Below are positions 1 through 64,000 of a stretch of 64,000 nt of DNA, one piece after another. Both the position numbers and the translations under genes were made by a program. Origin of the DNA: Branchiostoma floridae (taxonomy: Eukaryota > Chordata > Leptocardii > Amphioxiformes > Branchiostomatidae); contig NC_049984.1 in NCBI RefSeq assembly GCF_000003815.2, positions 23,748,946-23,812,945 on the forward strand, read 5' to 3'. The first letter of the stretch is position 1. Each line of letters begins with the position of its first letter. The notes below the pieces were generated by a model that made no database searches, was not told the DNA's origin, and was given only the letters and a program-made list of their open reading frames with translations.

Positions 1-480
1 TACAGGCAGTCCAGAAACGTTGGACATAAAATTTAATGCATTTTCTGCTTCTTTATTTCCGACAGACTTGATAGTGTAGTCACGGGATATCGGCTTACAT
101 AGTAAAGAAGCTAAGTACTTCTTGTCTTTTAAAAACGAAAAAAAAAATCCATGAAATAGTTTCTATGCAATCTACGATGACGCAAATCCATTTAATTTTA
201 TGCATGAAAAGCGCTTCTATTTGGGTCATCAGGCGACAAAAGGCATCGCCGTTTCTGCGGACTAATACAAAAATAGGCTTCGCTGGCCGCCCAACTGCTC
301 TCCGCACAAAAATATAATAAACTACATGCTTTTCAGGAAATTATAAAACAACAATCACGCTTCAGCTATAACCATCACCAAGAATTAGGAGCGAATGTTA
401 GGGAGACAACCACACGCACTTCCGGCGTATTGAACTCCGACCCGGAACCATAAGCTTATTCATCACCCAGAGTAAAACTT

Positions 481-661
481 TACGTATGCGCAGCGACAAT
501 AATTGTGGGTAATATTGCAAAGGTGAAGGCCCTTGACTAGTAAACAGTACTTTTCTCGACCATCGTCTAAATCTGCATAACAATGTCCAGACGCGTTTTG
601 TTTTTGTCACAGGAGCCCTGACCTTTGACATATTACCCACAATTCATGTCGCTGCGGATAC
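481..661. mobile_element. Hairpin MITE, family A
   Basis: Terminal inverted repeats of about 46 bp: the left arm contains GCGCAGCGACAATAATTG and GTGGGTAATATT, and the right arm near 612-660 is its complement with a few changes. The centre is only about 80 bp and no ORF fits. A second copy in the opposite orientation enters at 63866 and runs off the window end. It is non-autonomous; the superfamily cannot be assigned because target duplications are unclear. Confidence 0.75.
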
Positions 662-663
662 CG

Positions 664-735
664 TCGTACATGATATGTCATGTTATGTTGTGATATTTTG
701 TGTCATGTTATGCTATGTTATGTAATGTTATGTTA
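664..735. repeat. ATGTT-type simple repeat
   Basis: Imperfect tandem of ATGTTATGTT/ATGTCATGTT pentamers directly beside MITE A. Confidence 0.6.
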
Positions 736-1750
736 CAATTATATGACGTCACTCAATAAAATAATTTCTGTTTGACCTACAGGAAAGTTTTGACGGGTTC
801 AAACATGACGACTGTGGTAAACTCTGTCTGATTCCTCTGGAGTCAGTACCGCGAGGCTATGAGAGTGGTGAGCGGATGACATGGTATCGCTTCCATAGGG
901 CCATGGAAGGGTTTTTCCTCCACCCGATTCCCTTTGCGGTGGAGGTTGGTAAACCATTTTATTGAATGTATTAGTCTCAAATGGCATGGCTAGTGACAGA
1001 ACGTTTAAATGCATTACTCTTATCCAATGGAATGCTGCAATGGCTTACTCAGTAGTGTGTACGTCTGCCAATCAAGAAATCCAACTTCATTACTACCATG
1101 TCTTTTACTTAACATCCATTCAATAGCAAATCAGTCTTTCAGCAATTGATTAGTCTTAGTAGGTAATGGGATTTTTTTGTCACCATCTTACAAGATCATG
1201 CCAAGGGTTAGGTAAGGGTTATAAGGGTAGGGCTGATAGGATCTGGGCATCCTGTCAATAGAACATGTGCCAGGAACATTCTTATTGACAGGAATTCGGA
1301 ACATGTCCTGTCAATTGTATCTTTAAACTCTTATCAAGGAGCTTTTATCGACAGGTACGTCGCATAAATAGTTTAGGCATGTATACAAAACGTAGCTTCG
1401 ATTGTAACAAAACAATATTTTAAAGGCACTTCAGAGTGGTCAACAAGTAGAATCCAGTAAGGCAGTTGCTAAGTTATGTGTTTGTACATTGCACAAAATT
1501 TCAGCATATTTGTCATCAACTATCACAGCAGCAAAAGAAAAAAATATTTTATTTTTTGTTGCAAGCCCCAAAATGCCATATTGTACCTCCAATCAAAGGT
1601 ACGCCTTTTCATGTTTTTTTCGGACTATTCACTTCTGGATTTGTTTTTTTTACAATGTATTTTTGTTCGCAGGCCAAAAAGACGTCCATAACAAGCAGGA
1701 GAGTAAAAACATCACTCATGTTTGTTTGTTGTTGTTTGTTTACTTTGCAG

Positions 1751-2643
1751 CTCAATCACTCAGATATAGACCACACCCGATGGAAGGTGGGCCAAGTCGA
1801 ATATAACGATCAGTATTTCGCATCAATCGCCGACTTCGTGCAAAGCTACAACGACGGAAGCGCGCAAAAAGTCCGGGTTCCTACTCCAACAGGTAATGCG
1901 GCGATGTACTCATCCCTCCGGCAGCACGGAACGCCCGCACACCCGTCGGAACCTCTTCGGGGCCCGGAGCTGATCGAGCCCGACGGCAGGCGCTACAAGG
2001 TGACGGGGCGCCACGTCGAGTACATGGGCTGGAGTTTCGACTGGCGGCTCGCCACCAGCAGCGGTCCGCACCTCTTCGACGTGCGTATGAACGGAGAGCG
2101 GATTCTGTACGAACTGGCTCTGAAGGAGATTGCTACCTGGTACTCCGGAACGGACCCGGTCACGACCGCAAAGTTCGTCGACTGCGGGTTACCAGCCGGA
2201 GGATACTTCGAACTCGCCAGAGGCATCGACTGCCCGACGACTGCGACTTTCTTCGACACTGTTCACATGATGGACAGGGCGGACCCCGTGATCTACAAAA
2301 ACTCCGTCTGCGTGTTCGAACTGAACACTGGGATACCTCTCCGCCGCCATTACGAGTCCAATTTCTACGACGGGCAATCTTTCTACGGAGGACTGGTCGA
2401 CAACGCCTTGGTGCTACGCACTATCCAAACAATTGGCAACTACGACCTCCTGTATGACTTCATTTTCCATCAAAACGGGGTGTTGGAAGTTAAGGCCAGT
2501 CTAAACGGCTATGTATGGACTAGCTACTATCAAGCCAGCCAGGCCCCGTATGGGTACCCTACATGGGGTGGCTCTATAGCAAATGTCCATCAACATTTCT
2601 TCAACTTCAAAGTGGACCTCGACGTTGGAGGGACCGAAAACAG
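1751..2643 (+). CDS. AOC1-like: Amine oxidase exon a (catalytic core)
   Basis: The exon begins after TTTACTTTGCAG in phase 0 and ends at AACAG|GTGCGT leaving two bases. It encodes 297 residues, from LNHSDIDHTRWKVGQVEYN to VDLDVGGTEN. It carries the catalytic Asp, the topaquinone Tyr and the HxH copper pair. The reading frame is open upstream to 1466, but that stretch is T-rich intron with no family similarity, so it is not counted as coding. Confidence 0.92.
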
Positions 2644-5047
2644 GTGCGTTAGTTGGAGGGGTGATCAAACTGTTCTGGACCTTACCTAATCTGTAAGATG
2701 GTACCAAACTGGCCAAGGAGTGTTGTCAGCCAAGATGTTTCCATTTGCCATGTAGAATCTGCCTCCAGTCGGCTAGAACAAAGGCTATTAACCTCCAATT
2801 GTTTCCCGATGAAACTGTGCTTGCAGTGTACGACCTCCTTCTTGTTTGGTGCTAACTTCTAACTGGGACATGTGCTGGTCACTAACTTTGTCCCAGTGTA
2901 AATCGCCAGGTAGTGAAACACACTCCTAAGCAGGCTTCAATCCTCTGCGAGCTTTTGATACTATCTTGTGCTACCGTAGGATCTGCTTGGAGATTACACC
3001 TTACCCAGAAATTAGGTGCGAATGTCAAATTTTGGGGCACACTTAGACAGTACGAAGCTTTTTATTGATATTCACTATACCTACATTCAGTGTGATCATT
3101 TGTTTCCGGTCAACGTTATTTTAAAAATTAGAACTTAAGTGGCGAGAAGATAGAGCTGTGTGTGTCGTCCTTTTTATGTCTGAAAATTGACGAAGACATT
3201 GTCAAAAAATGTTGAAGATTCTCTTTGTTGAAAGAAGTGGGTATCTGGCTGACTTTTAACAGAGCAAGTTGACACACATAGGATTGCAGCTCTATTGTCA
3301 TTTTTTCTTTAAACCTAAGTAACGTTACTGGGTGTCACCTGTAAAATAATGATCTCAATGTTTATCGATACAAGGCTTCTTACTATAAGACTGTGACCCA
3401 AAAATTGCAAAATGCTTTAAAAATATAGATTTCGACTGTCGTGAAAAGAACATTACAGAAACATTTGGTCAAATTTTGAAATATACTGGCAGTATAGAAA
3501 TTCTAAATAACCATGATCCAAATACATAAACCAAGTGTAGTTTTCCCCAAATTATTGTATCTCTATGCTGCATTATCACAAGAGAGCAATGAAGACAAAA
3601 AAAGTTATTTAGTTTTGAGGTTTAGATTTCCTTCATGGCTTCCCAAACTCACTGGTGTTACATATGTGTCAGTTACAGTCACAAATGCGCAATACGCTAC
3701 AACTAACTTAAGGAGCACGTGTCATATGTAACGCTAGTTCACCTTTATCTGCGGGGTAACCTATATTCGGTGTTTTTAAAGACAGGATATATAGTGATGG
3801 CAAGTCGACTAACGTGGGTTTAAACTGAAAAATTGTGAAAATATCGCAATGAAACCACCGTCCGTTGATTTGATATCCCTAAATACCATATTTTAAGAAC
3901 AACGAATATAGGTTACCCTGCGGATAAAGGTGAATTGGTGTTAACCTCCACCACGCATTACAGGTTTGAGACGGTGGACATTATACTGGACAACGTCACC
4001 CTCCCCTTCCGGCCCAACGTGCGTCACTTCCTGACGCGGTTCGAACGTAACCAGAAAACCAGGGAGACGGAAGACACTGTCCAGTACGACTTCACAAAGC
4101 CCAAATACTACAACTTTTACAGCGACAACAACAAGAACCGGTTAGTAAAGCTCCCTGTCACATTGACGTGTGTTTTCTTCCACAATAGTAGAAGCCATTG
4201 TTAGTTGCACAACGGATAGCCACACACTTCTGTTAATTGCACGGAATCCGGAATCCCCAAATCCCAAACAGGTGCGGTCTAGCCGGAGGACTCTGCACTA
4301 TAGCACCATCCGGATACTTGCACGAAATACGCTGGCAAATGGGGTGTGCAATGAAACGGGTTCTACTGTAGTAGTTATACTATGATTTCATACTATGATT
4401 TCATTCAGGGCCAGCCTTGTGTTAAGGGAATGACCCCGGATGACCCGGAAAATCACATGCGGTCCCAAACGTAACGTGTTGTTACATAAACAAGAATGAT
4501 AACATTTAATTATCTTTTTCTTTTCTTGACATGTAGCTTCAATGCTCACCGTGGGTACCGTATCCAGCTAAACGGGATAGCCAAGAATCTTCTCCCAAAA
4601 GACGGCGCGACTGCCGTCAACGGCGCGGCGTGGATGGACTACCAGGTGGCCGTCACCCGTCGGAAGGACTCCGAGCCCAGCAGCTCCTCCATCTTCAACC
4701 AGAACGACCTGTACGACCCCGTGGTCAACTTCCAGTCCTTCATCGACGACGACGAGAACATCGTGGACGAGGACCTGGTGGCGTGGGTCACCCTGGCGGC
4801 GCACCACCTCCCCCACTCCGAGGACTACCCCGTCACCGCCACGGCAGGGAACCAGCTGCAGTTCTTCATCCGACCCTTCCACTTCTACGACGAGGACCCG
4901 TCCATGGCGTCGTCCAACGCCGTCTGGATCGGGCGGAGTCCCGGCTCGCCCGAGAATTACGTAGAGAGGTACGGTACGCCCGAGGTTTCCACCTGCGAGC
5001 CAAAACACACCCCCATGAATTATGACGGCAGGTGGCATAACGCATGA
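1751..5047 (+). CDS. AOC1-like: Copper amine oxidase (diamine oxidase type), 3' three exons
   Basis: Copper-containing amine oxidases use a topaquinone made from a Tyr in the active site to deaminate primary amines, yielding aldehyde, H2O2 and ammonia; AOC1-type enzymes are secreted and act on histamine and polyamines. Three exons (1751-2643, 3964-4140, 4537-5047) join in phase to give 526 residues ending in a TGA stop at 5045-5047. Visible hallmarks: the catalytic-base motif KFVDCG (Asp codon 2180-2182), topaquinone motif GNYD (Tyr codon 2441-2443), copper ligands in VHQH (2588-2590 and 2594-2596) and the third copper His before LPHSED (4805-4807). Family members are about 750 residues, so signal peptide and N-terminal domains are missing, presumably upstream of the window. 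DCPTTATFFDT and EDLVAWVT fit AOC1 better than membrane AOC3, though the missing N-terminus leaves this open. No inactivating change is seen. Confidence 0.93.
3728..3945. mobile_element. MITE, family B, in amine oxidase intron
   Basis: Terminal inverted repeats of about 40 bp: GTAACGCTAGTTCACCTTTA at the left and its near complement at the right, ending GTGTTAAC. Total about 218 bp with no coding capacity. A second copy lies at 62240-62421. The right end sits 18 bp from the start of exon b of the amine oxidase. Confidence 0.8.
3964..4140 (+). CDS. AOC1-like: Amine oxidase exon b
   Basis: The exon starts after GCATTACAG and ends at AACCG|GTTAGT. It joins exon a through a split Arg codon (AG+G) and exon c through another (CG+C). 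It encodes FETVDIILDNVTLPFRPN through YNFYSDNNKN, the segment that follows VGGT in this family. Confidence 0.9.
4537..5047 (+). CDS. AOC1-like: Amine oxidase exon c (C-terminus)
   Basis: The exon starts after TTGACATGTAG and runs to TGA at 5045-5047. It encodes FNAHRGYRIQLNG to YDGRWHNA, with the family segments SSSSIFNQNDLYDPVVNF, ENIVDEDLVAWVT, the third copper His and FIRPFHFYDEDPS. It is much more GC-rich than the flanking introns. Confidence 0.93.
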
Positions 5048-5473
5048 TAATCTATCCCATATGTACTCCATCCCATGGCCAGGAGCGCTTTTGGGATAGA
5101 AGCACATCTGGGATACAAACCTATCCCAGGTATATAACACATGATGTGTTTCAAGAATTGCAAAATGTGGATGAGAGTTGTTTTTACACACTTTTCTTTG
5201 AAGGAGTAGAGGACCATATATATTATAGACCACGTATGTGTTCTGACTTCAGGCCATAGCAAGTGATTTCCATGGATGACATCCAGTCTACAGAATGCAA
5301 AAATAATGTCAAAAAACTCATGACTTCCATGGTGGTGCAGCTTTATAATTATCCCACTAGTTTCGCTTTTACAACTTCAGTCATGGCTACCTTGCTAGTG
5401 GCACTTCTTCAAGTACAATTGGGCTACAAGACAACATATTTACCATTTTTCGCCATGTTAACCATCTATGAAG

Positions 5474-5479
5474 AATAAA
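5474..5479 (+). terminator. Candidate polyadenylation signal of the amine oxidase
   Basis: AATAAA lies about 430 bp downstream of the stop codon and is the first canonical hexamer in the sense direction. Confidence 0.4.
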
Positions 5480-7139
5480 ACTTTTTCTAAAATCGGACAA
5501 AAAATAAGGAGCTGATGTCATCCATAAAATTTACTTGCTGTGGCCTATTACTTCTTAATTATTCCACTATTGTAAACGTAATTATTCGAAAATTATGACT
5601 TGGTTTTCCTTCCGTTCTTTATGTTTATGGTTATGTTTAATAGGACATTCCATTTGTGAAACAACAATATAATGTTTATTAATCTTCCTGGAGTATACAA
5701 AAACACAATACAATCACATACTCAATAATTACAAATACGAACAGTAACAACTTGAATTACGATTAACTAGCAATAGACAAAAATTTTAATGACTTACTTA
5801 TATTTATAATTATAAAAGCTATAAAAAACTAATGAAATTAAAAGCAGTCGAGGGGTCAGAGTACTTATATCTGCACCATGTGTATTTACCACAATGTGTC
5901 AAAACTGTGTTTTTACTTTTTGTCCATAGCTAGCTTGATATTTTCTAAAAGTATGTATCAGATATCAATATCACGTGAGAAGGTAAGGCGTCCTATATTT
6001 TTATTTTGTGCTCCTATAGACAAATGTTCAGGTTTTACCTTTCCTTCAGAGTTTTGCTTGAGTTGACGCCCCTTTTTTTTGACAGTCTCGAGTGGTATGT
6101 ATGTGTAGATTTAATTGTTGCAATTCTTTGAGGATACACTTAGTAAGTCTAATTAAGTACCTATATGTAGTATAATGAATATTTTTTCCGTCCTAGCTGT
6201 TGTTGTTTACTCTCCTTTGTACATGGGTTACCAACAAATAATACTTTTGGAGCATTTAATACTTTTCTCAAGCAACTGGATATGAATTTCCAAAACCATA
6301 ATATGCAGTCGCTTGAGTAACTACTGTAGAATAACTTCAATAAGATCAAAAGCTGGCAGAGGAGTCAGGCCGACCTAGGAGTGTGTATGCGACCGTTTGA
6401 CACCCTTTGGCCGGCTATACTCCTTGGCCAGCTTTGATACTATCTTATGACACATGCTTGGATCGACCAAGTCACCAAGGCTTCTAGGCGTCAATATCTA
6501 GAGTAATTGCTGGCTTGACATGCAAATGTAGCAAAACTGGCAAATAAAATCAAGTTAATCATTTTTTAACCTTCTAGTTTTTCTCTTCTTTTTTCTTGTT
6601 ACTTCGATATTGGGTGACTTTGTTGAACACATTCCCAAACATAGAACATGCGAATTAAAGTACATAATGATTTTGTTTGGGGACGGTTCAATATTGATGA
6701 TTTCTGGATACGACAGTTTTACTATAAATCAAAAAAAAGAAAACGGTGGGCGTGAATATTAACGAGCTACAAACTACTTCCAAGAGAAGTAAGTTTGATT
6801 TCAGACTAACTTCAGCTTAGCCTGGATGGCAGATGCCGAAACAAGGTTATACCAATCCCTTGCCACCATTAACACAAAGTAACCAAGGCAGTCTTGCATT
6901 CGTCATCTAAATTATTTTCTTATTTGCATAATTTATGTCTGTAGCTGTTCCATTTGCCATAAATTACATATGTCACATCTATTGCGAAATTATATTAGGA
7001 TTTTCGATTTCCCTAATTAATTATGTTAAGTAGGACTTAGCTCGAACAATTAAGTACTGATTTACATACATGAATTATGGATTAATTTGCATAACTGATC
7101 TTTTATTATGTAAATCTAAGTCTAAGCTACATGGAAACC

Positions 7140-7450
7140 CGTCGTTCATTTGTTCAATTATTCTCCTTGAAAGATGTTAACAAAACAACCCTGCAGATCT
7201 AGAGCAAACTGCTAAGGGGCGCAAAATTGCTCCACTTCTTCCTTTCATGAGAAGATTTCTGTCACAAAAGAATTTAGGCATATACAGGTCAAAAGATACA
7301 AAAACCGGAAGTTCTGCTGCTGTACCAAAGTCAGCCACCAGGGGGTGCAAAATTGACCTCGACCTTTGCTTTGCCTTCCCAAGAATAACGCAGAAAACAC
7401 CCCAATAATTAAGGAAACAATAATCTATGACGAATAATTTTATTGTCATA
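7140..7450 (-). repeat. Eroded copy of the dispersed hairpin-ended repeat
   Basis: It shares the family phrases CTGCAG next to CTAAGGGG, ACCGGAAGTTCTGCTGCTGTAC and CCACCAGGGGG (7336-7346) with the better copies at 33185-34257 and 41553-42633. The ORF reading through it is not a protein. Confidence 0.55.
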
Positions 7451-9375
7451 TTGCCATTTCATGGAGAAGAATTTCCAAGCTCACCTAGGCTTGTATGACA
7501 CCAAACATTGAACTTACATGAAAAATACCAGAAATACATGTCAGAATGATGAAAGTAGCAAATAACTTACAAACTAATACATATGATTAAAATACCCCTT
7601 CATGAAATAGCAAACTTATTGAATATGATCTGAGTAATGAAATATGAATTCCGTCCCATTATTGAACATTTTTTCAAAGAGTATTTGACAAGGAATTGGT
7701 AAAATGGAATGTATTTGACTTTCATAACAGCATTCTTAAAATATCAAGACCTCTGTCCGTAGAGGCAAAAGTCTAATAAATGTAGATTTTTGCATACGTC
7801 AATTCTGAGAAGAAACCTCAGACAAATAGACCAAAGTTTGTCCTGAATGCACATTTACTAGATTGAGATAAATTATGAGAATAGTTCTGCCTTCAGTTAT
7901 GATATCAATGTTGATAGAATAGCTGTAGAGCCAACAAACAGCAAGGAAAAAGAGCAAACACATTGAAGTTCTTCTAATATTAAAATATTAAAAAGGACAA
8001 CGTTTCATAAACTGTCTAATGAAAAGGAAGTTGACATTGACAGTCTTCAATCATAAAGATGATGCTTCATGCCAAAGTGGTCTAATAGTATCACAATGTT
8101 CCAAACAAATCGGGCTCTATGAATACAAATAGACCTATCATACTTATCATATATCATACTGAAATATTACTACTTGTCACAATGTGAACTGCCAATACTG
8201 ACACTATTAGGTAATAGTTTATACACAAATAAAGGCTACTTTCATACTTTCACTGACAACAATACAGCTATTGAATGCATGAATGTACTTCCCAACAAAA
8301 TCAGACTATCATCTGTTCTTACAAGTTACTTCTAAATTGAGCATTGACCAAACATACAGAAACTCAAAAGTCCAACAGTTGCCACGTTACAACATATGAT
8401 GTTAGTGAACAACAACATTTTGTTAATACGTTACTAAGGCATATAATACTCTCAAATTTTACTTTCACAACAACGCATGTTCAACATGTCATGCTCGATG
8501 CTTCTTCTTCACTAGGTAGACAGATAGGCATGATCTCTGATATATATAAGTAATGTATTGTAGAGAGTTTAAGAGAGCTTCAAAATGATGAATAATGGGA
8601 ATTTCAACTGAAGAAAATTTGAATTCTCCAATGAGAGCTTGTCCAGAAAAAGTAAGTAAATACACCATGTACAAATATGCAAAATAAGCAAATTTCATTG
8701 GTTGGCTAATTTTTTTGCTGATTGGCTAAATGATAAAATGGTTGATTGATTGATTGGTAGATTTGTTTGATATAGTTGCTGTTCTGTTTAGAAACCCACA
8801 AAACATTTACATACTCTTAATCAGAAAGCAATTCTAACAGGGACTACTATGAATTGCTAATAAAATAATGCTTACCACAACTAAAATTCCACCTCCTTAC
8901 AGATAAAACAATGACAATCATAAGAATGTTTTTGCTAAATTGCACTAAATTACTTTAAGGGGAACTCAACTCTATGATCAAACAGCTGTTATTCTTTGAA
9001 ATATGAAGTTGAAAGTGTTATTAATAATTTTTTGGTAAAATTTCATCACTAAAACAATTTTAACCAAAAACGAAACGAGAATCAACATTCTTATTTTGCA
9101 AGAATCACAGAAGGTCTTGGAAGAAACTTGCAGTCGCCTGCGCCGCAGCCGACCGATGATGATGAACCATTTTCAAGGTCGACTCAAGATTTCAAATATA
9201 AAATTTGATTTGAATGTGAAAAATTGGTACAAGTGAGGTGATGGCCGTGGACCAATGTCAAGTTATGGTCCAAAGCAAGAAGAGCAACAAGTAAAATCTA
9301 AAAAAAAATTTTCAAAATAGGTAGTCCTAGATGTTCTAAGATTTCCCTGATTTTACGAGAATAGGGAGTAGTCCA

Positions 9376-9381
9376 TTTATT
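9376..9381 (-). terminator. Candidate polyadenylation signal of NHL copy 1
   Basis: TTTATT on the + strand, AATAAA on the coding strand, about 370 bp beyond the stop. Confidence 0.3.
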
Positions 9382-9749
9382 TGAAAGGCACTTGTGTGGG
9401 GGGTATAAAATATTGCTATATGACGCAACTATAGCCTAGCAATATTCGGACTCAAAGGAATTTTTCAATCGAATTAGTTCTGATGAAAAAAATATCAATT
9501 TTTCAATTGAGATCCTCTTTTGATGTTTCAGTATAGACAACGATATAGAACTTCCTCTAGACAAAACTGACGTAAATGTTGAATTTGTCTACAGTGAACC
9601 TGATCAATTTAAACTTTTTTGTAAGCTTTTATCAATCACAGTGCAAAACAGTGGCAAGTTGCTGTACTGCAATTACAAAAGTGCATATTCTAAGACTACA
9701 GTAACAGTTATGACCACTTACATATCAGTGCCGACCATGTGCAACATTA

Positions 9750-10594
9750 TCAGTAGCCGGTGAAGACAGTGATTGTGTTTTTATTGGTCACAACCAGCTG
9801 TCCCCCCGGACCCACTGCCACCCCTGATGGGTATTCAGCACGGGCGGCAATGTGGCGGACATACACGCCCCGGCCGGTGTACATCACCACGCGCTGGTTA
9901 TCTTGGTCCACCACCATGATGTGACCAGAACTGTCCACGCAGATGCCTTCGGGATACCTCAGCTCACCACCACCCACTCCCGGTCCTCCGAACCTCATCA
10001 CGTACCGGCCGGCCTCGTCATACTTGTAGATGAAGTGAGTGCCGAAGTCGGAGACGAAGATGTCTCCTTTCCCGTCAACGGCGACGAACATAGGTGTCTT
10101 CATCCGCGGACCGACGCCCCACAGGAGTGTCCCATCCGGCGTGAAGGCCTGCACACCACCACGGCTGTAACCGTCAGACCATGTGACGAACACGTGGTCA
10201 TTGTGCAGACCCACGGCCATTCCGCGGACCCCTCCCCGTGGCACAGTGTCAGGCAGGTCAAAGTTGGCTTTGAGATGGCCAGCCCTGCTGACCTGTACCA
10301 CGGAGTCAGGGCTGGCAGGGTATCCAATCATCAAGACCCACAGATGGCCATCCTTGTCGATGGACACATCATATGGCTCCTTTGATGGGTACCCTAGCCC
10401 AGTAGCTTGTGGGAACTGGTACAGGTAAGCACCTTCCATGCTGTAGACTTGGAGGTGCGATTTAGACCGATCAGCCACCCAGATCTTGTTGTCGGGGGAA
10501 ACTGCCACTCCGCGTGGGCTGCGCAGTTTTCCAGCCCCCGGCTCATCACCGAATGTGATGATGTGTGGCCTGCTGGCTTGGTCAGAAGTTTCTG
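9750..10594 (-). CDS. NHL copy 1 exon 6 (propeller)
   Basis: The exon starts after TTTTCTTAG and completes a GCA codon with the last base of exon 5. It ends with TGA at 9750-9752 after TVFTGY. Six NHL-like blades are visible, each with a G(V/I)xV or similar strand followed by DxxGxIxVxD: SPRGVAVSPDNKIWVAD, YDVSIDKDGHLWVL, VRGMAVGLHNDHVFVT, MFVAVDGKGDIFVSD, PEGICVDSSGHIMVVD and PSGVAVGPGGQLVV. NHL propellers bind proteins, sugars or RNA; here the domain would be extracellular. Confidence 0.93.
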
Positions 10595-13500
10595 CTAAGA
10601 AAAACAAACATGGCCATATTCTAGTTGGGCTGTCACATCAATATTTGCTGAATAAATCATTATGATTATTAAGACAGTGATCCGATTTTTTTTTTTTCAC
10701 AGTCCACGTTTCTTTTCACCACCGGGAGGTGCGATTCCTTTGGTTTTCTTTAACCCTATTCAGCCCGGGGGGGGGGGGGGGGGGGGGCTTTTGAGGCCCG
10801 CGCTAACTTTGATGTCCTATAACGCCAGAACGGCTTACGCTAGAGCCACCAAATTTGGTGAGTTTTCCAAAAATATTGTTGGCAACAATTTCACGAAGTT
10901 TGACAAATTTTCCATTTCTTCGTGTTGCCATGGCAACCGTTTGTTGACAGGCTGTTTTGCCAAAAATCAGTATTTTTGGTTCTAACAATGTATTTTTCAC
11001 ATTTATTTGCTATATTACTGCTATTTTGTTACATAAATAAAATCTAATATTATCTAGCATATCTTTCATAATTACATATGCATAAATTATGCTAATTTGA
11101 TGACGTCATCAGCCCAAAATCCAAGATGGCGGACCGTATGGCCAGATCAAGAATAAGGGTGACTCTGCGGATATGAAACACTGNNNNNNNNNNNNNNNNN
11201 NNNNNNNNNNNNNNNNNNNNNNNNNNNNNNNNNNNNNNNNNNNNNNNNNNNNNNNNNNNNNNNNNNNNNNNNNNNNNNNNNNNCTTTGTGATTATTTGTT
11301 GAAAAAAAAGTATTTTTAAAAATTCAAGGTGCTGGATATAATATGGCGGAGCCCAACTGGTATCTTAGATGTGCATGACGTCATTTTATGACGTCATTTT
11401 GACGTCATTGATGTTACTATTGGCAACGCAAGTCGTAATAAACATTATTATTCTGTTATCTGCAGTTGTTGTTACATTTTGGTAGAATAACTTTTTTTTA
11501 AGTTTTCTGAGAATACCCTTTTTTCATGGGTCCGGCCAATATAATCAAATTGATGACGTCATAATTACGTCATCTTACGTCAACGTAACGTCAAACGACA
11601 AAAACTTGTCAGATATTATGTCGATATCATGTCCTAAAAATTTGGTGGCCCTACGGCACGTCGTTTTAGAGTTATAGGACTTCAAAGTGGAGGGCCTCAA
11701 AAGCCCCCCCCCCCCCGGTCCAGGGATGACCAAAAAAGCCCGGTCTGAATAGGGTTAACATAAATGTTAACGTTAATAATGAGATGGGCAAAGATCACTG
11801 CTGATGGATGTCGTGGAGCCCCAACGACTACTGTGGCTATGGGCCGTGAGTGAGTGAGTGAGTGATTGAGTGAGTGAGTGAGCGAGCGAGCGAGTGAGTG
11901 AGTGAGTAAGTGAGTGAGTGAGTGAGTGAGTGATAATGAGTGATAATGAGTACAACCAGCCAGTCTTTTTACGTCAAGTAATGACACTGCTGTACTAAAA
12001 CCTTTTTGGTGTTTGGCTGTACAAAAACTAAATTGACGTGCGTCAGAAATTAAACAAGAAAAATTCAAATTTCTGTTTTAGATTAACTTTAAAAAACAGT
12101 GTGAAGATAAGAAAAATAAAGCTAAAATAGGCTAAATAAGAAATGTTATGACAAACCTCCAGTGTCCGTACGGGTGGAACCCGGGATGCTGATTGGTGCA
12201 GGTCCAGCTGCTTCCGTCTCCATGGTGATGCCGTGTGAGGGACCACGCCCAGGGACCTGACTCACCTAAACGGTTAGGATTGGTCAAGTAAGTATGCAGC
12301 ATTCTCAATAACTATCTATCACATCTGATTTAGAATGGGTCAAGTAAGTATGCAGCATTCTCAATTTCTATCTATCACATCTGATTTAGAACGGGTCAAG
12401 TAAGTATGCAGCATTCTCAATTTCTATCTATCACATCTGATTTAGAACGGGTCAGGTAAGTATGCAACATTCTCACTTTCTATCTATCACATCTGATTTA
12501 GAATGGGTCAAGTAAGTACACACCATTTTCAATTTTTTGTCTATCACATCTGATTTAGAATGGGTCAAGTCAGTATGCAGCATTCTCAATTTCTATGTAT
12601 CACATCTGATTTAGATTGGGTCAAGTAAGTATACAGCAATCACATCTGATTTCTATCTATCACATCTGATTTAGAATGGGTCAAGTAAGTACGCACCATT
12701 TTCTATTTTTTGTCTATCACATCTGATTTAGAATGGGTCAAGTAAGTATGCAGCATTCTCAATTTCTATCTATCACATCTGATTTAGATTGAGTCAAGTA
12801 AGTATACAGCAATCACATCTGATTTCTATCTATCACATCTGATTTAGAATGGGTCAAGTAAGTATGCAGCATTCTCAATTTTTGTCTATCCCATCTGATT
12901 CAGAATGGGTCAAGTCAGTATGCAGCATTCTCAATTTCTATCTATCACATCTGATTTAGATTGGGTCAAGCAAGTTTGCAGCATTCCCAATTTCTATCTA
13001 TCACATCTGAATTAGAATGGGTCAAGTAGGTATGCAGCATTCTCTATTTCTATCTATCACATCTGATTTAGAATGGGTCAAGTAAGTAAACAGCATTCTC
13101 AATTTCTATCTATCACATCTGGTTTAGAATGGGTCAAGAAAGTGTGTAGCATTCTCTATTTCTATCTATCACATCCAATTTAGATTGGGTCAAGTCAGTT
13201 TGCAGCATTCTCAAATTCTATCTATTACATCTGATTTAGAACGGGTCAAGTAGGTATGCAGCATTCTCTATTTCTATCTATCACATCTTAGAATGGGTCA
13301 AGTAAGTAAGTAGCATTCTCAATTTCTATCTATCACATCTGATTTAGAACGGGTCAAGTAAGTATGCAGCAATCACATCTGATTTCTATCTATCACATCT
13401 GATTTAGAATGGGTCAAGTAAGTACGCACCATTTTCAATTTTTTNNNNNNNNNNNNNNNNNNNNNNNNNNNNNNNNNNNNNNNNNNNNNNNNNNNNNNNN

Positions 13501-16500
13501 NNNNNNNNNNNNNNNNNNNNNNNNNNNNNNNNNNNNNNNNNNNNNNNNNNNNNNNNNNNNNNNNNNNNNNNNNNNNNNNNNNNNNNNNNNNNNNNNNNNN
13601 NNNNNNNNNNNNNNNNNNNNNNNNNNNNNNNNNNNNNNNNNNNNNNNNNNNNNNNNNNNNNNNNNNNNNNNNNNNNNNNNNNNNNNNNNNNNNNNNNNNN
13701 NNNNNNNNNNNNNNNNNNNNNNNNNNNNNNNNNNNNNNNNNNNNNNNNNNNNNNNCAAGTAAGTATGCAGCATTCTCAATTTCTGTCTATCCCATCTGAT
13801 TTAGAATGGGTCAAGTCAGTATGCAGCATTCTCAATTTCTATCTATCACATCTGATTTAGAATGGGTCAAGCAAGTATGCACCATTCTCAATTTCTATCT
13901 ATCACATCTGATTTAGAACGGGTCAAGTAAGTATGCAGCATTCTCAATTTTAATCTATCACATCTGATTATGAACAGGTCAAGTAAGTATGCAGCATTCT
14001 CAATTTCTATCTATTACATCTGATTTAGAATGGGTCAAGTAAGTACGCACCATTTTCTATTTTTTGTCTATCACATCTGATTTAGAATGGGTCAAGTAAG
14101 TATGCAGCATTCTCAATTTTTGCTCCGCAAAAATGTGTTTTACAATCCATGAATTTTCTACCGACACCAAGAAAATAAAGATGTGGCCAGAGACGAAATC
14201 AGGTTTGGCGGAACACAACAATTTATTCCTCAAACGGGAAATCAATCGAATATGTATATCAGTTTGAGTTACCCACGAAGCAATAACACAAATGACGTCA
14301 ATAGGTTTTGGGGGTAATCCCCATGGGAATACACAGCACGTCAATCAGCTAATAGTCCAATTACATCAATATTATGACATTGTCAAACATGAGAAAATAC
14401 AAACAAAATTGTTTACATGGTAAAGCTTACAAATCTAACCACAGAGCTAAGATAAACAACACAAAAAAATGCTGAGGAACCACAGTTGAAATGCTTAAAT
14501 TAGCAAGAGAAAGACAGAGAACAAGCATAAAATTTGCAACGAAATCCTTAATCGACCGTTCAGACTGAAAGGTTAATTAGATAAGAAAGAAAACAGCTAA
14601 AGTGGACAAACAGGTGATGTCGAAGGCAATCACGGTATGTATGAAACAGAAGTGTTGACGTACAAATGGATGACTAGATATGTTGTCTAAGCGATCAACA
14701 TGTTAACTACACGTCAATAGCTGCTAGTAGCTTTACTATATCTAGCCGCTGGTGACTGCCTATGGTAAGGCTGATACGGAAACAAGCAAATTCAAAATGA
14801 TATTTGGACAACATCGGATTCCTCAATAACGGTGAAGGCAATGCTGTACAAGGCTGTAGGGCGTATCTTCCGCCAAGGTTAATAGTGGAGCTACATGTAT
14901 AGACAAAAACGCGTACGTCACTAACGTCCTATACTTTTTAGAGGCGTACAGTCACAGGATAATCTAACGTACTTAATGCACCTTTCTACGGCCTAATATA
15001 AAACTTGAAGTAAATATATTCTGATATGGGTCTGGATACAGCTGTCTGTTACATACTATACTTGTCTCATTCATTTGAAAGTCGCAAGATATAGGCTATA
15101 CAATGTGCCTTTTATGGCTGAGTCATAAAGGAAGTTGCAACTAAGCCGTGTTTATTGTCAACGCTGAACTGTGAGTGCGCAGAAGGAATTTCAAGAGAGG
15201 AACTTATGAAATAGGCACGTTGACCGGTGTATTGGACGACAGAGCTGTCAAATGGAATGCCCAAACTTCATGGCTGTTTGAAATCGAGAATAGTGCCGCA
15301 ATGCCGGCTACCCCAACCCTAACTCCCGTAGGAAGGGGGAGGTAGGATTTACCCATTGCTGTAAACGGCAGGACAGGTGTTTACTCACCTTAAGTAGGAA
15401 TTGTCAAGAAGTTAATGTATGGGTCCAGTTTGTTCCGGTACAAGTGCGTATTATCTATTGTATATTCTAGAATCGTTGAATATAAGCACTAGACATAAGA
15501 TGAGGAAGAGGCAACCTGATGATCACTTTTTATAGACCTTAGACTAGTGTCATTGTATTAATTGACTTATCAATGTTGCCATACAATTGTACCATGTACA
15601 AATGTCATGCAATACAGTTCATTATTTCATTAATTCTTCTCCTACAGCTTCAAGATTAGATAAGCCGCTTATTGTGTAAACAAGTACATGTAAAGCGATG
15701 GAACAATGTAACTAATACTAGTAGCACTTAAATGGGAACAAGACATAGTGCATGGCGGAGTGGGAAGGCGTTAACATGGTGCCGACCGAAACTGACACCT
15801 GCAGTGAATTATTTACGAGAAAGTTTCTTAATACTATATCAGTCGGGAAGGTCTATGTTCATAAACCAATGGTACAAGTATCAGTCGCAGCAGAAAACAA
15901 AATGTCTATATGTGAGACAGTTAGTGCAGCCAGTTGGGAGGGCCCAGGTACTAGCTGAAGCGGACTCTGCCTGCAGATGAAACTGTAGACTCGGTCGTTG
16001 ACAGGATGTCCGTGCAGGAGGTTTGGACTGGGAACAGGCAGGTGTCCAGGCCCGTACACATTTGGGGCTCCGCGGTATCGGGTCAGTGGGCTGTCAAGGC
16101 GGGCACCAGCCGTCCTCCGGTGNNNNNNNNNNNNNNNNNNNNNNNNNNNNNNNNNNNNNNNNNNNNNNNNNNNNNNNNNNNNNNNNNNNNNNNNNNNNNN
16201 NNNNNNNNNNNNNNNNNNNNNNNNNNNNNNNNNNNNNNNNNNNNNNNNNNNNNNNNNNNNNNNNNNNNNNNNNNNNNNNNNNNNNNNNNNNNNNNNNNNN
16301 NNNNNNNNNNNNNNNNNNNNNNNNNNNNNNNNNNNNNNNNNNNNNNNNNNNNNNNNNNNNNNNNNNNNNNNNNNNNNNNNNNNNNNNNNNNNNNNNNNNN
16401 NNNNNNNNNNNNNNNNNNNNNNNNNNNNNNNNNNNNNNNNNNNNNNNNNNNNNNNNNNNNNNNNNNNNNNNNNNNNNNNNNNNNNNNNNNNNNNNNNNNN

Positions 16501-19500
16501 NNNNNNNNNNNNNNNNNNNNNNNNNNNNNNNNNNNNNNNNNNNNNNNNNNNNNNNNNNNNNNNNNNNNNNNNNNNNNNNNNNNNNNNNNNNNNNNNNNNN
16601 NNNNNNNNNNNNNNNNNNNNNNNNNNNNNNNNNNNNNNNNNNNNNNNNNNNNNNNNNNNNNNNNNNNNNNNNNNNNNNNNNNNNNNNNNNNNNNNNNNNN
16701 NNNNNNNNNNNNNNNNNNNNNNNNNNNNNNNNNNNNNATCTACATGTCGGAGGGAAGAAGAGGCATCCTACACACTTCTCCCCGCGACATTGGCCGTGTT
16801 AGAAACAGTGCAGTCGAATAACTGTATTGCGCAGAGACAAAACATGTGCCGAAATGATTGTCACCGCTCTTGAATTTGACAGGTCCTGGTAGACGACAGG
16901 ACAATTGCCAGCGGGAGCCTTTAACACTGTTGTACCTGGCGGCTTTTGGCGCCTGTAAATTTATTAAGTGGCAACCGTCGATTACAAAGAGATGTCGGCA
17001 TCACGATGGGGTGGCTTTGGTACAATTAGATTTACGCCGTGGGCACACAGATCGAAGAGAAATGTCTACCGAACACGGGAGGTTCATGTTAATTCCATGT
17101 GTTTCAAACGCATAATGTAAATGAGCATATACGTCGTGCTCTCAGAAAGCACTGCAACAGCAGCGTAGCAAAATGAAACGCAATATGGACGGCATAGATC
17201 CACCAGGTAAATTATTTCGAATTAGTAATGCAGAGGAAACTATGAGGAAAAACCTGGGGGGGTGTTAACATTGACCAAGGAGGGCTCGATGTCGAAACAA
17301 GGAACCGCATAATTTGACCGCGCGTTGAAGAGTGACCAATTGTCCCTCGTTTCCCGTTATCTGTCGGGTAATCAAATAATATACTTCGACTATATCTGTG
17401 ATATCTTTATATGTATATATGTTTTGACTTGTTGTGACCCGTACTTAGCTCGGTTGGGCAAGAATGTACAATAAGTGTCTTCATTCATTCATTCAATATA
17501 TGGACCAATGAGATCGCGACACGTATTTGCCTAGTGGCAGGGAACCTGTCTTGATTACGAAGACGCCGGAATTACTAACATTGTTGAGAGAATTTTGGAA
17601 ATGAACAGAATAAGTGCATCGGGGTGTTATGGCAAACCTCTCGATGTTAGATTCATATATAAAATGCACTGGGGTAATTCTGGCTCCCCACGCGAGCTGG
17701 GTTCCTACTAATAAGCGAGTAGAGCAGAGGTACCAAGTATGTAAAGAGAGCAATTAGAGGCCCTATGAAAACAAGGCATCGGCTAGTCTATAATGGCATT
17801 TGTAAACAAACGGTTAGCGGAGGTGAAAAAACAGGGCTTGGCAATACTCAATTGTCTGCAAGATAAATTGAAAAAAAAAAAAAAAAATACAATATGTCGC
17901 ATGTCGATAAATTCAGAATGTTAAGAACTGCGCCATTCGGACAGAACAAATCGTCCGCCAGCACATATACAAGTAACGATAATTGTGCCTCACGAACAGA
18001 ACAAAATCGTCTGCCGGCACATATACAAGTAATAATAATTGTGCCTCACGGGCAGAACAAAATCGCCTGCCGGCACATATAAATATAATGATAATTGTGC
18101 CTCACGGACAGAACAAAATCGTCTGCCGGCACATATACAAGTAATAATAATTGTGCCTCACGGGCAGAACAAAATCGTCTGCCGGCACATATACAAGTAA
18201 TAATAATTGTGCCTCACGGACAGAACAAATTCGTCTGCCGGCACATATAAACTTAATAATACTTCGCCACACGGACAGAATAAATCGTCTGCCATAAATG
18301 GAATTACCCACCGTTCAAAACTTGTTTTACTAGCTGAATAATAGGACACGAAATGCGACGAGCATGCGTGAGTGGGGGATCTAATGTCTGGCTGAAAACG
18401 ACTGCTTAATTACGGAGGTAACAAAATTTGCATAAACGTGATCTTGAGAAATCTGTTAACATGACAAGTACAGCTTTGTAACAAATTGTACACGGAGATC
18501 CACTTGTGCGCACATTGAATCCCCTGGGGTATACATTCGACCTTATGCGTATTCATGACATCGGACATTTGGACAAGTACGCAAAACTATTAATCAAATT
18601 ACAACTTCACGGCCACAGCCGTCGTTGGGCCCGACAAACGTATCTTTGGTACGACTAGAGCTCAAATAGAAGAGAAGAAAAAAAAAATTGGTGTGAGGAA
18701 CTGTCATAAAATTAGTTTATGCTAGAAAAGAATTTGTCTAGGAGTTGCAGACGCGATTAAGATTTATCTCTTAAATGCGAATAGCGGCGAAGTAAAGTCG
18801 TAGCTACGGCGTGTATATTATGACATATGTGAACCATACGACATGACAAATTATAGAGCAAGGAAATTTTGTCATGCTAAAGCTGGGTGGGTTGGGCGGA
18901 AAATTTTCAGAGCAAAAGTCTGTGTGCTTTCACGTCGGGATCTGTTGGTGTAATGACCCCTTTGAGGAATTCGTGCCGCCGCGTCCTGTCGGCGCCCGGA
19001 CCACATACGGAGTTTGTCGGTACCAAACAAAAGGATGTTTTTGGTATTAATTAGCACGGCGGCATCGCCATGGCCTGGCTTTGCTCGTCCAAGCTTATCG
19101 CCTAATTACAAAGGGCGCCGCGAGGAGCAACACTATAGTCATTAATGTCGGCTCATATTCATTCCTTTCAAAACATTATTTTTGCTCCGCAAAAATGTGT
19201 TTTACAATCCATGAATTTTCTACCGACACCAAGAAAATAAAGATGTGGCCAGAGACGAAATCAGGTTTGGCGGAACACAACAATTTATTCCTCAAACGGG
19301 AAATCAATCGAATATGTATATCAGTTTGAGTTACCCACGAAGCAATAACACAAATGACGTCAATAGGTTTTGGGGGTAATCCCCATGGGAATACACAGCA
19401 CGTCAATCAGCTAATAGTCCAATTACATCAATATTATGACATTGTCAAACATGAGAAAATACAAACAAAATTGTTTACATGGTAAAGCTTACAAATCTAA

Positions 19501-22500
19501 CCACCATACAGCTCACCAACTGTGAGCAACCAAGACGCCCAAGAAGGCGCGAAATGCGACAAGGCTATTACACACACGATGCCTCCACCATGATCTAGAA
19601 TACATGAAGGTCCGGTAGATAGGGTTTAGCGGGATTAATGCCCCCAAAACGCTTTTGTACTACTGCAAGTTACCGAAATCATCCAGATGGAGTCCGTAAC
19701 GAAATTAGGTTCTTTCTGCCACAATTTTGTTCGGTACCATATGTGGACCGACGGAGCTGAGTCGAAATTATGAACGGGAATGTGGGAGGAAGTCGGGCAT
19801 GTTACGGGGAGACTTCGGTCAGAACCACCTTCCGAACAGATTAAATTTCAAAAACTGTGACATGCCAAGGCTACTAAATCACATGCAATGTCTTCTGGAA
19901 CCCATTGGCAAAAAATTTCACAGATGTCGTTGTACCCTAGCTCTACGTAGCAATGTGAACACGCGTTTGCTGCTAGATAGAGAGCACGGTAGATTTTGCG
20001 ATAGTACAAATCGGTACGCCATGACATTTGAATTGTCGTGTAAGAAACCCGAAAGTTTGGGCGAAATGCTCGTCCGGGGACTGCCGTTGTACAACGCAGA
20101 ACAAGGAAACCAAACCGGGAAACTAAAGAGTACCCCGTAAGAACAAATTATGTTCAACATTGGGGTATTCATAAAAGGACAAGTAACAAGATAAAAAGTA
20201 GGGCGGCTCACCGTAGAGTTTGAGTTGAGTTCAGACGGGCGCCTGTCCGGTCACTAATGAAAGGTTCGACTAGACGCGTGCGACGTTGACGGGTAGGTCA
20301 CCTCGATAGGCTGATGACAGGCCAAGTTCAGGAAGAAAAGGGGGTCCAGTGGGTACGTGGCTTACTGGCTTCGATGCGGGTTCTTGCCGGGCTGGCTCCG
20401 CTGATCCGTGGTGCGGCTCCGAAGAGGTCGAGTACGTAGCGCCCTGGCTTCAAAGAAACAATTTTCGGCCAAGGAAGTCATCGGTACACGAACTGCGATC
20501 TGCTGGGACAGGGAGTATTCCGGATTTCCCAGTCTGATGCCAACACATGAGACGAAAACTCAGGAAATATTCAAGAAAAGTAAGAAAATTTTCAGAGCAA
20601 AAGTCTGTGTGCTTTCACGTCGGGATCTGTTGGTGTAATGACCCCTTTGAGGAATTCGTGCCGCCGCGTCCTGTCGGCGCCCGGACCACATACGGAGTTT
20701 GTCGGTACCAAACAAAAGGATGTTTTTGGTATTAATTAGCACGGCGGCATCGCCATGGCCTGGCTTTGCTCGTCCAAGCTTATCGCCTAATTACAAAGGG
20801 CGCCGCGAGGAGCAACACTATAGTCATTTATGTCGGCTCATATTCATTCCTTTCAAAACATTATTTCTATCTATCACATCTGATTTAGATTGAGTCAAGT
20901 AAGTATACAGCAATCACATCTGATTTCTATCTATCACATCTTAGAATGGGTCAAGTAAGTAAGTAGCATTCTCAATTTCTATCTATCACATCTGATTTAG
21001 AACGGGTCAAGTAAGTATGCAGCAATCACATCTGATTTCTATCTATCACATCTGATTTAAAATGGGTCAAGTAAGTATGCACCATTCTCAATTTCTTGTC
21101 TATCACATCTGATTTAGAATGGGTCAAGTAAGTATGCAGCATTCTCAATTTCTATCTATCACATCTGATTTAGAATGGGTCAAGTAAGTAAGCAAGCATC
21201 ATTCTCAATTTCTATCTATCACATCTGATTTAGAATGGGCCAAGTAAGTATGCAGTATTCTCAAATTCTATCTATCACATATGATTTAGAACGGGTCAAG
21301 TAAATATGCAGCATTCTCAATTTTTATCTACCAAATCTGATTTAAAATGAGCCAAGTACGTATGCAGCATTCTCAATTTCTATCTATCACATCTGATTTA
21401 GAATGTGTTAAGTAAGTAAGCAGCATTCTCAATTTCTATCTATCAAATCTGATTTAGAATGGGTCAAGTAAGTAAGCATCATTCTCAATTTCTATCTATC
21501 ACATCCGGTTTAGAATGGGTCAAGTAAGTATGCAACATTCTCAATTTCTATCTATCACATCTGATTTAGAATGGGTCAAGTAAGTATGCAACATTCTCAA
21601 TTTTCTATCTATTACATCTGATTTAGAATGGGTCAAGTAAGTATGCAACATTCTCAATTTCTATCTATCACATCTGATTTAGAATGGGTCAAGTAAGTAT
21701 GCAACATTCTCAATTTCTATCTATTACATCTGATTTAGAATGGGTCAAGTAAGTATGCACCATTCTCAATTTCTATCTATCACATCTGATTAAGAATGGC
21801 TCATATATGTATGCAGCATTCTCAATTTCTATCTATCACATCTGATTTAGAACGGGTCAAGTAAGTATGCAGCAATCACATCTGATTTCTATCTATCACA
21901 TCTGATTTAAAATGGGTCAAGTAAGTATGCACCATTCTCAATTTCTTGTCTATCACATCTGATTTAGAATGGGTCAAGTAAGTATGCAGCATTCTCAATT
22001 TCTATCTATCACATCTGATTTAGAATGGGTCAAGTAAGTAAGCAAGCATCATTCTCAATTTCTATCTATCACATCTGATTTAGAATGGGCCAAGTAAGTA
22101 TGCAGTATTCTCAAATTCTATCTATCACATATGATTTAGAACGGGTCAAGTAAATATGCAGCATTCTCAATTTTTATCTACCAAATCTGATTTAAAATGA
22201 GCCAAGTACGTATGCAGCATTCTCAATTTCTATCTATCACATCTGATTTAGAATGTGTTAAGTAAGTAAGCAGCATTCTCAATTTCTATCTATCAAATCT
22301 GATTTAGAATGGGTCAAGTAAGTAAGCATCATTCTCAATTTCTATCTATCACATCCGGTTTAGAATGGGTCAAGTAAGTATGCAACATTCTCAATTTATA
22401 TCTATCACATCTGATTTAGAATGGGTCAAGTAAGTATGCATCATTCCCAATTTCTATCTATCACATCTGATTTAGAATGGGTCATGTCAGTATGCAGCAT

Positions 22501-25500
22501 TCTCAATTTCTGTCTATCACATCTGATTTAGAATGTGTTAAGTAAGTAAGCAGTATTCTCAATTTCAATCTATCACATCTAATTTTGCTTCGTAAAGAAG
22601 GCGTGATACGACTGCATTAGGTTTTCCAAGGACACAAAGGGCTCCATGTTTTAACAACTTACTATTGTATGGTTCTTTAAGAATGCGGGGTATTGCTATA
22701 CTATGTTTGGTTTTCGTTGATGCAGAAAAACGTCTCCAATAGTCATCTAGATCTTTTTCTTAATCATCACCAAGGCTGCACTGATGCTACCTGAGCTCCC
22801 AGAGTCAGCCAATGAGGGCCTATAACGGTGCACACACCAATTCTTCCGCGACAGGGGTCCGAGATAGTGCGCGACAAAAATGTGACGAAAGGGTCTCGAG
22901 GGTCCGTGTTTGAGTTCAAATTTCTCATAATCTGCTGCGAAGTGGCATTTAATACTGGCATGGCTAAAAAGCGTAAGAAGTGATGTGTTTTTGGTGCGAA
23001 TTGGTTTTGGGCCCGAGGGTCACTTCCTTGTATTTCTACGCGTTGGAAGTGATTCGCCGTTGACCCAGATTTCCCGTCCATATGCGGTCTGTGAGCCGTG
23101 TTGGTATGCCTCGCGCGTCGGGTTATTGTAAAAATCTCAGTGTTACGATTTTCTTTATTTTTTGCCTGATTAATCTTAGGTGTATTCTCTTTCCGACAAT
23201 ATCAGTCATTTTCATGACTAAACTATAGGTGATGGGTTTATTTCCACGTCAAAATTCCCCTTTTTGTGCATACTTTTTTGCGTGAAAAAAACTTTTCTCC
23301 CCCCAAAATTATGAAAAGTAGAGAGAGTGAAGAAACTGAAACCGGGCTGTTCTTAAAGCTGGAGTGATACCCGTCATTCCCATATACGACTTTTCTGCTT
23401 TAGATCTATTTTCTTTAAGAGACGGCCTCTCGACTTGGGGGTGCGCAGCCTCGATTTGAGACCCCAAATAAACTGGGGTGTGCACCGATAAGTACTGACC
23501 TTGATGACGTCAGCAGATGTCACTTTGCCAGTCCTCATCAGTACAGCAGGAACAGCAGAACTGCCAGTGGGCCCTGCTGTGGCTGTAGCCTGCTTTGTCG
23601 GCGCAGGAATACTTTGCAAGGCAGCACTGTCAGTAGTGTTAGGTACCGCTGTGGCTATAGCCAGCTGTAAAGGAGTAAGTCCACAATGTTTGCTGTGTCA
23701 TATTTGCAGATTTACATTTACAGAATATTCATAGTAAGGTTTATCATATCCTTGTCTTGGTATATGTTTGGATGTGCCTTTTTATCGCTTGTTTGTTTAT
23801 GTGAATATCCAGTATAAATCAGTAAACTTACAGAGCCATGGTTCCAAGGTCGGGAGTTGAGGTGCGTCAGGAGCACGGGTAGCACGATCACCAATGTTAC
23901 CAAGGCACCCGTTGCCATGCCAACGCACAACAGTAGTCGTGGTGACAGGCGGTGACGTAGCTGTCCCCAAATGGTACGGTTCTCATGGTCTGAGGGCGGA
24001 CAAAAAAAAATACATTATTGGTTACCGACTCAAATCAAGTTTCACTGCTACTATTTTTTGTCTAATGTTTGAATTGTATCAGTTCATCAAGTGGCATACT
24101 TCAGCTCTACTTTGAAAACATCCCTTCCCTGTATACTTCTGATGATTCTGAACAATAGAAAGCTATGGATGTCAATAGGTTTTTATCCCTTTAAAGAGAG
24201 GAATGTCACAATTCTTCTGTAACACCAACCTGGAGGCTGGTTGGAGTTGTACATCGGGTTTGGTTGCAGCTGGTTGATGACGTCCTGCGGGTTCGATAAC
24301 GGATTCGGCCCGCCCGGCACTTGTTGGGCCCCGCAGGTCGGTCTCGCGGGCCTCGGGGTAGAGGGGACAGTCGGTGCGTCTCGGTTCAGAGCTGGCCCGA
24401 GACGCATCCCGAACGATTCTCCATCCTCATAGACGTGTGTGGCGGCCGCCACAGGTTGGGCCCCATCGGTGGTTCGTCCCGGCCTCGGGGTGGAGGGGAC
24501 GGGAGGGGTGCCGCGAGGGTCGTGTTTCAGGGGTGGTCCGAGACGCATCCCGAACGTGTCTCCATCCTCATACACGTGTGTGGCGGCCGCCACAGGTTGG
24601 GATGACCCACCGACTTCTTTCGGAGTTGTTTGTTGACCATCAGCACTTCCATCGGGTCCTAAAGAATAAAGACATATGAACTTCAGACCACGACCTCACA
24701 CCTTTTCCAATTAATGTTAGCCTTTCACCTTTTTCCAATTAATGTTAGCCTTTTCGAATGACGTATTACAAATGTTTCTTAATGATTATGCAAATAAGTC
24801 CTTACTAGTATAAATTATTCAGTGCACCATCTTCTCTACCCAAACAACATAAGTTTATTGTAGCCTTTCCTCATTCATTATGCAGAAAATTAGTAACACC
24901 TTGACTGGCTTGTCTAATGATGCTCAAATTTACTGAACGTCCAAACGCCACAAGAATGAAATTCCCGTCATCAGCCACAACAATATTATAATAATTTCTG
25001 AAAATGCACATAAGATATTGATTTGCATGATTGACATCTATAGATCTTCCTTTTTGAATAACACGTGTCATATTTTTGAATAGTCCTATTAATATAATGA
25101 AACGCAGTAGATCTATAGCATTTCCTAACCTAAATCATTAATAAAAATTAGCCCCTAGTTTGCACAATCACCATCGTATTAATTCAATAAATATCAACCC
25201 ATCTACATAACAAATATCATAATGATCCAGCAACTATATCCTGAATTATTATCCTTTTAAATTGTGAAAGAAGTCTGTCTCAGCAGTGAAAAACTACTCC
25301 GGGGCCTAAATCTATACCACTTCTGCAAGAACCCAAGATCTACTATATTAACCATCATGTCATGTCCAGAACTTGAGATATCAACCCTACTGAAGTACTT
25401 TTGAAAACCTCTAGGATGCCCTTAATCCATGCAATTCTTCATTATACCAACATCATAATTCATATCACAAAGTTCCATTCTCAACTTATTAGGCTGTGCT

Positions 25501-28500
25501 GTTTTTAAACAAAGAAGCAAAAACGCGCACACAAAAGGTAAACTTGATAGTAACGAAGACCGATTTGAACTCCTCATAAATGAATAAAGGTTTTAATGAA
25601 CAAACAACCAAACAAAAGTAATAAATAGATCTCTCGTAGATCCAGGTCTATATAAAAGTATTTCTTCGGTCACATAACTTTTAATGTTGTTTATGACAAT
25701 TATAAATCATGACTTTTGTTGTCAAGAACAACATAAACTCTCTGCGACCTTGTCTGGATTTGTGAAACCATTGATTTTATATTAGAATATTGTGAAAGTA
25801 ATCAGACGGCGATTGCACTGCGACCTTGCTGGGATGTAAATTTCATTTGCCTAGCTCTTGATTTTATGATTATAATATTGTTCAAAATGAAACAGTAAGA
25901 CTAAAAATTCAATAAAACGCAAAGCATAAATCAAAGAATTGTTTCTGGTCTATGTAACTCTTAGAAAATGCCACCGGGAAAAATCTATCAAATTTGAGGT
26001 CGCAGAGCGACCGTAGCGAGGTCGCCTCCCTGGTGGAATGTGGATATAACACGTGTGTTAGTGTTATGTGTTTGGACTCTGTTATAGCGGAGGTAAGTGC
26101 ACTAAAGCTTTCAACAGACCACGGCTTTTCTTGCCTATAGCCACAATACATTCCTCATATATATCTATTTTTCAACTGACGCATCTAACATACTTTTCTG
26201 ATAAACCGCCTTCTTATGATAATACAAACTAGAAAATTAAGATAATAATAGATATCATAACCTCTGCCTCATGACGTTATGCAAATGTTCATTTCAAAAG
26301 TAATGAGGATCTTGTTTTATACGTACCCTTATATTGCTTTACAGCGTATATCCTAGTTATCGTTTCAAATATGCATGAGGAAAGCTGTTATTATATGTGC
26401 AGTACAGACTCATTTGCTCAGGTAATGAGATTCAAATATACCGAGAGGGAATGTTTCTGCAGGGCTTGAGTAAATCAGGGTTACACAACGAGCATAAACA
26501 AAGTCTAGAACTACAGAGAGAATAATCTATGATCATTTAGCAAATATCTGCTTTGTCTAATAATGTCTAAAAATGTGTACCCCATATACTCTTCTACATT
26601 ACAAAAAAGACGTCAGAAAAATCGCTACTATATAGGCTATAATATAGCACAGACTCGTAGACGGACGTAATGAGATTCAAATATCTCAATAGGAAATGTT
26701 TCACAGCGCTTGGCTAAATCATAATTTTACAACTACTAGATCAGCGACAAATATCTGGATTGCATCTACGTATACCGCTAAGCCAAGTCAAGGGGCGGCG
26801 TTTAATGGCCGAATCTGAATGTAAGAATGTTATCATAAAGACAATTTTGACTGAATTTCTTATGCATATTCAACATTAAGCACACCCATGCCCACGTTGT
26901 GCTCCACGGGCACTTTTGATATAAGCATGGCACACATAGTGATGATCTTTGCAGAGAAAAAATACTACGAGATTAGAAAATGACCCTTACTTAAGTCTGC
27001 AAAATTGGGCAACAAGTCTTAGGATCAAGGACATCTTTTTTAAATCTTGATTCCGTCTTGGAGTGTTTATAGAAGGTCTTCTCAAAGAAAGACAGACTAT
27101 CTCAGACCCAAGTCAGCTAGTCTTGTTTCAGCATTCAGGGACGAAACTATCGCTAGGGGGGGCGAAACCAACCAACAGACACACACAGACAAACGCAAAT
27201 TAGCAAATCAGTCTCCCTCAGCAAAGAGGTTTTACGACTTTGGCAACGTTATCAAAGGTCTATACACATATCCGAGTGTTAGATACATGTACACATAGGA
27301 AACGTACATGACTACAAATGCGCTTGTTAGATAAAAGAGGCTGTATGGTGGGGTCATAAGTAGAAGAAAGGATCAGAAAATGTACCGTGGTGAGCGGGAC
27401 ACAAACTCAGTTACACTTCGGATAGTTTTATTCACGCTATAGCAGCGACACCTAGCTGCGGTGCGAAGTATTGCCCTGGTAGGAAAATGGTACTTTTATG
27501 TGTGCAAAGAAACCTTTGTTATGCACATTATTATCCCCATTTGGAAATTATCTATCATATTCAAAATATCCAAAATAGTCCGGCGTAGACAAGATGAGCT
27601 GTGAGAGGAAATGTTGCATGGACCCTGTCAACACTGGTACTAATGGATGGTTTACATGAACATTCATGACTGGAATATAACTATTCAATACTTTTAGAGG
27701 CAACAGGTGCTAGTCTTGAAATCCCAACCTGCTATGCAGGACGAAAACGATCAGTCCCCTAAAACTGGAATATATTAATGTTACTACAGGATGGAGTAAA
27801 AGAAAATGAATCCTGGGATAGTGATTGTAATGCAGACTGCACGCTGTCCTGTTTTGGTATTAGCAAAAGGCTACAAAATTATTCCCTCCCCAACGACAAC
27901 GTTTAATATTTTTCTGCAGGATTTTGCTTGTTTCTTGATATGCTTTTATACCAGGCTAAAGTCTAATTCATGATACGAGAAACAATTAATTATAAGTACG
28001 TGGAAAGATCAGAAATCTTGCAATTTCTAAAGTTAACGTTATGATTTTTCATAGCTCTAGATGTGTATGTTGCATTTTTCATTGTCTCACAAGTACGAGG
28101 GCCCACAACGACAAATTCGTTTTAGTTACTGCCGCGATTCAAGCTGTTTTCTTGTCTGATTTGAACTATGTAAGTTTTAGAACATGTTGCTTGGGTCATG
28201 TCAACACAAGTAGTCGGTTTACATGAACATTTATGACTAGAGAATACCTATTCAATACTTAATACCTACACATGGTAGTCTTTAAAGCCCTAACTTGCTA
28301 TACTGGACTATAAAATTAGTAGTCCTCTAAATTCATGGGTCAGTATGATAATCGACTGCGAAACATTATGAGTAAAAAATTGAATACTGCGACAGTTACC
28401 GTAATTCAGACTGTACGATCTAGTGTTTTAGTAGGCTACAATATACGTATTCAATTCTTTGTCACTACAAATAGGACTAAAACGGATATGATATGATAGG

Positions 28501-29854
28501 TCGGCATGGGGTGTCAGCAATATAAGTTTACAAAATTATACACCTCCCGAAGTAGACTCTGTATCATGTTTTTTTAAATGCTAAATATGTGAAAATTCGA
28601 TGATCAGAACTACAATTTTTAAGTTACAGTATGATAATAATCTATAATCACTAGATATGTGATTTTTATTGCCTTATTTGAAGATATCAGGGTCCATAGC
28701 GTCGAAATCGTTTGAAATGATTATACATTGTATTATTGTATTGTGTTCTTAACTGCTTTCCTGGTTTATCTTATTTCAGTCTATCAATGATAAGATTACA
28801 GTTCGTCTGCTGTAGCTAAACCGTGGGAGAAACAGTCAGATAAGCATGTTCACATGGTTAAGCTCCCTGTATGAATGCAGTGCATATTGCAATGTTATAA
28901 TTGGCACTTATCCTGAGTGTCATCCTACTTAGTTAACCGGGGCTTCCATACCCTCCCCCTCACTAAGCACATTTTGTTGGTGAGGGAAGAGTATGGGATG
29001 AGGGGGGTAGGTTGGTGAGGGGAGATTACCGGAGCCCCGCGGTACATTGGCGGCTGCGCTGCGGCCGAACGATTTGACACAACGCTCTACGAATTTCGTC
29101 GATGAAAAATGATTTTCTTTTATTCTTTGTGTGTTTCGTCGTCTATTTAGTCATATCTGTACGTTTTGTAAGTCAAGGGTAACATACATCCAATCTAGAA
29201 CGCAGCGACACTGCTAAGGTACCGTAGCCCAGTAAGATACCCCCATAATTGTGATGATACTCGAGCTAAGTTGAACTAACCTGGTGGTTGATCTAGGTCC
29301 GCGTTGTACATCGGATTCAGGGGCAGGTTGACGATGTCTTCCTCCCGCATCCAGTACACACCGGCCCTTTTTGCGTTTCTCCGTTTGGGGAGAAGAAGCC
29401 GACCCTGTCCGGAGGGACGGGACGGATCCTCCGGAGTCTGTCCGGAGGGACGGGATGGTTCGCCAGGAGCCTGTCCGGCGGGATGAGTCGGACCCTCCGG
29501 AGTCTGTTCGGGGGGACGAGGCGGTTCCTCCGGCGTTTGTCCGGAGGGACGAGACGATCCTCCACGACGACGACGACGGCGTTTTTTCGGGGGAAGAGGC
29601 GGCGGTACCTCTGAAGCCTTGTGGAGCGATGCCATCGGCATGTACCCATTATCTTTCAGAGATTTCATAGGGGTGTAGCCGTTTTCTACCGAAGATATCG
29701 ACGCCATCGGAGTATAGCCATTGTCTACCAAAGATGCCATTGGCATGTACCCACTTTCCTCACGTGCCGACCCTCCTGGGCCAACCACCTCTGTCGTTAT
29801 TTGGCTATTTGGTGTTCGGGGCGGCTGAAGCTCGTCTCCCGGAGCCTCCGCCAT
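9750..29854 (-). CDS. Type II membrane NHL-propeller protein with YxxM/NPxY tail, copy 1 (six-exon model)
   Basis: Six exons (29281-29854, 24230-24658, 23832-23989, 23500-23664, 12157-12265, 9750-10594) total 2280 bases, with matching phases and no stop, giving 759 residues. Residues 1-352 look cytoplasmic: YxxM motifs at Tyr36, 47, 60 and 71 (YMPM, YTPM, YTPM, YMPM), PPPLPPKK followed by six Arg (84-97), proline repeats, and NPMY at 180-183 and 325-328. RHRLSPR precedes a hydrophobic span at about 353-375. There is no signal peptide, so type II topology is inferred. A Thr/Ala/Pro-rich stalk (388-442) and a linker lead to a six-bladed NHL propeller (about 480-759). YxxM is the binding consensus of PI3-kinase p85 SH2 domains, and NPxY binds PTB domains or acts in endocytosis. 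I know no named family with this combination. Extra exons inside the large introns cannot be excluded. Confidence 0.85.
10754..11754. mobile_element. piggyBac-type non-autonomous element
   Basis: It is flanked on both sides by TTAA (10750-10753 and 11755-11758). Ends are CCCTATTCAG and CTGAATAGGG, the CCC...GGG/TTAA signature of piggyBac. Longer inverted repeats include long G and C homopolymer runs. It has no transposase ORF and contains a 100-base assembly gap. It sits in intron 5 of NHL copy 1 and is absent at the matching site of copy 2 (around 38900). Confidence 0.85.
11184..11283. other. Assembly gap (100 N)
   Basis: A run of exactly 100 N, probably a gap of unknown size inside the piggyBac-type element. 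Confidence 0.99.
11846..11933. repeat. GAGT microsatellite
   Basis: Tetranucleotide (GTGA)n with a few GCGA units, in intron 5 of copy 1. The homologous array in copy 2 is at 38985-39091. Confidence 0.95.
12157..12265 (-). CDS. NHL copy 1 exon 5 (linker)
   Basis: 36 codons plus one base, from VSQVPGRGPSHGITMETE to STRTDTG. The acceptor is CCGTTTAG|GTGAG; use of the alternative AG nine bases on (GAGTCAG) would drop VSQ. The donor is GGAG|GTTTGT. Low-complexity Pro/Gly/Thr linker between stalk and propeller. Confidence 0.75.
12266..14119 (-). repeat. 56-bp minisatellite in intron 4 of NHL copy 1, block A
   Basis: About 27 readable units, interrupted by an N gap. Each + strand unit holds CACATCTGATTTAGAATGGG, TCAAGTAAGTATGCAGCATT and CTCAATTTCTAT. 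Occasional shorter or compound units contain AGCAATCACATCTGATTTC. The array begins at the acceptor of exon 5 and its first unit is homologous to the acceptor region. Confidence 0.95.
13445..13755. other. Assembly gap (311 N) in the minisatellite
   Basis: An N run inside block A, so the true number of units is unknown. Confidence 0.99.
14120..14442. repeat. End X, first copy
   Basis: About 323 bp, with no difference seen by eye from 19182-19504. The ORF through it appears identically in both copies only because the DNA is identical. Confidence 0.9.
16123..16737. other. Assembly gap (615 N) in element E1
   Basis: An N run; ORFs that cross it are artefacts. Confidence 0.99.
17395..17496 (+). 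repeat. Possible LINE 3' tail with ATTC repeat
   Basis: GTACTTAGCTCGGTTGGGCA followed by an AATAAG-like signal and CATTCATTCATTC. This looks like the 3' end of a CR1/L2-like LINE; no reverse-transcriptase sequence precedes it. Confidence 0.4.
17939..18297. repeat. 56-bp tandem repeat inside E1
   Basis: About 6.4 units of 55-56 bp, each with GGACAGAACAAAATCGTCTG, CCGGCACATATACAAGTAAT and AATTGTGCCTCAC. The period equals that of the intron minisatellite, but the sequence is different. Confidence 0.92.
18899..19178. repeat. End Y, first copy
   Basis: 280 bp, matching 20584-20863 with one difference seen (ATTAATG versus ATTTATG). Confidence 0.9.
19182..20863. mobile_element. Element E2: shared ends X and Y, private interior
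   Basis: It follows E1 head to tail, separated only by TTT. End X is 19182-19504 and end Y 20584-20863; it then returns to the minisatellite at CTATCTATCAC. The interior (19505-20583) holds a 137-codon ORF at 19727-20140 with no recognised domain. TTT stands on the left, between the elements and on the right, so a 3-bp TTT target duplication is possible. Confidence 0.7.
20867..22575 (-). repeat. 56-bp minisatellite, block B, with an 850-bp higher-order repeat
   Basis: About 30 units. The segment near 20985-21590 recurs almost unchanged at 21835-22440, an offset of exactly 850 bp, including the same private variants (for example AAGCAAGCATC and CACATCCGGTT). A block of roughly 15 units was therefore duplicated recently. 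Confidence 0.93.
22821..23491. mobile_element. TIR element beside the exon 4 donor, copy 1 only
   Basis: Ends ACGGTGCACACACCAA and its complement GGGGTGTGCACCG. About 670 bp, rather CpG-rich. It is absent from copy 2, where exon 4 is followed directly by GGCCCTCAT. The right end is 8-9 bases from the exon 4 donor. Confidence 0.65.
23500..23664 (-). CDS. NHL copy 1 exon 4 (extracellular stalk)
   Basis: 55 codons, phase 0 at both ends, acceptor CTTTACAG and donor AAG|GTCAGT. It reads LAIATAVPNTTDSAALQSIP through TGKVTSADVIK. Rich in Ala, Thr, Ser and Pro and so a candidate O-glycosylated stalk, with one NTT N-glycosylation sequon. Confidence 0.8.
23832..23989 (-). CDS. NHL copy 1 exon 3 (transmembrane)
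   Basis: Begins after CCCTCAG with two bases completing a GAC codon and encodes 52 residues, from HENRTIWGQLRHRLSPR to RPWNHGS. A hydrophobic run of about 23 residues (LLLCVGMATGALVTLVIV...) follows basic residues, which predicts the N-terminus in the cytosol. Donor CT|GTAAGT is strong. Confidence 0.88.
24230..24658 (-). CDS. NHL copy 1 exon 2 (cytoplasmic, duplicated 47-residue module)
   Basis: 142 codons plus split codons, acceptor TATTCTTTAG. After a 22-residue lead it carries two tandem modules of about 47 residues, each beginning AAATHVYEDG(D/E)(T/S)FGMRLGP and ending in a Pro-rich stretch, then PNPLSNPQDVINQLQPNPMY and NSNQPP. Copy 2 has only one module. The exon ends with NPMY...QPP exactly as exon 1 does. 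Confidence 0.87.
27600..28420. repeat. Intron 1 long tandem repeat, copy 1
   Basis: Two diverged units about 567 bp apart share GTTTACATGAACATT, TACCTATTCAATACTT-like and GTACGAGGGCCCACAACG-type phrases. Copy 2 shows three or more units at about 46730-48120. Confidence 0.6.
28937..29040. repeat. Foldback hairpin in intron 1, copy 1
   Basis: CCGGGGCTTCCATACCCTCC with CCCTCACTAA faces TTGGTGAGGGGAGA and CCGGAGCCCCG. It is retained at 48681-48759 in copy 2, where the loop differs. Confidence 0.7.
29281..29854 (-). CDS. NHL copy 1 exon 1 (signalling tail)
   Basis: It starts at ATG 29854-29852 (MAEAPGDELQPP), the first in-frame Met after an upstream TAG and shared with copy 2. 191 codons plus one base; donor CCAG|GTTAGT. 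Order: four YxxM motifs within 40 residues, PPPLPPKK followed by Arg6, about five 11-residue proline repeats (pattern EPSRPSGQTPE), a basic patch KRRNAKR, then VYWMREEDIVNLPLNPMY. This is an intrinsically disordered docking tail by appearance. Confidence 0.9.
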
Positions 29855-30839
29855 CTCGCTCTCGGACCGAACCCACTCTGGTGCCGATCGCGAAATGCGC
29901 TTTCTCCGCTATGTCGTGTGGGGAGAAGCCAAGCCCACTATTATAATGAATTGTCTAGAAATCGGATGTTGCATTTCATAAGCTTGCAATATCAATATGA
30001 ACCACTTTCTGTGTGTTTAGGAGGAATTTTCCAATTTACCATGAGATATTTGCTCTTTGACACTATTGACGTCATGATATACATATTACACTTTGGTACA
30101 ACCTGTTGTTGTAAGTTGTTTTCTTTTTGCAATTATCACTGTGAAGTTAATTTTTTTGCACTTTAAAGAAAGTGTTGTTAAGAGATCTTGTAAGATTATC
30201 ATAAATCATAATATTTTGTACATTGGATAATCTAGGCAGAGTGGACATCAGTGCATAAATAAGTTTTCATTATAAAGAGAATATCAAGTTTACCTACGAA
30301 CTGAGTTTTTCTATATTATCTTACTTTTGATATCATTGTAGAAACCTCAATATTGTGTCGTCTGTTTCATCGCATAGAGCAAATTTTCACGTACACGAGT
30401 GGTAAATGCGCATAGCGCAGACTAGATTTTCCTGCATGCCGGATAACTTGAGTTAGAAGCTGAATATTCAAGAAAACTAGACGAACTGTGATTGGTGTGT
30501 TTTTCCCACTACGCCACACGGTAATGTAGACCAATGTTTAGTAAAATAACGTGTTGTGTTGTAATCCCTCAAACTTACTTTAAACACAGAAGTATGGGGA
30601 ACAAGGTATTCGAATCTATACCCAATCTATCCAAGCAAAATGAATGTAATTGGACACTGTTGTTGTTGGGGCTCCAAAATTGTTCATATGGAAATATTCA
30701 TTTCAAGACACCCAAAATGAAATTCATCATAGGATATCCTGACAGTGCGCGGTGTGATGGTGACTGTGTTTGGCCCAGCGATCCTGATTTCAACCCCCTG
30801 ACGACATTCCCTGGTACTGCATCAGAACTTCTGTTCTCT

Positions 30840-31060
30840 ACATTTAATGTACTCGGGCTAGCTAGGAGTTTGATATTTTTGGTGGCAGATAGCTTTTCAT
30901 AGATCAGGTATCAGGTACAAGTGGTGTAGGTTTGGGCCCCCTAGCAGCCTGTTCTGGGACTTCAGGGGTGCTTTTGTTAAAATCTGTCAAAGAGGATACC
31001 TGAATGAAGGAACAGCGGATTTCCGTAGCATGTCGGTAGCTCTTACATAGATTTACATAA
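30840..31060 (+). repeat. Dispersed hairpin-ended repeat, fragment
   Basis: Contains TTTGGGCCCCCTAGCAGCCT followed by the family phrase on AAAGAGGATA and a sentence-like match to 42180-42260. Confidence 0.6.
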
Positions 31061-31706
31061 TAAGATGCAAATTATTCCACTCCTGCCGATTGCGCCACAC
31101 GGCCCCACAATCTGGCTACTTCCTATTTGGATCTTCTGTATACGTTAATGTGGTAACTTATTGCACTTGGGGCATTGGTGCGGCACTGCGGGATTCGCTC
31201 ACTGTGGTACGCACTGTTGTGTTATTTTTGCCAACTTTTTATAATTTAGATATTGCGTAATACGTAAAATAGTGACTTAGAAGACAACAAAACACACAAA
31301 ACTAAGAAACTTCGTTCTTTATCTCTGAAATTCGTTGAGCAATCTTTCGAACCCACAGTGCCGCACCGGTGCCCCAAGTGCAGTGAGATACCACCTTTAG
31401 TCTACCTTCGCGCACACTCTCTGGTGATTGAAAAGCGCACGTGTACTAACTGTGTCCTGAACTGGGATCACACGAATGTAGCGACTCTAATTGTCTAGAA
31501 ATTGGTTAACATTAAGGGACCCCGCCTTGCACCACAAAGGACAATAGTTTTTTTCCTATGGTATTGTCTGACCATAGGAACTATGCTAACATGATTTGCA
31601 TTTGTGTAACCTTTTGCATATGATCCTAACGATTTAGTGGTTAAACCAGTATTTTTAGTTAGCTGTACTGGTATTGAATTGTTCTGACTAGTTCATTCTG
31701 CTTTTG

Positions 31707-31737
31707 CTGAAGAAGAGTGATGGATGTCACTCGAAAC
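31707..31737 (+). ncRNA. Hammerhead-ribozyme-like core motif (degenerate)
   Basis: CTGAAGA, then GAGTGA and TCACTC forming a perfect 6-bp stem around a TGGATG loop, then GAAAC. These are the CUGANGA, stem II and GAAA elements of a hammerhead in the right order. One extra A separates CTGAAGA from the stem, and no complementary stem I is visible, so it is probably inactive. Hammerheads are known in Penelope-like elements and retrozymes. Confidence 0.35.
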
Positions 31738-31763
31738 GTCCGGAAGTAAATATCCGTTTTTGT

Positions 31764-31789
31764 CTTTCGCCGCGCTTCCGCGGCGAAAG
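31764..31789. repeat. Perfect GC-rich hairpin followed by TCCG microsatellite
   Basis: CTTTCGCCGCG pairs fully with CGCGGCGAAAG around a CTTC loop. A (GTCC)n tract follows at about 31814-31843. This repeats the hairpin-plus-microsatellite layout of the dispersed family at unrelated sequence. Confidence 0.85.
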
Positions 31790-31850
31790 GCAATCAGACC
31801 GATATTAGATTTCTGTCCGTCTGTCCGTCCGTCCGTCCGTCCGGGTCGAC

Positions 31851-32056
31851 CATGCCATACCGTGCTAGCGAGATATTCTACCCTGCAGATTCGACGGTAT
31901 GTAACGTTATGACATACGTATCGGCCTACCATGAATGTGCTGCTTGGTTTGCGGTCCATGCCATATCGTGCTAGCGAGATATTCTACCCTGCAGATTCGA
32001 CGGTATGTAACGTTATGACATACGTATCGGCCTACCATGAATGTGCTGCTTGGTTT
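31851..32056. repeat. 106-bp tandem duplication
   Basis: Two nearly identical units starting CATGCCATA(C/T)CGTGCTAG and ending GTGCTGCTTGGTTT. Confidence 0.95.
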
Positions 32057-33184
32057 CTGTATGGCTTATAAGCAGGAATTTGCAGAGACGGATGTGAACG
32101 GTGAGGATTTCTTCGTAAGATTGTATACAATTTATAAACTAACATGTTCGCTGTTTGGTTATAATAAAACAGACCTTGTAGAGAACAGTTTGACATGTCA
32201 TTTACTTTGTTTTATGGAAAATCACCGCTACAAAATCTAGAATTGTGTAAGATGCGTGCGCCGCATCTGACATGGTGTGGGAGGGGGGCGTATTCGGAAA
32301 TTTCTTACTCTAAGAAATTTCAGGCTATTTTCGTGTAACAAACTTCTTTCAGCAAAATAGTAGCCCTCGGATGCGTTAAAAATAGAATTACCCACATTTA
32401 ATTTATAATTTCGAAAGGGAAGATTCTGACCGAGCTCGACGGAGTGAGTCTGACGCGTGACGTCACGACTCCGTCAAGTAAAAGCATAATTGCGTTACTA
32501 AAAGAAACGAAACGTTCCATTAAACATACCACGGACCTGTTTTAGTTTAAAATATCTACCTTTCACATGATCTTGCCATTAAAAAAAATATTTCCATTAC
32601 TGTATATGCCATGTTAATATTTTATGTTCAGTTGTTTATGGTGACAATACTTTGTTTGTTCTTGCAGAAATTCAGGACACATCTACTGATAAATTTGATT
32701 ACTACAGTGCACTTTCATAAAACCCTGTTGTACTGTAACAGAGCCGTTCTTAACAGCGAAACAATCCGAATAAAGTTAACATCATTCATGCAGTTGTGTT
32801 ATTATACAGTTCTAGTAAAATATACTCTGTGAGAACCACTACCTTACTAAACAGTTATATAACCTAGCACTTGACCAAACTGTGCCAGAGCTGCCAACGT
32901 TGCAGACTTGGCACCCACGCTTGACCAAACTATGCCAAACAATTTTACCTACACAATATAAGTAAGCGAAAGACTAGCTTTTTTCAGAAGCTCTTGTTTA
33001 TCCAGTTGTAGAGATTGAATTGTATTTGAATAGGTTAACATTAAGGTTTACATGGCTTGCATAACCAACATGTATTGCTTACCACGTATTATCATATTTA
33101 CTTCATAATAGTGATTCTTACAACTTGAATTGGAAACAGAGCTTGTTTTGTAGTATAAAGTCTTGTCAAACAAAACCCTGGAAA

Positions 33185-34257
33185 ACTAGAGTTCGGCGAC
33201 CTCATACCTCCATGAAAATTTAGAGCTTTCGTAAATTTCATGCAATTGACTAACATATTAACATAATTTATGCATGGTGTTGTTCATCATTGACTAACGT
33301 ACACATGTCACAATTATAAAATCCCCATTATTAATCATAAAGCGGTTTTGCAATTTTTTACATAAATTATGCAAATAAGCTCATCATTACCATATTTTGT
33401 ATCTGCTTATATTCCACCTATCATAATCAACATGTGTTACATGTATTGAGGTTCAATTATTGAAAACAATGGAATTATACAATTTCCTCATTAATCATGC
33501 AAATTAAGCTCTCATTTGCATAACAGGTATATCATTATGAACATCTTTGCCTAAGCTACCTGCATGCCTAAAATGCAGGCAATCCGTCGTTCCTTTCTGC
33601 AGTTATCCTCTTTGGAGTGTCTTGACAAAAACGCCCCTGCAGTTCCACAGTTAAATGTTAGGGGGCTAAAACTTGCCCCACTTTTTCAGGTCACTAAAAG
33701 CTATCTACCACCTAATTGTCAAGACCATAGTATGTCTGGAATAAGAGATACATTGAAAAACTGCTATGATAGAATATTCTCATTAAGTATGCAAATGTAC
33801 TCCCTCTTTGCATAATTAGTATCTTATCTTGTATAACATTGTCTAAGGTACCTACATGCCAAAAATCATGAAAATCCGTTGTTCCCTTCTTGAGTTATCC
33901 TCTTCAGAAGTTTTTGACAAAAATGCCCCTGCTATCCCAAAACTAGACGCTAGGGGGCCCAAACTTATGTCATTTCTTCCTGAGCACAAGAGCTATCTAA
34001 TACTCAAAAATCGTGACCATAGCATGTTCAGAACACCAATATAGCAAAACCGGAAGTTGCGCTGCAGTACCAAGGGGAACCGCTAGGGGGCTCAAAATCT
34101 AATCATTTCCAGCTTTCATCACACCCTATCAACACACCAAGTATGAAACCAACCCACCTAACCGTTCTCTAGTTATTTTGCTTACACACAGACAGACACA
34201 CAGACACACAGACAAACGCAGGGTAAAATATAACCTCCATGACATTTCATGGAGGTA
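33185..34257. mobile_element. Hairpin-ended non-autonomous element, full copy 1
   Basis: About 1.07 kb. One end is AACTAGAGTTCGGCGACC with ACCTCCATGAAAATT; the other is a near-perfect 24-base palindrome at 34233-34256 (arms ACCTCCATGA and TCATGGAGGT), preceded by a CAGA/CACA microsatellite. Inside are two tandem units about 292 bp apart. It matches 41553-42633 in inverse orientation over its length. No transposase. Confidence 0.85.
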
Positions 34258-34919
34258 AATATCTTGCAGTCTATTTCGTTTAAGATATCATTTTCCGACA
34301 GTCACGTACCCAAGCTCTCAATCGGCATATCGTAGACTTGTTTTACCAGCATACCGGATAACTTGCATTGCATTAGTTTCTGAATATTGAAGAACTAAAG
34401 GAGTCGAAAGGAGCTTGTCGTAGGTTCGTCCGAATCCTTAAAGATTTACAGAATCCCAGAACACAGTTTGGTGCAGTCCACGTTTTTTTTAAATTCTTCT
34501 CTCTCGGTCTTCCACACAGCTCCACACACAACCTCCTTCTCCCAGGGTTGCTTCTAGACAGACTCTCCTGTCCCCCGTCTCTCGCTTCCGTCCCCCCTCC
34601 CTACTTTCCCTAAGCCCGGGATGATCCATCATACACCTTGGGGAAGGAAGGGGAGACCACCTTGTATCTGCATTATCTCCATAAACTAACTACTCGCTAT
34701 ATATATTCTAACGTTACAACAAAGGTCATGTTTATAATTATGCAGTGCCTCTTTACAAATCGTTCTTATACACATAGGTTTGGACATCACGGCAGTTCAA
34801 ACTATCTGTATCTGTATCTGTATCTATATAGCCGGTATGCCCCACCCGTCGTAAATGCATGATTGTCATTGTGCTAGTACTACAGAGAAAGCAACCAACA
34901 AATTAATCCTGGCTTATTA

Positions 34920-35290
34920 TCTTCGCCAAGAAGGATATATTTTCGGTATGGTTTGTGTGTGTTGTAGAAAACCACCATAACTCTAGAATGCCTGCATGGA
35001 TTGTATTGATATTTGGTATGTGGGTAGGTCTTGATGAGTCCTGCGAAAAATTAGATGTTGGACTCTCTAGCGGCTTGGTATGGTGCTGCAGTGAAACTTC
35101 CGGGTTTGGTATCTCGAGTTATGGACATGCTGTGGTCATGATTTTTGAGTGGTGTGGTCTTGGAGCACACAATAATTGGTGTAGGTTTGGGCCCCCTAGC
35201 GGCTTGTCTTGGAACTGCAGGAACCGGCTTAGTTTCAGACTTTGTAAGGGAATAACTCAAGAAGGGGTTGACAGATTGTCATGATTTTTG
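34920..35290 (+). repeat. Hairpin-ended element, partial copy
   Basis: Starts with a TATCTTCGCC...GAAGGATA hairpin, then family phrases ending GGAATAACTCAAGAAGG. It contains GCCCCCTAGCGG at 35191-35202. Confidence 0.7.
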
Positions 35291-37652
35291 ATCTAATTTG
35301 CATAATCAATGAGAAAATTGTCTTATTCCGCTCTGTTCCATTATAGGAATATTGCAAAATGAGCACATATATGCCATAGATTTAAAATAAAAACAGGTAA
35401 CTAATGTCAGAATTGAATAGAATGACAAAGTAAATACAAAGTCAAAGAATGAGATATGAAAGAGCAAACATTGAAAAATCTATATTTGGTAGTGGTGGGT
35501 ACCAATACAGAAAATTCCGGTCCATATCCAAACCTGAACCTGGACCTGATTGTCTGTGAAAACATGCGAATGCATACCACTCAATAGAATGGTCAAGTTT
35601 GCTACAAAGGAATCTGTTTGGTGGAGTACCCAACTCCCACTGGCGTGTTAAAACCCTATCTTCATGTAATCAAGGCTAGCTGCCTCTGTACCTTTGACTG
35701 TAGAAACTTGCAATTGGTGCAAATGACTATATATAGATTCTACTTCGCTCTTGATATGTTTTTGGGCCCGGTCAGTCCCCAAACGCCTGCAGATACAGTG
35801 AGTCAATTTTGTAATCAATGAAACCCGTTCCACCGATTTTTTTTTAAATTTTTTTTTTTTCTGTCGGGTCCAAGAGAAAAAAAACGTTTTTTCACCCATA
35901 CGACGTACTCATTCCTACACCTAATATTGGTATACGATACTATGTGTATTTAGTCCAATAACAATGTTTAACATTCCTGACCACTCAGCTTTTATACCGA
36001 AGGCAACTTTTGGGGGGGGGGGGGGTTCTCTCGCTCACGCATCAGTTTTGAAGTTCTCAGAGGATGTCATGGCTTAAAGGACAGTCATGATAAGGCCATA
36101 ACAAAGACATTTTATGGATGAAATCCGCGTGCTCATTAATTCTAGCTTGATTTTTTTTAAATAAGATTTTTTTTCTTATTCAGGGATAGTCACATAGACC
36201 TACCTACCTACCTACGTAGTCCCTTCACTCCTGGTATACATAGACCAAGATGTGTAAATATTTTGTGTTGTAACCTAATAATTGTATGTAATATCCAATC
36301 GTCGCCATGGCAATAACGTTTTTAATGCCAGTCTTGTTTTCCCTGTGACTCCAGTATCAAATGTACATTTACATAGCTTTCATCAAATTTTATTCAACCA
36401 CAGAAAGTTAACAATCTTTCGCTGGAGAGTCCCTCCCTCACACATTGTCATCTCATCTCAACAAACTTTTAAGTTTAAACATTCTTTCCTCAAGCAAGAG
36501 TAAAATACATTTGTACCATCAAGCAGAAATCTTACAAAACAGCATGAACTAGACAAATTGATAAATAAAACATATACAACCATTTGTGTCCTTACAAATA
36601 TTATTCATAGAAAAAATCCCAGACACACGGATGCCTTGACTAATAGAAAAATTCCAAGAATATTTTCAGATGACATTTGCAATGAGTTCAACTATAAGTT
36701 CAACTACTTTGAACAGAAAAATAGTTCAGTGATAATAGTTCTAATTTGTTCAAACAATTCAAGATGGGAAATATGTATATATTGAAAACATTTTGAGACT
36801 AACTGCACGAATGTCTTTACACTCATAGCAACTTCCAAATAGCTGTGTGATTATTTCACAGAACATGTTTTGACAATTCGCTTCAATTTGCAAATGATAT
36901 TTTTGGGTTATTTCCTCAATATAAGAAGGTAATATTCTACTTCTGTATATTTTTAGTTTTCAAAGCTGGACACCGGTGGCTATTTCGTGGTGAGTAAACT
37001 ATGGCACCCAGACATACTTTGCAGGGCTAGGGATGTGTGCATTTCTTTCCTCTCAGTCCACTGAAGCTTCTACTTAATGTTCTTACATGTTGGAACAAAT
37101 TAAACATTAGAGATTAATACAAATGATGTATTCTACGTTTCTAACGTATCTAAATGATACGATATAAAAAGTTCAGAGAGTCAAACAAATGTTAGAAAAT
37201 TTGCCTTAACGGTCATTCTGGCAATAAACATTCAGCTCTAATACAAAGTCATGTGTGAATCCAATAACAAAATTAACATTTCCTATACTTTAAGATAAAG
37301 ATTATATATCTTCATAATGCTCATGTTTTCTTAAATTCTAATATTCAATTACTAGATGTTGCAATCACATAACATTACACGTAGAAGTCAAATATACATT
37401 TCTTTGCCTAACACTTTACTCTCTTTGTAAAGAACTTTTAGTTAGCCTTTCGAAATAAAGCTTCTGTAACAGTGAAATTTTGAATCAGATACAAAGTGCA
37501 TTGATTTGTGCGACTTGTAGCCATTTTCCTATCCATTTTAACCATCAGATATGTTTGTACACTGCAGATACTAATGTACACAGTATGATATGTCAACTAA
37601 GTGCTACAGTTAGATCTTGCCTTCATATAAACACCGGAATCCTTCAGCATTA

Positions 37653-37709
37653 TCAGTGGCTAGAGAAGACAATGGTTGTGTTTTTATCGGTAATAACCAG
37701 CTGTCCCCC
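37653..37709 (-). pseudogene. Fragment of a third NHL exon 6
   Basis: On the - strand it reads GGQLVITDKNTTIVFSSH then a stop, against GGQLVVTNKNTITVFTGY at the C-terminus of both intact copies. Only about 19 codons survive and no splice acceptor or other blade is present. It lies about 230 bp beyond the copy 2 stop, so it is a local tandem remnant. Confidence 0.7.
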
Positions 37710-37878
37710 TGATTTGCCTACTGTAAGATCTGAAATTTTATGAAATCTTATCCATCACATTACAAAGCGGTGGCAATTTGCTGTGCTGCAATTACAAAAG
37801 TGCAGAATTTAAGACTACAAAGTACTGCAGTGATAGTTATGACCATTTCCATGTCAGTGCGGGCCATTTGCATCATTA

Positions 37879-38741
37879 TCAGTAGCCGGTGAAGACAGTG
37901 ATTGTGTTTTTAGTGGTCACAACCAGTTGTCCCCCCGGGCCCACTGCCACCCCTGATGGGTACCCCGGGTATTCAGCACGGACGGCAATGTGGCGGACAT
38001 ACACGCCCCGGCCGGTGTACATCACCACGCGCTGGTTGTCTAGATCCATACTGTCCACCACCATGATGTGACCGGAACTGTCCACACAGATGCCTTTGGG
38101 ATACCTCAGCTCACCACCATTCCATCCCGGTCCTCCGAACCTCATCACGTACCGACCGGCCTCGTCATACTTGTAGATGAAGTGAGTGCCGAAGTCGGAG
38201 ACGAAGATGTCTCCTTTCCCGTCAACGGCGACGAACATCGGCTTCTTCATCCGCGGACCGACACCCCACAGGAGTTTCCCATCCGGATTGAAGGCCTGCA
38301 CACCACCACGGGAGAGACCGTCAGACCATGTGACGATCACATGGTCATTGCACAGACCCACAGCGATTCCGCGGACCCCTCCCCGTGGCACAGTGTCAGG
38401 CAGGTCAAAGTTGGCCTTGAGAAGACCAGCCCTACTGAACTGAACCACGGAGTCAGGGCTGGCAGGGTATCCAATCATCAAGACCCACAGATGACCATCC
38501 TTGTCGATGGACACATCAGATGGCTCCTTTGACGGGTACCCTAGCCCGGTAGCTTGTGGGAACTGGTACAGGTAAGCACCTTCCATGTTGTAGACTTGGA
38601 GGCGCGATTTGGCCCGATCAGCCACCCAGATCTTGTTGTCGGGGGAAACTGCCACTCCGCGTGCGCTGCGCAGTTTTCCAGCCCCCGGCTCATCACCAAA
38701 TGTGATGATGTGTGGTCTGCTGGCTTGGTCAGAAGTTTCTG
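37879..38741 (-). CDS. NHL copy 2 exon 6 (propeller)
   Basis: Same acceptor (TTTTCTTAG) and C-terminus as copy 1, with TGA at 37879-37881. Insertions relative to copy 1 are three residues after HIMVVD (SMDL replaces Q) and three in AEYPGYPSG. Blade motifs are intact. Confidence 0.93.
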
Positions 38742-41700
38742 CTAAGAAAAACAAACATGGCCATATTTTAGTTTGGGCTGTCACATCAATATTTGCTGAA
38801 TAAATCATTTTGATTATCAAGACAGTGATCCGATATTCTTTCTCTCACAGTCCACGTTTCTTTTCACCACCTAGACGTGCGATTCCTAAGGTCTTCTTTA
38901 ATACATAAATGTTAATAATGAGATGGGCAAAGATCACTGCTGATGGATGTCGTGGAACCCCAACGACTATTGTGGCTATGGGCCGTGAGTGAGTGAGTGA
39001 GTGAGTGAGTGAGTGAGTGAGTGAGTGAGTGAGTGAGTGAGTGAGTGAGTGAGTGAGTGAGTGAGTGAGTGAGAGAGTGAGTGAGTGAGTGATAATGAGT
39101 ACAACCAGCCAGTCTTTTTATACGTCAAGTAATGACACTGCTGTACTAAAACCTTTTTGGTGTTTGGCTGTACAAAAACTAAATTGACGTACGTCAGAAA
39201 TTAAACAAGGAAAATTCAAATTCTGTTTTGGATTGACTTTATAAAACAGTGTGACGCTGAGAAAAATGAAGCTCAAATAGGCTAGATAAGAACTGTTATA
39301 ACAAACCTCCAGTGTCCGTATGGGTGGAACCCGGGATGCTGATTGGTGCAGGTCCAGCTGCTTCCATCTCCATGGTGATGCCGTGTGAGGGACCACGCCC
39401 AGGGACCTGACTCACCTAAACGGTTAGAATTGGTCAAGTAAGTATGCAACATTCTCAATTCCTATCTATCACATCTGATTTAGAATGGGTCAAGTAAGTA
39501 TGCAGCATTCTCAATTTCTATCTATCACATCTGATTTAGAATGGGTTAAGTAAGTATGCAACATTCTCAATTCCTATCTATCACATCTGATTTAGAAAGG
39601 GTCAAGTAATTATACAGTATTATCGATTTCCATCCATTACGTCTGATTTAGATTGGGTCAAGTAAGTATGCAGCGTTCTCAATGTCTATCACACCTGATT
39701 TAGAACGGGTCAAGTAAGTATGCAGCATTTTCAATTTCTATCTATCACATCTGATTTAGAACGGGTCAAGTAAGTATGCAACATTCTCAATTTCTATCTA
39801 TCACATCTGATTTAGAACGGGTCAAGTAACAATGCAGCATTCTCAATTTCTATTTATCACATCTGATTTAGATTGGGTCAAGTAAGTATGCAGCATTCTC
39901 AATTTCAATCCATCGCATCTGATCCAGAATGGGTCAAGTAAGTATGCAACATACTCAATTTCTATAAATGATATCTGATTTAGAACGGGTCAAGTAAGTA
40001 TGCAGCATTCTTAATTTCTATCTGTCACATCCGATTTGGAATGGGTCAAGTAAGTATGCAACATTCACAATTTTAATCTATCACATCTGATTTAGAATGG
40101 GTCAAGTAAGTATGCGACATTCTCAATTTTAATCTATCACATCTGATTTAGAATGGGTCAAGTAAGTTTGCATTATTCTTGACTTGTATCTATCACATCT
40201 GTTTCAGAATGGGTGAAGTAAGTATGCAACATTATCAATTTCTATCCACCACATCTGATTTAAAACGGGTGAAGTAAGTAAACTATGCAGCATTCTCAAT
40301 TTCTATCTATCACATCTGATTTAGAATGGGTCGAGTAGGTTTGCAACATTCTCAATTTTAATCTATCACATTTGATTTAGAATGGGTCAAGTAAGTATGC
40401 AGCATTCTCAATTTCAATCTATCACATCTGATTTAGAATGGGTCAAGTAAGTATGCACCATTCTCAATTTCTATTTATCACATCTGATTTAGAATGGGTC
40501 AAGTAAGTATGCAGCATTCTCATTTACAATCTATCACATCTGATTTAGAATGGGTCAAGTAAGTATACAGCATTCTTAATTTTAATCTATCACATCTGAT
40601 TTAGAATGGGTCAAGTAAGTATGCACGATTCTCAATTTCTATCTATCACATCTGATTTAGAATGGGTCAAGTAAGTATGCACCATTCTCAATTTCTAATT
40701 ATCACATCTGATTTAGAATGGGTCAAGTAAGTATGCAACATTCTCAATTACTATCTATCACAGCTGATTTAGAATGGGTCAAGTAAGTCTGCAAAATTCT
40801 CAATTTTAATCTATCACATCTGATTTAGTATGGGTCAAGTAAGTATGCAGCATTCTCAATTTCTATCTGTCACCTCTGATTTAGAATGGGTCAAGTAAGT
40901 ATGTAGCATTCTCAATTTCTATCTATTACATCTGATTTAGAATGGGTCAAGTTAGTATGCAACATTCTCAATTTCTATCTATCACATCTGATTTAGAATG
41001 GGTCAAGTAAGTATGCAGCATTCTCAATTTCAATCTATCACATCTGATTTAGAATGGGTCGAGTAAGTATGTAGCATTCTCAATTTCTATCTATCACATC
41101 TGATTTGGAATGGGTAAAGTAAGTATGCAGCATTCTCCATTTCAATCTATCACATTTGATTTAGAATGGGTCAAGTAAGTAGGCAATATTCTCAATTTCT
41201 ATCTATCACGTCTGATTTAGAATGGGTCAAGTAAGTATGCAGCATTCTCAATTTCTATCTGTCACCTCTGATTTAGAATGGGTCAAGTAAGTATGCAACA
41301 TTCTCAATTTCTATCTATCACATCTGATTTGGAATGGGTAAAGTAAGTATGCAGCATTCTCATTTTCTATCTGTCACATCTGATTTAGAATGGGTAAAGT
41401 AATTATGCAGCATTCTCAATTTCTATCTGTCACATCTGATTTATAATTGGTCAAGTAAGTATACAGTATTCTCAATTTCAACCCATCACATCTGATTTAG
41501 AATGGGTCAAGTAAGTTTGCAGCATTCTCAATTTCTATCTATTTAATCTAATTACCTCCATGAAATGTCATGGAGGTTATATTTTACCCCGCGTTTGTGT
41601 GTCTGTCTGTGTGTTTGTGTGTGTGTGTGTGTGTAAACAAGATAACTCAAGAACGGCTGGATGGATTGCTTTCATACTTGGTGTGTTGGTAGTGTGTGAT

Positions 41701-44700
41701 GAAAGCTGGAAATGATTAGATTTTGGGCCCTCTAGCGGCTCCCCTTGGTACTGCAGCGCAACTTCCGGTTTTGCTATCTCGGTGTTCTGAACATGCTATG
41801 GTCACGATTTTTGAGTATTAGATAGCTCTTGTGCTCAGGAAGAAATGACATAAGTTTGGGCCCCCTAGCGTCTAGTTTTGGGATAGCAGGGGCGTTTTTG
41901 TCAAAAACTTCTGAAGAGGATAACTCAAGAAGGGAACAACGGATTTTCATGATCTTTGGTATGTAGGTACCTTAGACAATGTTGTACACGATAAGATACT
42001 AATTATGCAAAATAGGAGTACATTTGCATAATTAATGAGAATATTCTATAATAGCAGTTTTTTCAATGTATCTCTTGTTTCAGACATGCTATGGTCTTGA
42101 CATTTAGGTGGTTGATAGCTTTTAGTGCCATGGCATATTGGGGCAAGTTTCAGCCCCCTAACATTTAATTGTGGAACTGCAGGGGCATTTTTGTCAAGAC
42201 ACTTCAAAGAGGATAACTGCAGAAAGGAACGACGGATTGGCATCATTTTAGGCATGCAGGTAGCTTGGGCAAAGATGTTCATAATGATATGCATGTTATG
42301 CAAATGAGGACTTAATTTGCATAATTAATGAGGAAATTGTATAGTTCCATTGTTTTCAATAACTGGACCTCAATACATGTAACACATGTTAATTATGATA
42401 GGTGGAATATAAGCAGATACCAAATATGGTAATGAGGAACTTATTTGCATAATTTATGCAAAAATTGCAAAACCACTTTATGATTAATAATGGGAATTTT
42501 ATAATTGTGACATGTGTATGTTAGTCAATGATGAACAACACCATGCATAAATTATATTAATGTGTTAGTCAATTGCATGAAATTTACGAAAGCTCTAAAT
42601 TTTCATGGAGGTATGAGGTCGCCGAACTCTAGTTTAGTATGGGTCAAGTAAGTATGCAGCATTCTCAATTTCTATTTATCACATCTGATTTAGAAGGGGT
42701 CAAGTAAGTATACAGCATTCTCAATTTCAATCCATCACATCTGATTTAGAATGGGTAAAGTAAGTATGCAACATTCTCAGTTTCTATCTGTCACCTATGA
42801 TTTAGATTGGGTCAAGTAAGTATGCAACATTCTCAATTTCTATCTATTACATCTGATTTAGAATGGGTCAAGTAAGTATGCAACATTCTCAATTTCTATC
42901 TATCACATCTGATTTAGAATGGGTCAAGTAAGTATGCAGCATTCTCAATTTCAATCTATCACATCTGATTTAGATTGGGTCAAGTAAGTATGCAGCATTC
43001 TCAATTTCAATCTATCACATCTGATTTAGAATGGGTCGAGTAAGTATGTAGCATTCTCAATTTCTATCAATCACATCTGATTTGGAATGGGTAAAGTAAG
43101 TATGCAGCATTCTCCATTTCAATCTATCACATTTGATTTAGAATGGGTCAAGTAAGTAGGCAATATTCTCAATTTCTATCTATCACAACTGATTTAGAAT
43201 GGGTCAAGTAAGTATGCAGCATTCTCAATTTCTATCTGTCACCTCTGATTTAGAATGGGTCAAGTCAGTATGCACCATTCTCAATTTCTATCTATCACAT
43301 CTGATTTAGAATGGGTCAAGTAAGTATGTAGCATTCTCAATTTCTATCTATCACATCTGATTTAGAATGGGTCAAGTAAGTATGTAGCATTCTCAATTTC
43401 TATCTATCACATCTGATTTGGAATGGGTAAAGTAAGTATGCAGCATTCTCAATTTCTATCTATTACATTTGATTTAGCTCCATAAAGAAGGCGTGATATG
43501 ACGGCATTAGGACACGAATGGCTCTATGTTTATACCACGAATAACTCGTCTATTGCAAGTTTAATCAGGAATACATGGTATTGCTGTTTACTGACAATGA
43601 TAATAGAATTCATTGCATATTCATGCCCCCTTGGGGCGAAATACAGTAAGTCGCATACAAGGAGAATTTCTACTTATGCCTTCATTTCTACATGCTTTTT
43701 CTCTTCTTAACGAGACGAACTTACAGAGTTCTTGTTTTAAATCGTTGTTATAGCTGATGACATTAGATGTTTGAAAAAAAAAGTTCTTTGTTAGCTGTGC
43801 ATATTTCTATTTCGCAAGTATTGCGTATATCTTTGGATAGTGAACATTCTAGAAGAAAGTGCACATCTTTTGCTACTGGAATGCGAATGTTTGGACATCG
43901 GTGATGCAGCAAAACGTCTCCAATAGCCATCTGTTGCTTTATAATCACCAAGGCTATACTGACGTTATATGAGCACTCAGATGAGGGCCAAAAGTACCTT
44001 GATGACGTCAGCAGATGTCACTTTGTCAGTCCCCATCAGTACAGCAGGAACAGCAGAACTGCCAGTGGGCCCTGCTGTGGCTGTAACCAGCTGTGTCAGC
44101 ACAGCAAAACTTTGCCAGGCAGCACTGCTAGTAGTGTTGGGTCTTGCTGTGGCTGTAGCCAGCTGTAAAGGAGTAAGTGAACAATGTTTGCTGTGTCATA
44201 TTTGCACATTTACATGTGACAGAATATTCATGGTAATGTTTATGATATATACAGACAGAACTTTATTGCACGACAATATTGTACATGATACAATGTATGG
44301 CAACGACTTTTACACAAAGTGCAAAATAGGTGTATAGAATAAGACTTAACATCCTAATTAACATAACGAAAAGGGCTAACACAAGTCTTTGATATAGTGT
44401 TAATCATGAGTTTCAGTATTCTTTCTAATAGCGAAGCAGTCTTTGTATAAGTCAGTTTTTGTATATGTTTGGATGTGCCTTTTTATCACTTGTTTGTTTC
44501 CCAATCCTATATGTTTTAAAAATATCTTGTATAAATCAGTAAACTTACAGAGCCATGGTTCCAAGGTCGGGAGTTGAGGTGCGTCAGGAGCACGGGCAGT
44601 ACGATCACCAATGTTACCAAGGCACCGGTTGCCATGCCAACGCACAGCAGTAGTCGTGGTGACAGGCGGTGACGTAGCTGTCCCCAAATGGTACGGTTCT

Positions 44701-47700
44701 CTTGGTCTGAGGGTGGACAAAAAAGAATACATCATTGGTTACCAACTCAAATCATGTTTCACTGCTATTATTTTTTGTAATGTTTGAATTGTACATCACT
44801 TCGTCAATACATCAGCTCTACTTTGAAAAGTTCCCTTCCTTGTACACTACTGATGATTGTTAACAATGGAACACTTTAGGAACCAACATGTTTTTATTCC
44901 GTTAAAGAGAGGAATGTCCCAATTCTTCTGTAACACCAACTTGGAGGCTGGTTGGAGTCGTACATCGGGTTTGGTTGCAGCTGGTTGATGACGTCCTGCG
45001 GGTTTGATAACGGATTCGGCCCGCCGGGCACTTGTTGGGCCCCTCCGGTCGGTCTCCCAGGCCTCGGGGTGGAGGGGACAGCAGGTGCGTCTCGGTTCAG
45101 AGCTGGCCCGAGACGCATCCCGAACGATTCTCCATCCTCATACACGTGTGTGGCGGCCGCTACAGGTTGGGATGACCCACCAACTTCTTTCGGGGTTGTT
45201 TGTTGACCATCAGCACTTCCATCGGGACCTTTTCAAGAATAAAGACATATCATATCAAACTAGAGTCCCACGACCTCATACAATTGATGTTAGCCTAAGA
45301 CGTATCACAGATTTTTATGTAAACGATTATCAAATAAGTCTTCATTGGTATAAATTATATAAGTGGATCATCTTCTCTACCCAAACAACATAAGTTCATT
45401 GTTGCCTTTCCTCATTCATATGCAGATAATTAGTAAAGCCTTCACTTGCTTGTCTAATGATGTTCATATTTATTTAACGTCCAAACGCCACAAGAATGAA
45501 ATTCCCCACATCGGCCACTACAAAATCATAATAATTTCTGAAAATGCACATAGGATATTCATTTGCATGATTGATATCTATAAATCTTCCTCCCTTTTTT
45601 AATCACTTACTAGTATACCGTATGTTTGAATAGTTTGATTTCTGTTATAAAAAGGCATCAGATCTATAGCATTTCCTAAATCATTAATGAAAATTAGCCC
45701 TTGTTTTGCACAATCACCATCTTATTAAGTTAATAGTTATTAACACATCTACATACCAAATATCATATAGATCCACCAACTATATCCTGAATTATTATCC
45801 TTTAAAATTTCAAAAAATATCTGCAGTGAAAAAAAGCTTTTTCGGGGCCTAAAACTATTATCACTTCTTTAGGAAACCAAGATTTCCTATCAAAACGTCA
45901 TGACAATAGCATGTCCCGAACATGACATATCAATCCAGAGGTCCTGCTGTAGTACCTTAGAGAACCTCTAGGTTGCCCCTAATCTGTACATTTCTTGATT
46001 TATGATTTATTTCTTGATAAGTACATATTATGAAGATCCATTCACAACTTCTACACATGGTAGTCTTTAAAGCCCTACATGCTATGTTGTCCTCTAAAAC
46101 AGGTATCTTGGGCCGTTAGGACAATCATGGTAACATTATGGTTACCATAAGAATGAGAAAAAAAAATTAATTCTGCGACAGTTATCGTAATTCAGGCTGT
46201 ACGTTATAGTGTTTTAGTATTAATAGGAAGCTACAATGTACATATTCAATACTTTGTAGCTACACGCTACTCTCTTAAGCTCTACTTGCGATGCGGGACT
46301 AAAATCAGTTAAGCTAAAGTTAAAGTTGCCCGTAACAGATGCGTAGGGGTGGCACCCATCTCCATTTCTGTAGCCCTTGGGCCACACATGTGCAAGCCAC
46401 TACAGCAGGGGGCTGGTCCGCTGGTAGTGATGTGTGTTTAACTTCCATACTCTTCCTCATTAGTGCTGAGTGCTAAGCAGAGAAAGCAGCATGTACCATT
46501 TTTAAAGTCTTTGGTATGACTCTGCCAGGGATCGATCTCACGACCTACCGAATGCAAGGCGAACACTCTTCCCACTAGGCCATTGCACCGGTAGTCCGAT
46601 AAAATCAGTAGTCCTCTAAAATACAACAGGTACCGTGGGTCGGCATGACCATCGACTGGATGAAACTATAATGCGCACAAAATTTGACTTGTGACAATTA
46701 TCGTAAATCAGACTACACGTCTGTGAGAGGAAATGTTGTATGGACCCTGTCAACACTGGTACTAGTGGATGGTTTACATGAACATTCATGATTGAAATAT
46801 AACTGTCTCGAAATCCATACTTGCTATGGGGGGCTAAAATGATCGGTCCGCAAAAACTGGATAATACCATGGTTACCACAACAATGAGCACAGATTTTGA
46901 ATCCTGCGACAATGATGGAAATTTAGACTAGACGCTGCCATGTTATGTGTTAGCAAAATGCTACAAAATGATACCTTTACAAAAGACAATGTTTTGTTCT
47001 GGTTTTTGTCGTGTTTCTTATTTGCTTTGCTACCAGGCTAAAGGGTACATCGTGACACGAGGAACCGCTAAATGCGTAGAAAGATCTTGACGCCAGTTTC
47101 TAAAGTGGTGAGCGGGACACAAACTCAGTTACACTTCGGATCGTTTTAGTCACACTATAGCAGCGACACCTAGCTGCGGTGCGAAGTATTGCCCTGGTAG
47201 GAAATGGTACGTTTTTGTTTGTACAAAGAAACCTTTGTTATACAAATCATTCTCCCCATTTCGTTATTTTCTACTATTTCTCTAACAGTCTGAAGGAGAC
47301 CAGATGAGCTGTGAGAGGAAATGTTGCATGGACCCTGTCAACACTCAGTGTACCAGGTACTAGTGGATGATTTACATGAACATTCATGACTGGAATATAC
47401 CTATTCAATACTTTTAGGCAACAGGTGCTAGCCTTGAAATAACTACCTGCTATGCGGGACTAAAACGATCAGTCCCCTTGAACTGGAGTAGATAGGAAGA
47501 GGTGAAAGAAAATGAATCCTGGGACAGGGATCGAAATCCAGACTGCACAACATCGTGTTTGGGTATTAGCAAAAGGCTACAAAATTATTCCCTCCCCAAC
47601 GCGTTAACGACAAAGTATAACTTTTCTTCTAAGATTTTTGCTTGTTTCTTATTTTCTTTGATACCAGGCTAAAGGGTAAACCATGACACGAGAAATTATA

Positions 47701-49508
47701 AGTGCGTGGAAAAATCAGGAATCCAATTTCTGAAATTAACTTTATGATTTTTCATAGCTAGATGTGCATGTTTCATTGTCTCACAAGTACGAGGGCCCAC
47801 AACGACAAATTCGTTTTAGTTACTGCATTATACTATTTTCGTGTCTGTTTTGCACTATGAATAAACATGTTACATGCCATACATCATATCAACACGATTT
47901 GGTTTATATGAACATTCATACTATGGGGGACTAAAATCAGTAGTCCTCTAAAACAGATATCATGGGTCGGTATGATAATCGACCGCAAAACACTATGGTT
48001 ACCATAAGAATGAGTAAAAAATGGAATCCTTTGACATTCAGGCTGTACGCTCAAGTGGTTTAGTATTAGTAAAAGGCTACAATAAACCAATTAAATTCTG
48101 TGTCAGTACAAATAGGACTAAAAAGGATATCATAGGATAGGTCGACATGGTAATCATGGTAATATAGACGATAATGTGGTTGGCTTGAAAAGAAGGGTAG
48201 TATATTTTGAATCCTGCGACAGTGATCGTTATTTAGACTACAAGGTGTAAACTTTTGACGATGTCATGTTGTTGGTGTCAGAAATATAAGGCTACAAAAT
48301 TATACACCCCCACCCCAAGTATGTTATGTTGCTTGAGTTTTTTTGTTTTGTTTCTTATTTGCTAAATGTGTGAAAATGTAACGATCAGGACTACAGTTTT
48401 CAAGTTAACGGTATGATAAGTGTTTTATATGAATTGTTTATCATCTCAAAGATTTGAGAGTCCGTCAAAATCGTTTAGAATGGTTATATCGTGTTCTTAG
48501 TTGCTTTCTTGGTTTCTTTTGTTTCATTCTATCATTGATAAGATTACGTCTGTCGTAGCTGAACTGTGGGAGAAACAGTCAGAAAAAACATGTTCACATG
48601 GTTAAGCTCCCTGTATGAATACAGTGTATATTGCAATGTTACAATTGGCCCTTATCCTGAATGTCATTCTAGTGAGTTAACCGGGGCTTCCATACCCTCC
48701 CCCTCACTAAGCACATTTTTGTTTTTTAATGTTGGTGAGGGGAGAGTACGGAGGCCCGGCGGTACGATGGCGGTGTCGCTGCGGCCTAGCGATTTGACAG
48801 AACGCTCTACGAATTTCATCGATGAAAAACGAATTTTATTTGTTCTTCGTGTGTTTTGTCGTCTTTTTAGTCATACTTGTACGTTTTGCAAGTGAATGTT
48901 GACCTAAATCCAATCTTGAATGCAGCGACACTACTAAGGTACCGTAGCCTAGTAAGATACCCCCATAAGTGTGATGATACTCGGGCTAAGTAGAACTAAC
49001 CTGGCGGCTGATCTAGGTCCGCGTTGTACATCGGATTCAGGGGCAGGTTGACGATGTCTTCCTCCCGCATCCAGTAGACGCCGGCCCTTTTTGCGTTTCT
49101 CCGTTTGGGGAGAAGAACCCGAGCCTGTCCGGGGGGATGAGTCGGACCCTCCGGAGTCTGTTCGGGGGGACGAGGCGGTTCCTCCGGGGTTTGTCCGGAG
49201 GGACGAGACGATCCTCCACGACGACGACGACGGCGTTTTTTCGGGGGAAGAGGCGGCGGTTCCCCTGAAGCCTTGTGGAGCGATGCCATCGGCATGTACC
49301 CATTATCTTTCAGAGATTTCATAGGGGTGTAGCCGTTTTCTACCGAAGATATTGACGCCATCGGAGTATAGCCATTGTCTACCAAAGATGCCATTGGCAT
49401 GTATCCACTTTCCTTACTTGTCGACCCCCCTGGGCCAACCACCTCTGTCGGTATCTGGCTTTTGGGTGTTCGGGGCGGCTGGAGCTCGTCTCCCGGAGCC
49501 TCCGCCAT
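37879..49508 (-). CDS. Type II membrane NHL-propeller protein with YxxM/NPxY tail, copy 2 (six-exon model)
   Basis: Paralogue of the gene at 9750-29854. Exons 49001-49508, 44941-45228, 44549-44706, 43998-44162, 39307-39415 and 37879-38741 total 2091 bases and give 696 residues with no stop. Tyr36, 47, 60 and 71 are again in YMPM/YTPM contexts; NPMY lies at 158-161 and 256-259; the span is at about 284-306; the NHL propeller occupies about 411-696. Differences from copy 1 are in-frame and repeat-based: 22 residues fewer of proline repeats, one rather than two VYEDG modules, and six extra residues in the propeller. Both copies look functional. The ORF stays open 42 codons above the shared ATG, so an N-terminal extension starting at 49634 is possible, but copy 1 has a TAG there. 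Confidence 0.85.
38985..39091. repeat. GAGT microsatellite, copy 2
   Basis: Longer and purer than the homologous array at 11846-11933. Confidence 0.95.
39307..39415 (-). CDS. NHL copy 2 exon 5 (linker)
   Basis: Same length (109 bases), acceptor and donor as copy 1 exon 5. The main visible amino-acid differences are Arg to Trp and Val to Ile type replacements near its flanks (phrases SPWRWK and PPIR in the alternate frame); the coding frame is well preserved. Confidence 0.75.
39416..41552 (-). repeat. 56-bp minisatellite in intron 4 of NHL copy 2, block C
   Basis: About 38 units of the same consensus as blocks A and B. It again begins exactly at the exon 5 acceptor. Confidence 0.95.
41553..42633. 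mobile_element. Hairpin-ended non-autonomous element, full copy 2
   Basis: It splits a minisatellite unit (left flank ...TTTAATCTAA, right flank TTAGTATGGG). The palindrome at 41554-41577 has arms ACCTCCATGA and TCATGGAGGT; a GTGT microsatellite follows; the far end is GCCGAACTCTAGT. Same family as 33185-34257, inverse orientation. Confidence 0.85.
42634..43474 (-). repeat. 56-bp minisatellite, block D
   Basis: About 15 units continuing block C beyond the inserted element. Confidence 0.95.
43998..44162 (-). CDS. NHL copy 2 exon 4 (extracellular stalk)
   Basis: 55 codons, phase 0 at both ends; acceptor CTTTACAG, donor AAG|GTACTT. Reads LATATARPNTTSSAAWQSFA to TDKVTSADVIK. More diverged from its paralogue than the other exons, as expected for a low-constraint stalk. 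Confidence 0.8.
44549..44706 (-). CDS. NHL copy 2 exon 3 (transmembrane)
   Basis: 52 residues, differing from copy 1 only at the first position (Gln for His). The transmembrane span and preceding RHRLSPR are identical. The longer ORF in another frame here is a shadow. Confidence 0.88.
44941..45228 (-). CDS. NHL copy 2 exon 2 (cytoplasmic)
   Basis: 95 codons plus split codons with a single VYEDGESFGMRLGP module and NPMYDSNQPP at the end. The last exonic base is A instead of G, so the donor reads CCAA|GTTGGT and the junction codon becomes Asn rather than Asp. Confidence 0.86.
46323..46597 (-). mobile_element. tRNA-derived SINE
   Basis: On the - strand the 5' part reads like a tRNA gene: GGCCTAGTGGGAAGAGTG (A-box region), CGCCTTGCATTCGG (anticodon-arm region) and GAGATCGATCCC (B-box region). 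A body of about 190 bp follows. A piece of the same body occurs at 58073-58135 in the other orientation. Confidence 0.7.
46730..48120. repeat. Intron 1 long tandem repeat, copy 2
   Basis: Units anchored by TTTACATGAACATTCATG near 46771 and 47369 and a diverged match near 47900; period about 530-600 bp. Confidence 0.6.
48681..48759. repeat. Foldback hairpin in intron 1, copy 2
   Basis: Arms CCGGGGCTTCCATACCCTCC... and GGTGAGGGGAGAGTACGGAG; homologous to 28937-29040. Confidence 0.7.
49001..49508 (-). CDS. NHL copy 2 exon 1 (signalling tail)
   Basis: 169 codons plus one base from MAEAPGDELQPP. The four YxxM motifs, PPPLPPKK plus Arg6, basic patch and NPMYNADLDQPP are all kept. It has two fewer 11-residue proline repeats than copy 1, an exact in-frame loss or gain of 66 bases. 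Donor CCAG|GTTAGT. Confidence 0.9.
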
Positions 49509-49644
49509 CTCGCTCTCGGACCGCACCCACTCTGGTGCCGATCGCGAAATGTGCTTTCTCCGCTTTGTCGTGTGCGGAACAACCAATCCCACTAATTGTC
49601 TAGAAATCGAATGTGGCATTTTATAAGCATGCAATAACTCTCTG

Positions 49645-50750
49645 TAACGTAAGGTTACCAGTTTACGTGCAGGACCAGTTTACGGTCACTTCAATGGGCG
49701 GTGCAGACTTCGAGGTGAATTGTGAAAAATAAAATTCTCTTCAGTAGGCAAGAAGTACGTCTATAGGATCTATGTGCATGTATCTTATTTATGATATATG
49801 TTTGCATCAAGCAAAGCAGCCGACTAAACATTTGAAAAGCCTGCCAACAATTTAAATTGACGATTTATGATCGTAGAACACTGTTACAGATGGCCCGCTT
49901 TGATCGTAATTCTCAACCGCTAACTTCGTCCCCTCTTTCTAAATCCTACAAACTCTATATCAATTGCAAAATCGTCTGAAACCAAACCTGCAGTTCTTAT
50001 CTCAAGAATTCATGGTGATTTTATGTATGTTATCCAAAAGAAGTCTTAAAAACTAACACGAAAACAAATGACTGTCGTCGCCGAGCCGGTAGTTTTCGAA
50101 CGCCATGTTGTACCACGTGACTATGCAGTTCATAGCTTGTGCATTGGAGGGCAGGGCAAAATCGCTAAGGGGCGCTGTTTTAGCCAAATTCATGTGGGGA
50201 GGGCACGGCATGAGGAAGCCAACGTATACTGAACGCGTTTCAAGGCCAATAACTATCTATACTCTTGATAAAAAACATATAAATGCGTCGTCGACGTCAT
50301 GAGTACCATTGGGCAAGTTGTGGAACAGTATGGTGCTAGGAGTGGCGTTCTGTTGGGGCAAAGATGACCGACCGGTACGTTTAGCGGCGATGCAAAGTGC
50401 ACGGCATGGCGTCGATGTAAACAATCATCCACCGTGTTATCTCAGTGAACTACTTGGGGAACTTTTTATGGGAAATGATCAATTACATGACCTTTAGAAA
50501 AATAACCACAGGGAGAAACACCCAACTGACCGTAAATTGGTCACCCTGAAAGAATTTTTGGCTGCAGGCTTGTTTATTGAAGCAGCTCGCACGGCGATAA
50601 ATCCAACTCAGAAGAAATATTATACCACACAGAAGTTGAGGCAGACCGACTAAGATATCTTCCAAAATGAGAGTTTTTAATTTCTGCCTGCGCGATTTCC
50701 GTAAAACTGCGTTGTTAACAAATCGACCGTAAACTGGTGACCTTACGTTA
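49645..50750. mobile_element. TIR element in the copy 2 5' flank
   Basis: Ends TAACGTAAGGTTACCAGTTT and AAACTGGTGACCTTACGTTA are inverted repeats of about 23 bp; TA on each side may be the target duplication (Tc1/mariner style). A shorter inner echo of the end lies near 50530. Absent from the homologous place in unit 1 (around 29990). Two ORFs of 62-65 codons inside show no known domain. Confidence 0.75.
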
Positions 50751-53343
50751 TGGCCAGGAGGAATTTTTCAATTTGCCACGAGTTATTTTACGCTTTTATG
50801 TATGAGACCTTCGATGTTCTGATATACATAATACACACTTTAACACCGTTAAGTAAGTACTGTTTTTCTTTTTGCCATTATCTTTGTGTATCAATTTTCA
50901 CTTTAACGAAAATGTTTTTAAGACATCTTGTAAGATTATCATAAATCGCCGCGGATTGGACTAAATTTTAGCACATTGGATAAATCTAGGCAGAGCAAAC
51001 GTCAGTGGATAAATAAATATTCAAAGATCTGAATATAAAGAAGTCTGGTTAGCGTTTATTATGTTACCTTCACAGAAGGTACATACTGTTTTTGCATCGT
51101 TTCTTCTTCTTCTTCTTCTTCTTTTCCGCACAAATAAAAAACATGAATATCTCCAAAACTAGACCTTGGAATATCTCGTAATTCAGCAAGCTGGTAGGTC
51201 TGCACATAAGCCACTGCACCTTGGTCATTTGGTCCCCCAAAGACACCAAAAAATGATTTTATGGGGCAAAAAAGGGTGAAAAAACTAGCAATTTTAACAC
51301 AAAATCGAACTTTCGAGCCCCCATAGAACATCAGAACCACGTTCCAAGGACCCGACGCGAGGTCAACGACCGGTAGCTATGGAACCCGCCCGGGAGTTAC
51401 GGAACATGGTGTTCGAACGAGGTCAACGACCGCCACTACGCAACACGGAAGTGTCCGCCCGTCAAATGATGACTTCATCTTGCTTTGGACGGCCTGAATT
51501 GAGGCAGAAGCCGTCCTCTGAATGATTTGTGGAATTCATTTTACCAAGAAGTAATAAATCGGATCAAGAAATTCACAGAGCTTTGACTTTATTTTGCCGA
51601 ATATCGGCACCTTTTGCATACTAATATCAACTTCAAGGAAGGTAGAATGAAATTGAGGGCAGGCAGAATGAAATTTAATGCCCCCAAAGTATAAAATGTG
51701 TCTCGGCTAAGGTCTATATCGAGTCAAATCTAAGTATTTGTTTCGATACTTTTCTTGATTTTGTTTAAGCTAAAGGTTTTGCTACCTGCACAAGTCAGTT
51801 TAACTATGAGCCATCCAAACATTGTTCGGATTCTATGTTGTGTTTGAGTTACGTAGAATCGAGAACACACACGATGTGTAGTACGCCAGCACTCGTGCGT
51901 ACACACGCGATAATCTGGTGAACAAACGCATTCAGAGCACTACTGCAATTTTCTCAGACAGGCCGACAACTGTGGTAACGTTACGTGTATGTGGTGATTT
52001 CTTTGGATGTCTCCTGACATGATAAGTAACTGGCATATAGCGTTAATCATAAAAATGTAGCGAGACCTGTTCGTTTTTCAAGTTCATACATAGAGCTGTC
52101 GTCTAAATGAAACACGGATTGGTGTCACGGTTGTAGTTAACCGATTTCTGAGTCAACAAGAACATTTGAGCAAAAAAAACAACAACACATGACTACGTTA
52201 GACGCAAGGTCACTGCGTGTTGCCGGCTGTTACATAAAAAAAAACATGCATAACGATCGTCATGCAAACTCAAAGTTTTACGCCTGAGACATAAAGGTAT
52301 GTGAAACACAAACGATGGACTTGATGAGTTTATTTCGCTATTAAACTGACCTGAACAAACACGATTAACTGCAGCGTGGAACGCCCTCCCCATGTTAGGT
52401 CACGGCCATTCCGTTCACCTTGTTGTTTATCATGTAAGTTACCACAGCGCTGCGTTGGTCCCCAGCGAGCAAGTGGAGCACGGAAACGAAGTCTGGGTGA
52501 ATTACAATAAATCTACTTACAGCTTTATACACGGTGGGAGTGGCCGGCACAGCACAAATCCCCAGGCACAAATCAGCATAAGTCAACGCGAAAGTTAAGT
52601 GTAGCAGAAACTTAACCCCTTGAAGTTTGCATGATTGACAGGCGGACGGGTTTGAAGTGTACCGACTGCGGCACGTATTGATAATGAGGGCATAAACAAA
52701 CTACGTACATCAAACGCAAATCAAAATTGTTTGCTAAAAATAAAAGAAATTTATGAAATATGAATTGCGGGCTCTGAAAAAATGATTGGGTCGTTCAAAA
52801 TATGAATGAATTTACACAGATTGACTGTGACAGGAAGCATAGCGGAGATGTGCTGCGTACTGTGAAGATCACGTGCAGTGTGCAGGGGTAGCCATATCAA
52901 TTTCTGCTCTGAGAGTGTCCGGCAACTGCGGGACGTGAACGAATATAATAGATTTGTGGCAATTTTAGCGATTACGCTAATCAGCTGTTTCTGTGAATTT
53001 GTGCGATTTACAGTAGTTGGTAAGGCCCCCTTTCGAAATTTCCACTAGACGGCGATCGCGCTGCGCTCTTACTGCGACATAAACAGGATATGTGTAACAT
53101 TCGATTTCACACTGGGTATATGGTTCATAGAAAACGTAAAAGTGTGACTGAGCATGCTGAGGAGAACCCTTCGCGCTGCGTTGTACAAGCGGCAAACTCT
53201 GTGAGACGTTTCAAGCTGTGAATGTACCTTCCGATTTTGTGCTACGCAGTGTGCCGTAACTTGGTACGCTTGTTTTAATTTTGCTCTCTTCAGAAGTTAG
53301 TCTAATTCAAGTAGATAGAAACGAGAATTCAATTCTATAATAT

Positions 53344-54714
53344 TTACCTTTGCCAGAATGGCTAAGGTTATGTTTTAGGCTTGTGAGTCTGTCTGTCTGT
53401 GTGTGTGTGTGTGTTAACAGCATAACTCAAGAAGCCTTGGATGGATCCCGATAATATTTGGTAGGTGGGTAGGGGTCGGGAAAACGAAGGTCAAGTTCGA
53501 TAATGGGCCCCCTAGTGGCTTGCTAAGGTACTGCAGCAGAACCTCAATATTTGATATCTCGTGTTCTGGACATGCTGTGGTTATCATTTTTGGGTGGTAG
53601 ATAGCCCTTGGGGCAGAGAGTAAGTGCTGTAAGTTTGGACCCCCTAGCAGCTTGCTTGGAACTGCAGTCGCCGATTTCCTTTCAAACTTAGGACGAGAAT
53701 AACTTGAGAACGTGTCAATGGATCGTCATGATTTTTAGTATGTAGATAGCCCAAGTAACAATGTACATAATGAAATACTAATTATGCAAATCAGCAACTA
53801 ATTTGCATAATTAATGAGGAAAGTTTATAAATCCACTGTATTTCACTATAGGACTGTCAAACTTGTGACATATATAGATGAGAAAGAGAGAAATAGCAAT
53901 GCATATTAATTATGCAAATGACGGCCTCATTTGCATAATTAATGAGAAAATACAAACGTGTTGACGGATCGTCATGATTTTTGGTAAGTAGATGGCCAAA
54001 GGGAAGACCTCCATGATGGAATTCTAATTATGCAAATTGACAGCTAATTTGCATAATTAATTAGGAAAGTGTGTAAATCCACTGCATTCCTTTATATGAC
54101 TTTCAAACTTGTCATATTTGTAGCTGAGAAAGAATGAAATATCAATACAGATTAATTATGCAGATGATGACCTCATTTGCATAATTAATAGAAAATATGA
54201 ACGTGTTGACGGATCGTCATGATTTTTGGTATGTAGATAGCTTGAGTAAAAACTTACATAATGAAATACTAGTTATGCAAATTAACAGTTAATTTGCATA
54301 ATTAATGAGGAAAGTTGATAAATCCACTGCATTCCGTGATAGGACTTTCAAACTTGTCACATATGTAACTGAGAAAGATGGCAGAGAGTAAGAGGTGTAT
54401 GTTTGGGTCCGCTAACATCTTTTCTTGAACTGCAGGAGCCGGTTTAGTTTCCTACTTTGAAAGAGAATAAGTCAAGAAGGGATGAAAGGATCATCATGAT
54501 TTTTGGTTTGCTGACAGCTTAAGTGATGCTTGATACAATTTAATATTAGTATGTAAATAGGGATCTAATTTGTATAAGCAACGGCAAAATGTTATGAAGC
54601 AACTCCAGGCATATAAAATAAAACATAATGAGTAACACATTTATGTCTACAGACATCATTCTACATAACAAACCTGGTTTATTTGGCAAAGGTATGTGTT
54701 CGTGGAACTCTAGT
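53344..54714. mobile_element. Hairpin-ended element, subfamily with a different hairpin
   Basis: The starting hairpin at 53346-53368 has arms ACCTTTGCCA and TGGCTAAGGT, followed by a GTCT/GTGT microsatellite. The far end carries TTTGGCAAAGGTA, which matches its own hairpin arm, then GTGGAACTCTAGTT. Three internal units about 245 bp apart repeat TTTGCATAATTAATGAGG. Confidence 0.75.
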
Positions 54715-55059
54715 TGATAATAAAATTGTGACTGTATGTACTTCTTGCCTCATGTGAGGCTGTATCTAGCACAATCTAGCTGATGTTTTCACGGGGAAAG
54801 GCGCTGAATGCACTGTTTGCGATGGTCCGACTAAGAAAATCATTACGAAAAAAACAACACCGCCAACATCAACAAATCTCTGCCTACCTTTGGGGAAATA
54901 TCTTCGACATCTTAATTTTCATAGACGGTCAGCCCAAATTTGGTGCAACATGATGACACCGGTAGATTCGGTCCATATTTTATAAGCAGTCAATTAAAGA
55001 ATCAAAAGCACACCTATTTGTCACGTTTCATGTAGGGTCCCGCCCCCGTATAGAGCGCA

Positions 55060-55330
55060 AGCATATGAGGTCCGATCGGCTTACCGGAGACTATTTTGAA
55101 AGTACCTTATTTAATTTCACATATTGTTCGATTTTTTTTTACTTCTATGGTAGCAACAACTGACAGTTAATCGGGGCCGGGAAAATGACAACCAAAACAT
55201 CGCGCTAGCACGATGCGACTGACCAGAACATTAGGGGGAGGGGCGCGGCACCGACTGGGTTCGACCAGTCGCTTCTCGCTTCTCTCTCGCCGCCGGCGCG
55301 CGTTAGGAATTATCATCAAAGTCAGCACCG
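55060..55330. other. CpG-rich patch, function unknown
   Basis: Clearly richer in CG dinucleotides (for example CTCGCCGCCGGCGCGCG) than its surroundings. A 34-codon ORF starts at ATGACGGAAAGC near 55408. It could be an orphan promoter or first exon; nothing else supports a gene. Confidence 0.3.
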
Positions 55331-58072
55331 TCCGCAAACATCCGCTGATTTTTTAGAGATTTTTGCAAAATTTGTCTATACTTACGCGCCGAGTTTGCTC
55401 GTCAACAATGACGGAAAGCGCAAAATTAAACTTATTCTTATGTTATCAACTGAACTTCGCGGCTCGCGTTCTGCACCAAGTCAGAGACAGAGAATATGAA
55501 TTTCCCAAGTGATTCAAAGCTTTATTTTTTTAACATTTGAATACATATTGTTGAAGGAAGCTAGTTTTTTTCCATGGCTCTCTCTCCGCAAGCCAAGAAA
55601 TTTCTCCCTGGACCTCCCCAAGCCAAAAAAATTCATAGGCCTTGACGCTCCCGCAGACGACACGCTAAATGTCGTCGAGTAAACCCTGTTGACGACCGTC
55701 AGAAATGGATAACCTTTTTGGACAGACAGACTGCCCCTGTGGCTTGTAGCTATGGGGCTGTGATGAGATGATGATGAGAAACCCTGTTTGGAACAATATT
55801 GGACGTTGTGTTCATTATTCAAGATGTATAACGTTACAGATAAAAAATTAACAAAATTTATTTGTACCCTCTTGCATGTCTTGACTTATCCTGTGTCAAC
55901 ATCTGCAACTTAATCAGTTTACCCTTCCAGGTAGAAATGCTAGACTAAACCATGTGAAGGTAACATTCTGTATTTGCTTGCAAATATTACCTTTCTAGTT
56001 AGCTTTACCTTTGTGTATCCCTGTGTGTGTGTGTGTTTGTGTATGAGTGCCTGTGTACGTGAGTATGTGTACCTGTAATGGCGCCCTCTTGGTATTCATA
56101 AAACATAATGTCGTATCATGGCCCCAAAATTTCATTTTTTGTGAACGTTGGCTTAACTTTCTATTGACGTAACACCCTCGAGTAGTTAGGACATAGAGAG
56201 GAGAAAGGAGTTAAATATTAAAACGAAACTAAGATATTAAGTAACTGAACAAATGCATCTGTTCTCTATATCTAAACTCCTTGATCTGTCTGAAACGTCT
56301 GAGTCACAAGCTAGTAGCAAGGTGACTCGTTCATCGCACAAACGTTTTTTTTTTTTTTAATCATGTTCGTAGGGCCTGATTTTACCATCTTGAAGACGAA
56401 GAGCGGCCCATAGCGATAACTGTAGCAGCATCTCTTCTCCCTAAGTCAGAAACATCAAGCTTGGGTAAGCTTGACTTCACTGACTCAATAGGGGAAGCAG
56501 GCTAGGGGTTAGGAGGGCTGCTTGGGAGATTCCCTACCCCATTTTGGCCTGAAAGGTTTGATCCACTCAAATGTGTGGTGTGTTTAACAACTAGTATATA
56601 CTATGATACGTAAAATTCAGCTCCGCCATCTTGGACTGAATCTGCATGCTTCCAATCTGCCGCTGATGAAAAACATATAGTACACACACGTTTTTATTGA
56701 GCGAACAAAAATAGTACCATCAACTCTCTTACTCCCACTAGGTTTCATAGTACCTCATAATTAAAAAAAACATTATTATAGAGGTCGTATTTTAAATTCG
56801 AGTATTTTTTCTCATGATTGTGTGGCGGTAGTATGGCGTCTGGTCACGGGAATTATGGGAGTGGTGTTACAAACAAGATGGCGACGCACAAGAACTAAAA
56901 AGTTATAATAAACATGATGTAACGACACATAAACGGACAGAAATGTATACAATAACAACAAAAATCAATTGGCCTTGTGGGGTAAAGGTCCTGACTACCA
57001 ACACCCCCCTCCCCCAACCCCCAACGCACTTTCCGCTTTAAAATTTATGTGTTATGTCGGAAAAACATAAAAACAACTGTTACAGTAACTGTCCAAAAAT
57101 GGGTTCGGTATTTCCCATGCATTATCCACAAGGGTCACTTATCTCCCATTTAGTTAGAATTTTCTCATTTTCTAGAAGACATTGATACAAGTTGTATTGC
57201 AGTATATTATCGTATTGCTAATGTTATTGTAGAAACCTCAATATTGTGTCCTCAATATCGTTTGAAAGAGCATTTTTTCACGCACACGATTGGTAGTGGT
57301 AGCTAATGGCATATCACAGACTTATTTTCGTGCATACCGGATAACTCAAGGATTTAGTAACTGCATATTCAAGAAAACTAGACGAACTGTGAATTGTGTG
57401 AATTTTTCCATCCTTCACAGGAGTGCAGACCAATGTTTAGTGAATCACGGCGTTGTTTTTTTTTGCCTTTTCCCAAAGGGGTAACGCAACAGTTAGCGCG
57501 TGCGCCTAGAGCCCCACCCCCCCAACCCCCTACCCCAAAAACAACAAGGCTTTAAACCATTGAAAAGCCTTTCTTGGGGGGATTTTATGTTAAATCTGGG
57601 TATTTTGGGAGTGGCTTCATTAGGAAAGACCTTATACTTCTTGTATCAGTTGTACAAAATGAACCCATGAAGTAGTATTATCATCCCCAGAAAGCTTTTT
57701 TAGCCAAAATGACCCATCCAATGGCTCTGATTTTTGTGTGTTGGGGGGGGGGGGGGGGGGGGGGGTTCTGGTCTATCTAAAGACAAGCCATATAGAAATC
57801 TTGCAAATGCATTTGATGAGACAAAAGACAGCAGGCTATCATTTTAGAGAGTCTCAGAGTTTTAATACTTGAGATAATGACACAATGGAAGCAAAACTAT
57901 GTGAATGTTTCTACGTGTTAATGAGTATGAATATGTATGTATGCATGTATGTATAGTACAAAATACATAAGAGTTAGAGCTTCTGTATGATTCGAGTCAG
58001 TTCGTTTTGGTCGTGTCCATTTACTTTAAGAGTTGCGAAAGACCCCCCCCCCCCCACTGTAGTGCTGACACA

Positions 58073-58135
58073 AATGTAGGTGGCCCAAGGGCTACAGAAA
58101 TGAAGATGGGCACCAACCCTATGTACCTTATAAAG
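58073..58135 (+). repeat. SINE fragment
   Basis: GGCCCAAGGGCTACAGAAAT followed by GGGCACCAACCC matches the body of the SINE at 46323-46597 in opposite orientation. Confidence 0.65.
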
Positions 58136-59260
58136 GTGGCTGCGTGATTTTCTGCTGTATGATGTTGATGCTATGCAGTTGGCAGCTCTTCCGCCAGGTG
58201 ACGTTCTTCACATGTCGTTGACTTAAGCTGTAGCGTATCAAAATATCACCCAAAGAAAACCTTCCGAAGAAAAAAAATCATATATCTAGGACACATAAAA
58301 TAAATATTATTGATGACATCCTCTACTGATTCCAGATTTAATGTGAGAGGGCGAAAAAAGCAAGATTGTTAAAAAGCAAGATATTTTGAGAACAGACACC
58401 ATAAACGTTGTAACAGGTTGACAATCATCGAAGCGACAAAAACATGATATCGCATTCAACAAGTATTTTCTTTCTGTATTCAAGAGGTACAAAAAGTGAC
58501 ACTATTGTGCTAAACTTAAGTACCACTTTATACCAGGCTGACAATTACAGTTAAGGCTACGATATTGGTGACACTTTTTATTTTCGAAATAGTTTCACTT
58601 CTACAACTACGTTCATGGCTACATTTTCCTAGCTAGTGTCAATTCTTCAAGTGTAATCAAGGCTACCACGCGTTATTTTCCCCCATTTGGTACCATTTTC
58701 ACAATTCCCGGAGAGAAAAAAATCTTTCTTTTTTCAAAATCCAAAAATAATGAGCGCGCTGATGTCATCTATAAAATGTATTTGTTGTGGCCCTATTTAA
58801 AATAAAACTGCCCTTTTAATGCTCCATATGCTTGTCATTCTTGAGGTGGGCTTATGAGGTAATGTAGCTTTATGGATATGACGGAAACGCCAGGTAATAT
58901 TCTAATTTCATATATTCATAAATCTGATTTATCATGTCTATACCAGGTGAACGATATATTGTAGAGGGTACTAGTAACAGTTAACCAGTAGGTATAATGG
59001 GACACTGTTAACCTGTTCATTGTCATAATGCCCGATCTATAGAACATCCGCAAATTTATCACAATAGCTATACGCTGTCATTACGATATACTTAACGAAA
59101 ACAGTTAAGTCGTAACGCTGTCGGTACAACGTCGTATATTTTTGTTGTATGATTTCCGGATCAAGCAAGGTTGTGAAAGAACCATCGCACTGTCGACAGA
59201 GATACAAGACAACCTTACGTTTTTCACCACATTTTGTACGACCGACACCCACAACCGTCA

Positions 59261-59494
59261 TAATACCCCTGTCACATTATCCACGATCTTCTGGCGTATC
59301 GATGGAAGATTGGCCATATTTAAGATCGAGTGTTGCGCGTATTTTTCACCAGAAAACCGTCCCTGTCACAAATAAGCCATACTTTGTACCTTGTACAATT
59401 GTTGTGCCATAAAGTTAATTTTATAAGCGAGGCTCGGGCGATTGCCGCAGAATCGTCGTCCGATCGATTTTCGCCAAATGTGACAGGGGTATTA
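59261..59494. mobile_element. MITE with CCCCTGTCACA ends
   Basis: TAATACCCCTGTCACATT faces AAATGTGACAGGGGTATTA across about 235 bp; TA target duplication possible. ORFs here run through the MITE. Confidence 0.75.
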
Positions 59495-59524
59495 GGACTG
59501 CAACCCTTTCCGGTAGTGTGAGAG

Positions 59525-59605
59525 CGACACAGCCGGAATCGAACTCACGGCGTCTAGTTCTAGAGGCAGGGCCTCTAACCACTGGATAACACACGCTACC
59601 TAGTT
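59525..59605 (-). repeat. tRNA-like sequence, probably a tRNA-derived relic
   Basis: On the - strand CCAGTGGTTAGAGGCC resembles an A box and GAGTTCGATTCCGG a B box at the right distance. Acceptor and T stems do not pair properly, so it is not called a functional tRNA. Confidence 0.5.
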
Positions 59606-60929
59606 ACGCAGTGAAACGTACACGACCAATATAATGCAAATATCTATCGTCATGCCATACAAAAGATCGCCTTTGAGACATTTTGTCAGTCCCTCTCCTT
59701 CCATCCCCTCCACTATTACAAACGTACCTCCCCTTGAATAGGATAATCCTGACAAGGGTTTATTGTAAAATTCGTAGCCTAAGATAACGGATACGAATGT
59801 ACGTGTGGCCAATTTCGCACTAGCACAATCTCGGGTCTAAATCTTAGCCATTGGGGCGGCCTAGGGGCACGAATTTCAGATTGTATGGGAAAACGCCATC
59901 TTATCTCGTCTGTGACTGTGGTCGTTTTCAGCACATATGAATAGATAAAACAGCCTATATAGATAGAACACGATATATAAAAAAAACTTGAGTTTCCTAT
60001 AGATTCCAACGATGTTGATGAAAATGACAGCAGTGATTTTAGGCCTCCTAGGCAGTATTATTGACATTTGTCGCAGTGGCGGCAACAGGATATGAGAAAA
60101 TTCGCACGCAGAAGACTATCTAAATAGCTCCACTTCCTCCGAGAGCTTAAGGCGTAAAGATATACAATAGATATGCTGGTATTCCACACATTGACACGCA
60201 TATGCACGGCTTCATCCTAAACCTTCCTTCAAAGAGGAATGGTGGCAAATTCAAGATGACTCCGTCTAAGGATGACATAAACTTAAGAAGATTTTCTTGT
60301 TGTACGTTAAGAAGAAAGTTCGATATTATCACGTATTTATCACAAATTTCACTATTACAGTATAGTACTGGTGACGTGACCATTTTTTAATATACAAGTA
60401 TCATAGTTTGGCCATGTTGATTTGACTATATGGATGACATCCTCTGGGAACCCAAAATCTGATGCGAGTGGATGTGCAAATAAAGAAAAGTTGCCTTCAA
60501 TATGAAATCTAAGTGGTCAGAAAGGTTAAACAAATGAGCAAACATACACAGTAAATTAGGTATAACATTACGAATGATAGATTCTTCATTTTTGTTCTTT
60601 CATATTTTTTTCTTTGACTTTGGAATTACCTTTGCCTTTCTATCAAATTATCATCCATTTTTTCTTATCTAAGTATTTTGCAATCTACGACGTATTTTTT
60701 ATCATTTCACAGCTGCTCTGTACAATTTACAGTATGGTTGAAAACTTATCTTGAAACGTCCAAAATTGATGCACACACAGACGTCATCCATACAGTCAAA
60801 TCAACATGGCCTTATCACAAATCAAACAAGAAAAGTAAAATTTGGAAGCATATGCATTGATGTTCAACTTCACAGTGTTGCGGGAGGACACATGGTCTAG
60901 CCTAATCAACATCTGCACTGTTCATCCTT

Positions 60930-61300
60930 AGGCCTAGGAAAAAAAATGTTGTGTTTCCTGTTTCAGTCCTGAAAAAATTAGGGTCGGTAGGTAGGGGATA
61001 TCTTTTTTTTGTAATTTTTTTTAGGCTAGCCAAAAATCTAGTGATACATATTACAATACAGTTGAACAAAGGAAACTGAAATGCATGAGGACACTTGTCT
61101 TTCGATGTCAAAACTTTGATTTTGTGCACAACAGATAGGACAAGCAGACTGTTTTTACTTCAATAGGAAGCAGGCTGAATAAAAATTCTAACTGGAAGCT
61201 ATGTGACTCTACTGCCCACCCCAAAAAAAGTCTAGGGTCGGCAGGTTTTTCTAGGGAAGGTAGGGAAACAGGAAACACAACATTTTTTTTCCTAGGCCTT
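60930..61300. mobile_element. MITE with AGGCCTAGG ends
   Basis: Inverted repeats of about 36 bp: AGGCCTAGG then A-run and TGTTGTGTTTCCTGTTTC at the left; GAAACAGGAAACACAACA, T-run and CCTAGGCCT at the right. Both subterminal regions contain a second inverted motif around AGGGTCGG. Confidence 0.85.
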
Positions 61301-61573
61301 ACTCAAATACAGCCATATTATTTTGGTGACCAGCCCCTCCAGCTCTGTCCTGCCACTTGCTACATAATATAATCAAGCATCACTACAGGGTCAGTAACTT
61401 ATCCAGTAGCCATGGTGACAGCGGCCGCCTTGCCAAGGTTTTTGACCTCATTTGTTGGGGAAAGATGAAGTCGAGAAAAACATGTTTCCCCGTACCCCCA
61501 TGTACCCAACCGTACTCAATGTCAATGACTTGAAGAGTTTTAGTCATGTATTGTACATGTATGATGTTTTCAT

Positions 61574-61860
61574 TACCTCCAGGAAAATGGAGGTATAGTT
61601 TTCGGTGCGTCTGTCTATCTGTATGTGTGTCTGTGTGTCTGTGTGCCTGTCTGTTTGTGTTTCCACATATTTGTTGCCAGCATAACTTTAGAACCTCTGG
61701 ATGGATTGTAATGATATTTGGTTTGTGGGTAGGTGTTGGGAAGACGAAGGTCAAGGTCAACTTTGGGCCCCCTGGTGTGTAACCATAGTACTGCAGCAGA
61801 ACGATTTTTTTTATATCTTTTGACCTGGACATGCTATGGTCTTGTTTTGGGCTAGGATCT
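61574..61860 (+). repeat. Hairpin-ended element, 5'-type fragment
   Basis: Hairpin ACCTCCA...TGGAGGT, TGTC/TGTG microsatellite, then CATAACTTTAGAACCTCTGG and TTTGGGCCCCCTGG. The far end is missing. Confidence 0.75.
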
Positions 61861-62239
61861 ATAGTGCTTTTTTAACAATTTTCCCCGTTAAGAATACATG
61901 GAACATAGTATATATTTGAAAAGTGGTTATTGAAAGTGAATAAGTATAATCAATCCTACAACTGTTTTCCAACTATATTTTTCTGTTCTACATTATAGAT
62001 TTGTTAATGTTGACATTTTCGCGTTGGTTTCATGTTATCGGTTTTACGCGGTGACCGCGAACCTAAAACATCAGAGCGAATCCTTGTTCTGTCTTCAGCC
62101 AACCATCCCTATGTTTAAACGCGAACTTAAACCACCGCGAACACCCCATTTCCTCCCTACCGGGATTTAAATCGTCGTTAACTCAAAGGTGTTTACAATA
62201 GTTTCCATTAAGTTAACAGTTTTGCATTTGAACGAGATA

Positions 62240-62421
62240 GTAACGATAGTTCATGTCCCTTTATCCGCGGGTAACCAATATAAAGGAAATAAAGTCGACG
62301 GACGACGGTTTTGAATTGCAATATTTTAAAATTTTTAAACCATCGTCCGATACCTTACGTACGATGTTTTTACAAACAACGGATGTAGGTTACCCCGCGG
62401 ATAAAGGTGAACTAGCGTTAC
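62240..62421. mobile_element. MITE, family B, second copy
   Basis: Ends GTAACGATAGTTCATGTCCC and GGATAAAGGTGAACTAGCGT match the element at 3728-3945; the centre contains a CCGTCG/CGACGG-type inner inverted repeat. Confidence 0.8.
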
Positions 62422-63865
62422 ACGTAGCTTTGTAACGATAGGATTCCTAAGTAGCTCCCATACAAGTCCCATACAACAAAGGACTCGTCAGAGCTCGTCT
62501 GCTTTGAGCCTTTCCTGTCCCTTGTGAATCATGGCTGTTACCATTGAGGACGACAACTTTCAAAGAAAACAATGAAATATGGATAGCGGATACCTCTTTA
62601 TCAAACCATGTCATATCGGGGGGGATTTGAGTTCTTTGTTCGAAGTTTGGAGCGTATTTCAAGAAGTTTGCTTGTCAATGATCGACGAAGAAAAGTCGAG
62701 CCGGCGCCAATGGGGGCGTTCATTCTCTGTGGGGCTGCCTCGAGTCGCCCGAGGCCCGCCGAGCCCGGCTCTACGTGCGGTACTCATCCCGTTCTCTCAT
62801 TATTACTTTTGCCTGGCATCAAATCAAAGTCCGGGATTTTCTCTGGAGGAATCTTCCAACCCTCGGGGCCAGCCGGAAGAACTGAAAGGATCTCAAATAG
62901 ATGTAATGAAAAGAAATACGTCAAACATTCAGATCTATATATTCAGCGCAAACTTCAATCTCGTCCAAACGCGTCAATAATACGGGTATGAAATGTGAAG
63001 GAAGACGGCGCTCGCGGGTAGGCTTATTTTTCTTTAATTTGTATTTTTCCACACATGACAAAATACACGGCGATTCGGTATTGGATCTAGGGTCATTTTG
63101 GTTCGGCGAGCTTTTTGGTACACAAGCTCGACTTCTTGGCACTTTGGCGGTACCTCGTGCGATGTTACCCGCTGGCGAGAGAGCTCTGATCGCCTTACAA
63201 ATAACTTCACACGTACACTCACTGTCTCCACAAATACGCGGAGCACTTGCACTTCGAAGCTTTATCTGTATGGGCTACTCCACCTTCAAGATTCGGGGGT
63301 GACATGTCTTAGAGTTACAAGAAAAATTCAAATGCTTGGGAAAATGTTTCGTTGACTATTAAGATAAATGAATTTTATCCTAGCATAACTTCATATTCTT
63401 GGTCTCACGGCAAAAGCGCAAAGTATTAATCACTCAAAAAATGTGGTTGCGCCCCTCATGAATCCGTGAGATGGTATAGCCCAACAAGCAACATACAAAT
63501 AAATACAGACTAATAGAACACTACAGGCTTACATTATGTACATATACAAATATTGCCATTATATGTCATTTTAGAATTATATCTTGACGGGTTAGTCATA
63601 AAATACTGCGAAACTTTCTTGTGGCTCATTAATTGACGGTTATCACTGAAAACATCATTGACATTTCAAAGATGACATAGTTTTAGATGTACAGAATACA
63701 ACCCGAAAGTTCGTCTTTTTAGAATATTGTGAGAGGGTTTTGTACAGATTAAGTTTATACACAATACATGTGAAACAGAAATATATATCTACCATATGAC
63801 AAAGTAAGAGTTATTCTACTGAAATAGCTTGGTGGCCAAACCTATGACGTCATTCATCATTCCGA

Positions 63866-64000
63866 GTACGCATGCGCAGCGACATGCATTGTGGGTAACA
63901 AGTCAAAGGTCATGGCCCCTAAAACATATACCTAATACGTCTGGATATTGTTATGCAAATCGAGACAATCGCCTAGGCAAAAACTGTTAACAAGTAAGTG
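63866..64000. mobile_element. MITE, family A, cut by the window end
   Basis: GCATGCGCAGCGACATGCAT, TGTGGGTAACAAGTCAAAGG and TCTGGATATTGTTATGCAAA match the element at 481-661 read in reverse complement. Confidence 0.75.

What the first reader, a model, noticed from the sequence alone, without database searches (positions are those of the whole stretch)
9750..29854. A type II membrane receptor joining an IRS-like YxxM tail to an extracellular NHL propeller
The reconstructed protein has four YxxM motifs in 40 residues (two YMPM, two YTPM, all preceded by Gly), a class II SH3-type PPPLPPK site, two NPMY motifs, one membrane span, a mucin-like stalk and a six-bladed NHL propeller. YMPM is a preferred site of PI3-kinase p85 SH2 domains (as in IRS-1), and NPxY recruits PTB adaptors or drives endocytosis. 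I know no family with this order. If tyrosines are phosphorylated, ligand binding by the propeller would recruit PI3-kinase directly.
Basis: partly seen in the sequence, partly recalled or inferred. Interest (0 to 1): 0.88.

Follow-up and report, generated by a model that had tools for sequence, protein, structure and literature searches.

The report
Lancelet propeller receptor with PI3-kinase tail
A small family of lancelet genes appears to make cell-surface proteins that join a fast-changing propeller-shaped recognition head to a tail with strictly kept sites of the kind that call in PI3-kinase, which would be a new kind of signalling, probably immune, receptor in an invertebrate chordate.

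Summary
On the minus strand (29854-9750) six exons join in frame at five GT/AG junctions into a 758-residue protein with four YxPM motifs in 39 residues, PPPLPPK, two NPMY, one membrane span, a stalk and an NHL propeller (AF2 pLDDT 89.7, 24 strands). A tandem second copy lies at 49508-37879, and seven more copies with the same exon order lie elsewhere on the contig. All 9 plus an orphan first exon keep 4 of 4 YxPM. New here: the motifs are invariant, while the propeller's DA/BC-loop face evolves under positive selection (omega 1.7 against 0.4). Its sister propellers lie in a large C17 cluster, which shows the same pattern; the one member examined is DED-Death-TRADD-N-NHL. Best reading: a diversifying recognition receptor signalling by phosphotyrosine, mainly PI3-kinase. 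Architecture and selection are shown computationally; transcripts, topology, phosphorylation and ligand are inferred. No other animal genome could be searched.

The parts
29281..29854 (-). Gene A exon 1: cytoplasmic tail with four YxPM, PPPLPPK, basic run, proline-rich repeats, first NPMY
   Evidence: the YxxM module is found at 10 places of the genome
29738..29749 (-). YMPM motif 1 (residue 36)
29705..29716 (-). YTPM motif 2 (residue 47)
29666..29677 (-). YTPM motif 3 (residue 60)
29633..29644 (-). YMPM motif 4 (residue 71)
29585..29605 (-). PPPLPPK, SH3-type site (site class recalled)
   Evidence: kept in 9 of 10 copies, PPPLSPK in g2
29306..29317 (-). first NPMY
   Evidence: 10 of 10 copies
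24230..24658 (-). Gene A exon 2: two ATHVYEDG repeats and second NPMY
24249..24260 (-). second NPMY
   Evidence: also in the other eight C6 copies
23832..23989 (-). Gene A exon 3: transmembrane exon
23859..23936 (-). transmembrane segment LLLCVGMATGALVTLVIVLPVLLTHL
23500..23664 (-). Gene A exon 4: stalk, ends TSADVIK
12157..12265 (-). Gene A exon 5: stalk, phase 0 to 1
9750..10591 (-). Gene A exon 6: six-bladed NHL propeller and stop
49001..49508 (-). Gene B (tandem copy) exon 1, four YxPM
44941..45228 (-). Gene B exon 2
44549..44706 (-). Gene B exon 3, transmembrane
43998..44162 (-). Gene B exon 4, stalk
39307..39415 (-). Gene B exon 5, stalk
37879..38738 (-). Gene B exon 6, NHL propeller
12274..22585 (.). 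Part of intron 4 of gene A with 56-bp minisatellite arrays at 12274-13441, 13756-14119 and 20863-22585 (assembly gaps inside)
39424..43477 (.). Part of intron 4 of gene B with the same 56-bp minisatellite at 39424-41542 and 42633-43477

Best explanation
A multi-copy lancelet family of type II cell-surface receptors. The C-terminal NHL propeller sits outside the cell on a stalk and binds variable ligands, most likely microbial or other non-self molecules, with its DA/BC-loop face; that face is under positive selection while the propeller scaffold is conserved. Binding or clustering lets a Src-type kinase, possibly held by PPPLPPK, phosphorylate the four YxPM sites, which recruit the p85 SH2 domains of PI3-kinase; the two NPMY sites drive endocytosis or bind PTB adaptors. 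The likely outcome is engulfment or uptake of the bound particle. Shown by computation: gene structure, copies, motif conservation, propeller fold, selection pattern, sister relation to the C17 propellers. Inferred: topology in vivo, phosphorylation, p85 binding, ligand class and cellular outcome.
For: Same exon order in nine C6 copies. YxPM kept in 40 of 40 places over 10 copies, and 12 of 12 Y/P/M columns invariant against 14 of 40 around them. Met+3 unchanged in nine copies although 4.6 neutral hydrophobic replacements are expected (P = 0.01); the P codons of motifs 2-4 vary silently, so recency alone does not explain it. Tail exon: no class under positive selection (M2a p = 0.78). Propeller, seven intact copies: DA+BC loops omega 1.67, rest 0.41; omega_top = 1 rejected, p = 3e-4; M2a against M1a 2dl = 57.3, 14 of 17 sites in these loops. 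With strands taken from the AF2 model: top 1.70, bottom 0.58, strands 0.43, omega_top = 1 rejected, p = 4e-4. Three-copy clade alone: 2.53, p = 1e-4. Four sets of pairs that share no sequence: Fisher p 0.001-0.006. Three exon matches to p85 iSH2 lie together on C15. The C171 relatives carry 2-4 YDNE/YEND (YxN, Grb2-type by recall) in exon-2 repeats where the C6 copies mostly carry YEDG, as expected if the tyrosines are SH2 docking sites. Sister propellers sit in the C17 cluster; one member has DED, Death and TRADD-N domains. Such proteins are proposed to recognise invader molecules (PMC8195603, passages).
Against: No transcript, protein or ligand data. The tail exon as a whole is not unusually conserved (omega 0.54; pairwise 0.26-0.58): it is the motifs and the block before NPMY that do not change. 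YTPM is a less typical p85 site than YMPM (recalled). GYxxM also fits YxxPhi sorting signals. NPMY lacks a hydrophobic residue at -5. Simple pair counting gives DA/BC loops 1.29 with an interval that includes 1 (0.91-1.87). In the 23M clade alone omega_top above 1 is not significant (1.45, p = 0.087; 1.42, p = 0.14). The C171 trio points the same way but not significantly (1.26, 0.68-2.83). The codon tests are my own implementation and assume one tree; gene conversion between tandem copies can inflate the site test. 3 of the 17 selected sites lie outside the DA/BC loops; by the model's strands, 11 of 17 are in top loops, 3 at strand ends and 3 in bottom loops. Two of nine NHL exons (g6, g9) are frameshifted in this assembly. 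Exon 5 has a weak donor.
Confidence: 0.55

Rival explanations
1. Allorecognition, gamete-recognition or homophilic adhesion receptor: the propeller's variable face binds self-polymorphic partners rather than microbes, with the same phosphotyrosine tail.
For: Positive selection on a recognition face fits self/non-self conflict as well as pathogen conflict; teneurins are transmembrane proteins with an extracellular NHL propeller (PMC6297184, passages; adhesion role recalled).
Against: The closest propellers found lie in a cluster whose examined member has DED/Death/TRADD-N domains, a kind tied to apoptosis and immunity.
Confidence: 0.22
2. Uptake or lysosome-sorting receptor without phosphotyrosine signalling: GYxPM and NPMY are AP-2/AP-3 and PTB sorting signals.
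For: Gly before Tyr in 38 of 40 motifs resembles GYxxPhi lysosomal signals (recalled); two NPxY.
Against: Met at +3 never replaced by L, I, V or F in nine copies (P = 0.01); the C171 relatives carry YDNE/YEND, which are not YxxPhi.
Confidence: 0.13
3. Tail and propeller exons belong to different genes; the fusion is a modelling artefact.
For: No RNA evidence; 11-kb intron with minisatellites and assembly gaps between stalk and NHL in gene A; weak exon-5 donor.
Against: Same order, strand and compatible phases in nine C6 copies, where the TM-to-NHL distance falls to about 1.4 kb (g8); C16 keeps TM, stalk and NHL exons together and C171 exon 2 with NHL.
Confidence: 0.05
4. Loops are merely unconstrained (relaxed selection); no recognition role.
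For: Loops of any propeller vary more; pair counting gives an interval that includes 1; 23M clade alone does not exceed 1 significantly.
Against: Omega above 1 in the 7-copy set and the 3-copy clade, bottom loops at 0.58 in the 7-copy set; the C17 cluster gives 2.03, p = 3e-14, by likelihood, though 1.11 (0.83-1.52) by pair counting.
Confidence: 0.12

Closest known systems
Branchiostoma DED-TRADD-N beta-propeller proteins (PMC8195603; here the C17 cluster)
   Same: Sister NHL propellers, about 43-50% identical; the same face under positive selection
   Different: The one C17 gene read has DED, Death and TRADD-N upstream of the NHL-bearing ORF, and no YxxM in these four ORFs; a hydrophobic stretch past its TRADD-N match may be intronic, so a membrane span is not excluded there. 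The paper calls the propellers WD40
Teneurins
   Same: Membrane proteins with intracellular N-terminus carrying proline-rich SH3 sites and an extracellular six-bladed NHL propeller (PMC6297184, passages)
   Different: No EGF, YD or other teneurin domain matched; TEN_NHL scores 22.1, under its 27.1 cut-off (exon 5 not scanned)
IRS proteins
   Same: Several GYMPM-type sites (IRS-1 sites recalled)
   Different: IRS are cytosolic with PH and PTB domains (recalled); none matched
TRIM-NHL proteins (TRIM2/3/71, Thin, Brat)
   Same: Propeller sequence (best PDB matches by sequence)
   Different: No RING or B-box matched; membrane span and tail instead
YxxM immune receptors and adaptors (CD28, DAP10 with type II NKG2D; recalled)
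   Same: Works like them: phospho-YxxM calling in PI3-kinase
   Different: Four sites in one chain, NHL ectodomain, no Ig or lectin domain matched
Coral tachylectin-2 (PMC2880987, title and abstract start in listing)
   Same: Putative immunity gene under positive selection; a beta-propeller lectin (fold recalled)
   Different: Not an NHL propeller and not this receptor architecture (recalled)

Membership tests
NHL propeller domain | NHL repeats forming a six-bladed propeller | tested here: met
   Pfam 6e-29; 24 strands, pLDDT 89.7
Type II single-pass membrane protein | One internal span, no signal peptide, positive side N-terminal | tested here: met
   By hydropathy and charge count only; topology itself not tested
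PI3-kinase (YxxM) receptor | Conserved YxxM sites in the cytoplasmic tail | tested here: met
   40 of 40 over 10 copies
PI3-kinase (YxxM) receptor | Phosphorylation-dependent p85 binding | not testable with these tools
   needs pull-down
IRS family | PH and PTB domains | tested here: not met
   no Pfam family in the N-terminal 442 residues (exons 1-4) at E up to 1
Teneurin | EGF, TEN_NHL and YD-repeat ectodomain | tested here: not met
   TEN_NHL below cut-off, no other teneurin domain (exon 5, 36 residues, not scanned); stop directly after the NHL domain
TRIM-NHL | RING/B-box before NHL | tested here: not met
DED/Death/TRADD-N propeller proteins | Death-fold domains joined to the propeller | tested here: not met
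   none in the gene model; propeller is sister to theirs
Diversifying recognition receptor | Positive selection concentrated on one face of the ectodomain | tested here: met
   own codon code, gene conversion not excluded; 23M clade alone not significant; pair counting interval includes 1
Pattern-recognition receptor | Direct binding of a microbial ligand | not testable with these tools
   needs binding assay

The most novel reading that the evidence does not exclude
Lancelets use one rapidly diversifying NHL propeller as a general recognition module, split into a surface arm (type II receptors with exchangeable SH2-docking tails: YxxM/PI3-kinase in the C6 copies, YxN/Grb2-type in the C171 copies) and an intracellular arm (DED-Death-TRADD-N-NHL, a cluster of tens of copies), a propeller counterpart of the Toll/NLR use of leucine-rich repeats.
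Probability: 0.35. Interest if true: 0.88.

Novelty: new variant of a known kind. Interest (0 to 1): 0.72.

Why it matters
It would add a recognition fold (the NHL propeller) to the known repertoire of diversifying animal receptors and couple it directly to PI3-kinase without an Ig, lectin or leucine-rich-repeat ectodomain. It also gives a sister family with the same selected face, probably intracellular, so ligand classes could be compared inside and outside the cell. Amphioxus already serves as a model for the origin of phosphotyrosine immune receptors (PMC8211107, PMC10199209; passages read), so the claim can be tested with existing methods.

Tried and rejected
Chance motifs: rejected (0 of 20000 shuffles; conservation in 10 copies). 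Two separate genes: judged unlikely (nine copies in the same order). Simple joining of stalk exon 4 to the NHL exon: rejected, phases 0 and 1 do not fit; exon 5 found instead. Haplotype duplicates as the only source of copies: not supported as a general explanation, since the flanks of exon 1 align only in part; some close pairs (g5/g6, g6/g7, g1/g2 at 90-92% in their main pieces) could still be alleles. YxxM module used in other gene families: no hit outside the family above noise (10 hits plus one at E 8.3). My first label of the C17 cluster as TRIM-NHL was wrong: the one member examined has no RING or B-box in its NHL-bearing ORF but has DED, Death and TRADD-N ORFs upstream; the other 11 used were not checked for these. 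A first statement of mine that the 56-bp minisatellite is missing from the short introns of g6-g9 was wrong: single hits to the unit are there. A first count of 3-5 YxN in C171 took in YNNF, which lies at the start of the ORF and may be intronic; without it the counts are 4, 2 and 3. Other ectodomains behind the same tail: C5 has only exon 1, with no other exon found in the 8.2 kb read downstream (L052), and C3 has tail and TM exons but no NHL hit nearby (L053); neither gave an alternative ectodomain. Literature: ten searches over an open-access library listed no paper whose title or abstract start describes this family; of 7 papers opened I read passages only. Searches listed 10 of 20 and 10 of 301 papers. 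That is weak evidence of novelty. Structure search against the PDB was not possible.

Rows dropped: g6 and g9 from all NHL codon tests (frameshifts; 2 of 9); C5 from the exon-1 codon model (9 of 10 used); C171 and C16 from the ML tests; columns inserted relative to gene A; for the C17 set, columns filled in fewer than 10 of 12 rows; 12 C17 propellers used of the many listed; two of seven other NHL loci too short for the tree (L004, L005). The tree used (g7,(g5,g8)); one search used (g8,(g5,g7)); results agree.
Full report
What is there. The window lies in a 513-Mb genome (G000, contig C6) that I take, from size and contig layout recalled, to be a lancelet (Branchiostoma floridae); no tool named it. 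Reading the splice sites gives six exons with GT/AG borders and matching phases and a 758-residue protein from ATG 29854 to stop 9750. The exon between stalk and propeller is at 12265-12157. It was found because exon 4 ends in phase 0 and the NHL exon begins in phase 1, and because it is conserved in all nine C6 copies with an in-frame two-codon indel. Its donor is weak and RNA should confirm it.

It is a family. A second full copy is in the same window (49508-37879), about 83-98% identical in DNA, exon by exon. Genome searches with exon 1, exons 2-3 and the NHL exon show seven more C6 copies with the same order (two at 23.30-23.33 Mb; five at 3.14-4.34 Mb), plus an orphan exon 1 on C5, three copies on C171 and one on C16 in which no YxxM exon was hit, and a C3 copy with tail and TM exons but no NHL hit. 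Two of the nine NHL exons (g6, g9) are frameshifted in this assembly; I left them as they are.

The tail. All ten exon-1 copies keep four YxPM motifs (GYMPM first in all; +1 is M, T or I), one NPMY, and PPPLPPK (PPPLSPK in g2). The second NPMY, in exon 2, is kept in all nine C6 copies. Y, P and M columns are 12 of 12 invariant against 14 of 40 in the surrounding stretch (Fisher 9e-5) and 73 of 135 in the rest of the exon (p = 0.001). The exon as a whole is only moderately conserved (omega 0.54). P codons of motifs 2-4 vary silently, and at neutral rates 4.6 Met-to-bulky-hydrophobic changes would be expected over the four Met codons of nine copies; none is seen (P = 0.01). This favours a p85-type requirement for Met at +3 over a bare YxxPhi sorting signal (both specificities recalled). 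In the C171 copies the exon-2 repeats read YDNE and YEND (4, 2 and 3 in the main frame of L047, L048 and L049), the Grb2 type (recalled), where the C6 copies read YEDG (one YENG in g9). The L049 exon is split over two frames. So different members may call different SH2 proteins. Three exon matches to p85 iSH2, close together on C15, point to one p85 gene.

Topology. The one strong hydrophobic stretch begins at residue 353; 4 K/R precede it within 15 residues and 1 follows; the N-terminus is not hydrophobic. This is the type II pattern, not a test. The stalk (exons 4 and 5, 91 residues, 36% Ser/Thr/Pro) has one sequon (Asn396); the propeller has a single Cys.

The propeller. Pfam NHL 6e-29; best PDB relatives by sequence are TRIM3, Thin, TRIM71 and TRIM2 propellers. 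The AF2 model from 13 lancelet propellers has pLDDT 89.7, pTM 0.89 and 24 strands, six blades of four, with the N-terminal strand completing the last blade.

Selection. I divided the propeller into DA and BC loops (one face, the top in WD40/Brat usage, recalled), AB and CD loops (the other face) and strands before counting. Pairwise pN/pS over seven intact C6 copies: 1.29 (0.91-1.87) for DA/BC loops, 0.40 (0.27-0.60) for the rest. Codon likelihood (own GY94 code): 1.67 and 0.41, one-omega rejected at 3e-22, omega_top = 1 rejected at 3e-4; M2a against M1a 2dl = 57.3; 14 of 17 sites with posterior above 0.8 in DA/BC loops, which hold 34% of residues. With strands from the AF2 model: 1.70, bottom 0.58, strands 0.43; by that stricter division 11 of the 17 sites are in top loops, 3 at strand ends and 3 in bottom loops. 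The 3-copy clade, where topology cannot matter: 2.53, p = 1e-4; the 4-copy clade: 1.45, p = 0.087, though its M2a test gives p = 1e-5 with 13 of 17 sites in DA/BC loops. Four sets of pairs sharing no sequence give odds ratios of 2.6-3.0, p 0.001-0.006. The C171 trio gives 1.26 (0.68-2.83) and 0.32. Exon 1 shows no such class (p = 0.78). Gene conversion was not modelled.

The sister family. The 11 receptor propellers form one clade (100/100), joined to the C17 cluster (98/95) apart from the four other NHLs in the tree; a fifth row labelled 'other', L006, lies in the C17 cluster itself. As a comparison, 12 C17 propellers gave omega 2.03 in DA/BC loops and 0.33 elsewhere (p = 3e-14), with 27 of 29 selected sites in those loops; pair counting gave 1.11 (0.83-1.52) and 0.34. 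So the pattern is not special to the receptors. Reading upstream of one C17 gene found DED (4.5e-17), Death (5.6e-20) and TRADD-N (1e-8) ORFs; I did not work out its splicing. PMC8195603 (passages) describes Branchiostoma expansions of DED-TRADD-N proteins with variable C-terminal propellers, 13-129 per species, and suggests that such repeats might recognise invaders. That paper calls the propellers WD40; here the match is NHL.

Mechanism. I commit to a diversifying recognition receptor that signals through tyrosine phosphorylation, chiefly PI3-kinase, with NPMY-driven uptake. Steps shown: gene structure, motif conservation, fold, selection. Steps inferred: surface location, ligand, kinase, p85 binding, engulfment. 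In print, amphioxus Lck phosphorylates an amphioxus LRR receptor, with an inhibitory effect, in human cell lines (PMC8211107, passages), and an amphioxus LRR receptor that binds bacteria acts through Grb2 (PMC10199209, passages), so the needed machinery is plausible in this animal. PMC2575513 (passages) reports many amphioxus-specific domain combinations in innate receptors; NHL does not occur in its main text.

Verdict. Observation confirmed; interpretation partly supported and extended. Architecture confidence about 0.9; phosphotyrosine/PI3-kinase coupling about 0.65; recognition of variable ligands about 0.65; immune rather than self-recognition function about 0.55.

Noticed in passing
window 1451-2686 and 4490-5044 (+): Two open stretches of a copper amine oxidase gene (Pfam PF01179, 9.6e-62 and 4.3e-31).
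   Followed up: partly
G000:C17 18.3-18.95 Mb; L064, L035, L036, L054-L063: Large tandem cluster of NHL-propeller genes; the one examined has DED, Death and TRADD-N ORFs upstream, and 12 propellers show strong positive selection on DA/BC loops by likelihood. Worth a study of its own.
   Followed up: partly
window 12274-14119, 20863-22585, 39424-41542, 42633-43477: The same 56-bp minisatellite fills much of intron 4 of both window copies and is also in g1 and g2; g6-g9 loci give one or two hits to the unit. The arrays end 8 bases before exon 5 (12274 and 39424 against 12265 and 39415), so they may have grown from the intron segment next to that acceptor.
   Followed up: partly
L047, L048, L049 (C171): Receptor relatives whose exon-2 repeats carry YDNE/YEND (4, 2 and 3; Grb2 type by recall) instead of YEDG, upstream of an NHL exon.
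   Followed up: partly
L029 (g6) and L034 (g9): NHL exons with frameshifts in this assembly; decaying copies or assembly errors.
   Followed up: no
L013 and L052 (C5): Orphan first exon, 87% identical over 2 kb to the g9 region, with no exon 2 found in the 8.2 kb read downstream.
   Followed up: partly
L020, L045, L053 (C3): Diverged tail exon with long proline-rich repeats, NPMY and NPIY sites and a TM exon, no NHL hit nearby; ectodomain unknown.
   Followed up: partly
L027, L042 (g7) and L029, L041 (g6): g6 and g7 carry a second stalk exon (also ending TSADVIK) preceded by a partial exon-5-like stretch, so the stalk may lengthen by exon duplication; C16 also has two.
   Followed up: no
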